Assembly (NCBI GenBank): GCA_039980135.1
Contig: JBDXCV010000009.1
Span: 567,854-631,853 of the forward strand
Reading direction: 5' to 3'
From: Alphaproteobacteria bacterium
GTDB lineage: Bacteria; Pseudomonadota; Alphaproteobacteria; UBA6615
DNA: 64,000 bases
Position numbers and translations under genes: made by a program. Positions 1 to 64,000 of this stretch are shown here, piece after piece. The first letter of the stretch is position 1. Each line of letters opens with the position of its first letter. The notes beneath the pieces are model-generated. The model had not been told where the DNA came from. It was given only the letters and a program-made list of their open reading frames with translations, and searched no databases.

Positions 1-677
1 GCCCAGTTGATCGAATTCACGGCCGACAGTCCGACCTCGTCCCGCAGTTCGTGGTCGGCAAACAGCGCCTTCACAAGATCTTGGCAATCGTCGAACGTGC
101 CGCCGAGTGCGATGTTGTAGACATTGTCGGCAACGACGGTGGTCATCTGGCGGCGCTGGACCTCGGACACGCGGCCCTGCGGATGGAGCATGAAAATGTC
201 GAGGTTTTTGCGGTCCCGGCAGGCCTCGATCGCGGCCGACCCCGTGTCACCGGAGGTGGCGCCCACAATCGTGATGCGCGCATCGCGGCGCGCCAGCACA
301 TGCTCGAACAGGCGACCGAGCAGCTGCAGGGCGAAATCCTTGAAGGCGAGCGTGGGGCCGTGGAAGAGCTCCAGCAGCCATGTGTCGTCGTCGATCTGGC
401 GCAGCGGGGCCACGTCCGGGTGATCGAACCCGGCATAGGTTTCGCGCGCAAGCTGTTGCAGCTGCGTGTCGGCGAGGGTCTGGGTGTCGATGAACGGGCG
501 CAGGATTCTTGCCGCGATGTCGGCATAGTCGAGCCCCTGCAGGGCGCGGATATCGTCGGCTTCGATCGAAGGCCAGGTGGCCGGCACAAACAGCCCGCCG
601 TCGCGCGCGAGACCGCTCAACAGAACGTCCTCGAACTCCAACGCCGGCGCGGTGCCCCTGGTGCTTACATATTCCAA
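1..677 (-). CDS. thrC: Threonine synthase (N-terminal part, runs off window)
   Basis: PLP enzyme converting O-phosphohomoserine to threonine in the cytoplasm. The reverse strand reads MEYVSTRG, then EDVLLSGLARDGGLFVP, then HGPTLAFKDFALQLLG, which holds the PLP-binding lysine, then GATSGDTGSAAIEA. These are ThrC hallmarks. The start is a TTG at 677-675 with AAGGA 7 nt upstream; the family N-terminus M-x-YVSTRG supports it, and no ATG fits. About 225 codons are visible and the C-terminal half lies outside the window. It ends a minus-strand series downstream of SURF1 and the M32 peptidase, a common alphaproteobacterial context. Confidence 0.95.
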   Translation of the reverse strand, partial: MEYVSTRGTAPALEFEDVLLSGLARDGGLFVPATWPSIEADDIRALQGLDYADIAARILRPFIDTQTLADTQLQQLARETYAGFDHPDVAPLRQIDDDTWLLELFHGPTLAFKDFALQLLGRLFEHVLARRDARITIVGATSGDTGSAAIEACRDRKNLDIFMLHPQGRVSEVQRRQMTTVVADNVYNIALGGTFDDCQDLVKALFADHELRDEVGLSAVNSINW

Positions 678-751
678 ATTCGGGTCCTTCGATGAAAAGC
701 GCGCTAACCTATCCAACGCGATATGCGGATACAAGACGATGCGGCGCAGGA

Positions 752-2257
752 TTAGCCCAGATAGCGCGCATTCAGATGTTCGAGGAAGATCTCGGGATTG
801 AGCGGCTCGCCCGTGGCGCGGGACAACAATTCGTCAGCCGTATGACATGACCCGCGGCCGTGCACATGGGTGCGCAACCAGCAAACCATCGGGGCCAGAT
901 CGCCCGCGGCGATATCCGCCTCGAGACCGGGCAGGTCGCGGCGCGCGGCGCGGTAGAACTGCGCGGCCGCCATTGCGCCCAGCGTGTAGGTCGGAAAATA
1001 GCCGAACGATCCCGACGGCCAGTGAATATCCTGCAGGCAACCGTGGCGGTCATCCGGCGGCGTGATCCCCAGCAGTTCCTGCATGCCGTCATTCCACGCA
1101 CCGGGAAGGTCCGCCAGATCGAGGTCACCCGACAACATCGCCTGTTCGAGCCGGTAGCGCAGGATGATGTGCAAGGGGTACGTCACCTCGTCGGCGTCCA
1201 CCCGGATGAAACCGGGCGACACGCGGGTGTAGAGCCGGCAGATATTGTCGACATCCCAGGCATCGCCCGCGCCGCCGAAGGCGGTTTGCATATGCGGCAG
1301 GGCGTAGCTCAGGAACGGCCGCGACCGGCTGACCTGCATCTCGATCAGCAGGGACTGGCTTTCGTGGATCGCCATGCCGAGCGCGTTGCCCACCGGCTGG
1401 AACTGCCAGTCGCGCGGCAAGCCGCCCTCATACAGCGCATGACCCGTCTCGTGCAGGACGCCCATCAGGGATTCGGTGAAATCATCCTCATTGTAGCGCG
1501 TCGTGATCCGGACATCGCCGGTCGCGCCGCCACAGAAGGGGTGATGGCTGATATCCAACCGGCCGCGCTCGAAATCGAAGCCCAGGGCCTGCATCAACTC
1601 CGCCGCCAGGGCGCGCTGGTCGGCGATCGCGAACGGTCCCGCGGGCCGGACGGGTGTCGGCTGTCCGGCCTGGCATTCCAATACCTGCGGCAGGAACGCG
1701 GGCAGGAACGCCGCGAGGCGGTCGAACAGCGGGTCGAGGCGCGCCATCCGCGTGCCCGCCTCGTATTCCTCAAGCAGCGCGTCATACGGCGCCAGCGAGA
1801 GTGCCGCGGCGCGGGCATCCGCCGTCTGGCGTACCAGGTTGAGCACTTCGCGCAGCGCCGGGAGGAGGCTCGGATAGTCGTTTTCCGCGCGCGCGCGCCG
1901 CCATTGAAGTTCGCACACCGCATTGGCCCGCGCCGCCGCCTCGACGAGATCGCCGGGCACCGCGGACGCCAGCGCATGGGCACGTTCCATCTCGCGCAAG
2001 TTGCCCCGGTGCCAGTCGTCGGTGTCGTGCGCGGCGAAATCCTGTTTTGCCCGTGCGATGCCGTCGGACACCCGGGGGTGAACCAACAACTCGTGACGCA
2101 TGACGCTCAGGGTCGCGATCTGTTCCGCGCGGCCCTCGGCGCTGCCCTCGGGCATGGTCGTCGCCTGGTCCCAGTCGAGGATACCCAGCGCGTCACCGAT
2201 CAGCGCGCGGCGGCGGTAGACATCCTGCAGGGTCGCATAGGCGGCGCTGTCGGTCAT
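752..2257 (-). CDS. M32 family (Taq-type) metallocarboxypeptidase
   Basis: A 501-aa cytoplasmic zinc carboxypeptidase that removes C-terminal residues from peptides. The zinc motif HETGH lies at residues 269-273. The M32 signatures HPF (about residue 240), HESQS and DEVTYPLHI are also present. Its length matches the family norm of about 500 aa. The ATG at 2257 overlaps the SURF1 stop by 4 nt (ATGA), so it is probably translationally coupled to the cox assembly genes, although its function is unrelated. No signal peptide is seen. Confidence 0.95.
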   Translation of the reverse strand: MTDSAAYATLQDVYRRRALIGDALGILDWDQATTMPEGSAEGRAEQIATLSVMRHELLVHPRVSDGIARAKQDFAAHDTDDWHRGNLREMERAHALASAVPGDLVEAAARANAVCELQWRRARAENDYPSLLPALREVLNLVRQTADARAAALSLAPYDALLEEYEAGTRMARLDPLFDRLAAFLPAFLPQVLECQAGQPTPVRPAGPFAIADQRALAAELMQALGFDFERGRLDISHHPFCGGATGDVRITTRYNEDDFTESLMGVLHETGHALYEGGLPRDWQFQPVGNALGMAIHESQSLLIEMQVSRSRPFLSYALPHMQTAFGGAGDAWDVDNICRLYTRVSPGFIRVDADEVTYPLHIILRYRLEQAMLSGDLDLADLPGAWNDGMQELLGITPPDDRHGCLQDIHWPSGSFGYFPTYTLGAMAAAQFYRAARRDLPGLEADIAAGDLAPMVCWLRTHVHGRGSCHTADELLSRATGEPLNPEIFLEHLNARYLG

Positions 2258-2967
2258 GTGTCTTTCCGATTCCAGTGAAAAATGAAAAAGATCACCAGGA
2301 ACACAGCCGCGAGCGCGTACCAGGTGACAGCATATTCGAGATGGGAGTTCCGCAGATTGACGTCAGGGACCGCGCCCATCGGATAGACGCCCGGCGGCGT
2401 CGCCTTCGGTCCGGCCTGCACATAGAACCCGACCGGCCCGGACAGGCCCGCAGCCGCCAGCATCTCGCCTTCATGCATGAAGAACCAGTTGTTCGTGGCC
2501 GGTTCGTTTTCCGGCACGAAGCCGCCCGGCGCCGTGTACATCCGCACGAAACCGTCGAGCGTGACTGATTCGCCGCCGGCGGCCGCAAACGCGCGCAAAT
2601 CCGGGAGGGACATCCAGCCCCGGTCGACCATCACCGTGCCCAATCCGTTCGCCAGTTCCATCGGCGCAATCAGATGACCGCCGACCTGGCCGTTGTGCAC
2701 CCGGTTGAGCAGAATCATCGCACGATCGTTGCGCAATTCACCCGACACGGTCACGGGCCGGTATTCGACATCGGCCAGATCACCCGCGGCGGCCAGCGCT
2801 TCCGTGATCTCGACGGGGAGCGCTCCGACGCGTTCGGCGCGGGTCGCGATGAGTTCGTTCTTCCATTGCAGCCGCTGCACCTGCCAGGTGCCGAGACCAA
2901 TCAGAACGATCAGCACAGGCAACGCCAGGGCGGTCGCCCAGAATGTCGGTCGAAAGCGCATATTCAT
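2254..2967 (-). CDS. SURF1 family cytochrome oxidase assembly protein
   Basis: A 237-aa inner-membrane assembly factor for aa3 oxidase; the family is linked to heme a insertion into subunit I. It has an N-terminal membrane segment (about 8-27, ending GLGTWQVQRL, the SURF1 signature), a periplasmic domain, and a C-terminal segment ending YALAAVFLVIFFIFHWNRK. The two-TM arrangement is typical. It lies 30 nt downstream of DUF983 and overlaps the M32 gene by 4 nt. Confidence 0.94.
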   Translation of the reverse strand: MNMRFRPTFWATALALPVLIVLIGLGTWQVQRLQWKNELIATRAERVGALPVEITEALAAAGDLADVEYRPVTVSGELRNDRAMILLNRVHNGQVGGHLIAPMELANGLGTVMVDRGWMSLPDLRAFAAAGGESVTLDGFVRMYTAPGGFVPENEPATNNWFFMHEGEMLAAAGLSGPVGFYVQAGPKATPPGVYPMGAVPDVNLRNSHLEYAVTWYALAAVFLVIFFIFHWNRKDT

Positions 2968-2997
2968 CTACCAGACGGGTGCACGAGGCCCCGGTGT

Positions 2998-3369
2998 TCA
3001 GCGCGTGATATCCGCGTCATCCACATTGTGCTTGAACTGCTGCGCCACAAGCCAGGCCTTGAACGGACGCATCAGCGCAATCGCCCCCACGATGATCACC
3101 GGTATCCAGACCAGGAAATGGACCCAGACCGGCGGGGCGACGGTAAACTGGAACCAGGCCGCGAGCGGCAGAATCAACGCGCTGTACAGCACGATGATAA
3201 AGAAGGCCGCCCCGTCATCCGTGTTCAACCGGCTGTAGTCGAAATCGCAGACCGGACAGCGCTCGCGGACCGTCAGCAGACCCGTGTACAGCTTGCCCTG
3301 CCCGCATCGCGGACACGCGCAGCGCAGACCGGTCTTCAGGCTGGACTGCCTCGGATAATACGCGACCAC
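2998..3369 (-). CDS. DUF983 zinc-ribbon membrane protein
   Basis: A 123-aa protein with an N-terminal CPRCG...CPVCDFDY zinc-ribbon and two hydrophobic segments (ALILPLAAWFQF and VHFLVWIPVIIVGAIALM). DUF983 genes sit between coxC and SURF1 in many alphaproteobacteria; the role is unknown, but the context suggests oxidase assembly. I choose the GTG at 3369 (VVAYYPRQ, GGA about 8 nt upstream), which lies 25 nt past the coxC stop. The open frame continues to 3453, but that extension would overlap coxC. Confidence 0.85.
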   Translation of the reverse strand: MVAYYPRQSSLKTGLRCACPRCGQGKLYTGLLTVRERCPVCDFDYSRLNTDDGAAFFIIVLYSALILPLAAWFQFTVAPPVWVHFLVWIPVIIVGAIALMRPFKAWLVAQQFKHNVDDADITR

Positions 3370-3394
3370 GCAGCTTGTCCGATCCAGTAACCAA

Positions 3395-4246
3395 TCAGGC
3401 GGCGAAGGTGCTCCAGACATACACGAACGAGAACAGGAACAGCCACACGACATCGACGAAATGCCAGTACCAGGCCGCCGCCTCGAAGCCGAAGTGATGG
3501 TCCTTGGTGAACTGCCCCTTCGCTGTGCGCCACCAGCAAACGGCGAGGAATACCGTCCCGACGATCACGTGGAAACCATGAAAGCCGGTCGCCATGAAGA
3601 AGGTCGAGGAGTAGATGCCGTCACGGAACCCGAAAGGTGCGTGGGCATATTCGAACACCTGTGCGGCCGTGAAAATCATGCCCAGCATGACGGTCCAGCC
3701 CAGCATCTTGGCCGCGTGGGACATGTTGCCCTCGCGGATATCGTGATGCGCCCAGGTGACCGTGAAGCCCGACGTGAGAAGGATCAGCGTGTTCAGCAGG
3801 GGCAGGTCGAACGGGTTGAAGACCTCGACCCCGTCCGGCGGCCAGACCGACCCGATCGATTCCGTCGGGAACAGCGCGGCGCCGAAGAACGCCCAGAACC
3901 AGGCCGCGAAGAACATGATCTCGGAGATGATGAAGAGCATCATGCCGTAGCGCAGGCTGAGCTGCACGACCTTGGTATGCATCTTCTGCACATGTGCTTC
4001 GTCGATGACGTCGCGCCACCATCCCATCATCGTCATCATGGCGAGGACGCTGCCCGGTGCGATCGTCCACAGACCAATGGTCTCGAAGAAGGGCTGCAAG
4101 CCCGCACCCAACGATCCGGGATGCAGGAAGATCACAAGCCCGACGGCCATCAGGAACCCGCCGATCGAACCGACGATCGGCCAGTGGCTCGGCTCCACCA
4201 TGTGATAGGGGTGGTTGCCGTGTGATTCGTGTGCGTGATCACTCAT
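3395..4246 (-). CDS. ctaE: Cytochrome c oxidase subunit III
   Basis: A 283-aa seven-TM core subunit of aa3 oxidase. Recognisable segments are HPYHMVEPSHWPIVGS, FFWAFFGAALFPTE, the TSGFTVTWAHHDI region and the C-terminal HFVDVVWLFLFSFVYVWS. The N-terminus is His-rich (MSDHAHESHGNHPYHM). It is located between ctaG and DUF983 in the cox operon, as in other alphaproteobacteria. Also called coxC. Confidence 0.97.
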   Translation of the reverse strand: MSDHAHESHGNHPYHMVEPSHWPIVGSIGGFLMAVGLVIFLHPGSLGAGLQPFFETIGLWTIAPGSVLAMMTMMGWWRDVIDEAHVQKMHTKVVQLSLRYGMMLFIISEIMFFAAWFWAFFGAALFPTESIGSVWPPDGVEVFNPFDLPLLNTLILLTSGFTVTWAHHDIREGNMSHAAKMLGWTVMLGMIFTAAQVFEYAHAPFGFRDGIYSSTFFMATGFHGFHVIVGTVFLAVCWWRTAKGQFTKDHHFGFEAAAWYWHFVDVVWLFLFSFVYVWSTFAA

Positions 4247-4297
4247 GTGCTTTTCTCACTTTTCGCCGGGCAGTATCGTCCGGGCTTTGAACAGGTA

Positions 4298-4918
4298 TCA
4301 GTTCACTCGGGTCTTGTCGGCCTTCTGCAACGATGCTGCCTTGCGGGCGGCATCGGCGTCATGATCGCGGAAAAAGGTGTAACTCAGGGTAATTTCGGTC
4401 ACGTCATCGAGATTCTGGTCTTCTGCAATCGCGGGATCGACGAAGAATGTGACCGGCATCTGGGCCGTCTCGCCGGCCGCCAGGGTCTGCTCCGTGAAAC
4501 AGAAACACTGGACTTTCACAAAATACGGTGCGGCCTTGAGCGGCGTGACGTTGAACGTGGCTGTCCCGGTCACCGGCTCTGAGTGGCGGTTGGTTGCCTC
4601 GAAAAAGGCCAGACCAGACTCGCCGACATGCAGATCGATCGTACGCTGCACCGGCTTGAACCGCCAGTCGAGGGCAGGCTCGATGTCGCTGTTGAATCGG
4701 ACGGTGATCGGCCGGTCGGCAAGGATTTCTTCCGTCTGGGGCGCGCTGGCTTCAACCAGCGGAATGCCGGCGAAACCGAATTTCTGACAAAAGGCCCGGT
4801 AGGCCGGGACGGTCGCGTAGGCAAAACCGTTCATGCCGAGGATCATCACGATCAACCCGCCGAAAACGTAGCGGTTGCGGCGGCGGCGGTTGCGGTTGCG
4901 GTTCTCGGCCATGCTCAT
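4298..4918 (-). CDS. ctaG: Cytochrome c oxidase assembly protein CtaG/Cox11
   Basis: A 206-aa copper chaperone that delivers Cu(I) to the CuB site of subunit I. The N-terminal cytoplasmic stretch is very Arg/Asn-rich (residues 4-17). One TM segment (about 18-38) follows, then a periplasmic beta domain with the copper motif CFCF (Cys138 and Cys140) and an additional Cys44. The ATG at 4918 overlaps the stop of the upstream 43-aa gene by 4 nt (ATGA). Length is normal for Cox11. Confidence 0.96.
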   Translation of the reverse strand: MSMAENRNRNRRRRNRYVFGGLIVMILGMNGFAYATVPAYRAFCQKFGFAGIPLVEASAPQTEEILADRPITVRFNSDIEPALDWRFKPVQRTIDLHVGESGLAFFEATNRHSEPVTGTATFNVTPLKAAPYFVKVQCFCFTEQTLAAGETAQMPVTFFVDPAIAEDQNLDDVTEITLSYTFFRDHDADAARKAASLQKADKTRVN

Positions 4919-5046
4919 CCCAGTAACCCTGCGCGTGCAATGAACACGAGGTAGAAGATCAGGATCAGGCCGCCGATGACAGCCAACATCGCGTAATTTT
5001 TACCGCGTTGTTCACGGTGCCGTTCGCTGTATTCACGTTTCGCCAT
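4915..5046 (-). CDS. 43-aa single-TM protein between ctaB and ctaG (CoxF-like)
   Basis: Reads MAKREYSERHREQRGKNYAM, then a hydrophobic helix LAVIGGLILIFYLVFIARAG, ending LLG. The layout is a basic N-terminus in the cytoplasm plus one TM helix. It starts 7 nt after the ctaB stop and overlaps ctaG by 4 nt (ATGA), so it is very probably translated. Small proteins at this site (often called CoxF) occur in many alphaproteobacterial cox operons; I assign the name by position and architecture only. It is short enough to be missed by automatic callers. Confidence 0.8.
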   Translation of the reverse strand: MAKREYSERHREQRGKNYAMLAVIGGLILIFYLVFIARAGLLG

Positions 5047-5053
5047 CGTCGAT

Positions 5054-5986
5054 CTAGCCCACCAGCGCGATCAGTGAATCCGCGAGCAGAAGCGCGAATA
5101 CGAGGAACAGATAAAGAATCGAGAACCCGAACATCTGCCGCGCGCGCCTGTCCTCCGCCGCATCGGGTTCGCGCAAGACACGCACCGCGCAGACAATAAA
5201 CGCCACGCCGAGGGCCGCGGCGCCGATGGCATAGAGCAGGCCCGCCGCGCCGAGCGCGAAGGGCACGAGGCTTACCGGGACCAACAACAAGGTGTAGGCC
5301 AGCATCTGATGCTTGGTCGATTTGCGGCCCGCGACAACCGGCATCATCGGCACACCCGCGCGCGCATAATCACCGCTGCGATAGAGCGCGAGAGCCCAGA
5401 AATGCGGCGGTGTCCACAGGAAGATGATGGCGAAGAGGCTGAGTGAAATCAGGCTGACATCACCCGTCACGGCCGCCCAGCCGATCATCGGTGGAAACGC
5501 ACCGGCAGCACCGCCGATAACGATGTTCTGCGGCGTGCGCCGCTTGAGCCAGACGGTGTAGACGAACACATAGAACAGGATTGCCGCGGCCAGCAGTACC
5601 GCCGCGACCCAGTTCGTCGCGAACCCCATGAGTGTGACCGAGAACACGGCCAAGACCGTCGCGAACCCAAGCGCGTCGCCCGGCGCCACGCGCCCCGCGG
5701 GCAACGGACGGTTCGCCGTGCGCGACATCAGCGCGTCGATATCGCGCTCGTACCACATGTTGATGGCGCCCGCCGCGCCGGAGCCGACGGCGATACACAG
5801 GATCGCCACGACCGCGAGCAACGGGTGCAATGCGCCCGGCGCGATGAACAGACCGACCGCCCCGGAAAACACCACGAGCGTCATCACCCGCGGCTTCAGC
5901 AGCGCCACGAAATCCGAGACGCGTGAGCCCGCCGCGACAGGCAGCGCGGTCTCATTCGCCCGGTTCAGATACGCGGCATCAGCCAA
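5054..5986 (-). CDS. ctaB: Protoheme IX farnesyltransferase (heme O synthase)
   Basis: A 310-aa UbiA-superfamily membrane prenyltransferase that farnesylates heme b to heme o, the first step to heme a. The N-terminus carries [15 protein letters not shown]. The first Asp-rich motif is [23 protein letters not shown], and the second region is [19 protein letters not shown]. The start codon is TTG at 5986 with GGAG 7 nt upstream. It lies 38 nt downstream of coxA. Length is normal. Confidence 0.96.
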
Positions 5987-6024
5987 TGCTCAACTCCGTT
6001 TGCGCCAATCGAACCCGCGACCGC

Positions 6025-8564
<2,540 letters not shown>

Positions 8565-8899
8565 TCGCTCGCTTCCATCTGGCCACCCGCGCCCGCGAAT
8601 CGGATCGCATGGCGGATAACCCCCTATAGCCCATTGGACGGGCCGAAAAATATACCAGCGCACCGCCCTCAACAAGTCACAGCCCGCGCGATTTACAGCC
8701 TTGAGACACCTTGTCGCAGCGCCGCAAATCCCTGATTGTACAAACAATTCGGGGCCAAACGGCCATCCGGTCGGGCGCGGCGATAGAAGCAATATTTTCG
8801 TCCCCACCGTTTGTTGACCGCCCAAGGCTGACAATCGTGATCCATGTCCCATATTGTTGGGACGACTTTCCGGACCCAACCTCGAGCGAACATCACCCC
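8565..8899. other. Divergent intergenic region coxB/tldD (335 nt)
   Basis: Non-coding as far as I can tell; both overlapping open frames lack family features here. It must hold the promoters of the cox operon (minus) and tldD (plus). A candidate minus promoter is listed separately. On the plus strand a TTGACC near 8815 is the best -35-like hexamer, but I see no convincing -10. The region is locally AT-richer than its surroundings. Confidence 0.6.
8649..8676 (-). promoter_or_regulatory. Candidate promoter of the cox operon
   Basis: On the minus strand CTTGTT (8676-8671) is followed by a 16-nt spacer and TATATT (8654-8649), about 85 nt upstream of the coxB ATG. The match to the sigma70 consensus is moderate, and no operator is evident. 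Confidence 0.35.
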
Positions 8900-10333
8900 A
8901 TGACAGACATTGCCCGCACCGACGACATCTTCTACGCGCGAACCGGCATGGACCCCGAACGGGTGGTGGCACGGGTCGATACCGCGCTCGAGGGCGCCGA
9001 CGATGGCGAGCTGTTTCTCGAATATAACCAGTCCGAGAGCATCACGTTTGACGATGGGCGTGTGCGCAACGCCAATTTCGACACCTCCCAGGGGTTCGGC
9101 CTGCGTGCCGTCTCGGGCGAGGCGACCGGATATGCCCATTCGACGGAGATGAGCGAAGCCGCGATTACACGCGCCGGCGATACGGTGAGTGCGGTGCGCA
9201 CCGGCCGCAGCGGGACCGTGGCCGATTCCCCTGCCGGCACAAACCGCGACCTCTACACCGATACCAACCCGCTGGGCGAGATGGCGTTTGAGGACAAGGT
9301 GGCGCTCCTGTCGGAGATCGACGCCTATGCGCGCGGGAGCGACCCGCGCGTGCGCCAGGTAACCGCGTCGCTGTCGGGAAGCTGGCAGGCCGTGCAGATC
9401 GTCCGGGCCGGCGGCGACCGGCGCGCCGATATCCGCCCGCTGGTACGCCTCAATGTCTCGCTCATGGTCGGCGACGGCGACCGCCAGGAAACCGGCTCCC
9501 ACGGGGTCGGCGGCCGAGCCATCTACGACCAGTGGATTTCGCCGGAAAACTGGCACGCGCAGGTCGATGAGGCCCTGCGCCAGGCTCTGGTGAATCTCGA
9601 TTCCGTACCCGCGCCCGCCGGCGAAATGCCGGTCGTACTGGGCCCCGGCTGGCCCGGGGTCCTCCTCCACGAGGCCATCGGCCACGGCCTCGAAGGCGAT
9701 TTCAACCGCAAGAAGACCTCGGCCTTCTCGACACTGCTCGGCGAACGGGTCGCGGCCCCGGGGGTCACCGTGGTCGATGACGGCACATTGGCGGACCGGC
9801 GCGGTTCGATCACGATCGACGATGAAGGCACGCCCAGTGCCTATAACGTGCTGATCGAGGATGGCATCCTGAAGAACTACATGCAGGACCGGATGAATGC
9901 GCGGCTCATGGGCATGGCGCCGACCGGCAACGGGCGACGGCAATCCTTCGCCCACAATCCGATGCCACGCATGACCAACACCTACATGCTCGACGGCGAG
10001 GCCGACCCCGAGGAATGCATCAAGGCGGCAAAGACCGGCATCTATGCCGTGAATTTCGGCGGCGGCCAGGTCGACATCACCAACGGCAAATTCGTATTCA
10101 GCTGCACCGAGGCCTACATGATCGAGAACGGCAAGCTCGGCGCACCTGTCAAGGGGGCGACCCTGATCGGGAACGGCCCCGACGCGCTGACCCGGGTAAA
10201 GCTGATCGGCAACGATACTCGGCTCGACGACGGAGTCGGCACCTGCGGCAAGGACGGTCAGTCGGTCCCGGTCGGGGTCGGCCAGCCGACCATGTACCTG
10301 GAATCTCTCACCGTGGGCGGTACCGCGGTCTGA
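8900..10333 (+). CDS. tldD: Metalloprotease TldD
   Basis: A 477-aa TldD subunit of the TldD/TldE (PmbA) protease, which processes peptides and modified microcins and antitoxins in other bacteria. The zinc-site HEAIGH (HExxxH, His257 and His262) is intact, followed by GLEGDFNRKKTSAF, and the C-terminal half has the usual NFGGGQVDITNGKFVFSCTEAY. I start at the ATG at 8900 (MTDIARTDD); the upstream in-frame extension from 8711 looks non-coding. The partner pmbA lies about 10 kb away at 20554. Confidence 0.96.
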   Translation: MTDIARTDDIFYARTGMDPERVVARVDTALEGADDGELFLEYNQSESITFDDGRVRNANFDTSQGFGLRAVSGEATGYAHSTEMSEAAITRAGDTVSAVRTGRSGTVADSPAGTNRDLYTDTNPLGEMAFEDKVALLSEIDAYARGSDPRVRQVTASLSGSWQAVQIVRAGGDRRADIRPLVRLNVSLMVGDGDRQETGSHGVGGRAIYDQWISPENWHAQVDEALRQALVNLDSVPAPAGEMPVVLGPGWPGVLLHEAIGHGLEGDFNRKKTSAFSTLLGERVAAPGVTVVDDGTLADRRGSITIDDEGTPSAYNVLIEDGILKNYMQDRMNARLMGMAPTGNGRRQSFAHNPMPRMTNTYMLDGEADPEECIKAAKTGIYAVNFGGGQVDITNGKFVFSCTEAYMIENGKLGAPVKGATLIGNGPDALTRVKLIGNDTRLDDGVGTCGKDGQSVPVGVGQPTMYLESLTVGGTAV

Positions 10334-10365
10334 CCGGTCGAAAGCCGGCTCCAAACACAACAGCT

Positions 10366-10380
10366 ATGCATATTCTGCAT
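10366..10380. promoter_or_regulatory. Inverted repeat upstream of the efflux operon
   Basis: ATGCA-TATTC-TGCAT has perfect 5-bp arms around a 5-nt spacer. It lies 116 nt before the HlyD-family start in a relatively AT-rich stretch between tldD and the efflux genes. It could be an operator for the pump, but no regulator gene is adjacent. Confidence 0.3.
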
Positions 10381-10496
10381 GGTGATTTGTTTCATATTCC
10401 AGTCCGGTACAGAATAACCAAGGCAAGAATATTCAAGCCTGCCGATTCACCCGACCGTCATGCCGGACCGGGCACGACGGTCTATTCGGAGACGAC

Positions 10497-11669
10497 ATGC
10501 CCGACGAAGGACGCGTACAAGAGACCTCGGCCTCAGCAGGGACTGCGACCGGGACCGGTTCCGAGATGTCGGCCCCACCGCCGAGACGGCTGGGTCCGCT
10601 TGTCCGAAACCTGGTCATCGTCTCCATTGTGCTGATCGCCGTCGCGGGCGCGGGACGGTGGGGCTATTGGCAATGGGCCCATGTCAGCGAAACCGATGCG
10701 CGTATCCAGGCCGACACGATCGCGATTTCGAGCCGCGTTTCGGGCTGGGTCGTCGACTTGCCGATCATCGAGGGCGACAAGGTTCGTCGCGGCGATCTGC
10801 TCATCGAGATCGATTCCCGGGAATCCCAGCTCAAACTGACCGAGTATGGTGCCCGCATCGCGGCCCTGGCGGCAGCACAGCAACAGATTACCTCGCAAAT
10901 CGACCTGATCGACCGGACCACGGCCAGCCGGGTGGAGGCGGTGCGTTCGCGCGCCGGCGCGGCGCGGGTCGCCGTCGAGGCAAGCCGCGAACAGTTCGAA
11001 TTCGCGCGCACCGATTTCGAACGCACCCGCACCCTGCTGGCCGAGCAGATCGTGTCGCGCCAGCGCCTCGATCAGGTCCATACGGAACTCAGCCGCGCCC
11101 AGGAGCGGCACCAGAAGGCCCAGGCGGATCTGGCCGCCGCCCTGGCCGATGTTGGTGAGGCGGAAGCGGCGCGGGGCGAGATGAACGTGCTGGCAAGCCG
11201 CATGGATGCGCTGCGCTTCGAGGAAGCCGAGATCGCCGCGCAACGCGATCAGCAGGCGCTCGACGCCGCCGACCGGACCATCAAGAGTCCGATCGACGGC
11301 GTGGTCTCGGAGACCTTTGTGGATCGCGGCGAATTTGTCAGCCCCGGGCAGCGCCTGATGCTGGTGCACAACCCCGAACTTGTCTGGGTCGAGGCGAATA
11401 TCAAGGAGACGGATATCCGCCACCTCGCGCCGGGCATGAATGTCGAGGTCAGGATCGATGCCTTTCCCGACCGGCAGTTCAGCGGGACGGTGGCGCGCAT
11501 CGGCCAGGCGGCGACGAGTGAATTCGCGCTGCTGCCCAACCCGAACCCGAGCGGCAATTTCACCAAGGTCACCCAACGCCTGCCGGTGCGGATCGCCATC
11601 GACGAGACCCAGGGTGTGCTGCGCCCGGGCATGATGGCCGTGGTGAACATCGCGATTCCCGGACGGTGA
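10497..11669 (+). CDS. HlyD/EmrA family membrane-fusion protein
   Basis: A 390-aa periplasmic adaptor of a tripartite or MFS-linked efflux system. It has a cytoplasmic N-terminus, one TM (about 35-60, VRNLVIVSIVLIAVAGAGRW), a biotinyl-lipoyl-like hairpin (TDARIQADTIAISSRVSGWV), a long alpha-helical coiled coil (about 110-260), and a beta-barrel with TIKSPIDGVVSE. The ATG has GGAG 5 nt upstream. It overlaps the following DHA2 transporter by 4 nt (GTGA), so the two form an EmrAB-like pair. The substrate is unknown. Confidence 0.93.
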   Translation: MPDEGRVQETSASAGTATGTGSEMSAPPPRRLGPLVRNLVIVSIVLIAVAGAGRWGYWQWAHVSETDARIQADTIAISSRVSGWVVDLPIIEGDKVRRGDLLIEIDSRESQLKLTEYGARIAALAAAQQQITSQIDLIDRTTASRVEAVRSRAGAARVAVEASREQFEFARTDFERTRTLLAEQIVSRQRLDQVHTELSRAQERHQKAQADLAAALADVGEAEAARGEMNVLASRMDALRFEEAEIAAQRDQQALDAADRTIKSPIDGVVSETFVDRGEFVSPGQRLMLVHNPELVWVEANIKETDIRHLAPGMNVEVRIDAFPDRQFSGTVARIGQAATSEFALLPNPNPSGNFTKVTQRLPVRIAIDETQGVLRPGMMAVVNIAIPGR

Positions 11670-13234
11670 CCGACGCGGCGATGCCAGCCGGCACCGCCGG
11701 CGCGGGAGCAGCCGATGTGGGCTTCGCTCATCGCTGGCTGGTCGTCGCCACGAGCCTGTCATCCTCTCTTGCGCTCGCGCTCTCGGGCACCATCACCAAC
11801 GTTGCCGTGCCAGACATCATGGGCGCATTCGGCGTCGGCCAGGATCAGGCGCAGTGGATGGCCACCGCCTTCTTCGCGGCCATGACCGCGGGCATGCTGC
11901 TGAGCGACTGGCTGACCCGCACCTTCGGCTCCCGTCATGTCTTCGTGGCGATGATGATGATGTTCTTCGCCGCCTCCGTCGCCGGCGGCACGGCGCAGAC
12001 CTATCTGGTGGTGGTGCTGGGCCGCGCCACGCAGGGTCTCGCCGCCGGGGTCATCCTGCCCCTGACGATGATGGCGATGTTTGCCGTGTTCCCGCCGAAC
12101 CGGCGCGCCATGGTCGCCGGTCTGTTCGGCATCAGTTTCGTGCTCGGCCCCGGCCTCGGTCCGTGGTTCGGCGGTGTTGCGATCGACCAGTTCAACTGGC
12201 GGTTCACCTTCTATGTCGCCCTTCCGGTCGCCTTCTTTTCGATGATGCTCGCCTCCGTCGTGTTTGCGACCCGCGACCGCACCGCGCCGCGCACCCATCT
12301 GGACTGGTTCGGCTTCCTGCTTGTGGCGACCTTCCTGACGGCCACGCTGACCGGCCTTTCGAACGGCCAGCTGAAGGGCTGGAACTCCAACTTCGTGATG
12401 CTCCTCCTGGGAACCGGGCTCGGGTCGGCAATTATTTTCATCGCCTGGGAATTGTTCGTCGACGACCCGATCTTCGATGTACGCCTGCTGGCGCGACCGC
12501 GGTTCGCCATCGCCAACATGGTCTCGTTCCTGTTCGGCGCGACCCTGTTCGGCTCATTCTATCTGCAGCCGGTCTTCGTCCAGCTGGTCCAGAACTACTC
12601 GCCCCTGCGCGCCGGCCTCGTGCTTGTCCCGGGCGGGCTGATCATGGGCATGGTGCTGCCGCTGGCCGGCCGCACCTCTGACCTCGTGCCGCCCTACATC
12701 CCCCTGGCGTGCGGCTTCATGCTGTTCACGATCTCGCTCTGGCTGATGGGGTTCTCCGACGTCAACACCGCATTCATCACCTTCGCCGCGATCGTCGGGC
12801 TGGGCCGGATTGGCCAGGGCATGCTATTCCCGCCGGTGACCGCGGTCGGCCTGCAGGCCGCCCCGCCCTCGCAGATGGGCCGGGCCAACGGCATGCTCAA
12901 CTTCACTCGTCAGATGGGCGGCGCGTTCGGAATCAACCTGGTGGCGATCTTCATCGAACGGCGCACCTCGGTGTATAGCGAAGTTCTGGCAGCCACCCAG
13001 ACGGAGGCGAACTCCGCCACCGGGGGCCTGCTCGCCGGCGTGCGTGACATGCTGACTGCGGCCGGTTTTCCCGACACGATCGAGGGGCCGCTGGCGACGC
13101 TTTATCTCGGCCGCATGATTGCCGCACAGGCGACCGCGCGGGCATTCCAGGACACGTTCTTCGTGTTCGCGCTCGTCGGCCTGCTCGCGGTGATTCTCTC
13201 GCTCGCGCTGTGGAGCCCGTTCCGGCGCAGTTAG
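11666..13234 (+). CDS. DHA2 family (EmrB/QacA) MFS drug efflux transporter
   Basis: A 522-aa polytopic (14-TM type) proton antiporter. The motifs are TITNVAVPDIMGAFGVGQDQAQWMATAFF, ending helix 1, then SDWLTRTFGSRHVF (motif A-like), GRATQGLAAGVILPLTM and FGISFVLGPGLGPWFGG (motif C, antiporter type). The GTG start at 11666 overlaps the adaptor gene's stop. Its 3' end converges on the small membrane protein at 13231 with a 4-nt overlap. It acts with the HlyD-family adaptor. Confidence 0.95.
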   Translation: MTDAAMPAGTAGAGAADVGFAHRWLVVATSLSSSLALALSGTITNVAVPDIMGAFGVGQDQAQWMATAFFAAMTAGMLLSDWLTRTFGSRHVFVAMMMMFFAASVAGGTAQTYLVVVLGRATQGLAAGVILPLTMMAMFAVFPPNRRAMVAGLFGISFVLGPGLGPWFGGVAIDQFNWRFTFYVALPVAFFSMMLASVVFATRDRTAPRTHLDWFGFLLVATFLTATLTGLSNGQLKGWNSNFVMLLLGTGLGSAIIFIAWELFVDDPIFDVRLLARPRFAIANMVSFLFGATLFGSFYLQPVFVQLVQNYSPLRAGLVLVPGGLIMGMVLPLAGRTSDLVPPYIPLACGFMLFTISLWLMGFSDVNTAFITFAAIVGLGRIGQGMLFPPVTAVGLQAAPPSQMGRANGMLNFTRQMGGAFGINLVAIFIERRTSVYSEVLAATQTEANSATGGLLAGVRDMLTAAGFPDTIEGPLATLYLGRMIAAQATARAFQDTFFVFALVGLLAVILSLALWSPFRRS

Positions 13235-13470
13235 CTCGGCGTCGCCTCCGGGCGTTCGGTCAGCTTGTTGAGTTTGTCGAGGATGTAGAGCACGACCACA
13301 TACATCACATAGTAGATGAATATGAAATTGACGACGGGAATCAGGGTCAGCACGACCCAGAGCACCTGGTTGCGCCCCATTCGTCCCGCCAGGAAATAGT
13401 TCCCGATGGCGAACGGAATCATGAAAATGACGAACGGTAGAAAGAACGTAAAATCGAATCCGTGCTGCAT
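13231..13470 (-). CDS. 79-aa small membrane protein, unknown function
   Basis: Two hydrophobic helices (FTFFLPFVIFMIPFAIGNYF and VLWVVLTLIPVVNFIFIYYV) are separated by a short basic loop (LAGRMGRNQ), and the charged C-terminus is DKLNKLTERPEATPS. The ATG has AGGAG 7 nt upstream, which supports expression. It lies 26 nt upstream of gshA on the complementary side of the efflux gene. I do not recognise a family with certainty. Confidence 0.75.
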   Translation of the reverse strand: MQHGFDFTFFLPFVIFMIPFAIGNYFLAGRMGRNQVLWVVLTLIPVVNFIFIYYVMYVVVLYILDKLNKLTERPEATPS

Positions 13471-13496
13471 GCCTTGTCTCCTCTTTCAGTTGACCC

Positions 13497-14864
13497 CTAC
13501 CAGGCGTACTCCTCGAATGCCCGGTTCACGTCATGGTCCCAGCGGCCGTCGAAGGCGGCGAGCTTGTTCTCCGCCGGGGTGAGTCCGCTGTCGACGATCT
13601 GTTCCAGGGTGGCCAGAAAATGAGTCTCGTCCTGGCCCCAGAAATCCTCCCGGGCCCGGTTGCGCAGGCCCATCCGCGAGATCTCCAGCGCTTCGCGGGC
13701 GAGATCGAGCAGCGATCGATTGCGGAACGGCGTCGCGAGCCCCTGCGCGGGTACCTCATTACGCATTTCCACGACCTCGTCCGCCGACCAGTCGGCGATC
13801 ATATCCGAGGCCGCGTCGAGGGCGGCCGTGTCATAGAGCAGGCCGACCCAGAACGCCGGCAGCGCGCATACGCGCCGCCACGGGCCGCCGTCGGCGCCGC
13901 GCATCTCGAGGAAACGCTTCAGGCGGACTTCGGGAAACAATGTCGTCGTGTGATCGGTCCAGTCACCCATGGTCGCCCGCTCGCCCGGCAGAGCCGCGAG
14001 ATTGCCGGCCATGAAGTCGCGAAATGACTGACCCGACGCGTCGATATAGGCCCCGTCGCGGTAGACGAAATACATCGGCGTATCGAGCGCGTAGTCGACA
14101 TATTGCTCGTAACCGAAATCGTCGTCGAACACGAAGGGCAGGATACCCGACCGATCATTGTCCGTGTCCGTCCAGACATGGCTGCGCAGGCTCACATATT
14201 CCGTGCGTTTGCCCTCCTTGAAGGGCGAATTCGCGAACAGGGCAGTAGCGATCGGCTGCAGCGCCATCCCCACACGCATCTTGCGCGCCATGTCGGCCTC
14301 GCTGTCGAAATCCAGATTGACCTGAACCGTGCAGGTGCGCAGCATCATGTCGAGGCCCATGGAGCCGACCTTGGGCATGTATTCGCGCATGATCTTGTAT
14401 CGACCCTTCGGCATCCAGGGCGCATTTTCGCGCTTGAGGAACGGGTGGTAGCCGATCCCCAGCATGGCGACACCCAGTTCGCGGTTGACCTCGCGCAGTT
14501 GCTTGAGATGCTCATGCACCTCGTCGCAGGTCTGGTGCAGGGTCTCCAGCGGCGCGCCCGAAAGTTCGAACTGTCCGCCAGGCTCGAGGGAAATATTGGC
14601 GCCGCTCTCGCCCGACAACGCGATGACATTCGCGCCCTCGAACACCGGCTCCCATCCGAAACGTTGCAGACCTTCGAGGAGGTCACGAATTCCCGGGCTG
14701 CTGTCGTAGGACAGCGGCGCGCGATCCGACTGCCGGAATGCGAATTTCTCGTGCTCGGTCCCGATCCGCCAGGCCTCGCGCGGTTTCTCGCCTTCGGCGA
14801 ACCACGCGATGAGCTGATCCTTGGATTCGATGACCGGCCCGCCACCCGAAGACGGTGCTGCCAT
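13497..14864 (-). CDS. gshA: Glutamate-cysteine ligase, plant/alphaproteobacterial type
   Basis: A 455-aa ATP-dependent enzyme for the first step of glutathione synthesis. It has the signature [12 protein letters not shown] (residues about 32-43), then [10 protein letters not shown] and the [11 protein letters not shown] region, matching the plant-type GCS family rather than E. coli GshA. An alternative is the related ergothioneine enzyme EgtA, but this length and N-terminus fit the alphaproteobacterial GshA group. It starts 8 nt after a GGGA and lies downstream of rsmE. Confidence 0.92.
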
Positions 14865-14888
14865 GATTAAATTCCCGACTGGTTCCGG

Positions 14889-15656
14889 TTAACCCACGCG
14901 CCCGGAACGCCAGTCCCCGGCAACGGCTTGAACAACGGCAAGGGCCGCCAGCGCGGCCGTGTCGGCGCGCAGCACACGCGGCCCCAACCCGACAGGCGTA
15001 ACAAAGGGTACATCACGCAATTGGTCAAGCTCGGCCGGCGCAAAACCGCCCTCCGGTCCGGTCATCACCGCAAGCGGTGCGGGGTTCTCGGCGAGTTCCG
15101 CCGCGATATCCAGAATCGGTTTCCCGGCCCCGGTCTCGTCGCCGACCAGCAACCGTCGCGCCGTCGGCCACGCATCGAGAAAATCCGGGAACCGGACCGG
15201 CGCGTCGATCTCCGGGATGCTCAGGCGCTCGGATTGCTCGGCCGCCTCGATCGCATTCGCGCGCAAACGCCGCGTGTTGACTCGCTCGGAGTTGGTCCGC
15301 GCCGTGATCACGGGCACGATCCGCGAGACCCCGAGCTCGGTCGCCTTGGTGACCATGAAATTGACCGCCGCGCGCTTGATCGGCGCGAAGACCAGCCAGA
15401 GGTCGGGCGCGGGTGCCTGATCGCGCAGCCGCTCGCGGATCGACAGGCGCACGGCGCCCCGGCGCATTTCGGTCAGCTCGGCCCAGAATTCGCCGTCGCG
15501 CCCGTTGAAGAGTGCCACCCGGTCGCCGGCGCCGCGGCGCATCACATTCTGCAGGTAATGGCTCTGATCCCGGCCCAGGGTGAAGCCGCCGCCCGACACA
15601 AGATCGTCTTCGACGAACAGGCGGATGCGGGTGAAATCTGCCGGGGTATCGGACAT
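14889..15656 (-). CDS. rsmE: 16S rRNA m3U1498 methyltransferase
   Basis: A 255-aa SPOUT-class methyltransferase of the small subunit rRNA. It has an N-terminal PUA-like domain (RIRLFVEDDL...HYLQNVMRRGAGD) and C-terminal SPOUT knot motifs MTGPEGGFAPAELDQL and LGPRVLRADTAALAAL. I start at the ATG at 15656 with GGA 8 nt upstream. The longer open frame (to 16508) is only the antisense of ubiA. It is divergent from ubiA with a 51-nt gap, followed 24 nt later by gshA. Confidence 0.94.
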   Translation of the reverse strand: MSDTPADFTRIRLFVEDDLVSGGGFTLGRDQSHYLQNVMRRGAGDRVALFNGRDGEFWAELTEMRRGAVRLSIRERLRDQAPAPDLWLVFAPIKRAAVNFMVTKATELGVSRIVPVITARTNSERVNTRRLRANAIEAAEQSERLSIPEIDAPVRFPDFLDAWPTARRLLVGDETGAGKPILDIAAELAENPAPLAVMTGPEGGFAPAELDQLRDVPFVTPVGLGPRVLRADTAALAALAVVQAVAGDWRSGRVG

Positions 15657-15707
15657 CGGGTAAATCCGGGATTGGGGACGCGGCCCCGTCTGGGCTAACA
15701 ATGCGTC

Positions 15708-16634
15708 ATGCACGACGCCCCACATCATAACGCCAGTGACATCCCGCGCGGCAACTGGCTCGACCGCTATGCGCCCGAACGCACGCGGCCGTATGCGCGG
15801 CTGATGCGTCTCGACCGGCCCATCGGCACCTGGTTGCTGTTGCTGCCGGGCTGGTGGGCGCTCGCGATTCCCGCCGCGCCGGGCGCATGGCCGAACTTCT
15901 ACTGGGTCGGCCTGTTCGGTATCGGCGCTGTCCTGATGCGGGGTGCGGGCTGCGTGATCAACGACTATTTCGACCGCGATTTCGACGCGCGCGTCGCACG
16001 AACCGCCGACCGGCCGCTCGCCAGCGGCGCGGTGAGCGTACGGGCCGCGCTGGCGTTCCTCGCCCTGCTGCTCGCGGCCAGCTTCGCGATCCTGGTGCAG
16101 TTCAACGGCTTCGCAATCGCCATCGGCGCGCTGAGCCTCATCCTCGTCGTGCCCTATCCGCTGATGAAACGGATCACCTGGTGGCCCCAGGCCTGGCTGG
16201 GCCTGACCTTCAACTGGGGCGCGCTGCTGGGCTGGGCCGTGGTGCGCGGTGATCTCGATCCCGCCGCATTCGTGCTCTACGCCGCCGGGTTCTTCTGGAC
16301 CCTGGGCTACGACACGATCTACGCCCACCAGGACAAGGAAGACGACGCGCTGGTCAGCATCAAGTCCACCGCCCGCCTGCTGGGTGCCAACTCCCGCCCC
16401 TGGGTCGCGGGTTTCTATGTCGTGGCCATCGTCCTGCTGGCGGTAACCGGCTGGATGGCGGCACTCGCATGGCCGTTCTGGGCCGGACTCGCGCTCGGGG
16501 CGGCCCACCTCGCCTGGCAGGCCCTCACGATCGATTTCGACGATGCGAAGGACTGCCTGGCGAAGTTTCGCGCCAACCGGGATTTCGGGCTGATCATTTT
16601 CGCCGCTGCCATCGCTGGCCGGTTGCTGACCTGA
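15708..16634 (+). CDS. ubiA: 4-hydroxybenzoate polyprenyltransferase
   Basis: A 308-aa integral membrane prenyltransferase attaching the isoprenoid tail in ubiquinone synthesis. The N-terminal LMRLDRPIGTWLLLLPGWW is the UbiA signature. The first Mg-binding motif is NDYFDRDFDARVARTADRPLASG and the second is YAHQDKEDDALVSIKSTARL. It has eight or nine hydrophobic segments and a normal length. The nearby UbiD-family gene (17913) may serve the same pathway. Confidence 0.95.
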   Translation: MHDAPHHNASDIPRGNWLDRYAPERTRPYARLMRLDRPIGTWLLLLPGWWALAIPAAPGAWPNFYWVGLFGIGAVLMRGAGCVINDYFDRDFDARVARTADRPLASGAVSVRAALAFLALLLAASFAILVQFNGFAIAIGALSLILVVPYPLMKRITWWPQAWLGLTFNWGALLGWAVVRGDLDPAAFVLYAAGFFWTLGYDTIYAHQDKEDDALVSIKSTARLLGANSRPWVAGFYVVAIVLLAVTGWMAALAWPFWAGLALGAAHLAWQALTIDFDDAKDCLAKFRANRDFGLIIFAAAIAGRLLT

Positions 16635-16637
16635 GCG

Positions 16638-17021
16638 CTACTCCTGCGCGGCGGGGGTCATGAAGGAAATTTCGGCGCCCTGTGGATCTCGCATCGTGCC
16701 GATCCGGCCGACGCCGGGAACATCGAACGCTTCCATGAGAACTTCCGCACCCTCCGCCTTGGCCTGCACCATGACGGAATCGATATCGTCGACCGAGATA
16801 TACGCCCGCCAATAGGGTGGCGTGCCGTCTGGTGCGCCCTCGGGCATCCCCATGATCCCGCCCGCAGGCACCTCGCCCAGCATGGCGACATAATAGGTGC
16901 CGCCATTGTCCATGGGCATCTCGTTGAAACGCCAGCCCGCGAGCTTCGCGTAGAATTTCTTCGCCGCCTCGATGTCCGTCGTCGAGAGCTCGTTCCAGTA
17001 AAAAGTGCCGTGATCTGCCAT
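16638..17021 (-). CDS. VOC (glyoxalase/bleomycin-resistance) family protein
   Basis: A 127-aa single-domain VOC protein: HGTFYWNELSTTDIEAAKKF at the N-terminus, a GTYYVAML strand, and the C-terminal IGTMRDPQGAEISFMTPA. It resembles the half-domain of the Cfp30B-like VOC group. The substrate is unknown. The ATG has an ideal AGGAGG 6 nt upstream. Its promoter region carries a perfect inverted repeat (17037-17052). It converges on the ubiA 3' end with a 3-nt gap. Confidence 0.88.
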   Translation of the reverse strand: MADHGTFYWNELSTTDIEAAKKFYAKLAGWRFNEMPMDNGGTYYVAMLGEVPAGGIMGMPEGAPDGTPPYWRAYISVDDIDSVMVQAKAEGAEVLMEAFDVPGVGRIGTMRDPQGAEISFMTPAAQE

Positions 17022-17036
17022 TGCAGCCTCCTTTAA

Positions 17037-17080
17037 TTAACCTAATGGTTAACTATATCATGCGCCGGTGACATGCAAAT
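17037..17080 (-). promoter_or_regulatory. Promoter and operator-like dyad of the VOC gene
   Basis: On the plus strand TTAACC-TAAT-GGTTAA (17037-17052) is a perfect 6-bp-arm dyad. On the minus strand TATAGT (17057-17052) makes a good -10 with TTTGCA 16 nt upstream, so the dyad would cover the transcription start, 16 nt upstream of the start codon. This is a typical repressor site layout. No regulator gene is adjacent. Confidence 0.45.
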
Positions 17081-17092
17081 GGAAGTGCAGGT

Positions 17093-17815
17093 TCAGATCG
17101 CCTCAACTTTATGTGAGGCATGGGCCACCGGATGCGCCGCCGCCTGCAGCCGCCCGACCCGCGCATCGCGGGCCGCCGGATCGTCGATATGGGCGCGCAC
17201 GAACGCCGCCAGATCTTCGCCCGGCGCGATCCGGTCCCGCATCAGGGTCAGCGCTTCGCGTTGTGAAAGCGCGGGCAGTTGCCGGCCCTCGGCGGCGATC
17301 TCCGCCAACGCAAACGGCAGGGTGGCATCGCCCACATGGCCGCGAAAGCTGAGATAGGCCCAGGCGGCATCGATGACATCACCGCCATCGAGCGCCAGGG
17401 CCAGACCGTCGAGCCGCGCGAAATGGTAATTGTCGATCTCGGTCGGATGCATGACCTCCAGTTCGGCGTCGCTCAACCAGTTCACGGCCACCGCCACGCG
17501 CGTCCCGGGCACATGACGCAGGGCCGCCGGCAACGATCCATAGCTCGAGAAATGCGCCGAGAAGACGACGTCGTGATCGTCGAGCCAGGCGCGTTGCACC
17601 GGGATCGGCGCGTGATCGGTCCCGTATTTCTGGCGCAACCGCAGCGGGGACTGGTTCGACCCGTAGCCGATAACGGGGCGACGTCCCGCTGTGAGCGCGA
17701 CATCGAACGGCGCGGCCTCGCCATCGATGAAGGTGAACGAGTGCGCAGTGATGTCATACGGGTAGCCGACGGCGCGCACCAGCGCGGGGTCGGTTTCGAA
17801 GGGGTCAGTCGTCAT
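17093..17815 (-). CDS. YGSN-motif (gamma-glutamylcyclotransferase-like) protein, unknown function
   Basis: A 240-aa soluble protein. [18 protein letters not shown] (about residues 48-65) resembles the glycine-rich YGSN loop of the gamma-glutamylcyclotransferase (GGCT) fold. Downstream are [20 protein letters not shown] and [16 protein letters not shown] start at the ATG at 17815 (MTTDPFETD); the longer frame upstream is the antisense of ubiD. GGCT assignment is by motif only and the overall sequence is divergent. It is divergent from ubiD, with 97 nt between the starts. Confidence 0.7.
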
Positions 17816-17912
17816 AGTCCTATTGTCCCGTGCCGCTGGGGGACCTGCAAGCGAACTTGCACGAAAGCCGGTTCTTGACGCGCGCGCGCGAGACCGGTCT
17901 AAGTCGAGCGCC

Positions 17913-19427
17913 ATGCCATATGCCAGCCTCCGTGATTTCATTGACCGCCTGGAACGCGATGAGCGCCTCGTCCGGGTGAGCCACCCGGTCGCCGCCAACC
18001 TCGAGATGACCGAGATCCAGACCCGGTTGCTCGCCGAGGGCGGCCCGGCGGTGCTGTTCGAGAATGTCGTCGCCGACGACGGCACCCCCAGCCCGATACC
18101 CGTGCTGGCCAATTTGTTCGGGACGGTGGAACGGGTCGCCTGGGGCATGGACCGGGAGCCGGACCAGCTGCGCGAGATCGGCGAAACCCTGGCCTTCCTG
18201 CGCCAGCCCGAGCCGCCCGGCGGCCTGCGGGACGCCTGGGACAAGCTGCCGATCCTGCGCACCGTGATGGCGATGCGACCCAAGACGGTCTCTTCGGGTC
18301 CGGTCCATGAAGTGGTTTGGACCGGGGACGATATCGACCTGTCCAAGCTGCCGATCCAGACCTGCTGGCCCGGCGAACCCGCGCCCCTGATCACCTGGCC
18401 GCTGATCGTCACCCAGGGCCCCGACCCCGACGGCAAGCGCGAGGACGCATTCAACCTGGGCATCTACCGGATGCAGGTGACAGGACCCAAATCGACCTAT
18501 ATGCGCTGGCTCAAGCATCGCGGCGGCGCCCAGCACCATGCCCGCTGGAAGGCCGAGCGCCCCGAGCCGCTGCCGGCCGCCGCCGTCATCGGCGCGGACC
18601 CGGGCACCATCATCGCCGCCGTCACGCCGGTGCCCGACAATCTGTCGGAGTACCAGTTTGCGGGACTGCTGCGCGGCAAGCGCCTGGAACTGGTGGATTG
18701 CAAGACCGTCCCGCTCAAGGTACCGGCCTCGGCGGAGATCGTGATCGAGGGGCATGTCTCGCTGGACGAATATGGCGACGAAGGCCCCTATGGCGACCAC
18801 ACCGGCTATTACAATTCCGTCGAGCCGTTCCCGGTGTTTCATGTCAGCGCCATCACCATGCGACGCGACCCGATCTATCTTTCGACCTTCACCGGCCGGC
18901 CACCGGACGAGCCGTCTGTCCTCGGCGAAGCGTTGAACGACGTGTTCGTCCCGCTTCTGCGCCAGGCCTTTCCCGAGATCACCGACTTCTGGCTCCCACC
19001 CGAAGGCTGTTCCTACCGGATCGCCGTGGTCTCCATGCGCAAGGCCTATCCGGGCCATGCCAAGCGGGTGATGATGGGCGTGTGGTCCTATCTGCGCCAG
19101 TTCATGTACACGAAATGGGTGATCGTCGTGGACGATGACATCGACGCGCGCGACTGGAAGGACGTGATGTGGGCCATCTCGACCCGCATGGACCCGGCCC
19201 GCGACATCACGCTGATCGAAAACACGCCGATCGATTATCTCGATTTTGCCTCACCGTCGGCCAGCCTCGGCAGCAAGGTCGGGCTCGATGCGACCAACAA
19301 GATTCCGCCCGAGACCGAACGCGAATGGGGGCGCGAGATCCGCATGGATGACAACGTGGTCGAAAAAGTCTCGCAGATGTGGAACGATTTGGGTCTGCCC
19401 GGATCGGGCAAGCCGATCTGGAAGTAA
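17913..19427 (+). CDS. UbiD family (prFMN-dependent) decarboxylase
   Basis: A 504-aa protein with UbiD features throughout: [20 protein letters not shown] at the N-terminus, then [33 protein letters not shown] (active-site region) and [19 protein letters not shown], which ends the conserved core. The length matches the UbiD norm of about 490-510. It could decarboxylate polyprenyl-hydroxybenzoate (ubiA lies 1.3 kb away), but other aromatic or alpha,beta-unsaturated acids are possible. No ubiX flavin prenyltransferase is visible in the window. Part of its 3' end was duplicated (see 19980-20063). Confidence 0.9.
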
Positions 19428-19470
19428 TGCCGTCGCAACTGCCGGCATTCTGCAAGAAAGGGGAAAGACG

Positions 19471-19887
19471 ATGGAATCGATTGCAGCCGTCGTGCCCGTC
19501 AACACAATGTTGATATCCGCGCTCCTGGTCACCATGAAACTCGTGCTTGGTATCCGGGTCACCATGTACCGGGCAAGCCACAATATCCCTTGGGGAGACA
19601 ATGGCGACGACCAGATGACCCGCCGCATACGCGCCCATGCAAACCATTCGGAATGGGTGCCCGCGACACTGATTCTCCTGGCGTTGATTGAAATGTCCGG
19701 GGTATCGCCCTTCATCATCGGCGCGCTGGGTGCCGCATTACTCGTTGGCCGGGGCCTGCACGGCCTTGGGTTGATGGGCAACGCGGAAGCCTTCAACCGG
19801 GTGACGGGCATCACCATGCACTGGATCGTACTGGCACTCGCCGTCATCATCGCGGTCGTTCAGTTTTTCGCGCCCGGCTCCTTCTAG
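19471..19887 (+). CDS. MAPEG family membrane protein, copy 1
   Basis: A 138-aa protein with four TM helices. The MAPEG pattern includes TRRIRAHANHSEWVPATLILL, then LGLMGNAEAFNRVTG and a C-terminal FFAPGSF. MAPEG proteins are glutathione-dependent transferases or peroxidases of lipophilic compounds in membranes; the RIRAHAN...E...P motif is the glutathione site region. AGGGG lies 7 nt upstream of the ATG. It is a tandem paralogue of the gene at 20109, about 60-65% identical by eye. Confidence 0.9.
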   Translation: MESIAAVVPVNTMLISALLVTMKLVLGIRVTMYRASHNIPWGDNGDDQMTRRIRAHANHSEWVPATLILLALIEMSGVSPFIIGALGAALLVGRGLHGLGLMGNAEAFNRVTGITMHWIVLALAVIIAVVQFFAPGSF

Positions 19888-19979
19888 GCAAATGCCGCCT
19901 ATCAGGCGGAAAACAATCGGCGGCGCGAATGAGATGAGGTTCGCGCCGATTCCCGCTGTTGCAAACCGGTACGCCGGGT

Positions 19980-20063
19980 TCGCATCGACAGCGAAGTGGT
20001 CGTGAATGCCCCAACGATGTAGAAGGATTTATGACTGTCCGACCGGGCAGCCAATCCGGATGG
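19980..20063 (+). pseudogene. Decayed duplicate of the ubiD 3' end
   Basis: This stretch aligns codon by codon with the ubiD tail starting at 19341. ubiD encodes [20 protein letters not shown]; the copy reads RIDSEVVVNAPTM, stop, KDL, stop, L. TGG has become TAG (20019-20021) and GGT has become TGA (20031-20033). A later part (CTGTCCG.ACCGGGCA.GCCAATCCGGA against CTGCCCGGATCGGGCAAGCCGATCTGGA) matches with two 1-nt gaps. The similarity continues through the leader (TGCCGTC, AAGGGGA) into the second MAPEG gene. It is not translated as a protein; it marks the edge of the tandem duplication. Confidence 0.8.
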
Positions 20064-20108
20064 ATTGCCGTCACCGCTGACGGAACGCCGAAAAGAAGGG
20101 GAATGACC

Positions 20109-20525
20109 ATGGAAGCGATCGTTGCCGTCGCGCCCGTCAACATCATGCTCGTCGCGGCATTGCTCGGGCTGATGAAGCTCGCATTGGGCATCAGCGTCAC
20201 CAAATACCGGTTTCAGCACAAGATCATGTGGGGTGATGCCAGCGACGACGGCATGGCGCGTCGCATCCGCGCCCATGCCAACTTCACGGAATGGGTACCG
20301 GCAACCCTGATCCTGCTGGGGCTCATCGAGATGATGGGCGTCTCGCCTGTCATCATTACCGTCCTCGGTGCCATGCTGATCATCGCCCGGGTCCTGCACG
20401 CGCTGGGCCTGATGGGCAACGCCGAATCATTCAACCGGGCCACCGGGATCGTGATCAACTGGGCGACACTCGGCCTTGCATCCGTCATCGGGATCGTCGA
20501 GTTTTTCGCACCCGGAACTCTCTAG
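20109..20525 (+). CDS. MAPEG family membrane protein, copy 2
   Basis: A 138-aa paralogue of the preceding gene: same length, same ARRIRAHANFTEWVPATLILL, LGLMGNAESFNRATG and FFAPGTL. I choose the ATG at 20109 (MEAIVAVAPVN) because AGGGG is then 7 nt upstream, exactly as in copy 1; an ATG at 20103 is less well placed. Most substitutions are conservative and lie in the TM helices, so both copies look functional. It is followed 28 nt later by pmbA. Confidence 0.9.
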   Translation: MEAIVAVAPVNIMLVAALLGLMKLALGISVTKYRFQHKIMWGDASDDGMARRIRAHANFTEWVPATLILLGLIEMMGVSPVIITVLGAMLIIARVLHALGLMGNAESFNRATGIVINWATLGLASVIGIVEFFAPGTL

Positions 20526-20553
20526 CCCGAAAACAAGGCGAACGAATAAAGTC

Positions 20554-21909
20554 ATGTCAGATTCCATGTCCGCCGAAGACCGCGACCGGCTCGCCTATCT
20601 GGTCAACGAAGCCACGAAACGCGGTGCCGACGCGGCCGATGCCGTGCTGATCCGTGCGACGTCGATTTCCCACGCTCAGCGGTTGGGTGAAATCGAGCAG
20701 CTCGAACGCCAGGAAAGCTTCGACTTGGGCCTTCGGGTCTTTCGAGGACAGAAGCAGGCGATCGTCTCCTCGACCGATTTCTCGAAGGACGCCCTTTCCG
20801 AGTTGGTCGGTCGCGCCCTCGACATGGCCGCAGCCGTGCCGGACGATCCGTGGTGCGGATTGGCCGACCCCGACCAGCTGGCGACCGACATCCCCGATCT
20901 CGACATGGTTGATCCCGAGGAGCCCGGCAACGAGACCCTCGTCGAGATGGCGCGTCAATGCGAAGACGCGGCCAGGGCCGTCGAGGGCATCACGAATTCC
21001 GAAGGCGCCCAGGCGAGCTGGAGCCGCACCGGCGTTTGCCTTGCGGCCAGCAACGGTTTCGCGGGGGACTATGCGCGAACCGATTCCGGCGTCGGCGTCT
21101 CGGTCATCGCCGGCGAAGGCGCGGGCATGGAATCAGAATATGACTTCGCCCACGCGGTTCACATGGCCGACCTGGAGGACCCCGCCGCGGTGGGCCGCCG
21201 GGCCGGCGAGAAGGCCGCCGCACGGCTTGGCGCGCGCCGCATGCCGACAGCGCAGGTGCCGGTCGTCTTCCATCCGCGCGTCGCCGGGGGCCTGCTGGGG
21301 CATCTCACCGGCGCCATCACCGGCCCCGCCATCGCCCGCGGCACCAGCTTCCTCAAGGACCGGCTGGGCGAAAAAATCTTCGCCGCCGACATCGAGATTG
21401 TCGATGACCCGCACCGCAAGCGCGGCATGCGCTCCAAGCCCTTCGATGCGGAGGGAACCGCGAATTCGAAGCGATCTATTGTCAAAGACGGCGTCCTGAC
21501 CACCTGGCTTCTGGATCTCGCCTCGGCCAAGCAACTCGGTCTCGAGACCACCGGCCATGCCGGACGCGGCACGTCGGGTCCGCCCTCGCCGGGGCCCTCG
21601 AACCTGTATCTGACGCCGGGAACTCTCTCGCCGACGGAACTGCTGGCCGACATCAAGTCCGGGTTCTACATCACCTCGCTGATGGGCATGGGCGTGAACG
21701 GTGTGACCGGGGACTATAGCCGCGGCGCGTCAGGCTTCTGGATCGAGAATGGCGAGATCACGTTCCCCGTTACCGAGCTGACGATCGCGAGCAACCTGAA
21801 CCAGATGTTCGCGGGCATGGTCCGGGCGAACGATCTCGAATTTCGTTTCGGCACCAACAGCCCGACCGTACGCATCGACGGCATGACGGTCGCGGGCGGC
21901 GGCGAATAG
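20554..21909 (+). CDS. pmbA: TldE/PmbA, partner of TldD protease
   Basis: A 451-aa subunit of the TldD/E protease. It has the family layout with EQLERQESFDLGLRVFRGQKQ near the N-terminus, VVFHPRVAGGLLGHLTGAITGPAIARGTSF where TldD has HExxxH (metal site absent, as expected for TldE), and ETTGHAGRGTSGPPSPGPSNLYL. The ATG at 20554 (MSDSMSAEDRD) is chosen; an in-frame ATG at 20566 is possible. The tldD gene lies at 8900, on the same strand but not in one operon. Confidence 0.94.
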   Translation: MSDSMSAEDRDRLAYLVNEATKRGADAADAVLIRATSISHAQRLGEIEQLERQESFDLGLRVFRGQKQAIVSSTDFSKDALSELVGRALDMAAAVPDDPWCGLADPDQLATDIPDLDMVDPEEPGNETLVEMARQCEDAARAVEGITNSEGAQASWSRTGVCLAASNGFAGDYARTDSGVGVSVIAGEGAGMESEYDFAHAVHMADLEDPAAVGRRAGEKAAARLGARRMPTAQVPVVFHPRVAGGLLGHLTGAITGPAIARGTSFLKDRLGEKIFAADIEIVDDPHRKRGMRSKPFDAEGTANSKRSIVKDGVLTTWLLDLASAKQLGLETTGHAGRGTSGPPSPGPSNLYLTPGTLSPTELLADIKSGFYITSLMGMGVNGVTGDYSRGASGFWIENGEITFPVTELTIASNLNQMFAGMVRANDLEFRFGTNSPTVRIDGMTVAGGGE

Positions 21910-21921
21910 TTCCGATCCGGG

Positions 21922-22467
21922 TCAGACGCGCAGCGGGGCCGGTTCGTCGGCCGGCGGATCGACCTCGAAGGCGTTTGCCGTGCAGCAGGTCATCACGAAC
22001 TGCCCCGACGCGGCCACGAGACCGATCAGATCCGTCTCGCCCATCACCGCCTCGGCGGCGGCATAGGACGCATCGCTGAGCTTGTTCAATTCCATGAGCT
22101 CGCGGGCAACCTCGTAACAGGTCCGCTCACGGTCGTCGGCCATGTTAGGAACCTCGCGGGCGTTGATCGCATCCACGATATCCCGCTCGATGCCGATGGC
22201 CAGCGCATTGCGCGACTGGGCATACCAGGGATAACGCGCATTCCAGTGCCGCGCGACAACCATGAACACGATCAGACGCTCGCGCTCACTCAGCGGCCCC
22301 GCGCCGAGCGTATCGCGCATGTCCTGCGCCACCTGAAACAGATCGGGTTGGCGGATGTAGGCGTAAAACGGCCCGCCAACGGGGCCGCCGCTCGCCTTGG
22401 CGGCGTCGTAGACCCTGGCCTGATCGGCGTTCATGTCCGCCCGGTCGATAATCTTGATACGCGTCAT
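21922..22467 (-). CDS. Carboxymuconolactone decarboxylase (AhpD-like) family protein
   Basis: A 181-aa all-helical protein with LSERERLIVFMVVARHWNARYPWYAQSRNALAIGI, the core CMD helix pair, and a second helical repeat FVMTCCTANAFEV. The CxxC plus His relay of AhpD peroxidases is not evident, so a peroxidase role is not supported. The ATG at 22467 has AGGAG 8 nt upstream; the longer frame upstream overlaps the methyltransferase gene. It is probably co-transcribed with that gene (35-nt gap). Confidence 0.82.
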   Translation of the reverse strand: MTRIKIIDRADMNADQARVYDAAKASGGPVGGPFYAYIRQPDLFQVAQDMRDTLGAGPLSERERLIVFMVVARHWNARYPWYAQSRNALAIGIERDIVDAINAREVPNMADDRERTCYEVARELMELNKLSDASYAAAEAVMGETDLIGLVAASGQFVMTCCTANAFEVDPPADEPAPLRV

Positions 22468-22502
22468 GTCCGTGTCTCCTCGCATGCGTACGCGGGCGGC
22501 AT

Positions 22503-23339
22503 TTATCCGCCCTTGCGCACCACCATCCACATATTGTCGCTCAGCGGGAAACGGTCGAAGAAGCCGAACCCGACCGTGGTGAGGCCCGCATCGCCGACCA
22601 TCGCGCGCAGGCTCGCGGGCGTGAAGTGATTGACATGCCCGGGGAAGCGGAAGCCGCACCAGCGCGACCCCATGACCCGTCGATTGATGCTCGCGAAGTT
22701 CGGGACCTTGATGATTGCCACGCCGCCCGGCTTGAGCACCCGCGCTGCATGGGTCAGCAATTCGACCGGCTTGTGCTCATGTTCGAGAAAGGAGCGCATG
22801 AGAACACCGCTCGCCGTGCCCGCCTCGTAACTCGCCAACCCCTCGACCGCGGGCAGGTTGGTAATGTGGCCGCCGCGCGCCGACAATAGTTCCTGCGCCT
22901 CTTCGGCCAGCGCCTTGGAAATCTCGATGCCGCTGGTCTCGTAGTGATCGGGCAGCGACAACAACCGGTCCGCGTTGCCGCATCCCACATCGATCACCAA
23001 ACCGGGCGGCACCCACTTGTTGATGCGTTTGATCAGCTTGTCAGGCTTGCGGACGGCCCAGCGATAGAATTTCCGCCAGGCGCGCGAAATGCCATAGGCC
23101 AGCGGATACTCCTTGCGCATCCGTACCTTGCGGTCGCCATGGTTCTTTTCCCAGGCGAACGCCACCTTGAAATCCGCGTAATCCGGGGGGTTTTCAAGAT
23201 ACACGAACCCGCAAGCGCCGCACTTGCGAAGCTTCCAGTCCTGCCACGAATAGTCGAGTGCAGGCCGGCTCGAATTGTCGGTTTCGCAATTCGGGCAATT
23301 CCTGTGTAGAAGTTCGCCAAGATTCTCGGCTGCGGACAT
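22503..23339 (-). CDS. Zinc-ribbon class I SAM-dependent methyltransferase
   Basis: A 278-aa protein. The N-terminal CPNC...CGACGFVY zinc ribbon (about residues 15-47) is followed by a Rossmann methyltransferase with motif I VIDVGCGNADRLL, then HEHKPVELLTHAARVLKPGGVAIIKVP. Such proteins often methylate sugars, lipids or small metabolites; the substrate is unknown. The ATG at 23339 has GAGG 6 nt upstream, better than the in-frame TTG at 23369. It is divergent from the ABC transporter with a 194-nt gap in which I see no clear motif. Confidence 0.85.
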   Translation of the reverse strand: MSAAENLGELLHRNCPNCETDNSSRPALDYSWQDWKLRKCGACGFVYLENPPDYADFKVAFAWEKNHGDRKVRMRKEYPLAYGISRAWRKFYRWAVRKPDKLIKRINKWVPPGLVIDVGCGNADRLLSLPDHYETSGIEISKALAEEAQELLSARGGHITNLPAVEGLASYEAGTASGVLMRSFLEHEHKPVELLTHAARVLKPGGVAIIKVPNFASINRRVMGSRWCGFRFPGHVNHFTPASLRAMVGDAGLTTVGFGFFDRFPLSDNMWMVVRKGG

Positions 23340-23533
23340 ATATTCCCTCGCTGATCGCACCGTTCGCAATCAGGCTAGCTTTACCATCGCAGCGGGAATC
23401 GCAACAGGCTTGTCTGGCGCGGGCCGACGCACAGTCCCGCGCACGGTGAATTGCGGCATGTTAGGCTTGTATCGACAACGGCGCATATGGCCCGATTCGG
23501 CGCGCGACCAACGGAGGCGGCAGTAACCGCAAC

Positions 23534-25363
23534 ATGCAGGATTCCCCTCAGAATCCCCGGACGGACACCACAGGCCAACTGATCGGCCGGATGTGGCGCG
23601 ACTGGATGAGTGCGTACAAGGCCAGGGTCGCCATGGCCGTGGCCCTGATGATCGTCGTCGCTGCCGCGTCCGCCGCCTACCCCAAGCTGATCGAGACCTC
23701 GGTCGATATGCTCGAGGCCCAGAACGCACATGTGGTCTGGCTGATGCCGCTGGCGATCATTCTGGTGACCTTCATCAAGGGTCTGGCCTCCTATGGCCAA
23801 AGCGTCCTGAGCCAGTCGGTTGCCCTGCGAGTCATCAATGCGATCCAGAAGGCCATGTTCTCACACCTGATGAATGCCGACCTGCAGGCCCATCACGAAA
23901 CGTCGACCGGCAAGCTGATCTCGCGCTTCACCAACGATGTGAACTTGATGCGTGATGCCCTGTCGCGAACCTTGACGGCCATGGCGCGGGACTTCGTCAC
24001 CGCCGCGGCGCTGATCGGGATGATGTTCTACCTCGACTGGCTGCTCGCGATCATCGTGATCGTCACATTCCCGCTGGCCGGCCGGCCGATCATTCGGATC
24101 GGACGGCGCCTGCGTCGCGCTTCGAACAATGCCCAGACCGGCATGGGTGACCTGACCTCCAATCTCGAACAGGCCTTTTCGGGCATTCGCCTGATCAAGT
24201 CATACCGGATGGAGGATTACGAGCGCGGCCGGGCCAACGATCTCTTCGACCTCATCTATCACCTGGTCATGAAAACGGTGAAGGGCCGGGCGCGTACCTA
24301 CCCGATCCTCGAAACCCTCGGCGGGGTTTCGGTCGCCGCGGTCCTGGCCTATGGCGGCTGGCGGATATTGTCGGGCACGGGAACGCTGGGCGAGTTCGTG
24401 GGGTTCCTGGCCGCCGTGATCCTGGCCTACCAGCCCATCCGCAGCCTCGGGAACCTCAACGCCGCCCTGCAGGAAGGGTTGGCTGCGGTCCAACGCAGTT
24501 TCGACCTGCTTGATACCCCCGCCGAAATCTTCGATGCGCCGGATGCCCGCGATCTCGTTCTTGCCGGCGGGAACGTCACCTTCGACAAGGTGACCTTCGC
24601 CTATACCCCGGACAAGCCGGCCCTCAGCGCGGTGGACATGCGCATCCCGGCGGGCCAGACCGTGGCCCTTGTCGGCCCCAGCGGTGCCGGCAAATCGACG
24701 GTGATGAACCTGCTGCTCCGCTTCCATGATGTCGACGCCGGTACCATCGCCATCGACGGACAGGATGTGCGGAGCCTGACCATGGCCAGCCTGCGTGACA
24801 ACATCGCGCTCGTCAGCCAGGACATCACTCTGTTCAACGATTCCGTCGCCGCGAACATCCGTTTCGGCCGGCCCGACGCGACGGACGAAGAGGTGATCGC
24901 CGCGGCACGCGATGCCGCCGCCCATGATTTCGCATCCGCACTTCCGGAGGGCTACGACACGCTGGTCGGGGATCGCGGTTCGTCCCTGTCCGGCGGCGAA
25001 CGCCAGCGCGTCGCCATCGCACGCGCGATGCTCAAGGACGCCCCGATCCTCCTGCTCGACGAGGCGACGAGCGCGCTGGACGCGGAATCCGAACAACAAG
25101 TGCAAGTCGCTCTCGAACGGCTGACGGCCAATCGCACCACATTGGTCATCGCCCACCGCCTCGCCACGGTGATGAACGCGGATCAGATTCTCGTGCTGGA
25201 CGAGGGCCAGATTCTCGAGACCGGCACCCATGGCGAACTCCAGGCCCGCGACGGACTGTATGCGCGGTTGAGCCGGCTGCAATTCCGCGAGCCCGGGCCC
25301 GCCGACAGTACAGAGACCCCCCAAGACGGCGGCGCGCCGGACGCCGAACGCGCGCACGGATGA
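23534..25363 (+). CDS. ABC transporter fused permease/ATPase, MsbA-like
   Basis: A 609-aa half-transporter that forms a homodimer. The N-terminal six-TM domain (about 20-320) includes STGKLISRFTNDVNLMRDAL. The ATPase domain has Walker A LVGPSGAGKST (about 378-390), the signature SLSGGERQRVAIARAM, Walker B ILLLDEATSALD (about 505) and the H-loop IAHRL. Its position immediately upstream of waaA and lpxK (4-nt overlap) makes lipid A-core flipping the likely job, as for MsbA. The start ATG lacks a close SD. Confidence 0.92.
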   Translation: MQDSPQNPRTDTTGQLIGRMWRDWMSAYKARVAMAVALMIVVAAASAAYPKLIETSVDMLEAQNAHVVWLMPLAIILVTFIKGLASYGQSVLSQSVALRVINAIQKAMFSHLMNADLQAHHETSTGKLISRFTNDVNLMRDALSRTLTAMARDFVTAAALIGMMFYLDWLLAIIVIVTFPLAGRPIIRIGRRLRRASNNAQTGMGDLTSNLEQAFSGIRLIKSYRMEDYERGRANDLFDLIYHLVMKTVKGRARTYPILETLGGVSVAAVLAYGGWRILSGTGTLGEFVGFLAAVILAYQPIRSLGNLNAALQEGLAAVQRSFDLLDTPAEIFDAPDARDLVLAGGNVTFDKVTFAYTPDKPALSAVDMRIPAGQTVALVGPSGAGKSTVMNLLLRFHDVDAGTIAIDGQDVRSLTMASLRDNIALVSQDITLFNDSVAANIRFGRPDATDEEVIAAARDAAAHDFASALPEGYDTLVGDRGSSLSGGERQRVAIARAMLKDAPILLLDEATSALDAESEQQVQVALERLTANRTTLVIAHRLATVMNADQILVLDEGQILETGTHGELQARDGLYARLSRLQFREPGPADSTETPQDGGAPDAERAHG

Positions 25364-26682
25364 CCTGGGCCGACCGGCCCGGAAACAGGGGCAAATCCAC
25401 TCTCGCCATCAGCCTGTATCGCGGTGTCACCACCGCGGGACTGCCGCTGGTCGAACTCCTGCTCCAGCGACGCCTGATGCGCGGCAAGGAAGAGGCGTCG
25501 CGCATTGACGAACGCCGCGGCATCCCATCGATCCAGCGCCCCGCCGGGCCCATCGTGTGGATCCACGCCGCGAGCATCGGCGAGGCCCAGTCGGTGCTGG
25601 TCCTCATCGAGCGGATTCTGCGTATTGCCCCTGAGTTGAATCTTCTGATGACCACCGGCACCGTGACCTCGGCCCGGATGATGAGCGAGCGCCTCCCGCC
25701 CCGTGCGATTCATCAGTATGTCCCGGTTGACCGGGCAGCATGGGTGCGGCGGTTCCTCGAATACTGGCGGCCCGCGGCCGCCCTGTGGGTCGAATCCGAG
25801 CTCTGGCCAAACCTCCTGCTCGAATCACGCCGCGCGGGCATTCCCCTGGCGCTGGTCAACGCGCGCATGTCGGCGCATTCACGCAGCAGTTGGGGACGCG
25901 CACCCAAACTCGCCCGCGAGTTATTGTCATGCTTCGGCACCATCCTGGCACAGGACCAGGCGATCGCCGAAAGACTAAAGGCGCTGGGGGCCCGGAATGT
26001 CTCCGTGACCGGCAACCTGAAACTGGCAGCCGCGCCCCTGCCGGCGACCGCTGCGGCGTTGATCGAACTGCAGGATGCGATCGCTATTCGCCCCGCCTGG
26101 GTCGCGGCCAGCACCCATCGCGGCGAAGAGGAGATTGTCGGTACGGTGCATCGGGCCCTCGCGGGAAAACATCCCGGCCTCCTCACCCTGCTGGCGCCGC
26201 GCCATCCGCAGCGCGGCGATGAGGTCGCGCAGGTGTTGACCAAATCCGGCCTGGCCGTCGCACGCTGGTCGCGCGGAGAGGCCATCACGCCGGAAACAGA
26301 CATCTATCTGGCCGACGGCACCGGGCTGCTCGGCCAGCTCTATCGCGTGGCCCCCATTGCCTTCGTCGGCGGGTCGCTGATCCCCCATGGCGGCCAGAAC
26401 ATGCTTGAGGCCGCACAGTTGAACTGCGCCGTCTTCTATGGCCCGCATGTCGATAATTTCCGGTCGATCGCGACCGAACTGCAGGCCGCCGGCGCCAGCC
26501 GGGAAGTGGCCGATGGTAACGCATTGCAACAGGCTGTCGACGAGCTGCTCGCATCGCCCGAACGCGCAAAGGCTATGGCCGACGCGGCCGCCGGTGCCGC
26601 GGGCCGCAAGCAGGAGGTCATCGATCTCGTCATGCGCCGTCTGCAGCCCCTGATCGCCAACGCCATCGCGAGCGGATCATGA
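25360..26682 (+). CDS. waaA: 3-deoxy-D-manno-octulosonic acid (Kdo) transferase
   Basis: A 440-aa GT30-family enzyme adding Kdo to lipid IVA at the inner membrane. It has the N-terminal anchor region LAISLYRGVTTAGLPLVELLLQ, then IWIHAASIGEAQ-like VWIHAASIGEAQS, the ALWVESELWPNLL motif, LVNARMSAHS, and the sugar-nucleotide half VGGSLIPHGGQNMLEAA. Overlaps of 4 nt on both sides (ATGA) couple it to the flippase and to lpxK. Also called kdtA. Confidence 0.95.
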   Translation: MTWADRPGNRGKSTLAISLYRGVTTAGLPLVELLLQRRLMRGKEEASRIDERRGIPSIQRPAGPIVWIHAASIGEAQSVLVLIERILRIAPELNLLMTTGTVTSARMMSERLPPRAIHQYVPVDRAAWVRRFLEYWRPAAALWVESELWPNLLLESRRAGIPLALVNARMSAHSRSSWGRAPKLARELLSCFGTILAQDQAIAERLKALGARNVSVTGNLKLAAAPLPATAAALIELQDAIAIRPAWVAASTHRGEEEIVGTVHRALAGKHPGLLTLLAPRHPQRGDEVAQVLTKSGLAVARWSRGEAITPETDIYLADGTGLLGQLYRVAPIAFVGGSLIPHGGQNMLEAAQLNCAVFYGPHVDNFRSIATELQAAGASREVADGNALQQAVDELLASPERAKAMADAAAGAAGRKQEVIDLVMRRLQPLIANAIASGS

Positions 26683-27656
26683 AGGCGCCGGCATTCTGGT
26701 CCCGCCCGAACGCGTCACTGGGCAAGCTGCTCAGCCCGCTCGGTTGCGTGTACCGGCTCGCCGGTGCGCTCAAACATTCTCGGACAAACCCCGTACGCAT
26801 CGATGCCACTGTCCTTTGCGTGGGCAACCTGGTCGCCGGTGGCACCGGCAAGACGCCGGTCGCTTTGAGCATCGCGGAAATTCTGAACAATGATCACCTG
26901 GCGTTCCTGACCCGCGGCTATGGCGGTCGTCTTGCCGGACCCGTCCGCGTCTCTCCCAAGTTCCACACATCGGCGGATGTCGGCGACGAGGCGTTGCTGC
27001 TGGCACACACCGCGCCGACATGGGTCGCCCGCGACCGGGTGGCCGGAGGACTTGCCGCCATCAAGGACGGGGCGCGACTGGTCGTGATGGATGACGGCTT
27101 CCAGAATCCCTCACTGACAAAAGACATAAGCATCGTCGTGATCGACGGCGAAACCGGCTTCGGAAACGGCCAACTTATTCCCGCCGGACCGCTCCGCGAA
27201 CCCGTTGCAAAGGGGTTGGCGCGCGCCGACGCGGCGGTCATCGTCGGCAGCGATCATGCCCGAATCGCAAAGATGACGCGGTCCTCGATGCCCGTCCTCT
27301 CCGGACGCATCGAGGCAGCCGTCAGTCATGCGGAATGGTCCGGGCGCCGGGTCGTCGCCTTCGCCGGGATCGGCCGGCCGGGCAAGTTCTTCGACACGCT
27401 CGAGACGATCGGCTGCGAGGTCGTCGCCACACATGCCTTCGCCGACCACCACCCGTTTTCGGTCAGCGAGATCGCGCAAATCTGCGCCGAGGCCAAAGCC
27501 CGCAATGCAACACCGATCACCACGGAAAAGGATGCCGTGCGGCTGCCTCACGCCTTCAGCGGCGAGGTGGAAACCCTGCCGGTGAAATTCGTCTGGGACG
27601 ATCCCGCCGCAATCGAAGATTTCCTGGTCAGAAAGATCAGCGCAGCAACACGCTAG
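26679..27656 (+). CDS. lpxK: Tetraacyldisaccharide 4'-kinase
   Basis: A 325-aa kinase forming lipid IVA. The P-loop GNLVAGGTGKTPVAL has GGTGKT at 54-59, followed by AFLTRGYGGR and VVMDDGFQNPSL (family Walker B-like DDGFQ), then HAFADHHPFS. All LpxK signatures are intact. It ends in a convergent 4-nt overlap with the M23 peptidase gene. Confidence 0.96.
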   Translation: MKAPAFWSRPNASLGKLLSPLGCVYRLAGALKHSRTNPVRIDATVLCVGNLVAGGTGKTPVALSIAEILNNDHLAFLTRGYGGRLAGPVRVSPKFHTSADVGDEALLLAHTAPTWVARDRVAGGLAAIKDGARLVVMDDGFQNPSLTKDISIVVIDGETGFGNGQLIPAGPLREPVAKGLARADAAVIVGSDHARIAKMTRSSMPVLSGRIEAAVSHAEWSGRRVVAFAGIGRPGKFFDTLETIGCEVVATHAFADHHPFSVSEIAQICAEAKARNATPITTEKDAVRLPHAFSGEVETLPVKFVWDDPAAIEDFLVRKISAATR

Positions 27657-28471
27657 CGACCAGACGGCATCGGCCCGGCGATCAGTTCCGGATCAAGCCG
27701 CACATCGAACCAGTTGATCCGCCAGTCGAGATGCGGCCCCGTCGAACGCCCTGTGGAACCCACGGTCCCGAGCTGCACCCCTGCCACAACCGCCTGCCCG
27801 TCTTGAACGTCAACCCGTTCGAGATGGGAGTAGATCGTCGTCAGCCCATGGCCGTGATCCACCACCACCGTCCCGCCGGTATAGAACAGATCAGCCTCGG
27901 CGAGCACCACCGCGCCGGGAGCCGACGCAAAAACCGGCGTCCCGCGTGGCGCTGCGATATCGACTCCCAGATGGGCCCGGCGCGGCTCTCCGTTGAGGAT
28001 ACGCTGGTTGCCGTAGCGGCCGCTGATCCGGCCCGTCACCGGCCAGTCGAAACCGGCCTCGAAGAGCGGGGCCGCGCTGTCGCGCGCGCGGGCGGCGGAG
28101 ATCAGGCGCGCCTCGCGGCGAATACGCTCCTGATCACGGGCGTTGGGGGAGACCTTGCGCGGCGGCAACCCGTCGATGCGCTCGATGTCATAGGCTCGCG
28201 TCACGACCGGCAACCCCATGGTCTCGCGGCGCCCGTCGCGATAATCGACCTGCAACGAGAAAGGCTCGGTGCGGTCCCGGTGGATGCCGAACACGAAACG
28301 GCCGCTCGCCGCGTCGACCCGCAGCGGCTTGCCGTCGAGCATCACCGTCGCCCCCGGCTCTGCCGTTCCGATCACGAGCGCGCCGGGAACAAAGTCCTTC
28401 GGCAGTTCGAGCGCCCAACCCGGGCCACTCAACGCCATCGACATCGCCAACGCCGCGGCCCAAGACCTCAC
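27653..28471 (-). CDS. M23 family peptidoglycan metallopeptidase
   Basis: A 272-aa exported LytM-type peptidase. It has a signal peptide (MRSWAAALAMSMALSGPGWA), an N-terminal beta region, then the M23 domain with SGRYGNQRILNGEPRRAHLGVDIAAPRGTPV (the H-x4-D zinc motif HLGVD), VVVDHGHGLTTIYSHLE (HxH-type) and the C-terminal STGPHLDWRI. The GTG start overlaps the xseA stop by 4 nt (GTGA), so the two are coupled. It probably cleaves peptide cross-bridges or activates amidases. Confidence 0.93.
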   Translation of the reverse strand: MRSWAAALAMSMALSGPGWALELPKDFVPGALVIGTAEPGATVMLDGKPLRVDAASGRFVFGIHRDRTEPFSLQVDYRDGRRETMGLPVVTRAYDIERIDGLPPRKVSPNARDQERIRREARLISAARARDSAAPLFEAGFDWPVTGRISGRYGNQRILNGEPRRAHLGVDIAAPRGTPVFASAPGAVVLAEADLFYTGGTVVVDHGHGLTTIYSHLERVDVQDGQAVVAGVQLGTVGSTGRSTGPHLDWRINWFDVRLDPELIAGPMPSGR

Positions 28472-30033
28472 AAGAGGGAGCCTTGCGGATCGTCGGCGGG
28501 ATCTTTCTTCGCTGGCTTTTTCTTGACCGCAGGCTTGCGCGGCTTTGTCGGCTGCGCAGCGGGCACATCTCCACCCACGCTATCGACCGTCGCACCGACC
28601 ACCCCGTCGTCGCGGAAGCTGAGGGAAATGCCGTCGCCCGGCGTCAATCCGTCGGCGGCCGGCACCGGCGCACCGTCCGCATCGCGAACGAGCACGAAAC
28701 CGCGCTCGAGTACGCCCTTGTAGGAATAGCTCTCGAGCAACTTGTCCAGCCCCTTAACGCGCTTCTCAGCATCAGCCAGAACGCGGTTCCCGGCCTTCTT
28801 CAGCCGCACCCCGAACGACGCGACATCGCGAAGATCACGCTCGATCCTGCCGTCTCCCGCCGATTTTACCGCCGCGAGGCGCGCCACCATGGACGCCAGA
28901 TCGCGGCGCTTGGCTTCGACATACTCGTCCGGCTGAACGAGTTGGCGACCCTGCGCGATCACCGCCTCGTCTTTCCCGCGCAACAGGCGAGCCAGCGCGG
29001 GTCCGAGCCGCTCGGCCCAGTCATCGACCCGCTGCATGGCCCCTTCAAGAATACGCCGCGGCGCGGGCAGGCCGCGGCCCAACGCGGTGACTTCCTGGTT
29101 GCGGCTGCGCAACAGCCGGGTCACCGCGCCGGTCAGGCGCGCGCCATCCTCGCCAACCTGGGCGATCAGATCGGCGCGCACGGGCACCGCCATCTCGGCC
29201 GCCGCCGTGGGGGTGGGCGCGCGCTTGTCGGAGGCAAAATCAATAAGGGTCGTGTCGGTCTCATGTCCGACAGCCGAGATCAGGGGAATGTCGCTCGCCG
29301 CCGCGGCGCGCACCACATTCTCCTCGTTGAATGCCATCAAGTCCTCGAGTGACCCGCCGCCGCGCGCGACAATCAGCAGGTCCGGACGCGGCACAGGTCC
29401 ATCCGGCGTCAGTCGGTTGAACCCCTCGATGGCCGCGGTGACCTGGGCGGCGGCGTTGTCCCCCTGTACCAGTACCGGCCAGACCAGCACATGGCGCGGG
29501 AAACGGTCCGCCAGGCGGTGCAGGATATCGCGGATAACCGCCCCCGTCGGCGACGTCACCACGCCGATCACCTCGGGGAGATAGGGCAGTGCGGCCTTAC
29601 GTTCGATATCGAACAGCCCCTCGGCGGCGAGCCGCTTACGGCGCTCCTCGATCATCTTGAGAAGCGCGCCCTCGCCGGCCACCTCCAGCCGCTCGATCAC
29701 GAGCTGGTATTTGGAGCGTGCCGGATAGGTCGTGACTCGCCCCGTGGCGATCACCTCGAGGCCGTCCTCGGGCTGCACCTCCAGCCGGCCCGCCGAGCCG
29801 CGCCAGCACACGCCGTCGATCGTCGCGTCGGAATCCTTGAGGGTCATGTAAAGATGACCCGACGCGGCACGCTTGAACCCGGACACCTCGCCGCGCACAC
29901 GCACATAGCCGAAGCTGTCCTCGACCGTGCGCTTGACCGCGCCGGACAGTTCACCGACCGACAGCACGGGTGGCTGATTGTCGCCGGGGCTCTGGTCCAG
30001 CAGGTCCTGGGTATCGGGGGGCGTCTGGTTCAT
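28468..30033 (-). CDS. xseA: Exodeoxyribonuclease VII large subunit
   Basis: A 521-aa nuclease subunit degrading single-stranded DNA. It has the N-terminal OB-fold (VLSVGELSGAVKRTVEDSFGYVRVRGEVSG), the catalytic domain VIGVVTSPTGAVIRDILHRL, then DLLIVARGGGSLEDLMAFNEE and SAVGHETDTTLIDFASDKRAPTPTAAAE, and a coiled-coil C-half. The tail is Lys/Pro-rich (KPRKPAVKKKPAKKDPADD), probably disordered. I start at the ATG at 30033; the longer frame overlaps the purD leader. It is divergent from purD. Confidence 0.95.
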   Translation of the reverse strand: MNQTPPDTQDLLDQSPGDNQPPVLSVGELSGAVKRTVEDSFGYVRVRGEVSGFKRAASGHLYMTLKDSDATIDGVCWRGSAGRLEVQPEDGLEVIATGRVTTYPARSKYQLVIERLEVAGEGALLKMIEERRKRLAAEGLFDIERKAALPYLPEVIGVVTSPTGAVIRDILHRLADRFPRHVLVWPVLVQGDNAAAQVTAAIEGFNRLTPDGPVPRPDLLIVARGGGSLEDLMAFNEENVVRAAAASDIPLISAVGHETDTTLIDFASDKRAPTPTAAAEMAVPVRADLIAQVGEDGARLTGAVTRLLRSRNQEVTALGRGLPAPRRILEGAMQRVDDWAERLGPALARLLRGKDEAVIAQGRQLVQPDEYVEAKRRDLASMVARLAAVKSAGDGRIERDLRDVASFGVRLKKAGNRVLADAEKRVKGLDKLLESYSYKGVLERGFVLVRDADGAPVPAADGLTPGDGISLSFRDDGVVGATVDSVGGDVPAAQPTKPRKPAVKKKPAKKDPADDPQGSLL

Positions 30034-30097
30034 CGAATCACCCCCATGATACAAACTGCCGGCCTCGAAACGAAGGACGCAAAGAAGGATCGCGGAA

Positions 30098-31372
30098 ATG
30101 CGAATTTTGGTCGTCGGCGGCGGCGGACGCGAACACGCGCTGTGCTGGGCCATCGCCGCCTCGCCGCTGTGCGATACGCTCTACTGCGCACCGGGCAATG
30201 CGGGCATCGCGCAGGAAGCCGAATGCGTCGCGATTGCAGCCGACGACATCGATGGGCTGGTCTCCTTCGCAACCGATCAGGCGATCGACCTGGTCGTGGT
30301 CGGCCCCGAAGGCCCGTTGGTTTTAGGCCTCATTGACCGGTTGGACGCCTTGGGGATCAAGGCCTTCGGCCCGCGCGCCGACGCCGCGATGCTCGAAGGC
30401 TCCAAGGGTTTCATGAAGGATTTGTGCGCCCGGCACGACATCCCGACCGCCGGTTACGGCCGGTTTACCGACGCAGATGCTGCGAAGGCCTATATCCGTG
30501 AAAACGGCGCACCGATCGTGGTCAAGGCGGACGGCCTCGCGGCGGGCAAGGGCGTGACGGTCGCGCAGACCGTCGACGAGGCGCTCGACGCGGTGGACCA
30601 GGCGATGGGCGACAAGGCGTTCGGCGACGCCGGTGCCGAGCTTGTCATCGAGGAATTCCTGCCGGGCGAGGAATTGTCCTTCTTCGCGCTCGTGGATGGC
30701 GAGACGGCATTGCCGCTCGCCGGGGCGCAGGACCACAAGGCCGTCGGCGACGGCGACACCGGGCCGAATACAGGTGGCATGGGCGCCTACTCCCCCGCCC
30801 CGTCCCTCACGACGGCACTCGAAACCGAGGTAATGGAGACGATCATTCTGCCGACCGTGCGCGGCATGGCGGCCGACGGATACCCCTATCGCGGCGTACT
30901 GTATGCCGGGTTGATGCTCGACGGCGGCAGGCCGAAGCTGCTCGAATATAATGTCCGGTTCGGCGATCCCGAATGTCAGGTGCTGATGATGCGGCTCCGG
31001 TCGGACATCGTGCCCGCATTGATCGCGGCATGCGACGGCACCCTCAAGACCTTCGACTTGCGCTGGTCCGACGACGCGGCGCTGACCGTGGTCCTCGCCG
31101 CAAACGGCTATCCGGGAAGTTACGAAAAAGGCACGGAAATCCGGGGTCTCGACGCCGCCGCGAAAACCGGCGCCACCGTGTTCCATGCGGGGACCGCCGC
31201 CGACGGCGACCGGGTCAAGGCGACCGGCGGCCGGGTATTGAATGTGACCGCCCGAGGCGGCGACATCACCTCGGCTCAGGCGAATGCCTATGCAGCCGTC
31301 GATGCTATCGACTGGCCGGACGGTTTCTGTCGCCGTGATATCGGCTGGCGCGCGGTCGCGCGCGAGGCCTAG
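30098..31372 (+). CDS. purD: Phosphoribosylamine-glycine ligase
   Basis: A 424-aa ATP-grasp enzyme forming GAR in purine synthesis. [19 protein letters not shown] is the GARS N-domain signature. [11 protein letters not shown], then [17 protein letters not shown] (ATP-grasp), the signature [13 protein letters not shown] and the C-domain [15 protein letters not shown] are all present. The ATG has an AAGGA-type SD about 11 nt upstream. Length is normal. Confidence 0.96.
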
Positions 31373-31382
31373 CGAAGCCGGC

Positions 31383-31835
31383 TCAGCGAAGCGCTGCGAA
31401 AAATGCCCGCAGCATCTCCGCGCATTCACCCTCCTCGAGGCCGCCGACGATTTCCGGTGCGTGGTTCGTGGTCGGCTGGCTGAAGATGCGCGCGCCATGT
31501 TCGACCCCGCCGCCTTTCGGATCGTAGGCCCCGAAGAACAACCGCCGGATGCGCGCGAACGCAATCGCCTGGGCACACATGGCGCAGGGCTCCAGGGTGA
31601 CATACAGATCGCAGTCCTCCAGGCGCGGCGCAGACAGTTCGCGCGCCGCCGCCCGGATCGCCAGCAACTCCGCATGGGCCGTCGGGTCATTGTCCTGCTC
31701 GACGCGATTGCCGGCCACGGCCACGACCCGCGACGTATCCCGGTCGACGATGACTGCACCCACTGGCACGTCCCCGGCCACCGCAGCGTCCCGGGCCGCG
31801 GCGATTGCCTGTTGCATATATCGCGCATCGCTCAT
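31383..31835 (-). CDS. tadA: tRNA adenosine(34) deaminase
   Basis: A 150-aa cytidine/deoxycytidylate deaminase-fold enzyme making inosine in the tRNA-Arg anticodon. The zinc site is His54 in HAE (catalytic Glu56) with PCAMC (Cys84 and Cys87). The motif IRRLFFGAYDPKGGGVEHG is typical of TadA. I start at the ATG at 31835 (MSDARYMQQAI); the in-frame extension upstream has no family features and covers the direct repeats at 31861. It converges on purD with a 10-nt gap. Confidence 0.93.
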   Translation of the reverse strand: MSDARYMQQAIAAARDAAVAGDVPVGAVIVDRDTSRVVAVAGNRVEQDNDPTAHAELLAIRAAARELSAPRLEDCDLYVTLEPCAMCAQAIAFARIRRLFFGAYDPKGGGVEHGARIFSQPTTNHAPEIVGGLEEGECAEMLRAFFAALR

Positions 31836-31860
31836 GAAGCGGACGGTGCCCGCGAAAGCA

Positions 31861-31908
31861 TGAAATTGCAACGACGCGCCGGGGCGAGTGAAATTGCAAC
31901 GACGCGCC
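31861..31908. repeat. Perfect 20-bp direct repeat in the tadA/amidotransferase divergent promoter
   Basis: TGAAATTGCAACGACGCGCC occurs at 31861-31880 and again, with no mismatch, at 31889-31908 (28-bp period). Each copy contains the palindrome TTGCAA. The pair fills half of the 94-nt divergent intergenic region, so it may be tandem operator sites or a recent slippage duplication. The second TTGCAA is followed 18 nt later by TAGTGT, 6 nt before the ATG at 31930. Confidence 0.85.
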
Positions 31909-31929
31909 ACTGTTGCGTAGTGTGCGCGC

Positions 31930-32643
31930 ATGTCCAAACCCGTGATCGGCATAACCCTCGATTCAGAGGAGCCGGGCAACTACTCGAACATGCCCTGGTA
32001 CGCGCTGCGCCAGAACTACGCCGACGCCGTGGTGGCGGCAGGTGGCGTACCGCTGGCCCTGCCCCACGAGCCCGATCAGGCGGATGACTATCTCGATATT
32101 ATCGACGGGCTGGTGATCACCGGCGGGGCATTCGACGTCGACCCGTCGATCTTCGGTGCGGGCGAACGCCACCCGACCGTGGTCACCAAGGATCGCCGTA
32201 CGGCATTCGAGCTCGCCACCACCCGCGGCGCGCTGGCGCGTGATATGCCCCTGCTGGGGATCTGCGGCGGCCAGCAGCTCCTGCACGTCGCCCTGGGCGG
32301 CACACTGATCCAGCATATCCCCGATGAAATTCCCGAAGCTCTGGCCCACGAACAACCCAACCCGCGCGATGAGCCGGGACATAGTGTTTCGGTACTGCCC
32401 GGAACATTGCTGCACCGGATCGTCGGTGCCGATTCGCTCGAGGTGAACAGCGCCCACCATCAGGCCGTCAAGGATGCATCCGACCGCATTATCATCAACG
32501 CCGTCGCACCCGACGGGGTGATCGAGGGCATCGAGGCCATCGATACGCGATTCTGTCTGGGGGTTCAGTGGCATCCCGAGTACAACGTCTCGGCGGGTGA
32601 CGGCGCGATCTTTCGAGCCTTCATAGACGCATGCGATCGCTAG
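31930..32643 (+). CDS. Gamma-glutamyl-gamma-aminobutyrate hydrolase family (class I amidotransferase, C26)
   Basis: A 237-aa glutamine-amidotransferase-fold hydrolase related to PuuD. The nucleophile elbow is LLGICGGQQLLHVALGG (Cys112), with the catalytic His in QWHPEY near 217. LVITGGAFDVDPSIFG is the family N-terminal signature. The exact substrate is unknown. There is no SD before the ATG, and the candidate -10 lies only 6 nt upstream, so a leaderless mRNA is possible. Confidence 0.88.
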   Translation: MSKPVIGITLDSEEPGNYSNMPWYALRQNYADAVVAAGGVPLALPHEPDQADDYLDIIDGLVITGGAFDVDPSIFGAGERHPTVVTKDRRTAFELATTRGALARDMPLLGICGGQQLLHVALGGTLIQHIPDEIPEALAHEQPNPRDEPGHSVSVLPGTLLHRIVGADSLEVNSAHHQAVKDASDRIIINAVAPDGVIEGIEAIDTRFCLGVQWHPEYNVSAGDGAIFRAFIDACDR

Positions 32644-32686
32644 ATCGCAGACAATCCCCAATGGCAGTCATGTACGGCGGCAGAGC

Positions 32687-33418
32687 ATGAATTCCGACGC
32701 ACCAAAGGGCGAGCGAATCGCCAAGGTCATTGCACGGGCCGGCGTATCCTCGCGCCGCGAGGCCGAGCGTTGGATCAACGATGGCCGGGTCACACTCGAT
32801 GGCAAGCCCGTCGATTCACCCGCGCTCAATGTCGCCATCGATGCCGACATCCGGATCGACGGCAAACCGCTGCCCGCCCGCGATGTGGCTCGCCTGTGGC
32901 GTTATCACAAACCCCAGGGCCGGCTGACGACCCACCGCGACCCCGAGGGCCGGCCGACAATTTTCGACGCGCTGCCACCCGAACTCGCCAACGCCAAGCC
33001 CGTGGGCCGTTTGGACATGAATTCGGAAGGCCTGCTGTTGCTGACCAATGACGGCGAGCTCGCGCGGCGCCTGGAACTGCCGTCGACCGGGTGGCTTCGC
33101 CAGTACCGCGTGCGGGTCTATGGCCGGATCGAGGACAAATCGCTGGCCCGGCTGGAACGCGGCGTGGAGATCGACGGCACGCATTTTCGTCCTGCCAAGG
33201 CCACGCTGGAAAGACAGGTGGGCAGCAATGCCTGGCTGACAATCAACATCCGCGAAGGCAAGAATCGCGAGGTGCGCCGGCTGATGGAACATCTGGGCTA
33301 TACGGTGAACCGGCTGATCCGGACCGGCTACGGCCCCTTCCAGCTCGGCAAGCTGCCGCGCGGGCATGTCGAGGAAGTTTCCGCCAAGGTGATCGCGGAA
33401 CAGGTGCCACGGGCGTGA
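32687..33418 (+). CDS. rluB: RsuA/RluB family pseudouridine synthase
   Basis: A 243-aa rRNA-modifying enzyme with an N-terminal S4 domain (ERIAKVIARAGVSSRREAERWI) and a catalytic domain with KPVGRLDMNSEGLLLLTNDGEL, where Asp110 of GRLD is the nucleophile. REGKNREVRRLMEHLGYTV follows. RluB (23S U2605) is the best match on N-terminus and C-terminal shape, but RsuA or RluF types are not excluded. The TGA overlaps the rsmD GTG by 4 nt. Confidence 0.85.
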   Translation: MNSDAPKGERIAKVIARAGVSSRREAERWINDGRVTLDGKPVDSPALNVAIDADIRIDGKPLPARDVARLWRYHKPQGRLTTHRDPEGRPTIFDALPPELANAKPVGRLDMNSEGLLLLTNDGELARRLELPSTGWLRQYRVRVYGRIEDKSLARLERGVEIDGTHFRPAKATLERQVGSNAWLTINIREGKNREVRRLMEHLGYTVNRLIRTGYGPFQLGKLPRGHVEEVSAKVIAEQVPRA

Positions 33419-33993
33419 GATCGCAGCCGGGAAGACTCCGTATTATCGGCGGCAGCCATCGCGGCCGGCGGATCGAAATCCCCCCCGGATCGGACGCACG
33501 GCCGACCGGGGACCGGGTCCGCGAGGCCCTGTTCAGCATTCTCACCAGCGGCATCGGTGATACGCCCGGCCTCCCGGACGCGCGCATACTCGATGCCTGT
33601 GCCGGCTCAGGCGCGCTGGGCATCGAGGCGCTGTCGCGTGGCGCGGCACGCGCCGTGTTCTTCGATACCGATCGCCCGGCCCGGGTCCAGATCGGCGCTA
33701 ATCTCGACGCACTGGGGCTCGGCGACCGCGCCGATGTGCACCGGACAGGAGACGCCACCAAACCGCCGGCGGGCACCCCCTGCGATATCGTCTTTCTGGA
33801 CCCGCCCTATGACAGCGACGTCGCGCAAACGGCCCCGGCCGCGCTCGCCGCAAGCGGGTGGATCGCACCGGGCGGGTTGATCGTCATCGAGACGCGGCGC
33901 GGCACGGAGATCGACTGCGGCCCCGGCTTCGAGATGGTCGACATGCGCAGCTACGGCGACACGTCGCTGCATTTTGTGATCTGGGAAGGCTAG
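33415..33993 (+). CDS. rsmD: 16S rRNA m2G966 methyltransferase
   Basis: A 192-aa Rossmann methyltransferase. It has RIIGGSHRGRRIEIPPG, then ARPTGDRVREALFSIL, motif I ILDACAGSGALGIEALSRGA and the catalytic FLDPPYDSD. The start is GTG at 33415, overlapping the rluB stop (GTGA). The rluB-rsmD coupling places two rRNA-modification genes together. It converges on mutL with a 1-nt gap. Confidence 0.94.
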   Translation: MRSQPGRLRIIGGSHRGRRIEIPPGSDARPTGDRVREALFSILTSGIGDTPGLPDARILDACAGSGALGIEALSRGAARAVFFDTDRPARVQIGANLDALGLGDRADVHRTGDATKPPAGTPCDIVFLDPPYDSDVAQTAPAALAASGWIAPGGLIVIETRRGTEIDCGPGFEMVDMRSYGDTSLHFVIWEG

Positions 33994-33994
33994 T

Positions 33995-35839
33995 TCAGCG
34001 ACGCCCGAACAGGCGCTCGATATCGGCCAGGTTCAGCTCGACATAGGTCGGGCGGCCATGATTGCACTGGCCCGCATGGGGGGTCACTTCCATCTCGCGC
34101 AGCAGCGCGTTCATTTCGTCGCGATTGAGCCGGCGTCCCGCGCGGACACTGCCGTGACAGGCCATGGTGCCGCAGACATCGTCGAGCCGCTCCTTGAGGG
34201 TATGCGCCGCGCCGATCTCCGACAGGTCATCCGCCAGGTCGCGAATCAACCCGGCCACATCCGACTGGCCCAGCAGCGCCGGCACCTCGCGAACGACGAT
34301 CGCGCCCGTCCCGAACTTCTCCAGCACCAGACCAAGCTCGGCCAATTCTTCGGCGCGATCCGAGAGTCGTTCCGCCGCCGCCTCATCCAGGTCGATAACC
34401 TCGGGCAGCAGCAACCCCTGGCGCGTCACACCGCCATTTGCGAGCGCGGCCTTCATGCGTTCATAGACGAGCCGTTCATGGGCCGCGTGCTGATCCACAA
34501 TCACCAGGCCGTTGCCGGTCTGGGACACGATATAGGTCTCATGGAGCTGGGCCTGCGCCGCACCCAGCGGGTAGTCCGCATCGGGGGATGCGACATCGGG
34601 TTCGAGTGCCGCCGAAGCAGGCGCCGATTCGAGCCCGGGAATCCCGGCCGCGTTCGCCGGATTCTGGGGGGCGAAGTATGCCGCGGCTGCTTCGGCCAAT
34701 CCCTGCGGCACCCTGCCGCCACCATGCCCGCTCCCGAACCCGCGTCCCGCGCCATATCCCGTCGGCGGCAGCCCCGCCGCGCCGCCCGGACGAAAGGCGC
34801 CCAGCGCGGCATCGGCGACCGTTGTCGACGCCCTGTGCCCGGCCGCCGCCAGCGCGTGCCGCAACCCGCCCACGATCAACCCCCGAACCACACCGGGATC
34901 GCGAAACCTGACCTCGGCCTTCGCCGGGTGGACATTTACATCGACCAGCTCCGGGTCGATCTCCACGAACAGCGCCACCAGCGGATGGCGCCCGCGGGCG
35001 AGAAAATCCTGGTACGCACCGCGCACGGCACCGGTCAGCAACCGGTCGCGCACGGGTCGGCCATTCACGAAGAGATACTGGTGCTTGGTCGTGTTGCGAT
35101 TGAGGGTCGGCAGGCCGGCATGGCCGGTCAGACGGACCGTCTCGCGCGCCGCATCGATCGGCAGAGCGTTGTCGGCGAAGTCCCGCCCCATCACATCCGA
35201 CAGACGGCGCAGGAGCGCGCCCTCGCTGCCGCCGAGGTCTTCTGTCGCGGCGCTGGCGAAGCGTTCGCGTTCGCCGTCGCCAATCGTGAAACCGATCGCC
35301 GGATGGGCCATGGCGAGCCGCTGCACCGTATCGACGGCATGATCCATCTCCGTGCGCTCGGTTTTCAGGAATTTCAGCCGGGCGGGTGTCGCATAGAACA
35401 GATCCCGAACCTCGACCCGGGTGCCCGCCGTCAGGGGCGCCGGCTGCACCGCGTGGACACGACCGCCCTCCACGCGGATCTGCCAGCCATCGCCCCCCGC
35501 CACGCGCGACGCGATCGACAAACGGCTGACCGAGCCGATCGACGGCAGCGCCTCGCCGCGAAACCCGAGGGTCGCGATATGGGTCAGATCGTTGTCCGGC
35601 AGCTTCGATGTCGCGTGGCGCTCGACCGCGAGGCCGAGCTCGTCTGCCGTCATGCCGCCGCCGTCATCCGTGACCGCAATCAAGGTCCGGCCGCCATCGC
35701 GCAGCACCACATCGATGCGGCGTGCGCCGGCATCGATGGCGTTTTCGACCAGTTCCTTCACGGCCGAGGCCGGGCGTTCGATCACCTCACCCGCGGCGAT
35801 CTGATTGACGATGGTTTCGGGCAGGCGCCGGATGGTCAC
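33995..35839 (-). CDS. mutL: DNA mismatch repair endonuclease MutL
   Basis: A 614-aa GHKL ATPase coupling MutS recognition to strand cleavage. Its ATPase motifs are [10 protein letters not shown] (Glu32, Asn33), VTDDGGGM and [11 protein letters not shown] Gly/Pro/Ala-rich linker follows (about 330-430). The C-terminal domain has the endonuclease motif [12 protein letters not shown] from Asp449, plus ACHGSVRAG and GQCNHGRPT, so it is the nicking type of MutL found where MutH is absent. The start is GTG at 35839, overlapping the pgi stop by 4 nt. Confidence 0.96.
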
Positions 35840-37146
35840 GTCGCCCCTCCGGCGGCGCCCGCCGCGTCGGCGAGGCGCTGGCGCGCGCGTTCCTTGCCGT
35901 CGTCGACCGCCGGCTGATCGAAGGGATCGACCCCCATCATGAAGGATGCCGTTACCGTCTCGAGCATGAAATGGACCATCAGGGCACCCAGGGCAGCCTC
36001 GTCGACACGCCCGACCTCGATCCGCCGCACCGGGCGGCCATGGGCACCCAGGCTCTCGATCGTCGCCTCCTGTTCCGCCGCCAGCAGATCGCCTGTCGTC
36101 TGTCCGGCCAGATACGCGGCCCCGGCATGAGTCGCCAGTTCCGGCGACACGCGTTCTCCGCGGCCGGCCAATTGCTGGGTCACGATGGTGAACATCTTGT
36201 CCTTGGGGCCGTCGAGATAGAGCTGGAGCTGGCTGTGCTGATCGACCGCACCGAGCGCATCTATGGGTGTGGTCCCGTGGCCGTTCTTGCCCACGCTCTC
36301 GGCCCAGAGCTGGCGATACCAGCGTGCGAACGGCGCGAGCGCATCCGCGTAGGGCATCAGCACGCTCATGCGCGCGCCCTGGCTTTGCAGGAGCGCCAGC
36401 GAGACGGCCGCGCCAAGCGCAGCCGGCACATCGTCTATGGCCTCTCCCGCGAGGTTCAGGCCCAGCGCCTCGACCGCGCCGGCGCGGATCGCGGCGATAT
36501 CCAGTCCCGCGAGCGCCGCGGGCAACAACCCGACAGCGCTGAGCGCGGAATACCGGCCCCCGATATCGACGGGATGGTCGATCACGGGCGCATCCCAGAG
36601 CGCGGCCAACCGGCGTATCGGGTTGTCCCCCGGTTCGGCGATGACGACGCCGTAATTCGCGACCGCATCGTCGCCGCGCGCTGCGATCAGGGTCGGCATC
36701 AGGGTCATCGCGAGCGCCAGCGTTTCCGCCGTGCCGCCGGACTTCGACACCATGACGAGGCCGGCACGGGACAGATCGACGCCGGCAACGAAGCGCGCCA
36801 CGGTTCGGGGGTCGGGATTGTTCAGAAACCGGACATCGACCGGCGGGGTCAGGGCCAACGCACAAAGCGCCTCTGCGCCGAGGCTGGAGCCGCCCACGCC
36901 GATCACGGCCACGGTGTCACAATGGGTCGACAGCCGCGTCACCGCATCCCGGACAGCCGCGAGATCATCGGATTGCTGCGCGATCGAAACCGCCGGGAAC
37001 CCGCCTTCGTTGATGTCGGCGCGCATCGCGCTCCAGACATCCCACGCCGCCGCGCGCGCCATTTCCAGCGCGTCGCCGGTCAGGCCGTCATCGCCGATCG
37101 AGCTGGCCAAGCAGCCGCTGACATTCTGAGTGTAGATTTCTGGCAT
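35836..37146 (-). CDS. pgi: Glucose-6-phosphate isomerase
   Basis: A 436-aa glycolytic enzyme of the shorter bacterial PGI type. Key regions are [70 protein letters not shown] and the C-terminal [18 protein letters not shown] start at the ATG at 37146 with GGA 6 nt upstream. It is coupled to mutL by a GTGA overlap, an unusual pairing of functions. Confidence 0.93.
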
Positions 37147-37256
37147 TCGGGTTCCGTGTCCACGCCCGGACCGGCAGTCTGCGACCACCGCCGGACCGAC
37201 GGCAATGCCGCATATTGTGGACAAATCGGGCGAGTCGGAGAACGCCCGACCTCCGG

Positions 37257-38609
37257 CTAACCCCCGTCGGTCACGGTCCGCGTCGCCGTGAGCCCCACGG
37301 GTTTGCCGACCACCACCACGGTGAGCGCGGCCGGGTCGAGAATCCGTTCCGCGACCCGACGGATATCATCGAGCTGGACGGCCTCTATCAAGTCATTGCG
37401 CCGATTGAGATAATCGATCCCCAGATCACGGAACTGCACCGCGACCAGGGTCCCGGCGATGGAGCCTGTATTGTCGAACCGCAATCCGAACGACCCGATC
37501 AGGTTGGCCTTCGCCCGGTCCAGCTCATCCTGGGAGATGGCAAATTCCTGCACATTTTCCCACTGTCCCCGGATCAGGTCGATCGATTGGGCCACGGCGC
37601 CATTCTCGGTTCCCGCACCACCCATCCAAAGTGCGGCATTCTCGAGCGGCAGCAGGTAACTGAACACAGAGTAGGCCAGCCCGCGCTTCTCGCGCACCTC
37701 GCCATAGAGCCGGGACGTGAAACTGCCGCCGCCCAGCACATGGTTCAGCACCAAAGCGGCGTAGTAATCGGGATCATCCCGCGCCACCCCGCGATGGCCG
37801 AACACGACCCGGCTTTGCGGATTGTCACGTTCGACGACGATCACCTCACCCGCACCGCCGGTCTCGGCCTGCGGTATCGTGAACGCCTCCGCACGCTCCG
37901 GCAATTCGCCGAAGGTTGTGTCGAGAAGGGTACCCAGTTCAGCCGCCGTCACGTCGCCCACCACGCCGACGATGAGCTCGCCGCGCGCCAGCCGGCGCGC
38001 CACGAACGTCCGCAGATCCGTCTCGGTGATCGCGCCGACGCTCTCAAGTGTCCCGGTGACCGGCCGGCTGTAGGGATGATCCCCGAAAACGGTCTCGCGG
38101 AATGTCTGCTGCGCGATCCGGTTGGGATTGTTCGCACCCGCCGCGAGTCCGGTGAGAATCTGGGCCCGGATGCGCGCCACGGCGGACGCATCGAAACGCG
38201 GGGCCGTCAGCGCCAACCGCAACAGGTCGAACGCTTCTTCGCGATTGCGGGTCAGGGTTTTCATGCGGCCCGAAAAACCGTCGAGCGAGGCGGAAAATGA
38301 AAGAGAGATCGACTGGTCCGCCAACCGGCCCTGGAAAACCTGCGAATCGAGCTCACCGGCGCCTTCGTCGAGCAACCCTGACACCATGTTGGCCAGTCCC
38401 GCCTTGCCGGCCGGGTCCGTCGCGGCACCTCCGGGAAACAGGAACCGAACCGAGACAATCGGCAACGAATGGTCTTCGACCAGCCAGGCTTCAATGCCGC
38501 CGGGGCTGATCACCCGCTGAATATCGAAGGCCTTGGCTGCGGCGGGTACCAGAACCAGGGCAAGCGCCAGCAGCGCCGCGCCGGGCGCGCGTTTCAGGGC
38601 GGGCATCAT
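37257..38609 (-). CDS. M16 peptidase-fold protein lacking the zinc motif
   Basis: A 450-aa exported protein with a signal peptide (MMPALKRAPGAALLALALVLVPAAAKA) and two M16 repeats. Where active M16 enzymes have HxxEH, this one reads GLANMVSGLLDEGAGEL, with no His pair, so it is probably the non-catalytic partner. The C-terminal half resembles the substrate-binding repeat. The ATG at 38609 overlaps the stop of the active M16 gene by 4 nt. The two proteins probably form a periplasmic heterodimer, as in mitochondrial MPP. Confidence 0.9.
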   Translation of the reverse strand: MMPALKRAPGAALLALALVLVPAAAKAFDIQRVISPGGIEAWLVEDHSLPIVSVRFLFPGGAATDPAGKAGLANMVSGLLDEGAGELDSQVFQGRLADQSISLSFSASLDGFSGRMKTLTRNREEAFDLLRLALTAPRFDASAVARIRAQILTGLAAGANNPNRIAQQTFRETVFGDHPYSRPVTGTLESVGAITETDLRTFVARRLARGELIVGVVGDVTAAELGTLLDTTFGELPERAEAFTIPQAETGGAGEVIVVERDNPQSRVVFGHRGVARDDPDYYAALVLNHVLGGGSFTSRLYGEVREKRGLAYSVFSYLLPLENAALWMGGAGTENGAVAQSIDLIRGQWENVQEFAISQDELDRAKANLIGSFGLRFDNTGSIAGTLVAVQFRDLGIDYLNRRNDLIEAVQLDDIRRVAERILDPAALTVVVVGKPVGLTATRTVTDGG

Positions 38610-39982
38610 GTTCGGCTGTCTCCTTCGGCCGGCAGCAACACGCCGGTGGTGGACCGGTTCGCATTGAATACTTCGCGGGCAGCCGCATCGACCTGCTCCA
38701 CCGTGACCGCACGAATCCGGTCGGGCCAGGCCTCGACATCGGTCACCGTCTGCCCCGAGGCCAGGGCCGCACCCAGAACACGCGCAGGACCCCGAACGCT
38801 GTCGCGCGCGAAGATCGCGCTGTCGATAAGGCGCTGCTTCGCCCGCTCGAGCTCATCGGCCGTGATGCCGTCCTTGACCAGGTTCGCAATCTGATTGTCC
38901 ATGGCGTCGCGCACCGTGTCGACCGCTATGCCGGGCCGCGGGCTGAACCAGACACCGAATGTCGTGAGGTCGAGGTCACCGGGCGAGTACCAGGCCCCGG
39001 CGGACGCGGCCAGCGCCTGGTCGACAACAATCGACCGGTAAATCCGTCCCGTCGCGCCGCCGCCGATGATTTCCGCAAGCAGTTCGAGCGCATAGGCATG
39101 CTCGGTGTCGCCGGCGACATAGCTGGGGGCGAGATAGCGGCGCGACCAGGCGGGCTGATCCACCCTCGCATCGCGCATTACCACCTCGCGCGGCGCAAGC
39201 TGCGGCGGTTCAACAGGCCGAAAACGCGGCGGCAGGGATTTGGCTTCGATTTTGCCGTACGTCTCCTGTGCGAGCCGCAAGACTTCGGCCGGATCGACAT
39301 CCCCGGATACAACCAGAACCGCGTTGTTGGGCGCATACCAGGTCTCGTAGAACGATTCGAGATCGGCGCGTGACAGACCCTCGATTTCATGCGCCCAGCC
39401 GATCACCGGCAAGCGGTAGGGATGGTTGAGATAGGTCGCCGCCGCAACCTGTTCGGACAGGAGCGAGCGGGGGTTGTTTTCGGTTCGCGACCGGCGTTCT
39501 TCAAGGATGACACGGCGTTCGGGCTCGATGATCTCATCGGTCAGAACCAACCCGGTCATGCGGTCCGCTTCCAGCTCCATCATCAGCCCGAGATGCCGGG
39601 GCGCGATGGTCTGGAAGTAGCCGGTATAGTCTTGCGATGTAAACGCGTTCTCGCGGCCGCCCAGATTGGCGATGATCTGGGAGAATTCACCCGGCGCGCG
39701 GGTCTCCGTCCCCTTGAACATCAGATGTTCGAGATAGTGGGCAATCCCGGACTTGCCAGCCGGCTCGTCCGCCGCGCCGACCTTGTACCAGACCATATGC
39801 GTGACAACCGGTGCGCGATGGTTTTCGATCACGACAATCTGCATGCCGTTGTCGAGCTCGAAGGTCGTCGGATTGAAGACCTGCGCGTGGGCCGCGCCCG
39901 CGAACGGCACCAGGAAAACCATCGGCAACAGCGCGCGCAACAGCGGGGCACGAAAGGCTCGCGAATACAGCTTCCACGTCAT
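38606..39982 (-). CDS. M16 family zinc peptidase (catalytic subunit)
   Basis: A 458-aa exported pitrilysin/MPP-like peptidase. Signal peptide cleavage is likely at AHA-QV (about residue 33). The inverted zinc motif HYLEH is intact (His82, Glu85, His86), with downstream RENAFTSQDYTGYF. I prefer the ATG at 39982 (MTWKLYSRA) with AGGA 8 nt upstream over the in-frame ATG at 39997. It works with the following inactive paralogue. Confidence 0.94.
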   Translation of the reverse strand: MTWKLYSRAFRAPLLRALLPMVFLVPFAGAAHAQVFNPTTFELDNGMQIVVIENHRAPVVTHMVWYKVGAADEPAGKSGIAHYLEHLMFKGTETRAPGEFSQIIANLGGRENAFTSQDYTGYFQTIAPRHLGLMMELEADRMTGLVLTDEIIEPERRVILEERRSRTENNPRSLLSEQVAAATYLNHPYRLPVIGWAHEIEGLSRADLESFYETWYAPNNAVLVVSGDVDPAEVLRLAQETYGKIEAKSLPPRFRPVEPPQLAPREVVMRDARVDQPAWSRRYLAPSYVAGDTEHAYALELLAEIIGGGATGRIYRSIVVDQALAASAGAWYSPGDLDLTTFGVWFSPRPGIAVDTVRDAMDNQIANLVKDGITADELERAKQRLIDSAIFARDSVRGPARVLGAALASGQTVTDVEAWPDRIRAVTVEQVDAAAREVFNANRSTTGVLLPAEGDSRT

Positions 39983-40114
39983 CAGTTCCGTCCTCATTCA
40001 AAGCGCCAATGTACCGACACCAGATATGGCGCAAGTTTGGTCACCTGCAACGTCGTATACCGGCAATGCAGTCACAATAGCGCGACATTTGGCGTAATTA
40101 GGGCGGCCCGGAGC

Positions 40115-40759
40115 CTAGAAGATGTCGAACAGGCTGTTCCGCGTACGCGATATGGTCGGCGTCTCGCCTTCGCTGGGCGGAACACCCAGCGCCTGGTTCT
40201 CCCGCAGCCGACGCGCCTCGGAGGCGGCATCCACCTCTTCATCCACCGGATCCTGCTTCAGGCCCAGCAGCTCGCGGACGAAGTTCTGGTTTTCATCCGC
40301 CAGAATCGAGCTTTCCCGGTCGATCTGCGAACGGACCAGCGGATCGGTTTCCAGCGCACCGGCGCGCGACAGGAAGGCAGATTCGCCCGTCGTCGCGCGC
40401 GCCACACCCTCGCGCGGCGCAGGCTGTGCAGCCGGCCCGTCATTACCGCGCGCAGCGCGCTCCTCGTCGTCGCCGCGGAATACCGCCTGGCGTGCCTGCT
40501 CACGGGCCGAAACGGTGGTCAGGTCCTCGGCGCCGGGGCGCGGCGGACGAAGGCGAAAATCGGGCGGCTGCGACAACGGTGCACGCGGGGCGACGGCGAA
40601 CTCATCCGGCGCCGTGCGCTGGAGCCCGAGCACCCGCTTGGTCGAATCACCGCATGCGGCCAGCGTGAGAGCGGCAATCACCAGCAGAACGGTGCCGCGC
40701 GGCATGCGGACATTGCCGTCTGCGCGCGTGGGATTGTCAGTTTTGCCCGTCATATGCAT
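40115..40759 (-). CDS. DUF3035 lipoprotein (possible BamF-type)
   Basis: About 214 aa. A hydrophobic stretch ends in the lipobox LTLAAC (PRGTVLLVIAALTLAACGDS), followed by KRVLGLQRTAPDEFAVAPRAPLSQPPDF, the DUF3035 signature, and a disordered charged region. Alphaproteobacterial members have been linked to the Bam outer-membrane assembly machine (from memory). The start is uncertain: ATG at 40759, 40753 or 40705 (MPRGTV). It is located between lspA, which matures lipoproteins, and the M16 pair. Confidence 0.82.
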   Translation of the reverse strand: MHMTGKTDNPTRADGNVRMPRGTVLLVIAALTLAACGDSTKRVLGLQRTAPDEFAVAPRAPLSQPPDFRLRPPRPGAEDLTTVSAREQARQAVFRGDDEERAARGNDGPAAQPAPREGVARATTGESAFLSRAGALETDPLVRSQIDRESSILADENQNFVRELLGLKQDPVDEEVDAASEARRLRENQALGVPPSEGETPTISRTRNSLFDIF

Positions 40760-40811
40760 CAAACCATTGCCTGGGTCTCAGTGCGGACCGTTACCGGTTT
40801 CAAACCTAGCA

Positions 40812-41282
40812 CTATTTTAGCGAACGCGGAGATCCGAACAAGCCATCGTACAACAACAGCGCGGTCCCGAGCACAATCACCATATCGGCCAGGTTGAACG
40901 CCGGCCAGTGCCAGCCGAACCCGTGGATGTCGATAAAATCCACGACCGCACCGTAGACCACCCGGTCGATCACGTTGCTCAACGCACCACCGATGACCAG
41001 GAGAAGTGCGAATCGAATGACCCCCTGCCCCGCGCGCGCCAGCCAGATGAAGAGGAAGCCGACAATCACGAGCGCGAGTGCCACCAGAATCCAGCGGGAC
41101 GTCTCGGCACCGCCCAGCAGCCCGAAACTGATGCCGCGGTTCCAGACCGGGACGAGATTGAAAAACGATGTGACCGGGATAATCGACGGCGGGTCGAAGA
41201 CGAGACCCAGCATCACGCGTTTTGAAATTTGATCGACGGCGATCAGCACACCAACAAAGAGCAAGGCCCACCGCTGCATCAA
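40812..41282 (-). CDS. lspA: Lipoprotein signal peptidase II
   Basis: A 156-aa four-TM aspartyl protease. The conserved box reads VWNRGISFGLL, then LLVIGGALSNVIDRVVYGAVVDFIDIHG and WPAFNLADM, giving both catalytic aspartates (in the NVIDR and FNLAD blocks). It lies 9 nt after ileS, the common ileS-lspA arrangement. Confidence 0.96.
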   Translation of the reverse strand: MMQRWALLFVGVLIAVDQISKRVMLGLVFDPPSIIPVTSFFNLVPVWNRGISFGLLGGAETSRWILVALALVIVGFLFIWLARAGQGVIRFALLLVIGGALSNVIDRVVYGAVVDFIDIHGFGWHWPAFNLADMVIVLGTALLLYDGLFGSPRSLK

Positions 41283-41291
41283 CGCCCCCGC

Positions 41292-44132
41292 CTACTCGGC
41301 GGCCTCCTGTCGCCCGTCGATCGCCGCCGCACAGCGGCCGCAAACATCCGGATGGGCATGCGCGCCCACATCGGGGAGGACCTGCCAGCAACGGGCACAT
41401 TTCTCGCCCTCGGCGAGACCCGGTGACACACCGATCGCGTCCACCTCCGGCAAACGGAATGCCGCCGCCGGCACGTCGCCTTCGATCAGTGTCCCGCCCG
41501 AGGTGATTGAAATTTCCGCCAGATCGAGCCCCGCCATGGCGGCAACGGTTTCCGCGTCGGCATAAACTGTCGGTGCGGCCTGCAGGCTCGAGCCGATGCG
41601 TTTCTCGGCGCGCTCGATCTCCAGCGCGCCGGTGACGACGCGGCGCAGGGTCCGGATTTTCTCCCATTTCGCAGCCAGCGCGTCATCGCGCCAGTCCGCC
41701 GGGACCTCCGGGAAAGTTCGCAAGTGCACCGATTCGGCATCGCCTTCGCCGCGGCGCGAAAGCCACGCCTCTTCCGCCGTGAAGCACAGGATCGGTGCCA
41801 GCCAGGCGGTCAGATGCGAGAACAGGGCGTCCAGCACCGTGCGCGCCGCCCGGCGGCGCAGGCTGTCCCCGGCATCGCAATAAAGTGCATCCTTGCGGAT
41901 ATCGAAGAAGAATGCCGAAAGCTCGACGGCACAGAAATTGTGCAGCGCCGTCCACTGGGTGTGAAATTCGAAACCGTCCGTCGTCTGGCGAACCAGCGCG
42001 TCCATCTCGTGGATGCGGTGAAGGACCCAGCGCTCCAGCTCGGGCATCTCGGCGCGGGGCACACGTTCGCTTTCGTCGAATCCGTCCAGGTTCCCCAGCA
42101 GGAACCGCAGCGTGTTGCGGATGCGCCGGTACAGATCGGCCTGATGCTTCAGGATTTCCGGCCCCAGCCGTAGATCTTCCGAATAGTCGGAACCGACAAC
42201 CCAGACGCGCAGGATGTCCGCACCGAGGCTCTCGACCGTGTCCTGGGGTGAGACATCGGTGCCGCGGGATTTCGACATCTTGCGGCCGTCCTCGGCCATG
42301 ACGAAGCCGTGGGTCAGCACCGCATCATAAGGTGCACGGCCCCGCGTGCCGCAGGATTCCAGCAACGACGAATGAAACCAGCCGCGATGTTGATCGGAGC
42401 CTTCGAGATACAGCGACGCCGGCCACTGCAGGTCATCGCGTTCCTCGAGCACAAAGGCGTGGGTCGAGCCCGAATCGAACCAGACATCGACGATATCGCG
42501 GACCTGTTCATAGTCATCGGCGTCGTATTCGTTTCTGAGAAACCGCGATGGGTCGCTCGCGAACCAGGCGTCGCCGCCTTCGGCCTCGAAGGCTTCGGCG
42601 ATACGGTCAAACACCGCCTGATCACGCAACAATTCACCGGTCTGCTTGTGCACGAAGACCGGGATCGGCACACCCCATGCGCGCTGGCGCGAGATGCACC
42701 AGTCGGGCCGGCTCTCGATCATCGAGCGCAGCCGGGTCTGTCCGGCCGCCGGGACAAACCGGGTCTCGCCGATCGCGGTCAGGGCCTTGTCGCGCAGATC
42801 GTTCGTCTCCATGGAGATGAACCATTGGGACGTGTTGCGGAAGATCAGCGGCGCCTTCGAGCGCCATGAATGGGGATAAGAGTGCTCCAGCCGGCGCCGG
42901 CCCAGCAGCGCGTTCTCGCCTTCGAGAACGCTCATCACCGCACCGTTGGCCTCGCCTTCTTCGCCATCGGCAGTGAGGACGGCCATACCGGCAAACAGCG
43001 GCACATGGTCGAAATAGCAGCCGGCCGCGTCCACCATATCGGGGACGGGCAGGCCGTAGGCACGGCCCAGATGGAAATCGTCCTCGCCATGGCTCGGCGC
43101 GATGTGAACGAAACCGGTGCCCTGTTCGGTGGTGACGAAATCGGCCTCGTAGACGGGCACCTCATGGTCGAAGCCCTTGGCGGCAAGCGGATGGGCGCAC
43201 ACGCTGCCGATGATGGCAGCACCCTTGATGCGGGCAGTTTCCGCGCACGCCTCGATGCCCATTTCCTTGCACGCGGTCTCGCGCAGGGCATCGGCCATGA
43301 CCAGTTCGTCGCCGACCTGAACGCGGCTCTTCTCGCTGACCTCGTGCACCGTGACGCGCACATACTCGAGATCGGCACCCACCGCGATTGCCCGGTTTCC
43401 CGGTATGGTCCAGGGGGTCGTCGTCCAGATCACGATCGCCGCGCCGTCGAGTGCCGGGTCCGCCGGCGACGTCACCGGAAAGCGCACATAGATCGACGGC
43501 GAGACATGGTCCTCATATTCGACCTCGGCATCCGCCAACGCGGTCTTCTCGACCACCGACCAGAGCACCGGACGGGCGCCGCGATACAGGCCGCCATTCA
43601 TCGCGAATTTCGAAATCTCGCGGGCGATCTGGGCCTCGGCGGCGAACGCCATGGTCGTGTAGGGCTGGTCCCAATTGCCGATCACGCCGAGCCGCTGAAA
43701 CTCCGCCGACTGGATGCCGACCCAGTTCTCGGCGAACTCGCGGCATTCCTTGCGGAACTCGAGGATCGGTACATCGTCCTTGTTCCGGCCCTCCGCGCGA
43801 TACTGTTCCTCGATCTTCCACTCGATGGGCAGGCCATGACAGTCCCAGCCGGGGACGTAGTTGGAATCCTTGCCCATCATTTGCTGGGACCGGCTGATCA
43901 CGTCCTTCAGGATCTTGTTGAGTGCATGACCGATATGCAGATGGCCGTTCGCGTAGGGCGGGCCGTCATGCAGGACGAATGGCGGGCGGCCGGCCGATGC
44001 GGCACGCTGGCGCGCGAACAGATCGAGCTCAGCCCAACGGGCGAGCAGCGCGGGTTCCTTCTTCGCCAACCCGGCGCGCATCGGAAATTCGGTCTTCGGA
44101 AGGAAGACGGTGTCCTTGTAATCAATGGCCAT
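41292..44132 (-). CDS. ileS: Isoleucyl-tRNA synthetase
   Basis: A 946-aa class I synthetase. HIGH is exact (residues 66-69, in GHLHIGHALNK) and KMSKS is at 618-622. The editing domain lies between. The C-terminal zinc finger CARCWQVLPD...CGRC is present, so it is the bacterial type with a zinc finger. I start at the ATG at 44132 (MAIDYKDTVFLPKTEFPMR) with GGGA 7 nt upstream; the longer frame has no family match. It follows ribF by 73 nt. Confidence 0.97.
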   Translation of the reverse strand: MAIDYKDTVFLPKTEFPMRAGLAKKEPALLARWAELDLFARQRAASAGRPPFVLHDGPPYANGHLHIGHALNKILKDVISRSQQMMGKDSNYVPGWDCHGLPIEWKIEEQYRAEGRNKDDVPILEFRKECREFAENWVGIQSAEFQRLGVIGNWDQPYTTMAFAAEAQIAREISKFAMNGGLYRGARPVLWSVVEKTALADAEVEYEDHVSPSIYVRFPVTSPADPALDGAAIVIWTTTPWTIPGNRAIAVGADLEYVRVTVHEVSEKSRVQVGDELVMADALRETACKEMGIEACAETARIKGAAIIGSVCAHPLAAKGFDHEVPVYEADFVTTEQGTGFVHIAPSHGEDDFHLGRAYGLPVPDMVDAAGCYFDHVPLFAGMAVLTADGEEGEANGAVMSVLEGENALLGRRRLEHSYPHSWRSKAPLIFRNTSQWFISMETNDLRDKALTAIGETRFVPAAGQTRLRSMIESRPDWCISRQRAWGVPIPVFVHKQTGELLRDQAVFDRIAEAFEAEGGDAWFASDPSRFLRNEYDADDYEQVRDIVDVWFDSGSTHAFVLEERDDLQWPASLYLEGSDQHRGWFHSSLLESCGTRGRAPYDAVLTHGFVMAEDGRKMSKSRGTDVSPQDTVESLGADILRVWVVGSDYSEDLRLGPEILKHQADLYRRIRNTLRFLLGNLDGFDESERVPRAEMPELERWVLHRIHEMDALVRQTTDGFEFHTQWTALHNFCAVELSAFFFDIRKDALYCDAGDSLRRRAARTVLDALFSHLTAWLAPILCFTAEEAWLSRRGEGDAESVHLRTFPEVPADWRDDALAAKWEKIRTLRRVVTGALEIERAEKRIGSSLQAAPTVYADAETVAAMAGLDLAEISITSGGTLIEGDVPAAAFRLPEVDAIGVSPGLAEGEKCARCWQVLPDVGAHAHPDVCGRCAAAIDGRQEAAE

Positions 44133-44205
44133 GTTTTGTTCCCAGGCGACCGGGCGGCTTATAGAGCGGCACACACGTGACGGCAACAGCCGGACATCCG
44201 GTGTT

Positions 44206-45183
44206 TTACATATCCTCGCCGATAAAATCACCCGCGCCGAGCGCGCGCGCCTGCAACAATTCGCGCGCCTGGCGTGAATCCTCGGCAATCTGCGTCTTCA
44301 GGGCGTCGATTCCATCGAATTTCTGCTCCGCCCGCAGAAAGTCCACGAAGGCCACGCGCAGATAACGCCCGTAGATATCCGCGTCGAAATCGAACAGATG
44401 TGCTTCGAGGACCAGCGTCTCGCCATCGACCGTCGGCCGCACGCCGACATTCGCGACCCCGTCATACCAGCGGATCGTCTCCCCGTCGCGTACGCCACCC
44501 CGGATCGAATACACCCCGCGCGCCGGACGGATCGCCTCGCCCAGATCGACATTGGCCGTCGGAAAACCGATGGTGCGACCCAACTGGCGGCCCGTGCCGA
44601 CCCGGCCCTCGACCTCCCAGAGATGCCCCAGCAACGCCGCCGCACGCTGCGGCTGCCCGTTGGTCAGATATTTCCGGATCAATGTGGACGAATAGACCTC
44701 ATTCACCTCGTCCCGGGCCGGCTCGACGCAGGTCACGTCGAAGCCCAACTCGCGACCGCGGGCCGCGAGCAGATCGAAGTCGCCGTCCCGGCCCGCGCCG
44801 TATTTGAAATTGTAGCCGACGACGACATGGGCCGGCGCGATGCCGCGATGCAGCAGTTCGGTGAGGAAATTCTCTGCTGTGCGCCGGGACAGGGCCGTGT
44901 TGAAGCGCAGGGCGAACAGCAAATCGACCCCGAGAACCTGCAGCTCACGAACCTTGATGCGAAATGGCGTCAGGCGAAACGGCGTATCGACCCGACCAAA
45001 AAAGGCACGCGGATGCGGCTCGAATGTCAGGACACCGAATTGCCGCGACTGGGTGCGCGCGATGTCGCGCGCGGTCGCGATCACCTGTTGGTGGCCGCGA
45101 TGCAACCCGTCGAAATTGCCGATGGCGACAACCGCGCCCTTGGCAGTATCCGGCAGGTCGCCCACATGTCTGAAAATCCGCAT
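44206..45183 (-). CDS. ribF: Bifunctional riboflavin kinase/FAD synthetase
   Basis: A 325-aa protein making FMN and FAD. The N-terminal nucleotidyltransferase has VAIGNFDGLHRGHQQVI and HVVVGYNFKYGAGRDGD; STLIRKYL follows. The C-terminal riboflavin kinase domain has GRTIGFPTANVDL and RGVYSIRGG. It is first in the conserved ribF-ileS-lspA-DUF3035-M16-M16 series. No SD is seen before the ATG. Confidence 0.95.
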   Translation of the reverse strand: MRIFRHVGDLPDTAKGAVVAIGNFDGLHRGHQQVIATARDIARTQSRQFGVLTFEPHPRAFFGRVDTPFRLTPFRIKVRELQVLGVDLLFALRFNTALSRRTAENFLTELLHRGIAPAHVVVGYNFKYGAGRDGDFDLLAARGRELGFDVTCVEPARDEVNEVYSSTLIRKYLTNGQPQRAAALLGHLWEVEGRVGTGRQLGRTIGFPTANVDLGEAIRPARGVYSIRGGVRDGETIRWYDGVANVGVRPTVDGETLVLEAHLFDFDADIYGRYLRVAFVDFLRAEQKFDGIDALKTQIAEDSRQARELLQARALGAGDFIGEDM

Positions 45184-45273
45184 GGGCGGGATTTACGCGC
45201 CGACCGGGCGTCGATCAAGCCCGACCGCGCGCAGTGCGCGCGCGTGACGGGGTCACCGCCCGGTCAAAGCGGC

Positions 45274-45774
45274 TCAGGCGCCGTTCTTGTTCCGGCGCGG
45301 CACCAGCACTTCCGCCTCGCCCGAGATCACGACCGTGTCCCCGACCGTGCACACGGTTTCCAGCGTGACCCGACCCTTCGCCGGGTTGAGATCGATCACG
45401 GTTGCCCGCGCCGTGACGGTGTCACCGGGACGGACCGGCGCCTTGAATTTGAGGGACTGGCTGATATAGACGCAGCCCGGTCCCGGCAGGCGGGTTCCCA
45501 CGACGGTAGAAATGAAGCTCGAACACAGCATGCCGTGGGCGATGGTGCCCTCGAACATCGTCCGTCCAGCATATTCCTCGTTCAGGTGCATCGGATTGGT
45601 ATCGCCCGAAATTCCCGCGAACATGACCAGATCGGCGGGACCGATCGTGCGCGCATAGGCGGCGGTCATGCCCGGCTCCAGGTCCTCGAAAAAGTAACCG
45701 CTCAGTTCTTCGATCGGATCCGCGACGACCGGCGCCGCCGGCTTTGCGAGCGGCTCAATAACATCAACCGACAT
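45274..45774 (-). CDS. MaoC-like (R)-specific enoyl-CoA hydratase family protein
   Basis: A 166-aa hot-dog-fold hydratase. The catalytic block reads GDTNPMHLNEEYA (Asp58 and His63), then FEGTIAHGMLCSSFIS. It hydrates 2-enoyl-CoA to 3-hydroxyacyl-CoA, relevant to fatty-acid oxidation or polyhydroxyalkanoate supply. I start at the ATG at 45774 (MSVDVIEP) with AGGGG 8 nt upstream. It stands alone between ribF and an amidase gene. Confidence 0.9.
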   Translation of the reverse strand: MSVDVIEPLAKPAAPVVADPIEELSGYFFEDLEPGMTAAYARTIGPADLVMFAGISGDTNPMHLNEEYAGRTMFEGTIAHGMLCSSFISTVVGTRLPGPGCVYISQSLKFKAPVRPGDTVTARATVIDLNPAKGRVTLETVCTVGDTVVISGEAEVLVPRRNKNGA

Positions 45775-45969
45775 ATGGGAAACCCCTGAAATAATTGTGC
45801 AACGCAAAACATGGTGCACCGCACTATACCTAAACGCAAGGATTAGTCGGCGAAAATGTAACTAACTGTTATTCCCCGGGAATATGGCCGATTCCAGCCC
45901 TAAATGGCGAATCAAGCCCATGCTTCACTGCAATAAAACCTCTGGTGCTTCGCAACACCGCCGCTTGAT

Positions 45970-47394
45970 TCAGGCGGCGCCGGGCCGGGGATCGATGGGC
46001 AGCTGGCCGCTCAGACCGAAGATTTCCTCGGCCGCGGCCGCCATGGACAGGAGCGCCGCCTCGCTGCGCGGAGGGGCGACAAGTTGCAGACCGACGGGCA
46101 AACCGGTCGACGTGAACCCGCACGGCACCGATATGGCCGGACAACCCGTCAGCGTGATGGCCGCGACGATATAGAGCCAGTCGACATAATTGTCGAAGCG
46201 GTGATCACCGACACTCTCGACATAGCGGATGTCCACATCGAACGGCGGCACGATGGCAACCGGACAGGCCAGCACGTCGTGGCTTTCGAACCATTTCGCC
46301 GCGCGCTCGCTCAGCCGGGCCCGTTCATTCTGGGCGCGACCGATCTCGCCGGCGGTCAGTTTCATGCCCTTCTCGATATTCCAGATCATCTCCGGCTTGA
46401 GCTTGTCGCGATGATTTTCGAGCAGCGTCGCCCGCCCGGTCACGAACAACGCCGCACGCAAAACCTGAAACGTATCCAGTGCACCGGAGAAATCCGGACA
46501 GGATTCCTCGACCGTCGCGCCTGCGCTCGCGAGTTTCTCCGTCGCGGCGCGGCAGATGTCGGCCACTTCCTTGTCGACCGGACCGATTCCCAGATCGGGC
46601 GAGAATCCGATTCGCCCGGGCAGGACTGGGCTCAGTGCGGCGCTTTCAAACGAGGTCTCCGGCGGCGGCATTGACAGGGGATAGTAGGGATCGAGCCCCG
46701 CCTCGGCGTCGAGCATCAACGCCATATCGGCCACATTGCGCCCCATGGGTCCGTTTACGGACAATGTCTGGAAAGGGTCGCTGCCCGGCCCGGTCGCGAC
46801 ACGCCCCGGCGTGGGTCGCATGCCGACAACGGAGCAAAAACTCGCCGGCGTCCGCAGCGAACCGCCGAGATCAGACCCGGTCGCGAGCCAGGTCATGCCG
46901 GTCGCGAGTGCTACCGCCGCACCGCCCGACGAACCACCGCAGGTCATGTCCGTGTTCCAGGGATTGCGGGTCTTGCCGAAGACCTCGTTGAAGGTGTTTG
47001 CGCCGGCACCGAATTCCGGTGTGTTGGTCTTGCCCATGACGATCGCACCGTTGCGCTTCAGCCGGGCGACCATCAGATCATCGCGATCGGGCACATGATC
47101 GGCGAATATGGGCGAACCATAGGTGGTCCGGACCCCGGCGACATCGCTCAAGTCCTTGACCAGGATGGGCAATCCGGCCAACCAGCCCGGCCCGGGCTGT
47201 TCCGGCGGCGTTATGTTATCCGCCGCTTCGCGGGCCATTTCGAGGCACAATGTGGGCACCGCATTGACGTTGGGATCGACGGACGCGATCCTGTCGGCGG
47301 CGGCGTCAACCAGGTCCCGCGGCGATACGTCGCCGCGCCGCAGAAGTCCAACCGCCTCGCGTGCGCTCAGCGATATCAGGTCCGAAGATGTCAT
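45970..47394 (-). CDS. Amidase signature family hydrolase
   Basis: A 474-aa Ser-cisSer-Lys amidase. Lys80 lies in LPILVKDLSD, the cis-Ser155 in CGGSSGGAA, and the nucleophile Ser179 in GSDLGGSLRTPASF. The C-terminal half is typical (GLPVGLQLVAPP). It is not gatA-like in context (no gatB or gatC nearby), so it is probably a small-molecule amidase of unknown substrate. The ATG has GGAG 6 nt upstream. Confidence 0.92.
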   Translation of the reverse strand: MTSSDLISLSAREAVGLLRRGDVSPRDLVDAAADRIASVDPNVNAVPTLCLEMAREAADNITPPEQPGPGWLAGLPILVKDLSDVAGVRTTYGSPIFADHVPDRDDLMVARLKRNGAIVMGKTNTPEFGAGANTFNEVFGKTRNPWNTDMTCGGSSGGAAVALATGMTWLATGSDLGGSLRTPASFCSVVGMRPTPGRVATGPGSDPFQTLSVNGPMGRNVADMALMLDAEAGLDPYYPLSMPPPETSFESAALSPVLPGRIGFSPDLGIGPVDKEVADICRAATEKLASAGATVEESCPDFSGALDTFQVLRAALFVTGRATLLENHRDKLKPEMIWNIEKGMKLTAGEIGRAQNERARLSERAAKWFESHDVLACPVAIVPPFDVDIRYVESVGDHRFDNYVDWLYIVAAITLTGCPAISVPCGFTSTGLPVGLQLVAPPRSEAALLSMAAAAEEIFGLSGQLPIDPRPGAA

Positions 47395-47475
47395 TCACCA
47401 CTCCTAAACATTTATCGACCCATACTAGCAAAGGCTTGCGGGCAATGGGCCCGGGCTGTTCAACGGATAGAATTG

Positions 47476-47694
47476 ATGGCTGTTCGCTTTCCAAAGATTC
47501 CCAAGGTGCGCGTCCGCGCCGACCTGATACTGCAGGGCGGCTCGGGCATGCGCGGGCAGGTTTTTGTCGAGGCAACCTCCCGCATTCAGGATCTGCTGAA
47601 TGCGCCGGAACCGTTTTTCCCGTTCGTCGACGAAACCGGCATCGTTCACCTGATCAACAAGAGCTCCGTCGTCCAGATCACACCGCACGACTAG
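47476..47694 (+). CDS. 72-aa conserved-looking protein, unknown function
   Basis: MAVRFPKIPKVRVRADLILQ at the N-terminus, then GGSGMRGQVFVEATSRIQDLLN and FFPFVDETGIVHLINKSSVV. It is basic at the start, with alternating hydrophobic and charged residues suggesting a small beta-fold. There is no signal peptide. A weak GGA lies 8 nt before the ATG. The coherent composition and the position 25 nt before the next start suggest a real gene, perhaps paired with the hydrolase. I do not recognise the family. Confidence 0.65.
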   Translation: MAVRFPKIPKVRVRADLILQGGSGMRGQVFVEATSRIQDLLNAPEPFFPFVDETGIVHLINKSSVVQITPHD

Positions 47695-47719
47695 CGCACA
47701 TGCCGATGTTGATCGCGCG

Positions 47720-48346
47720 ATGCTGATCGACGGTCCCGACCATCCCCACGCCCGGTTCCTGTTCGCCCACGGCGCGGGCGCACCGATGGACACGGCGTTT
47801 ATGGATGCCGTCGCCAGGGGCCTGTCCGCCAACGACATCCAGGTCCTCCGGTTCGAATTTCCCTACATGGCCAAGCGTCGCGCCGACGGCAAACGCCGCG
47901 GGCCGGACCGCATGCCGGTCCTGCTCGAAACCTGGCGCACCACAATTGCCGGGCTGCCGCCACGGGATGTCCCCACCTTGATCGGCGGCAAGTCGATGGG
48001 CGGACGCGCCGCAGCGACGTTTGCCGCCGCACCGGAAGGTGCCGGATCGATTGATGGCGTGATTTGCATGGGTTACCCCTTCCACCCGCCCGCGAAACCC
48101 GAAAAGACACGCCTCGAGCCACTCCGGGGCGCGCGACAGCCCACCCTGATCGTCCAGGGTGAGCGCGACCGGTTCGGCAATCGCGAGGATGTGGGCGTCT
48201 ATGAACTGAAACCACCCGTCGAGATTGTCTGGATTTCAGACGGCGACCATTCCTTTGTGCCCCGCAAATCTTCCGGGCGGACGGAGCAGGAAAATATCGA
48301 GGATGCTGTGCGCCACGTCACTGCATTCATCGAACATATGATCTAG
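47720..48346 (+). CDS. Alpha/beta-hydrolase of the TEX30/KANL3-like type
   Basis: A 208-aa single-domain hydrolase. FLFAHGAGAPMDTAFMDAVA is the oxyanion region, and GGKSMGGRAAATFAA carries the nucleophile Ser. LIVQGERDRFG supplies the acid-loop Asp, and DGDHSFVP the catalytic His. This pattern is that of the small dienelactone-hydrolase-like group that includes TEX30. The substrate is unknown. It follows the 72-aa gene by 25 nt. Confidence 0.86.
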   Translation: MLIDGPDHPHARFLFAHGAGAPMDTAFMDAVARGLSANDIQVLRFEFPYMAKRRADGKRRGPDRMPVLLETWRTTIAGLPPRDVPTLIGGKSMGGRAAATFAAAPEGAGSIDGVICMGYPFHPPAKPEKTRLEPLRGARQPTLIVQGERDRFGNREDVGVYELKPPVEIVWISDGDHSFVPRKSSGRTEQENIEDAVRHVTAFIEHMI

Positions 48347-48464
48347 ATCAGTGATCGAACTGGGTTTCGGACCAAAGTCACCTTCACGCCGTGTTTCAAT
48401 GTTGTAAAGTCAGCGACATGTTTGCGCGGTACCATGCCACCGTGCTGGGGAGAGAATAATTCCG

Positions 48465-49535
48465 ATGGGCCGTTCGTTAACACGAAGCTGGACACGTCGC
48501 GCCGCGGCGATGATGACCGCATTGGGGTCCCTGCTCCTGTCCGGGCTTCTGACGGTTCCGGCTGCGGCCGATTTCGGTCAGGCGTTCGACCTCTACGTTG
48601 CCAAGGATTTCGAATCGGCCCGCCGGCTGGTCGAACCGGATGCCGAACGAGGCCACCCAGCCGCCCAGTGGCTGCTGGGAACAATGTATCTTCTCGGTCG
48701 GGGAATCGCCGAAAACCCCGCGACCGCGCGCGCCTGGCTCGAAAAATCCGCGTCGTCGAATTATCCGCCCGCCCAGGCCATTCTCGGCCGGATGTACGAG
48801 CAGGGGATCGGCGGCGACCGCGACGCCGAGGAAGCCCATATCCTCTACAGGATGTCGGCCGAACAGGGTTACGCCGACGCGGCCTATCTCCTCGGCCGGC
48901 AATATTACCGTGGTGAAGGAGTACGGAAAGACGGCAAGCGGGCCATCAAATGGCTGACCATCGCTGCCGACGACGGCAACGCCGATGCGCAGTATCTGGG
49001 CGCCCGCATATTGCTGACCAATGAAATCGTCAGGAGCAATCCCGAGCAGGCTGCGACCTGGCTGGACGAAGCGGCGCGCCATGGCCACAGCAATGCCCAG
49101 CTCCTGTACGGCAACACGCTGATGCTGGGGTTGGCCGGCGATTATGACCCCGACAGCGCGCTTGGCTGGATCAAGAAAGCCGCCGGCACGGGCCTGGCGG
49201 AAGCTCAGCTGCGGCTCGGCGACCTCTATAATGCCGGTTTCCAGAGCACGCCCGATTTCAAACGGGCCTACGAATGGTGGACACGTGCCGCCGAGCAGGC
49301 GAACGCCGCAGCCCAACTCCGGCTGGCACGCGCCCACTCCAAGGGTGCGGGCACGGATGAAGACCCGGTCGCGGCGTATATCTGGGCATCACTGTCTGCA
49401 CTACAGGGCAACGAGGATGCATTTGAACTCCGCAAACGCATTCTATCGCGCCTGACGCCGGCAGAAATCAGGGCGGCCGACCGCATGGTCGAGGCGCGTT
49501 TCAACCGCGAAAGCAAAGTCGGCGGCGAGAGTTAG
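48465..49535 (+). CDS. Sel1-repeat (SLR) exported protein
   Basis: A 356-aa protein with an Arg-rich N-region, a hydrophobic core and a cleavage-like AAADFG (about residue 37), then about seven Sel1 repeats of about 36 aa with the pattern A..L...Y..G.G....A..W...AA. SLR proteins are protein-interaction scaffolds, often periplasmic. The start at 48465 could shift to the ATG at 48510 (MMTALGS), which begins nearer the hydrophobic core. No partner is obvious. Confidence 0.88.
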   Translation: MGRSLTRSWTRRAAAMMTALGSLLLSGLLTVPAAADFGQAFDLYVAKDFESARRLVEPDAERGHPAAQWLLGTMYLLGRGIAENPATARAWLEKSASSNYPPAQAILGRMYEQGIGGDRDAEEAHILYRMSAEQGYADAAYLLGRQYYRGEGVRKDGKRAIKWLTIAADDGNADAQYLGARILLTNEIVRSNPEQAATWLDEAARHGHSNAQLLYGNTLMLGLAGDYDPDSALGWIKKAAGTGLAEAQLRLGDLYNAGFQSTPDFKRAYEWWTRAAEQANAAAQLRLARAHSKGAGTDEDPVAAYIWASLSALQGNEDAFELRKRILSRLTPAEIRAADRMVEARFNRESKVGGES

Positions 49536-49624
49536 CCCCATCTCTCCCGGACACATCATGTCCCCAGTCTTTTGCGTCATGCCCCTTCTCCAGGCCGACA
49601 TTCTGCGCTAGCTTCCGCGCCGTT

Positions 49625-50686
49625 TTGGGCACCATTCATCAGATCGGCAACCTTGCCTTGCGGATGTTCCCAACGGAGACCGGGCACGGTCTTGCGTTGC
49701 GCGGGCTGGCCAATGGATTCGGGCCGCGCGAATCTGCCGACGATTTCCCGGTCCTCGACCAGACGGTCTTCGGTCAACGCTTCGCGAACCCGGTCGGCGT
49801 CTCTGCCGGCTTCGACAAGAACGCCGTCGCCGTCGCGGGCGTCGCGCGTCTCGGCGGCGGGTTCGTCGAGGTCGGGGGTGTCACCCCGCAACCACAGGCC
49901 GGCAATCCGCGCCCGCGACTGTTTCGCCTGACGCCCGACCGCGCTGCGATCAACCGTATGGGCTTCAACAATGACGGCGCCGATGCCGTCCTGCAGCGTC
50001 TCGTCCGGCAACAGGGCGAAACGGGGTGCCCCATCGGGGTCAACATGGCGGCAAACGCCACAAGCGCCGATCCGGCCCGGGATTTCGTCGACCTGGTGAC
50101 CCTGTTTGCCCCGGCCGTCGACTACCTGACCATCGATGTCTCCTGCCCCAACACGGAAAACGGCCAGGTCTTCCTGGAGCCCCGCGCGCTCGAGAATCTG
50201 CTTGCGCGTCTGAACACGGCCCGGGCGGAGACCGGCGTTCATCCGGCGATGGTCGCGAAGCTCGCCCCGGATCTCGAAGCGACGCATCTGGCAGAGCTGA
50301 TCGAAATCATCGTTGCCGCCGGCATCAACGCCATCACCCTGTGCAACACCACCACCGCCCGACCCGAGGCTCTACGCAGTCCGCACGCGGCACAACGGGG
50401 CGGCCTGTCAGGGGCTCCCCTGTTCGAGATGTCCAACGAGATGCTGCGCACGGTCTATCGGCAGACCGGCGGCAAGGTAACCCTGATCGGTGTCGGCGGC
50501 GTCCAGAGCGGTGCGGACGCGTATACCAAGATCCGCGCGGGCGCGAGCCTGGTGCAGGTCTATACGGGCCTCGTATTCGCCGGGCCCGGCCTGATCCAGA
50601 ACATCAAAAGAGACCTCGCCTCGTTCCTGGCGCGGGACGGGTATGCAAATATTTCGCAGGCCGTCGGCAGCGAACACAAGCCATGA
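49625..50686 (+). CDS. pyrD: Dihydroorotate dehydrogenase (class 2-like)
   Basis: A 353-aa quinone-linked pyrimidine enzyme. The N-terminal amphipathic extension (FPTETGHGLALRGLANG) and overall length fit class 2. NPVGVSAGFDKNA, then VEVGGVTPQPQAGNPRPRLFRL, the VAKLAPDL block and the C-terminal LIGVGGVQSGADAYTKIRAGASLVQVYTGL are all present. The catalytic-base position reads DVSCPNTENG (Cys174), whereas class 2 enzymes normally have Ser there. The TTG start at 49625 is uncertain; no ATG or SD fits upstream, and the next ATG (49664) would shorten the extension. Confidence 0.93.
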   Translation: MGTIHQIGNLALRMFPTETGHGLALRGLANGFGPRESADDFPVLDQTVFGQRFANPVGVSAGFDKNAVAVAGVARLGGGFVEVGGVTPQPQAGNPRPRLFRLTPDRAAINRMGFNNDGADAVLQRLVRQQGETGCPIGVNMAANATSADPARDFVDLVTLFAPAVDYLTIDVSCPNTENGQVFLEPRALENLLARLNTARAETGVHPAMVAKLAPDLEATHLAELIEIIVAAGINAITLCNTTTARPEALRSPHAAQRGGLSGAPLFEMSNEMLRTVYRQTGGKVTLIGVGGVQSGADAYTKIRAGASLVQVYTGLVFAGPGLIQNIKRDLASFLARDGYANISQAVGSEHKP

Positions 50687-50741
50687 TAGCCTCGCTTGGC
50701 GCCCCGAAAATCGTGCGCGAACCCATCCGCGGAGCGGCATA

Positions 50742-51185
50742 ATGCTCAAGAAACGCCGGGAAATTCTGATCATCGCGTTCGTCGCGGCTATCGTCGTCAT
50801 CGCGGGTCGCTTCTTCGCAGCCGAGAACGCCGAAACTGTGTCTGCGGCGGTCTCGGACACGCCGTTCTCCACGATCAACCAGCGCCCAGAACCGACCGAA
50901 CGGCAAGGCGACGCGATTGTCCTATCCCTGAGCGACAACGCGCCGAGCCGGCCCATACGCGTGGGCAGCAACCAATGCATCCAGTGGTGGGGTGAGCGTC
51001 CGGACGCATACCGGGTCGAGGTCGCCGGCATCGACGGCGACGACTGGCAGCCGAACGAGACGTTTCTCGCGAAGAAGAAAGCCGGCAACCCCGAGTATAA
51101 TTTCCCGGCCTGGTATCGCTTCACCGCCGCCGGTGACGAGACCACGCAACTCTCCTATCAGGTGCTGCGCGGTCTGTGTCAGTAG
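50742..51185 (+). CDS. 147-aa membrane-anchored periplasmic protein, unknown function
   Basis: It begins MLKKRREILIIAFVAAIVVIAGRFFAA (anchor about 8-25), followed by a soluble domain with NQCIQWWGERPDAYRVEV and PEYNFPAWYRFTAAGDETTQ, ending LRGLCQ (two cysteines, possibly a disulfide). The ATG has GGAG 7 nt upstream. It lies 55 nt after pyrD on the same strand. I do not recognise the family. Confidence 0.72.
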   Translation: MLKKRREILIIAFVAAIVVIAGRFFAAENAETVSAAVSDTPFSTINQRPEPTERQGDAIVLSLSDNAPSRPIRVGSNQCIQWWGERPDAYRVEVAGIDGDDWQPNETFLAKKKAGNPEYNFPAWYRFTAAGDETTQLSYQVLRGLCQ

Positions 51186-51429
51186 GGCCCGCCGAGAAGC
51201 TTTGCCCCCACGCGTGATTGCCGGAAATGGCCCGCAGGCGCGAATTATCCTGAATTTCGAGACCAAATCTTGTGCCGCGCGATTCGCCCCTGACGCGGTG
51301 CTGCGCGTTGACTCGCCCGGGGCTGTTACCTACAGTCCGCGCGAAATTTGGCCGGGGCATATGCCGGGTTTTTTCTCACCGATAACCAACGTCCGGCACT
51401 AAGAAACAGGCGTGCGAGGAGGCACAAAA
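51186..51429 (+). promoter_or_regulatory. Leader region with candidate promoter and terminator-like hairpin (attenuator?)
   Basis: This 244-nt gap holds TTGACT (51308-51313), a 17-nt spacer and TACAGT (51331-51336), the best sigma70-like promoter I see nearby. About 15 nt after the expected start, CCGG-GGCATATG-CCGG (51352-51367) is followed by G and TTTTTT (51369-51374), a hairpin plus T-run. The SD (AGGAGG) of the next gene lies at 51416-51421. A 13-codon ORF starts at 51361, but it is not rich in any one amino acid. Confidence 0.45.
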
Positions 51430-52656
51430 ATGACCGATACACCGTGGAAAACAGACGACTGGTTCACCAGCCCCTGGAACTTCGCACCCGAAGTGACCAA
51501 GGACTGGAAGTTCCCCGACAACATCCGCATCCACGACGTCACCCTGCGTGACGGCGAGCAGCAGGCGGGACTCGCGTTTGACTTCGACGACAAGATTCGG
51601 ATCGCCGAAGGCCTCGCGGAAGTCGGCGTTCAGCGCATCGAGGCCGGCATGCCGGTCGTCTCCAAGGACGATGCCAGGGTCGTCGAGGAGCTCGCCAAGC
51701 GCGACTTCGGACCGACCGTCTATGCGTTCGCCCGCTGCATGGTCGACGACGTCAAGCGCGCCGTGGATGCCGGCGTCGGCGGCGTCATCATGGAAGTCCC
51801 CGCCAGCCCCCATCTGATCCAGTATGGCTATCAGTGGGATATGGAGCGGGCCGTCGATCTTTCGATCGAATCCACCAAATTTGCCCATGACAACGGCCTC
51901 GAGGTCGTGTTCTTCCCGATCGATTTCACCCGTTCGGACCTGAAGTGGGTCATCGACCTGATCGATCGCGTCGGCAAGGAAGGCCATATGGACGGCCTCG
52001 CGCTGGTCGACACGATGGGCGCCACCTCGATCCACGCGATGCAGTATTTCGTGCGCTCGATGAAGGAACGCTTCCCGGACATCCCCATGGAAGCCCATTT
52101 CCACATGGATTACGGCATGGGCGTGGCGAACACGATCATGGCCCTGTCCGAGGGTGTTGAAGTCATCCAGTCCACCGTCCTGGGTGTCGGCGAACGCGCC
52201 GGCAACGTCCCCATGGAAGAGACCGTGATGGCGTTGCGCACGCTTTACGACATCGACATCGGCATCAAGCTCGACAAGCTGAAATGGCTGGCCGACATGG
52301 TCCGTGACGTCACCGGCGTCGTGGTTCCGTCGAACCGACCCGTCGTCGGCGACGACCTGTTCAAGGTCGAGTCCGGCATCATCGCCACCTGGCTTCTGAA
52401 TTGCGGTGACGAGTATCAGACCGAAGTCATGCCATTCCGTCCGCGCATGGTCGGCCAGGCCGAGCCGGAGACCGTCATGGGCAAGGGCTCGGGCATCGAT
52501 ACGGTCAAGCAGTGGCTCGAGCGCAACCAGATCCGCGTCGAAGAGACCAAGGCCATGGAAATCCTGATGGCCGTCAAGGACTGGGCACTGATCCACAAGC
52601 GCCTGATGAAGGAAGACGAGTTCAAGGCGTTGGCCGAGAGCCTGCTCGACGACTAA
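51430..52656 (+). CDS. HMGL-like (pyruvate carboxyltransferase domain) enzyme
   Basis: A 408-aa TIM-barrel acyl-CoA aldolase/synthase family member. HDVTLRDGEQQAGLAF (metal Asp in TLRDG) starts the barrel at about residue 35, and the metal-binding HFHMDYGMGVAN supplies the HxH histidines. GVGERAGN is the synthase-family signature. The family includes 2-isopropylmalate, citramalate and homocitrate synthases; this protein lacks the C-terminal LeuA regulatory domain, so the product cannot be assigned. AGGAGG lies 8 nt upstream and a strong terminator follows at 52687. Confidence 0.85.
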   Translation: MTDTPWKTDDWFTSPWNFAPEVTKDWKFPDNIRIHDVTLRDGEQQAGLAFDFDDKIRIAEGLAEVGVQRIEAGMPVVSKDDARVVEELAKRDFGPTVYAFARCMVDDVKRAVDAGVGGVIMEVPASPHLIQYGYQWDMERAVDLSIESTKFAHDNGLEVVFFPIDFTRSDLKWVIDLIDRVGKEGHMDGLALVDTMGATSIHAMQYFVRSMKERFPDIPMEAHFHMDYGMGVANTIMALSEGVEVIQSTVLGVGERAGNVPMEETVMALRTLYDIDIGIKLDKLKWLADMVRDVTGVVVPSNRPVVGDDLFKVESGIIATWLLNCGDEYQTEVMPFRPRMVGQAEPETVMGKGSGIDTVKQWLERNQIRVEETKAMEILMAVKDWALIHKRLMKEDEFKALAESLLDD

Positions 52657-52686
52657 AGCCTGATCGTCTTCCGACGACACGTTGCG

Positions 52687-52714
52687 AAACCCCTCCCCTT
52701 CGGGAGGGGTTTTT
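52687..52714 (+). terminator. Intrinsic terminator of the HMGL-like gene
   Basis: AAACCCCTCCC, loop CTTC, GGGAGGGGTTT, then more T: an 11-bp perfect stem with five T residues at 52710-52714. It lies 30 nt past the stop codon and is the strongest intrinsic terminator in the window. Confidence 0.92.
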
Positions 52715-52728
52715 CGTTTAGGCCGTTG

Positions 52729-52750
52729 GATTCTCGTATGTCGGAGAATC
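52729..52750. promoter_or_regulatory. Inverted repeat upstream of the RidA gene
   Basis: GATTCTC-GTATGTCG-GAGAATC has perfect 7-bp arms and an 8-nt spacer. It sits between the terminator and the RidA start, so it may be an operator or an mRNA hairpin. Confidence 0.4.
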
Positions 52751-52800
52751 GGTATCGCATAGCATCAGGCTCGGCGCGGCTATCAACCCGGAGACAAAAA

Positions 52801-53190
52801 ATGGAACGCAGTCTGGTACTGAACGGCAATCCGATGGAGGAAATCGTCGGGTTTGCCCGTGCCGTAAGGGTCGGGCCATACATCTCTATCGGCGGGACCG
52901 CCCCGGTTGGCCCCGACGGGAAAACCGTCGGGGTCGGTGACGCCGCAAGGCAGGCCGAGCGCTGCTTCGAGATCGCCGGAGACGCGCTCGAACGCGCGGG
53001 TTCCGGCTGGCACGATGTGGTGCGGACACGCCTGATCCTGACCGACATCGATGACTGGAAGGCCGTGGTCGATGTGCGGGCGAAGTTCTGCCGCGAGGCC
53101 AAGCCGGTGGACACCATCATGCAGGTGATACGCTTCGTGAACCCGGAATGGCTTGTCGAGATCGAGGTGGACGCCGTTGTTGCCGACTAG
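52801..53190 (+). CDS. RidA/YjgF/YER057c/UK114 family protein
   Basis: A 129-aa trimer-forming family that deaminates reactive enamine/imine intermediates in its RidA branch. It has AVRVGPYISIGGTAPVGPDGKTV, RLILTDIDDWKAVV, then a C-terminal block VNPEWLVEIEVDAVV. The canonical RidA Arg (in R-x-x-V-x-V) is not obvious at the expected place, so this may be a non-deaminase branch. GGAG lies 7 nt upstream of the ATG. Confidence 0.85.
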   Translation: MERSLVLNGNPMEEIVGFARAVRVGPYISIGGTAPVGPDGKTVGVGDAARQAERCFEIAGDALERAGSGWHDVVRTRLILTDIDDWKAVVDVRAKFCREAKPVDTIMQVIRFVNPEWLVEIEVDAVVAD

Positions 53191-53255
53191 AGCCTGATTA
53201 ACTCGAAGTCAGCTGCGAATCCCGCCAGGCGAGAGACGGGTTTACGCGTGGAGAA

Positions 53256-56200
53256 TCAGTCACCGAATTCATCGTTGCCGAACACCGGCCCGGCCGGCTG
53301 TGACGGTGACGAGGACCGGGATTCCTCGGGCGCTGCGCGGCGCGCCGTGAACGGCACCTTGCCGGATGCCGCAATCTTGTAATCTCCGCCCTCACCGATC
53401 AGGCTGAAGGGCGCCCAGAAAATCGGATGGGCATAGGAGAAGGCGGGCTTGCCCGTCTCCGGATCGACAAAGCCGGGTCCGTCGATCAGCGCAATCTGAG
53501 CCTGGCGCAGCGCCTCGGCTCGGGTGAGCCCGGGCTGCTGCGTCTGCCGCGTGAATATGTCAGTGGTCAGCAACCGCGCGGACGTCGTCTCGACCGGCCA
53601 ATTCGACACCAGGAGCGCCCGCGTTCCGGCATAAAAGAAGGCGCGCCCAAGGCCTGACACGGCTTCCGCACCGGCCCCGGCGGCCGTGCCGGTATTGCAG
53701 GCCGACAGCACCACCCAGTCGGCATTCATCTCAAGCTCGAATATTTCCCCCATCTGCAGCAGACCGTCACCATTCTGATCGCCCGCGATATGCGGCGCGG
53801 TCAATGCAAGCGCCGGTTCGACCAGGCCATCGAGGTCACCGGGAACGAGGCCGTGGGTCGCGAACGCCACAACCCGGTACGCGTCGAGCGGCGCGGCGCG
53901 AACCGATTGCTCATTCGCCTGTTTACCGATGAACACATCGCGCGCCGGATCAGCGTCCAATGCGCTGGCCATGGTGCGAATTTCATCGGCCGTATCGGGC
54001 AAACGCGGGAGTTGCGAGAATTGCGCGGCATCGACCTCCTGCGTTCGCGGCAATGATCGCAGACGCACGGGTACATTGCGCAGTTGCAGACCGCCACGAC
54101 TGATGAGATCGCCCTGCGCGCCGGGCAAGGGAGTCTGGGAGCGTTGCGCATCATTGAAAACGGGGTCCCCGAAGCCCAGGAACGCGCGGTCTGCCTGGCC
54201 CGTCCCGGACAAGGACCGCAGCGCCACAAGTGACGCAACCGACGGCATCACCATCACCGAATGTGTCCGGGCCAGCCAGGGCACGTCCCGATACCGGTCG
54301 AAGAGTTGTGCATTGTCGGCACCCGCCGCCGCCGTCGCCGTCGGCAGCAATGCGAATGGAATTTGGCCCAACGGGCCGTCTGCGACGACAATCAAGTTGG
54401 GCGTTTCATTCCATCCATCGGCCACAGGCGCCAACAGGCTTTGGTAAATGCGATGCGCCAGGCGCGTGTCAAAATCCGGGATATCGGCCAGCGTGCTCGC
54501 CTGCGGGTCCAGCGCGCGACGCAATTGCGTCGCGGCCGCGCCGAGCCGCACCCGGCCGATCCCCGCCACCTTGAACCCGACATCGCCGGACTTGCCGAAG
54601 GCCCACACATATGTCCGGTCGTCATCTACATAGGTCACGAAAATGGACTCGTCGTCCGCGAGCGCATTGCGCACGTCTGCAAGTTCAGACGGCGGCGGAT
54701 CGATCAGGCGGATATAATCGGGGAACCGATCCTCCAGATCCTCGCGCACCTCCGCGCGCTCCCCGCGCAGAGCATCGATATTCTCGCGCAAATCACGCGT
54801 GGCAGACGCATCACTCTGACCTTCCGGCGCGGATTGCAACGCGGTGAGGAGGCCAAACAACGCCGCGATCTGGCGCAGCAGATCCTGCTCCTGACGGACC
54901 AGCTTCGCGAGCTGCGCATCGCGTGCCGCCGCGCGTGCGCTCGACTGCGCGACCGCCCGCTGGACCGAGCTCCCCCGGGCCGCGTCCGAGATCCGGAACG
55001 CCTCCGCCGCGATAGCCGCACGCTCTTCCGGAGATGGCACATTGCCGTAGATATGGGCGAGGACGCCCATATAGCCTTCAAGCACGGCGCGCAGGCGGAT
55101 GGAACGCGCCGTGGCGCTGGTTTCTTCGCCCTCAACATCGCGCGAACGCGACAAGAGAATCGGCAGGGCTTTGCGAAAATCCGCAAGCGCTCGCTCATGT
55201 TCGCCCTTGTGATACAAGCCGATCGCGACGATCCCGCGCGCCATCGCCGCGTTGAAATGTTTTTCGCCCAGGCGGCGCAAGCTTCGTTGCGCCAAATCGT
55301 TCGCGATGCGCAAGCCGGCATCGAACTCACCCACCTCGTAGTAGATCAGGGCGGAATCGACCGTCGCGGCGATACTGCGCCGGCGCAACTGTTCCTTGCC
55401 AGCGGTCAGCCGATCGACGTCACGCACGATCTCCGCAGCCGCCTCCCACTCCCCCTGACCGGCAAGCGCCCGCGCCAGACCGATGCGAACACGCAGGAGA
55501 TTCACCGAAGTCTCCCGCGCGCCCAATTGTCTCAGGATAGCCTCGGATTCCCGCCCCAGAGCGACCGCCTCGTCGAATCGGCCTTGCACAAAAACAGTGC
55601 GGCCCAGGAAGTCAATGACATTCGCCGATGTCGGCGTCAGTTTCCCGTAGTCGCGAATGTTGCGGCGCATTGCGTCGCGCATCTGCGCTTCCGCCTCGAC
55701 TTCGCGTCCGAGCGTCATCAGCATCCGCGTACGCGTGATCTGCAAACTTGTCAGCCGGCCATCCAGCAGGACGCGTGCCTGGGGGGTGCGGCCCAGGAAG
55801 GCGGCCGCACTCGTGAGTTCGGATATCGCTTCGACGATGATTTTCTCGGCATCTTCATGCTTCCCACGCGCCGCGAGAACCCGGGCATCGGCATCCAGAA
55901 TCTGATGGTTTGCCATGCTCCGGCGTGGTGGCGGAACCCGCGCGGGGAGCCGGCGATAGATGGCGCGCATATCCTCTATCAGGTTTTCAGCGCGTGGCAG
56001 TCGGCCCATGCCCAGCTCCGCGCGCGCCAGCTGTGCCATGCCGCTGATGCGACGTCCCGGCGGCAGATCACGCTCGGAGTCGACGCGCACCCGGGCCGCC
56101 TTGAGGGCGCCACCTATGTTACCGGCCCGATTTTCCGCAAAGCCGAGATCACGGGCAATCGTGGCAACAGGACCATTATTCCTTTGGGCCAGCGCAAGGG

Positions 56201-56483
56201 CCTGGCGCAGATCTTCGATGGATTGCTGAATCCGGCCCAGTACGCCGGCCGCGTTCCCGCGCTGCTGAAAGAAGCGCGCCAGTGCCACGCCTTGCATGCT
56301 CGACGGCGGCTCCCCGTCGGCAATCGCTCGCACACCCGCCGCGCCGCCCGCCTGCTGTGCAAACCCGGCTGGTGACCCCGCCAGTGCCAAACCAAGGATC
56401 AGGACCATCGCCAAGGCGAACAACCACGCGCGTCCCGGCCCGGGTTCAGATATCCTCAGCTTCGTTCCGAACATCGTCGTCAT
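53256..56483 (-). CDS. Exported TPR-CHAT (caspase-like protease) protein
   Basis: A 1075-aa protein. It has a signal peptide with a hydrophobic core (WLFALAMVLILGLALAGSPAG) and probable cleavage near FAQ-QAG (about 45). TPR-type helical repeats follow (about 55-500), then a coiled coil (about 505-585) and a C-terminal CHAT domain (about 600-1030). The CHAT dyad is intact: His877 in AFATHGLVPGDLDG and Cys929 in VVLSACNTGTAAG; GEIFELEMNADW and SNWPVET are further CHAT landmarks. The tail (about 45 aa) is disordered. The ATG at 56483 has GAGGGA 6 nt upstream. It is last in the CHASE2-cyclase operon. It probably acts as an envelope protease or scaffold; the target is unknown. Confidence 0.9.
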   Translation of the reverse strand: MTTMFGTKLRISEPGPGRAWLFALAMVLILGLALAGSPAGFAQQAGGAAGVRAIADGEPPSSMQGVALARFFQQRGNAAGVLGRIQQSIEDLRQALALAQRNNGPVATIARDLGFAENRAGNIGGALKAARVRVDSERDLPPGRRISGMAQLARAELGMGRLPRAENLIEDMRAIYRRLPARVPPPRRSMANHQILDADARVLAARGKHEDAEKIIVEAISELTSAAAFLGRTPQARVLLDGRLTSLQITRTRMLMTLGREVEAEAQMRDAMRRNIRDYGKLTPTSANVIDFLGRTVFVQGRFDEAVALGRESEAILRQLGARETSVNLLRVRIGLARALAGQGEWEAAAEIVRDVDRLTAGKEQLRRRSIAATVDSALIYYEVGEFDAGLRIANDLAQRSLRRLGEKHFNAAMARGIVAIGLYHKGEHERALADFRKALPILLSRSRDVEGEETSATARSIRLRAVLEGYMGVLAHIYGNVPSPEERAAIAAEAFRISDAARGSSVQRAVAQSSARAAARDAQLAKLVRQEQDLLRQIAALFGLLTALQSAPEGQSDASATRDLRENIDALRGERAEVREDLEDRFPDYIRLIDPPPSELADVRNALADDESIFVTYVDDDRTYVWAFGKSGDVGFKVAGIGRVRLGAAATQLRRALDPQASTLADIPDFDTRLAHRIYQSLLAPVADGWNETPNLIVVADGPLGQIPFALLPTATAAAGADNAQLFDRYRDVPWLARTHSVMVMPSVASLVALRSLSGTGQADRAFLGFGDPVFNDAQRSQTPLPGAQGDLISRGGLQLRNVPVRLRSLPRTQEVDAAQFSQLPRLPDTADEIRTMASALDADPARDVFIGKQANEQSVRAAPLDAYRVVAFATHGLVPGDLDGLVEPALALTAPHIAGDQNGDGLLQMGEIFELEMNADWVVLSACNTGTAAGAGAEAVSGLGRAFFYAGTRALLVSNWPVETTSARLLTTDIFTRQTQQPGLTRAEALRQAQIALIDGPGFVDPETGKPAFSYAHPIFWAPFSLIGEGGDYKIAASGKVPFTARRAAPEESRSSSPSQPAGPVFGNDEFGD

Positions 56484-56538
56484 CAGCTTTCCCTCACTGA
56501 CACGCACATGTTTGCAAGTATAACCGGTTGAAACCACC

Positions 56539-58656
56539 CTATTTCGCATCGAGCGCATAGACGCCGTCCCAGGCTTCCGGCGGCTCGGCCGCAAGCCTCC
56601 GGGCGCGCGCCGCCATCGCCGCCGCCGGCGAATCTTCAGCGGAAATCGTTTCCCACAGCGCCGCCGCCGCCTCGAACCGACCGGCCGCGTAGTCCGCCAA
56701 CGCCTGCGCATACACCGAACGCGTCCCGGCCGATGTCCCCTCCGCCGGCGAACACAGACCCACCGGCTCCGCCCGGCCCACAACGCGCACGTGATCGATC
56801 GTGCGAAACTCGACTGCCGCGCGGCACCGCGCGACGGTAGAATCGGATACCAGAATATTGGAACCATAGGCCTTGTTCGCACCCTCGAGGCGCGCGGCCA
56901 AATTCACGGCATCGCCCATCACCGTGTAGTTGAAACGGCGCGCGGACCCGATATTGCCGACGAGAATGCGGCCCGTATTGATTCCGATGCGCTGGTTCAG
57001 CTCGATGTCATGGTCAGCCTTCATGTCACGGTTGAGATCCTCGATCCGGCGCTGACATTCCATTGCGGCGGCGACCGCGTTGTCGGCATGATTGGCATCA
57101 TGATGGGGGGCACCAAAGACGGCGACGATGGCGTCCCCGATATACTTGTCTACGAAACCGCCATGCCGCTCGATGACGTCGGTCATCGCCGACAGATACT
57201 CGTTCAGGATCCGGACCAGGTTTCCGGGACTGATGCCTTCCGACAGGGTTGCGAAACTGGCGAGGTCGGAGAAGAATACTGTCAGCTCGCGCGTCTCGCC
57301 GCCCAGCGCCGGCATCTCGTTGCGCTCCACCATCTGCTCGATGATCGAGGGCGCGAGATAAAGCCCGAACATCCGGCGCAGCATCCGCTTGTCGCGATCG
57401 GCAACGGTGAACCGGTACGCCCCCATCAGCGCAAAGACGATCGCAACGGCGATGGGCGGGTCATAAAGCGGGACCACCAGCCCCTTGTGGAAAAGCACCA
57501 CCGCCGCGCCCACCCACAGGCCAGCGACCAGAACCGCCAACGTGCCGGCAAGCCACGCGCTGAACCAGATCGTGGCGACGCCGACGACGGTGGCCAGCGC
57601 CAGGGTAATCATTCCCGTCGCGCCAGGTCCGGCCTGGGCCAGAAGATTTCCGTGCAGCAGATTATTCACCGCGAACGCGTGCATATAGACGCCGGGAACG
57701 CTGTCGCGCGTGATCCCCGGGTCGAGCACACCGGGGAGTTCATCAAGAGTACAGCGGGGTGCGAACGCCGCAAGGTCGGGCGCCGTGGCGAACCGGAGCG
57801 ATGAAAGTTTTCGATCCTCGACATCGAGGACCGCGCCGAACAGGACGACCTTTCCGGCAAAATGCCGTGCGAAGAAGTCACGGTCCCCCGCCTGGGCGCA
57901 GGCATGCAGGTCGGCGAAGGAGTAAGTCGGAATGCCCCGCTGATCATCGTCAAAGTTGATCAGCATGTTGTTGCCCGTCACGGTCGGCAATGGCGCACCA
58001 TCCAGGTGCGCATGGCCGGTATCATCGAAAATCAGTCGCTCACCGAGCGCACGTGCGGCGAGTTCGAGGGCCAAAGAGGGTTCGAACTGCGGCACCTCGT
58101 CGCCACCCGCGCGCGCGAGGCTGACCGGCACACCCCGCACGATTCCATCTGCGTCGGAGTAAAGATTCGCGGCCCGGATGTTTGCCCCATGGCCGACCGC
58201 AAAACGTTGGCCGACATTGGGAAGAATCGGTTGCGTTGAGTGCTGCACCTTGCTGAGCACAATCTCCCCCGCGCGACCGAGCCGGCGCAGGCTCTGCAGG
58301 AATTCCCGATCGAACCCGCGTATCTGGGAGGCCACGCTCGTGGGCAGGATGATATCCATGCCGATAACCGCGGCATCAGCTTCGGCGACGGCATCGAACA
58401 CCTGGGCGATCTCCCCGGTCCACATCACCTTCGGAATGTTGTCAAAGGGCGCACGCCGATAGGTTTCCTCGTCGATGGCGATCACGACGGTCGGCGATTC
58501 AGACCGCTCAAACTGGGGACCGAACACGGCCTGACGCAACCAGACGAGGCTGTCCGTTGACAGGCCGTCCAGCGTACTCGACCACGGCCCGGATACCGCA
58601 ACCGTTGCGGCTGTGGCCGCCAATGCAGCTGCAATCAGGGCTTTCAATCGCGCCAA
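56539..58656 (-). CDS. CHASE2-domain class III adenylate cyclase
   Basis: A 705-aa inner-membrane receptor cyclase. It has an N-terminal TM, a large periplasmic CHASE2 sensor (about 30-340, with VVIAIDEETYRR and AVIGMDIILP), then three TM helices (about 345-420), then the cytoplasmic cyclase. Catalytic residues are the metal ligand Asp464 in FFSDLA, Lys504 and the second metal Asp508 in DKYIGD, and FNYTVMGDAVNLAARLE with Asp at the purine-selective position, so ATP is the probable substrate. A short helical C-terminus follows. It starts 1 nt after the preceding gene. Confidence 0.93.
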   Translation of the reverse strand: MARLKALIAAALAATAATVAVSGPWSSTLDGLSTDSLVWLRQAVFGPQFERSESPTVVIAIDEETYRRAPFDNIPKVMWTGEIAQVFDAVAEADAAVIGMDIILPTSVASQIRGFDREFLQSLRRLGRAGEIVLSKVQHSTQPILPNVGQRFAVGHGANIRAANLYSDADGIVRGVPVSLARAGGDEVPQFEPSLALELAARALGERLIFDDTGHAHLDGAPLPTVTGNNMLINFDDDQRGIPTYSFADLHACAQAGDRDFFARHFAGKVVLFGAVLDVEDRKLSSLRFATAPDLAAFAPRCTLDELPGVLDPGITRDSVPGVYMHAFAVNNLLHGNLLAQAGPGATGMITLALATVVGVATIWFSAWLAGTLAVLVAGLWVGAAVVLFHKGLVVPLYDPPIAVAIVFALMGAYRFTVADRDKRMLRRMFGLYLAPSIIEQMVERNEMPALGGETRELTVFFSDLASFATLSEGISPGNLVRILNEYLSAMTDVIERHGGFVDKYIGDAIVAVFGAPHHDANHADNAVAAAMECQRRIEDLNRDMKADHDIELNQRIGINTGRILVGNIGSARRFNYTVMGDAVNLAARLEGANKAYGSNILVSDSTVARCRAAVEFRTIDHVRVVGRAEPVGLCSPAEGTSAGTRSVYAQALADYAAGRFEAAAALWETISAEDSPAAAMAARARRLAAEPPEAWDGVYALDAK

Positions 58657-58657
58657 T

Positions 58658-59341
58658 TTAGAAACGGATCAGACGTGAAAGCTTTGGCTGATCGCCGGCC
58701 TCCGCGAACGCATCGATGTCGAAGATAATTTCATGACTTTCGGTGCCCGCCTTCAACCGAGCGCGATAGAGCCCCCCTGCGGCCAGGGTGATGTCCCGCG
58801 TCGCCAGGTCATTCGCACCGCGGCGGATAACGGTCTCGATCGGCGCGCCCGCCTGATCGACACGTTCGATGGTCAAGGTCCCGGCAACCTCGCTGCGCAC
58901 CAGCGGGCTCAGGCCATGGATGGTCAATGCCGGCAGGGATTTTGCGGCGGCCTTGCCCGACCCGCTGCGAAACGCCACGACCCCGCTGTTGTTGGTCTGT
59001 CCTTCGCCGAGTTCGACCTGGCCGGTATCACAGGGCACCGTCACCCGCCGCACATTGCCACCGGCGATCTCACTGCCCTGCAGGCCGACCGTGATAGTGC
59101 CGCCAACGATGGTTTCCTGCGTACAACTCGCGAAGTAACCCAGCACCAGCCGTTCACCCGCCGCAAGCTGAACAACATCACCCGGCTCGACATAATCCAT
59201 GAACGCCAGCTTCGATCCGGCCGCCTCGATATCCTCCACGATGGCGCTCGGGCCGGCCTGGGTGGCCGACGCGAGAAAACTTGCCACCAGGAAGACAGGC
59301 GCGGCGATCCAGCTTCGATTCGCGGTGGGGAAATGGATCAT
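58658..59341 (-). CDS. Exported beta-rich protein, first gene of the CHASE2/CHAT operon
   Basis: A 227-aa protein with a signal peptide (PVFLVASFLASATQA-GPS). The mature part has YVEPGDVVQLAAGERLVLGY, then CTQETIVGGTITVG and GGNVRRVTVPCD (a Cys pair, possibly a disulfide), resembling FecR/SpeB-like beta modules but not clearly either. I prefer the ATG at 59341 with AGGAG 7 nt upstream; an ATG at 59356 overlaps the upstream relic's TGA by 4 nt. The 1-nt gap to the cyclase argues for a shared function. Confidence 0.8.
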   Translation of the reverse strand: MIHFPTANRSWIAAPVFLVASFLASATQAGPSAIVEDIEAAGSKLAFMDYVEPGDVVQLAAGERLVLGYFASCTQETIVGGTITVGLQGSEIAGGNVRRVTVPCDTGQVELGEGQTNNSGVVAFRSGSGKAAAKSLPALTIHGLSPLVRSEVAGTLTIERVDQAGAPIETVIRRGANDLATRDITLAAGGLYRARLKAGTESHEIIFDIDAFAEAGDQPKLSRLIRF

Positions 59342-59352
59342 GAAGATACTCC

Positions 59353-59427
59353 TCATTTATGTCCGCGACCGCCCGCGCCGATCAGGCTGAACGACGCCGG
59401 GAAGATCGGATGGATGCAGGAAATCAT
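59353..59427 (-). pseudogene. Relic of a second CHAT gene (C-terminal end)
   Basis: Translates as MISCIHPIFPASFSLIGAGG, then RGHK and TGA. It matches the end of the CHAT domain of the gene at 53256, SYAHPIFWAPFSLIGEGG. At DNA level the stretch at 59379-59420 and the homologous one near 53396 agree at roughly 80% by eye (CGATCAGGCTGAA, then ATCGGATGG). No further CHAT sequence is found upstream; an in-frame stop lies 11 codons before. It could still be translated as a 24-aa peptide. Confidence 0.75.
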
Positions 59428-59454
59428 CGTTGCGCTCGTCCCCGTATCCCGTGC

Positions 59455-59489
59455 TCTTCAATTATTGAAGATAATGGCGAACAAGACAA
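59455..59489 (-). promoter_or_regulatory. Candidate promoter/operator of the CHASE2/CHAT module
   Basis: On the minus strand TTGTCT (59489-59484), a 17-nt spacer and AATAAT (59466-59461) form a good sigma70-like promoter. The -10 lies inside the inverted repeat TCTTCAA-TAA-TTGAAGA (59471-59455), with perfect 7-bp arms. Binding here would block RNA polymerase, so this looks like a repressor-controlled promoter. Confidence 0.55.
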
Positions 59490-59495
59490 TTTGAA

Positions 59496-59509
59496 GTGAC
59501 CGCGGTCAC
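59496..59509. promoter_or_regulatory. 14-bp perfect palindrome GTGACCGCGGTCAC
   Basis: It overlaps the stop codon of the oxidoreductase gene and lies 7 nt upstream of the -35 of the CHASE2/CHAT promoter. It may be an additional operator half-site, or the stem of a weak terminator (no T-run follows on the minus strand). Confidence 0.4.
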
Positions 59510-60498
59510 ACGTTGGAGGCGTGCTCGAAGACAACCACCAGCGCACCGGTCGTGGTGCGGGAATCCAGCGCCGCGTGCGCCTCGGCGATGTTCGCAAGTT
59601 CGTAGGTACCGGTAATGTTCGCCTTTATCGTCCCGCCGGAGATTGCCGCCACAACCTCTTCCATCATCGCTGCTTTCTCTTCCGGCGTGGCCGTGTAGTC
59701 CTTCATCGACGCCTTGGTGAAGATCAGGGACTTCTGGTTGAGCTCCAGCGCGTCGATCGGCGGCGGGCCGGACGCGTGGCCGTAATTGACGAACCAGCCG
59801 CGCGGGGCGAGGGCACGCAGATTGCCGTGATAGGTGTCAGCCCCGACCGCATCGAAAACGACCGGCACCCCCGCGCCGCCGGTTATGTCGAGAACGGCGT
59901 CGGCGAAATCCTCTTTCATGTAATCGATCACATGGGCGCAGCCATTTTTCTCTGCCGTCCGGAACTTATCGGGCGAGCCGACCGTGCCGATGACCGTCGC
60001 ACCCAGATGCGTCGCCCATTGGGCCAGCAGGCTGCCCATACCACCCGCGGCGGAATGAACAAGAACTGTTTCTCCCGCTTGCACCCGGTAGAGCCGGCGC
60101 AGCAGATACTGGGCGGTCATGGTGCGCACGAAGGCGGCAACCACGGTCGCGTCGTCGAGTTCGGCCGGCGGCACATACAGGTCGGCAGCGGGGACGATCC
60201 GCGCGTCGGCATAGGCGCCCGCGTTGAACAGATACGCAGCGCGATCGCCGGTCTCGTAATCCGCCACGCCATCGCCGACCGCCGCGATCGTCCCGACACC
60301 TTCAATGCCAAGCACGGTCGGCAGGGGTGGTTTCAGGAAGTAACGCCCCTGGCGCATGTATGAATCCGCGAAATGGATCGCTGCGGCACTCTGCCTGAGC
60401 ACGACCTCGCCCGGCCCCGGCAAGGGCAGCGCATCGGTCTCGATCCTGATGACCTCGGGGTCGCCATATTCGTGTATGCGCGCGACGCGGGTTTTCAT
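59506..60498 (-). CDS. Quinone oxidoreductase (zinc-independent MDR family)
   Basis: A 330-aa NADPH-dependent medium-chain dehydrogenase/reductase. It has HFADSYMRQGRYFLKPPLPTVLGIEG near the N-terminus and the cofactor motif VLVHSAAGGMGSLLAQWATHLGA (AAGGxG type). The structural zinc cysteines are absent, as in quinone reductases. The C-terminal dimer half ends with TTTGALVVVF. It lies on the minus strand downstream of egtD with a 41-nt gap, so it may be co-transcribed with the ergothioneine genes. Confidence 0.92.
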   Translation of the reverse strand: MKTRVARIHEYGDPEVIRIETDALPLPGPGEVVLRQSAAAIHFADSYMRQGRYFLKPPLPTVLGIEGVGTIAAVGDGVADYETGDRAAYLFNAGAYADARIVPAADLYVPPAELDDATVVAAFVRTMTAQYLLRRLYRVQAGETVLVHSAAGGMGSLLAQWATHLGATVIGTVGSPDKFRTAEKNGCAHVIDYMKEDFADAVLDITGGAGVPVVFDAVGADTYHGNLRALAPRGWFVNYGHASGPPPIDALELNQKSLIFTKASMKDYTATPEEKAAMMEEVVAAISGGTIKANITGTYELANIAEAHAALDSRTTTGALVVVFEHASNV

Positions 60499-60539
60499 GG
60501 CTCGGGTTTCCTGGCGCCAAATCGTCGTCAGTTAGTGCC

Positions 60540-61523
60540 CTACGCCACCCGCAGATAGTGCAGTGAGAACAAGTTGCGCGCGTCTGTCCAGTGACGGAAG
60601 GCGCGCCAGCCGGCCTTCGCCGCCAGCGCGTGAAACTCGTCCACATCGTATTTGTGGGAATCTTCTGTGTGGATCGATTCCCCGGCCGCAAAGCTGAAGT
60701 TTTGGCCGTCCACCCGGACCTCCTGGTCCCAGTCGCTCACCAGATGCATCTCGATACGGCCCTGGTCCGGTATCCAGCGCGCATCATGGGTGAAGGCATC
60801 CAGGTTGAAGTTGCCGCCAAGCTCGTCATTCACCCGGCGCAGGACGTTCAGGTTGAACTCACCTGTCACGCCGGCGGCATCATTGTAGGCGGCGTGCAAA
60901 ACGCCCACGTCCTTACGCAGATCGACACCAATCAGAAGCCCGTTATCGGTGCCCAGATCGGTGGCCGCGGCGCGCAGGAACTCGACCGCCGCCGGTCGCG
61001 TGAAATTGCCGATCGTCGAACCGGGAAAGAAACCGATCCGGGCGGCCTCGCCCGCGATCTCCGGCACATCGAACGGCTGGGTGTAATCCGCCGCGATCGG
61101 CACCACGGGCAGGTCGGGATAGGCATCCGCCAACGACTTCGCCGATTCCAGCAGGTGATCGCGCGAGATGTCGACGGGGATGTAGGCCGCTGGTGTTTCG
61201 AGCGCATCCAGCAAGATCCGGATCTTGGTGCTCGACCCGCTGCCGAACTCGACAACAGTGGCATTGGCGCCGATCAGCTCGGCGAACTCGGCCGCGTGAT
61301 CGCGCAACAGCGCCGTCTCCGTGCGGGTCGGGTAATACTCCGGCAGTTCGCAGATCGCATCGAAAAGCTGTGAACCGCGCTCGTCATAGAAATACTTGCT
61401 CGACAGCTTCTTCTGCGGGAGCGCCAGCCCCGCGAGCACGTCATCAAGAAAACTGTCCGCCGCGTGATCATACTCCACATAGTCGTGGAGCGGGCCGAGA
61501 CTTTCCGCCGTCGCGCCGCTCAA
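60540..61523 (-). CDS. egtD: L-histidine N(alpha)-methyltransferase
   Basis: A 327-aa enzyme making hercynine, the first step of ergothioneine synthesis. The family pattern includes LSSKYFYDERGSQLFDAICELPEYYPTRTE, then VVEFGSGSSTKIRILLDAL, FPGSTIGNF, GVDLRKD and NLNVLRRVNDELGGNFNLDAF, with IEMHLVS further on. The start is TTG at 61523, overlapping the egtB stop by 4 nt (TTGA) with GGAG 7 nt upstream. It is coupled to egtB. Confidence 0.95.
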   Translation of the reverse strand: MSGATAESLGPLHDYVEYDHAADSFLDDVLAGLALPQKKLSSKYFYDERGSQLFDAICELPEYYPTRTETALLRDHAAEFAELIGANATVVEFGSGSSTKIRILLDALETPAAYIPVDISRDHLLESAKSLADAYPDLPVVPIAADYTQPFDVPEIAGEAARIGFFPGSTIGNFTRPAAVEFLRAAATDLGTDNGLLIGVDLRKDVGVLHAAYNDAAGVTGEFNLNVLRRVNDELGGNFNLDAFTHDARWIPDQGRIEMHLVSDWDQEVRVDGQNFSFAAGESIHTEDSHKYDVDEFHALAAKAGWRAFRHWTDARNLFSLHYLRVA

Positions 61524-62833
61524 TGTGAGGCTCCGTCCGCATCGTCCGCCAGGCGTACGCCGGCGAACACCCAGCGCATCGCGGGATAGAAGAAGTTCCG
61601 GTAAGTGGCGCGGGTGTGCCCTTCCGGGGTTACGCAGGCACCGCCGCGCAAGACAAACTGATTGGCCATGAATTTTCCGTTGTACTCACCGACGGCACCC
61701 GACAGGGGCTTGAAACCGGGATATGGGACATAGGGGCTCTGGGTCCACTCCCAGGCGTCACCAAACATCTGTTCCGGCCGGTCTGTCATCTCGCCGGGCG
61801 CCGGCGCGGCCCGCAACAAGCCGGACCCGACAAAATTCCCTGCCACCGGCTGATCGCGGGCAAATACCTCCCACTCGCCTTCCCGCGGCAGGCGCTTGCC
61901 GGCCCAACGCGCATAGGCATCCGCCTCATAGAGACTGACATGGCAGACCGGTGCCTGGTCGTTGACCGGCTGCAGGCCCGACAGGGACATGGCGCACCAC
62001 TCGCCGTCGAGCAATTGCCAGTAGAGCGGCGCATCCCAGCCGTTTTCGCCGACCGCGGCCCAGCCATCGGACAGCCAGAGTTCCGGGCGGCCATAACCGT
62101 TGTCGGCCATGAATGCCTTCCACTCACCATTCGTCACCAGCCGGGACGCCAGCCGGAACGGCGCCAGGTGGACGCTGTGGCGTGGCCCCTCATTGTCGAA
62201 GGCGAATTCGGCGCCGTCATGGCCGATCTCGACCAGCCCGCCGTCATGATCGAACCAGCGCAATTCCGGCGTCTTGCGCGCCGGGGCGGCGCGATAGGCC
62301 TGATAGGCCGGCGCGACGCTGTTGTGCGAAAACGCATGGAGTATATCCATCAGGATCAACTCCTGATGCTGCTGTTCGTGATGCAGGCCCAGCGCGATGA
62401 GCGGCGCGACTCTGTCCCAGGTTGCCACATCGGCATCCGTGATCAGGGCCCGCATCGCAGCGTCGACATGGTCACGGTAGGCCTTCACCTGCACCGCCGT
62501 GGGGCGGGTCAGCAAGCCACGTTCCGGGCGCGGATGACGCGCGCCAACGGCGTCGTAGTAGGAATTGAAGAGAAACTGATAGTGCGGATCGAGCGGCGCA
62601 TAATCCGCCGCAAAGTCGCGCAGGATCATGGTCTCGAAGAACCAGGTGATATGGGCGCGATGCCATTTGGTCGGGCTCGCATCGGGCATCGACTGCACGA
62701 CCTGATCTTCGGCCGACAACGGCTCCGCGAGGCGTTCGGTCTCGCCGCGCACCCAGTTGAAATGATCGAGAACCTGCCCCCGGTCGCGCGGATGCGCGTC
62801 GAGGATCGCCGGCTCGGACCCCAAGGAAGTCAC
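61520..62833 (-). CDS. egtB: Ergothioneine sulfoxide synthase (EgtB type)
   Basis: A 437-aa non-heme iron enzyme joining hercynine to a thiol. It has an N-terminal DinB-like domain with SPTKWHRAHITWFFETMIL and the iron ligands in LGLHHEQQHQELILMDILHAF, then a formylglycine-generating-type domain ending MANQFVLRGGACVTPEGHTRATYRNFFYPAMRWVFAGVRLA. I start at GTG 62833 (VTSLGSEPAIL) with AGGAG 7 nt upstream, better than an in-frame ATG at 62866. The thiol donor may be gamma-Glu-Cys or Cys; gshA is in this window. Confidence 0.94.
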   Translation of the reverse strand: MTSLGSEPAILDAHPRDRGQVLDHFNWVRGETERLAEPLSAEDQVVQSMPDASPTKWHRAHITWFFETMILRDFAADYAPLDPHYQFLFNSYYDAVGARHPRPERGLLTRPTAVQVKAYRDHVDAAMRALITDADVATWDRVAPLIALGLHHEQQHQELILMDILHAFSHNSVAPAYQAYRAAPARKTPELRWFDHDGGLVEIGHDGAEFAFDNEGPRHSVHLAPFRLASRLVTNGEWKAFMADNGYGRPELWLSDGWAAVGENGWDAPLYWQLLDGEWCAMSLSGLQPVNDQAPVCHVSLYEADAYARWAGKRLPREGEWEVFARDQPVAGNFVGSGLLRAAPAPGEMTDRPEQMFGDAWEWTQSPYVPYPGFKPLSGAVGEYNGKFMANQFVLRGGACVTPEGHTRATYRNFFYPAMRWVFAGVRLADDADGASH

Positions 62834-63068
62834 GGCGCATCTCCTGTTGGCGCCCGCGTCCCGCATGACCGTCTTTCCGGGACACACAACTCCGCAGCGC
62901 ACTGCTTGCCGCGGATCGAATACCGTCCGGATCAAGTCCCGGACGTGACGGTCGTGCGCGAGTAAACCAAGCCCACTCGCACGCCGTCAACCAAAAGCCC
63001 CGAGAATTTAAGCGTTTGGCCGGGCTTCGCAATATTGACGCACAGCAAGGTCCGACTATGTTGACCGC
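62834..63068. other. Divergent intergenic region egtB/DODA (235 nt)
   Basis: I see no coding signal. It contains the promoter listed at 63035-63062 on the plus strand. On the minus strand, in front of egtB, I see no convincing hexamer pair. Confidence 0.5.
63035..63062 (+). promoter_or_regulatory. Candidate promoter placed for a leaderless mRNA
   Basis: TTGACG (63035-63040), a 16-nt spacer and TATGTT (63057-63062). Transcription would begin about 63069, which is the A of the ATG; the sequence before the ATG has no SD. Confidence 0.5.
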
Positions 63069-63440
63069 ATGAACGCAGATACACCGACGCCAGAAGGCTT
63101 TCACGCCCATGTTTACTACGATGCCGACACCAAGGCGGAAGCCGAGGCTTTGCGGGCGGAAATCGACTCGCGCTACGACGATGTCGTCCTCGGCCGCTGG
63201 CACGACAAGCCGGTCGGGCCGCACCCGTTCTGGAGTTATCAGGTCGCGTTCAGCCCCGAACTGTTCGGCGATATCGTGCCCTGGCTCGCCCTGAACCGCC
63301 GCAACCTGACGATCCTTGTGCATCCCGAGACCGGCGACGATCTCACGGACCATTCGACCTACGCGATGTGGCTCGGCGACAGCGCGACCCTCGATCTGAA
63401 ACGATTCCGCGAACGCGCCGCGAAGAGCGCGCAAAAATAG
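63069..63440 (+). CDS. DOPA 4,5-dioxygenase family protein
   Basis: A 123-aa extradiol-type protein. It has FHAHVYYD (His12, His14), then GPHPFWSYQVAF and NRRNLTILVHPETGDDLTDHSTYAMWLG, the complete DODA-family pattern. Bacterial members can ring-open catechols, but the natural substrate is often unknown. There is no SD before the ATG, consistent with a leaderless transcript. Confidence 0.9.
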   Translation: MNADTPTPEGFHAHVYYDADTKAEAEALRAEIDSRYDDVVLGRWHDKPVGPHPFWSYQVAFSPELFGDIVPWLALNRRNLTILVHPETGDDLTDHSTYAMWLGDSATLDLKRFRERAAKSAQK

Positions 63441-63476
63441 CTGACGAAACTGTGTAAACGCGCGCAAACGAACGGT

Positions 63477-63504
63477 TTGCAAGCTCTCCCCGGACCGCTA
63501 CAAC
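63477..63504 (+). promoter_or_regulatory. Candidate promoter of the FAH-family gene
   Basis: TTGCAA (63477-63482), a 16-nt spacer and TACAAC (63499-63504), about 70 nt upstream of the start codon. The match to consensus is moderate. Confidence 0.4.
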
Positions 63505-63574
63505 ACGCGCAAGCAATCCGATGGCCTGATCGTGTTCACGCGCGGCGCCAGTCAACATCAGGGGGAGACTCAAC

Positions 63575-64000
63575 ATGAAACTCGTACGCTTCGGCCCAAG
63601 TGGCAAGGAAAAGCCCGGCCTCATCGACGCCGACGGCAAGCTTCGCGATCTTTCCAGGGTCGTTGACGACATCAACGCCGAGACCCTCTCGCCCAAGGGC
63701 CTCGCGGCGATCCGCAAGCGCGATCCCAAGCGCCTGCCGCTGGTCAAGGGCAACCCGCGCCTCGGCCCGCCGGTCGTCGAGCGCCGGGTCTTCGCCATCG
63801 CGCTGAACTACAAGGAACACGCCGCGGAAGCCAATGCGGCGATCCCGTCCGAGCCTTTCGTCTTCACCAAGACCTGCCCGCCCACCGGCCACCGCGACAA
63901 CATCGTGCTGCCGAAGGGCTCCGTGAAGACCGACTGGGAAGTCGAGCTTTGCCTGATTATGGGCCGCAAGGCCAAGCATGTGACCAAGAAGGACGCCCTC
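63575..64000 (+). CDS. Fumarylacetoacetate hydrolase family protein (N-terminal part, runs off window)
   Basis: 142 codons are visible. MKLVRFGPSGKEKPGLIDADG is the FAH N-terminal pattern, followed by FAIALNYKEHAAEAN, FVFTKTCPPTGHRDNIVLPKG, then DWEVELCLIMGRKAK, where the E-x-E metal ligands of the family lie. GGGGAG lies 7 nt upstream of the ATG. The substrate cannot be assigned from this part; 2,4-diketo-3-deoxysugar or acylpyruvate hydrolases are typical. Confidence 0.93.
   Translation, partial: MKLVRFGPSGKEKPGLIDADGKLRDLSRVVDDINAETLSPKGLAAIRKRDPKRLPLVKGNPRLGPPVVERRVFAIALNYKEHAAEANAAIPSEPFVFTKTCPPTGHRDNIVLPKGSVKTDWEVELCLIMGRKAKHVTKKDAL

Follow-up and report, generated by a model that had tools for sequence, protein, structure and literature searches.

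Do an exported caspase-fold protein and a receptor cyclase encoded side by side in an alphaproteobacterial genome form a signalling unit, and if so, in which direction would the signal pass? Discussion of caspase-fold proteins in bacteria mostly concerns enzymes of death or defence inside the cell, and little is known about which ligands and co-receptors CHASE2 receptors have. The locus was analyzed in a window of 64,000 nucleotides (contig JBDXCV010000009.1, positions 567,854 to 631,853) and comprises three genes.

Gene A, 58658..59341, minus strand: small exported beta protein of 227 aa; no Pfam family at E<=1
Gene B, 56539..58656, minus strand: protein of 705 aa with a TTG start; CHASE2 (6e-28) and Guanylate_cyc (2.8e-24) in Pfam
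Gene C, 53256..56483 (ATG at 56483), minus strand: exported TPR-CHAT protein with TPRs and a CHAT domain (5e-50 in Pfam)

Gene products of the locus

As stated in the first-pass annotation, all three genes lie on one strand, separated by 1 nt (A–B) and 55 nt (B–C). By eye, the surrounding genes of the window appear to be metabolic. Literature searches did not find a description of a trio of A, a CHASE2 cyclase and CHAT.

Gene B is built like a CHASE2 receptor cyclase: CHASE2 and then hydrophobic segments precede a class III cyclase domain that has both metal-binding Asp residues as well as Asn and Arg. Pfam and hydropathy place an N-terminal hydrophobic segment, CHASE2 at residues 17–360, hydrophobic segments at about 345–420 and the cyclase domain at 455–630. 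The catalytic residues D464, K504, D508, T578, N585 and R589 are all present. Asp464, Asp508, Asn585 and Arg589 were invariant in 11 aligned cyclase proteins. Asp464, Lys504 and Asp508 had been described as intact, which is correct for gene B, but across the alignment position 504 varies (Lys in 8 of 11, otherwise Gln, Gln and Arg). Specificity for adenylate rather than guanylate follows a rule of Lys plus Asp/Thr. With K504 and T578 at these positions, gene B may produce cAMP and not cGMP.

Gene C scored 171 bits against the CHAT profile PF12770 (cut-off 24). Its dyad is formed by His877 and Cys929 (ATG numbering; 875 and 927 in alignment A6), and neither residue varies among the 19 CHAT proteins aligned, a set in which 12 come from loci that also have A and a CHASE2 cyclase. 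The dyad, previously called intact in gene C, is thus kept in its relatives as well. By its profile match and dyad, gene C is a member of the CHAT family (caspase fold) and a putative peptidase. Top Foldseek matches of its AlphaFold2 model (pLDDT 81.4) include separase and Csx29/TPR-CHAT, with TM-scores by query length of 0.29–0.43 among the matches listed. Comparison of the sequence with PDB sequences gave no match at E<=0.01. The anti-sigma factor DdvA was also among the fold matches; it was absent from the best 60 of 103 CHAT-profile sequence matches and was dropped. Export of A and C was judged from signal sequences by eye and a simple home-made rule. For gene C, this rule took a hydrophobic stretch lying before the true start, and its signal peptide therefore rests on hydropathy and reading of the sequence.

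Gene A is predicted to be beta-rich and to have two parts. An alignment of 43 family members contains six invariant columns, including Cys73 and Cys104. In the AlphaFold2 model (pLDDT 85.5), residues ~138–212 had Ig/FN3-like folds as their only matches (VIA-align, Z ~6–7). Foldseek found no match to the gene A fold at E<=0.001, and the A profile returned a single row from PDB sequences (E 0.25), which was not useful. The N-terminal part should be regarded as barely tested by the fold search rather than as new. AL2 is probably a distant relative of A (hhalign probability 70.6). FecR membership was considered for both but not borne out by Pfam, as FecR (PF04773) matched none of the 43 A and none of the 9 AL2 members at E<=1; a structural kinship to FecR may still exist.

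Recurrence of the gene grouping

In the alphaproteobacterial survey 96 CHAT places were mapped, and 92 were scored after leaving out L130, L133, L135 and L137, which were not refound by the CHAT profile. Short CHAT pieces (G110:C94, G110:C124, G039:C113, G161:C22, G179:C14 and G222:C152) were also left out, and L138–L141, from other genera of the window's family, stand outside the count. In one of these, L140, CHAT is directly followed by a CHASE2 cyclase.

A CHASE2 cyclase was located within 5 kb of CHAT in 21 of the 92 loci, compared with ~0.9 expected by chance, an expectation calculated from CHASE2 counts and rounded genome sizes, with no account taken of shared descent. The 21 loci belong to 20 genomes and 16 families, with both genes on the same strand in 16. 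The grouping appears in 16 of the 38 family codes having a scored CHAT locus. A or AL2 was found within 5 kb in 20 of the 21 CHAT–CHASE2 loci and in none of the remaining 71. Gene order varies, being CHAT–A–cyclase in most relatives of this branch and A–cyclase–CHAT in the window. A recurrent grouping of A, CHASE2 cyclase and CHAT is well supported by these data. Its return in bacteria that are only distantly related makes the trio look like a signalling unit not yet described, and not like genes brought together by chance. CHAT, A and CHASE2 cyclases are each also found apart, as a chance neighbourhood of three unrelated genes would have it; set against the observed excess, the 16 families and the changed gene order, this explanation is extremely improbable. 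The survey rejects it, provided that the excess does not stem from shared descent or sampling.

The grouping is not universal. No CHASE2 cyclase was detected within 5 kb in 71 of the 92 CHAT loci, and a CHASE2 gene was annotated in the stretch in only one of six CHAT-bearing plasmid records. Among 30 A loci of the class survey (those in fetched regions; 41 matches were listed, the rest mostly weak), CHASE2 was present in 22 and CHAT in only 10. The neighbourhood search for CHASE2 cyclases with an exported CHAT, suggested in the first-pass annotation, was largely successful, while the opposing case, that the genes are only rarely together, is partly true without being cleanly so.

Export signals were scored in the CHAT proteins of 16 of the 19 scorable trio loci, nine with a lipobox (simple rule); 2 of the 21 trio CHAT frames (L055 and L080) were cut by a contig edge or too short. 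A stricter first rule gave 16 of 23 CHAT proteins. The signal is not special to trios, since 51 of 63 other CHAT proteins also score; this comparison set excludes truncated or short frames and contains L138–L140, including L140 with its cyclase beside CHAT. Gene C is predicted to be exported, and in many relatives CHAT may be lipid-anchored. The proposal that the three genes make up an envelope module gains support from the family codes, the changed gene order, the kept dyad and the export signals.

In other copies, the A–cyclase pair is accompanied by a C14 caspase in place of CHAT or beside it. C14, A and a CHASE2 cyclase occur at L201, L222 and L207, and L210 combines CHAT, C14, A and cyclase. 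The window genome has two C14 genes, one beside A (C10, L259) and one beside the closest paralogue of gene B (C3, L142), and both proteins have a signal sequence by eye. Thus, A or a CHASE2 cyclase adjoins each of the two C14 genes in this genome, and one of its two CHAT genes. All four C14 partners inspected by eye contain His/Cys motifs (AGHG with DTCKSG, DSCFAG or DACRN). Of 39 named A–cyclase loci, 30 had no CHAT or C14 gene detected at up to 5 kb from the cyclase; Bradyrhizobium contributes 20 of the 39, none of them with CHAT or C14 nearby (80 named loci; L251 unscored, and the Bradyrhizobium locus L182, which starts at the cyclase, counted as without A). In a tree of A, partner labels assigned by hand were scattered. 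The tree is poorly resolved and its starred branches force just two changes for CHAT and two for C14, so that a switching of the caspase partner around A is suggested at most. It was built without L201, L266, L270, L244 and L247; L055 and L202 form long branches; and L258 is labelled as having no partner, though a BLAST cluster puts a C14-like frame near it. Among the alignments, L078 was out of frame in A3 and was removed for A5.

Some branches of the module also carry two-partner-secretion genes. Sphingobium herbicidovorans MH has, on pMSHV, the order Crp/Fnr–CHAT–CHASE2 cyclase–AL2–ShlB–large hypothetical protein, with cNMP-binding and Crp HTH domains in the Crp/Fnr gene. ShlB at this locus is a two-partner-secretion transporter gene. 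In Azospirillum, A–cyclase–ShlB was seen in three of four records, all three that were inspected. A profile search found neither ShlB (PF03865) nor TPS (PF05860) in the window genome, while chosen positive genomes did match; a two-partner-secretion exoprotein thus cannot be the general substrate.

Comparison with known systems

The Sinorhizobium meliloti CHASE2 cyclases CyaD1, CyaD2 and CyaK are tied to the FecR protein SMc02177 and the TPR protein SMb20495 (PMC5498481, PMC13001267). As proposed for the trio, the CHASE2 cyclases there have partners outside the cytoplasm: the extracytoplasmic SMc02177 is connected with them by function and by gene position, and SMb20495, a large TPR protein bearing a signal peptide, by function. 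The cAMP output to the Crp-family regulator Clr is likened to the cAMP route proposed here. In contrast to the trio, the excerpts of these papers report no enzymatic domain in the partners, hence no CHAT, and describe perception through NsrA, a barrel in the outer membrane, with a plant protein as the signal; moreover, A is not detectably FecR by Pfam. MtxA of magnetotactic bacteria, according to an excerpt of PMC4439547, resembles A in having a signal peptide, an Ig-like domain and a gene that is followed by a CHASE2 cyclase gene. The Ig/FN3-like C-terminal part of A is a likeness by description, and the same excerpt mentions no caspase-fold partner. In the Burkholderia BiofilmReg operon (FecR-LysM and CHASE2 histidine kinase; PMC5192318, in excerpt) an exported protein is likewise encoded beside a CHASE2 receptor, but the output is a histidine kinase and the operon as described there has no caspase-fold gene. 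A Trichodesmium metacaspase–CHASE2 fusion physically joins a caspase-fold domain to CHASE2 (PMC3501461, PMC2853523, both in excerpt). Its caspase is predicted to be cytoplasmic (PMC3501461), whereas in the trio CHAT is a separate protein, predicted on the outer side like CHASE2, and the output is a cyclase.

Gene C also shares with Csx29 (Craspase) and separase the arrangement of helical repeats followed by a caspase-fold domain with a His/Cys dyad. An anti-phage or programmed-death system, with a cyclase making the signal and a caspase-fold protein killing as in Pycsar or CRISPR type III-E, could be read from this Foldseek similarity, from the match of gene B to PycC cyclase models (PADLOC, best 5.1e-33) and from a caspase model matched by both window-genome C14 proteins. 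However, the PycC match is limited to the cyclase domain of what is a CHASE2 membrane receptor. Pycsar places a cyclic-nucleotide effector gene beside its cyclase; here neither of the adjoining genes, A or C, has a PADLOC match at E<=0.01. Csx29 and separase act inside cells, whereas gene C is encoded with a cyclase and its CHAT is predicted to be exported, to where it would not meet nucleic acid or cAMP of the cytoplasm. Type III-E CRISPR combines TPR-CHAT with gRAMP (Cas7-11), Csx30 and a CRISPR array; by eye, none of these companions was recognized among the frames at 46000–64000. The metabolic look of the neighbours speaks against defence. We consider this explanation very unlikely and set it aside.

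Possible direction of signalling and proposed role of the caspase-fold protein

There is about an even chance that the locus belongs to a recurrent envelope-to-cAMP signalling module, with A or a surface protein as the target of the caspase-fold protein. A TPR-CHAT protein (soluble or, as predicted for many relatives, lipid-anchored), A and the periplasmic CHASE2 domain would cooperate at the periplasmic face of the inner membrane. The TPR array would most likely recognize a protein of the envelope or the cell surface, which in one branch might be an exoprotein of two-partner secretion, and CHAT would cut either this protein or an A adaptor bound to CHASE2. A change in CHASE2 would set the cyclase rate, and cAMP would act via Crp-type regulators. 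For the trio, we infer the physical contact, the cleavage and its substrate, the signal, the signalling direction and cAMP, rather than cGMP, as the product. That CHAT may cut a partner, with the cut converted to cAMP, was already suggested in the first-pass annotation. In its wider form, the proposal is a class of protease-gated receptor cyclases: exported CHAT or C14 proteins, exchangeable from lineage to lineage, would cut a small adaptor in the periplasm or a ligand at the surface, to which the CHASE2 cyclase would answer with cAMP. This is possible but tentative, at clearly less than even chances.

The signal might instead run in reverse: the CHASE2 cyclase, alone or with A, would sense an outside signal, and cAMP via a Crp-type regulator would control exported CHAT, which would serve as an output enzyme for the maturation or removal of surface proteins, for example adhesins of two-partner secretion. 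The Crp/Fnr gene upstream of CHAT–cyclase–AL2–ShlB in S. herbicidovorans is consistent with this, as are the many A–cyclase pairs without a nearby caspase gene. In S. meliloti, NsrA stands upstream of the CHASE2 cyclases (PMC13001267, in excerpt), and SMc02177 and SMb20495 are Clr/cAMP targets dispensable for perceiving the tested plant signal (PMC5498481, in excerpt), which favours a direction opposite to that from cut to cAMP. Against this, the window genes are near-contiguous on one strand, so that CHAT is probably co-expressed with the cyclase and not induced by it. We regard the reverse direction as somewhat doubtful. CHAT could also be a non-proteolytic scaffold or receptor whose TPRs bind a ligand while the CHAT domain attaches to A or CHASE2 and cuts neither. 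The occurrence of CHAT and C14 around the same A–cyclase pair is compatible with a shared docking role; yet the invariant dyad in CHAT and the His/Cys motifs of the C14 partners argue for catalysis, and make a scaffold improbable.

The conserved envelope pairing gives exported CHAT and C14 proteins a setting that can be tested, and CHASE2 cyclases a candidate input. A, a small exported family without a Pfam model, is a marker of the system. If the protease-gated cyclase reading is true, caspase-type proteolysis in the envelope would be read out as a second messenger.

Recurrence of CHAT proteins beside CHASE2 cyclases

The module in the window consists of three genes:

58658-59341, minus strand: gene A, 227 aa, no Pfam match, signal sequence visible on reading the sequence
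56539-58656, minus strand: gene B, 705 aa, CHASE2 and class III cyclase domain (Pfam)
56483 to 53256, minus strand: gene C, TPRs and a CHAT domain (Pfam, 171 bits)

The positions, the common strand and the gaps of 1 nt and 55 nt reported in the first-pass annotation were confirmed. The CHAT dyad that it had described as intact, His877 and Cys929, is present in gene C and was invariant among 19 aligned proteins. Likewise, the cyclase residues Asp464, Lys504 and Asp508 are all found in gene B, together with Thr578, Asn585 and Arg589. The least conserved of these was Lys504, with K in 8 of 11 aligned proteins. Outside the module, the window carries a plus-strand Sel1-repeat protein (48465-49535, Sel1 1.1e-45) with a probable signal sequence, and two adjoining genes (60540-62935) that resemble EgtD and EgtB of ergothioneine synthesis.

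We surveyed 289 alphaproteobacterial genomes for profile matches to CHAT (found in 59) and CHASE2 (found in at least 138). Surroundings were taken for 96 CHAT places, and 92 loci, spanning 56 genomes and 38 family codes, could be scored. At 21 loci, representing 20 genomes and 16 family codes, a CHASE2 cyclase was located within 5 kb of CHAT, and at 16 of them the two genes share a strand. About 0.9 loci would be expected by chance, a figure derived from gene densities with shared descent left uncorrected. The other 71 of the 92 have no CHASE2 cyclase at this distance. A gene for a small exported protein, of family A or AL2, was present within 5 kb in 20 of the 21 loci (the exception being L049), and in none of the 71. 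The gene order is not fixed. Relatives of the window's branch usually have CHAT-A-cyclase, the window has A-cyclase-CHAT, and at L073 and L205 CHAT lies on the opposite strand. A kept gene set with shifting order is good evidence of a functional link. The grouping of A, CHASE2 cyclase and CHAT is real.

Family A and its changing caspase-fold partner

A nine-sequence profile of A matched 34 of the 289 class genomes. A 43-sequence profile matched 15 of 398 genomes drawn from across the phylum; 12 of the 15 belong to the same class, and a single genus accounts for 8 of those 12. Cys73 and Cys104 were invariant across the 43 aligned members, as would fit a disulphide bond formed in an oxidising compartment. 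The Pfam search detected FecR in none of the 43 members, and each of ten weak hits was limited to one member. The AlphaFold2 model of gene A was good (pLDDT 85.5), its C-terminal part being Ig/FN3-like. AL2 occurs in the other branch of loci and is probably a distant relative of A (hhalign probability 70.6, E 3.9e-5), the AL2 profile matching gene A itself at no better than E 0.009. In three genomes of one genus (L262, L263 and L264), A genes with similar neighbours had no CHASE2 cyclase or caspase-fold gene within 5 kb.

The gene B profile was scanned against named genomes, and 79 of the best 80 loci listed could be scored. Among these, CHAT or the second caspase-fold family, C14, lay within 5 kb in 9 of 39 A-bearing cyclase loci and in 1 of 40 without A. 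Bradyrhizobium contributed 20 of the 39, and no caspase gene was detected at any of them, the flanks of L178 and L183 being short on one side. C14 replaces CHAT on the same strand at L201 and L222, and divergently at L207 of a gammaproteobacterial MAG. In an Azospirillum MAG (L210:4436-12052), CHAT, C14, A and a CHASE2 cyclase stand in one row. We also scored, at a radius of 5 kb, the 30 class-survey A loci inside fetched regions (the contig of L260 being just 4.2 kb). CHASE2 was near 22, CHAT near 10, C14 near 6, either caspase-fold gene near 16, and none of the three near 5. Many A-cyclase pairs have no nearby caspase gene, which suggests that the core is able to function when no such gene is linked to it.

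The window's own genome has two C14 matches. On contig C10 (L259:9946-12837), a second copy of A is directly downstream of a C14 protein (735-aa frame, signal sequence); no CHASE2 cyclase was detected in the 20-kb stretch around this pair. On contig C3 (L142:10484-16082), the closest paralogue of gene B (54 percent identity) is immediately followed by a gene for a WD40-C14 protein with a signal sequence. An AL2 gene flanks the WD40-C14 gene on its other side, and a further CHASE2 cyclase is nearby (6312-8324). The genome's other CHAT gene lies close to the beginning of contig C15, next to a gene that by eye resembles glutamate synthase; no CHASE2 gene was found on that contig within 5 kb of it.

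Fold, predicted export and secretion context

Separase and Csx29/TPR-CHAT are known caspase-fold proteases. The AlphaFold2 model of gene C (pLDDT 81.4) matched both, separase with a best E of 1.7e-12 and Csx29/TPR-CHAT as 8eey, 7y84 and 8d9f. Since many further matches were plain helical repeats and rmsd values were large, the model supports fold and domain order and not mechanism.

Export was scored by a simple home-made rule for signal-peptide-like or lipobox sequences. Of the CHAT proteins encoded near CHASE2 cyclases, 19 could be scored and 16 had export-type sequences by this rule, 9 of them with a lipobox. The proportion was 51 of 63 for other CHAT frames and 38 of 161 for large, unrelated frames at the same loci. 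Thus CHAT export is probable, yet not specific to the triad. All four translated C14 partners begin with a signal sequence by eye. These predicted signals would place A and the caspase-fold protein in the compartment that the CHASE2 domain faces. In contrast, the caspase of the Trichodesmium metacaspase-CHASE2 fusion is placed in the cytoplasm in the accessible text of PMC3501461.

At some AL2-type loci, a large repetitive protein adjoins CHAT, with a two-partner-secretion (TPS) domain at L052 and MBG repeats at L076 and L054. Genes for ShlB-like transporters occur at L049, L054 and L078. Among four Azospirillum plasmid records with A, the three examined show consecutive genes for A, cyclase and ShlB, and L257 has the order A-cyclase-ShlB-TPS protein. 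Sphingobium herbicidovorans pMSHV (L302) carries a series of genes that all point the same way: Crp/Fnr, CHAT, CHASE2 cyclase, AL2 (E 1e-35), ShlB and one for a hypothetical protein of ~2090 aa. Position alone makes this hypothetical protein a candidate TpsA exoprotein, since no Pfam family matched its first 409 aa. In five other CHAT-bearing plasmid records, the annotation of the stretch includes neither a CHASE2 nor a cyclase gene. On plasmids of Azospirillum brasilense (L298) and Sulfitobacter (L299), a gene annotated 'caspase family protein' lies a short distance from CHAT in divergent orientation, and these stretches lack an annotated CHASE2 gene. The window genome gave no ShlB or TPS match in a search that was positive in genomes known to have them.

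Direction of signalling and relation to known systems

We propose that A and the CHASE2 cyclase would form the core and the caspase-fold protein its variable input arm, which may change cyclase output by cutting either A or a surface protein. In the chief competing model the order is reversed, and cAMP would control CHAT as an output enzyme. This reversed order is supported by a result in S. meliloti, where the consulted part of PMC5498481 describes FecR and TPR partners as cAMP targets dispensable for perception.

Related systems, as far as the accessible text of each source goes, are the S. meliloti CHASE2 cyclases (PMC5498481, PMC13001267), MtxA (PMC4439547) and a Burkholderia FecR-CHASE2 kinase (PMC5192318). 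A Nostoc WD40-CHASE2-DUF928 cluster is treated in PMC5587647. PMC8406250 names a CHAT domain and describes HetF as a putative protease that depends on its active site. Searches whose scope excluded preprints and most subscription papers returned nothing pairing CHASE2 with a CHAT domain or with adenylate cyclase and caspase, and nothing joining CHAT with two-partner secretion. No description of the module was found in the accessible portions of the literature on CHASE2 with FecR, adenylate cyclase or caspase, of that on CHAT with periplasm or cyclase, or of PMC3501461, PMC2853523 and PMC8195603. As far as these searches go, the grouping is undescribed. In summary, its parts belong to known kinds, and the module is a variant of the CHASE2 receptor-cyclase systems with exported partners.
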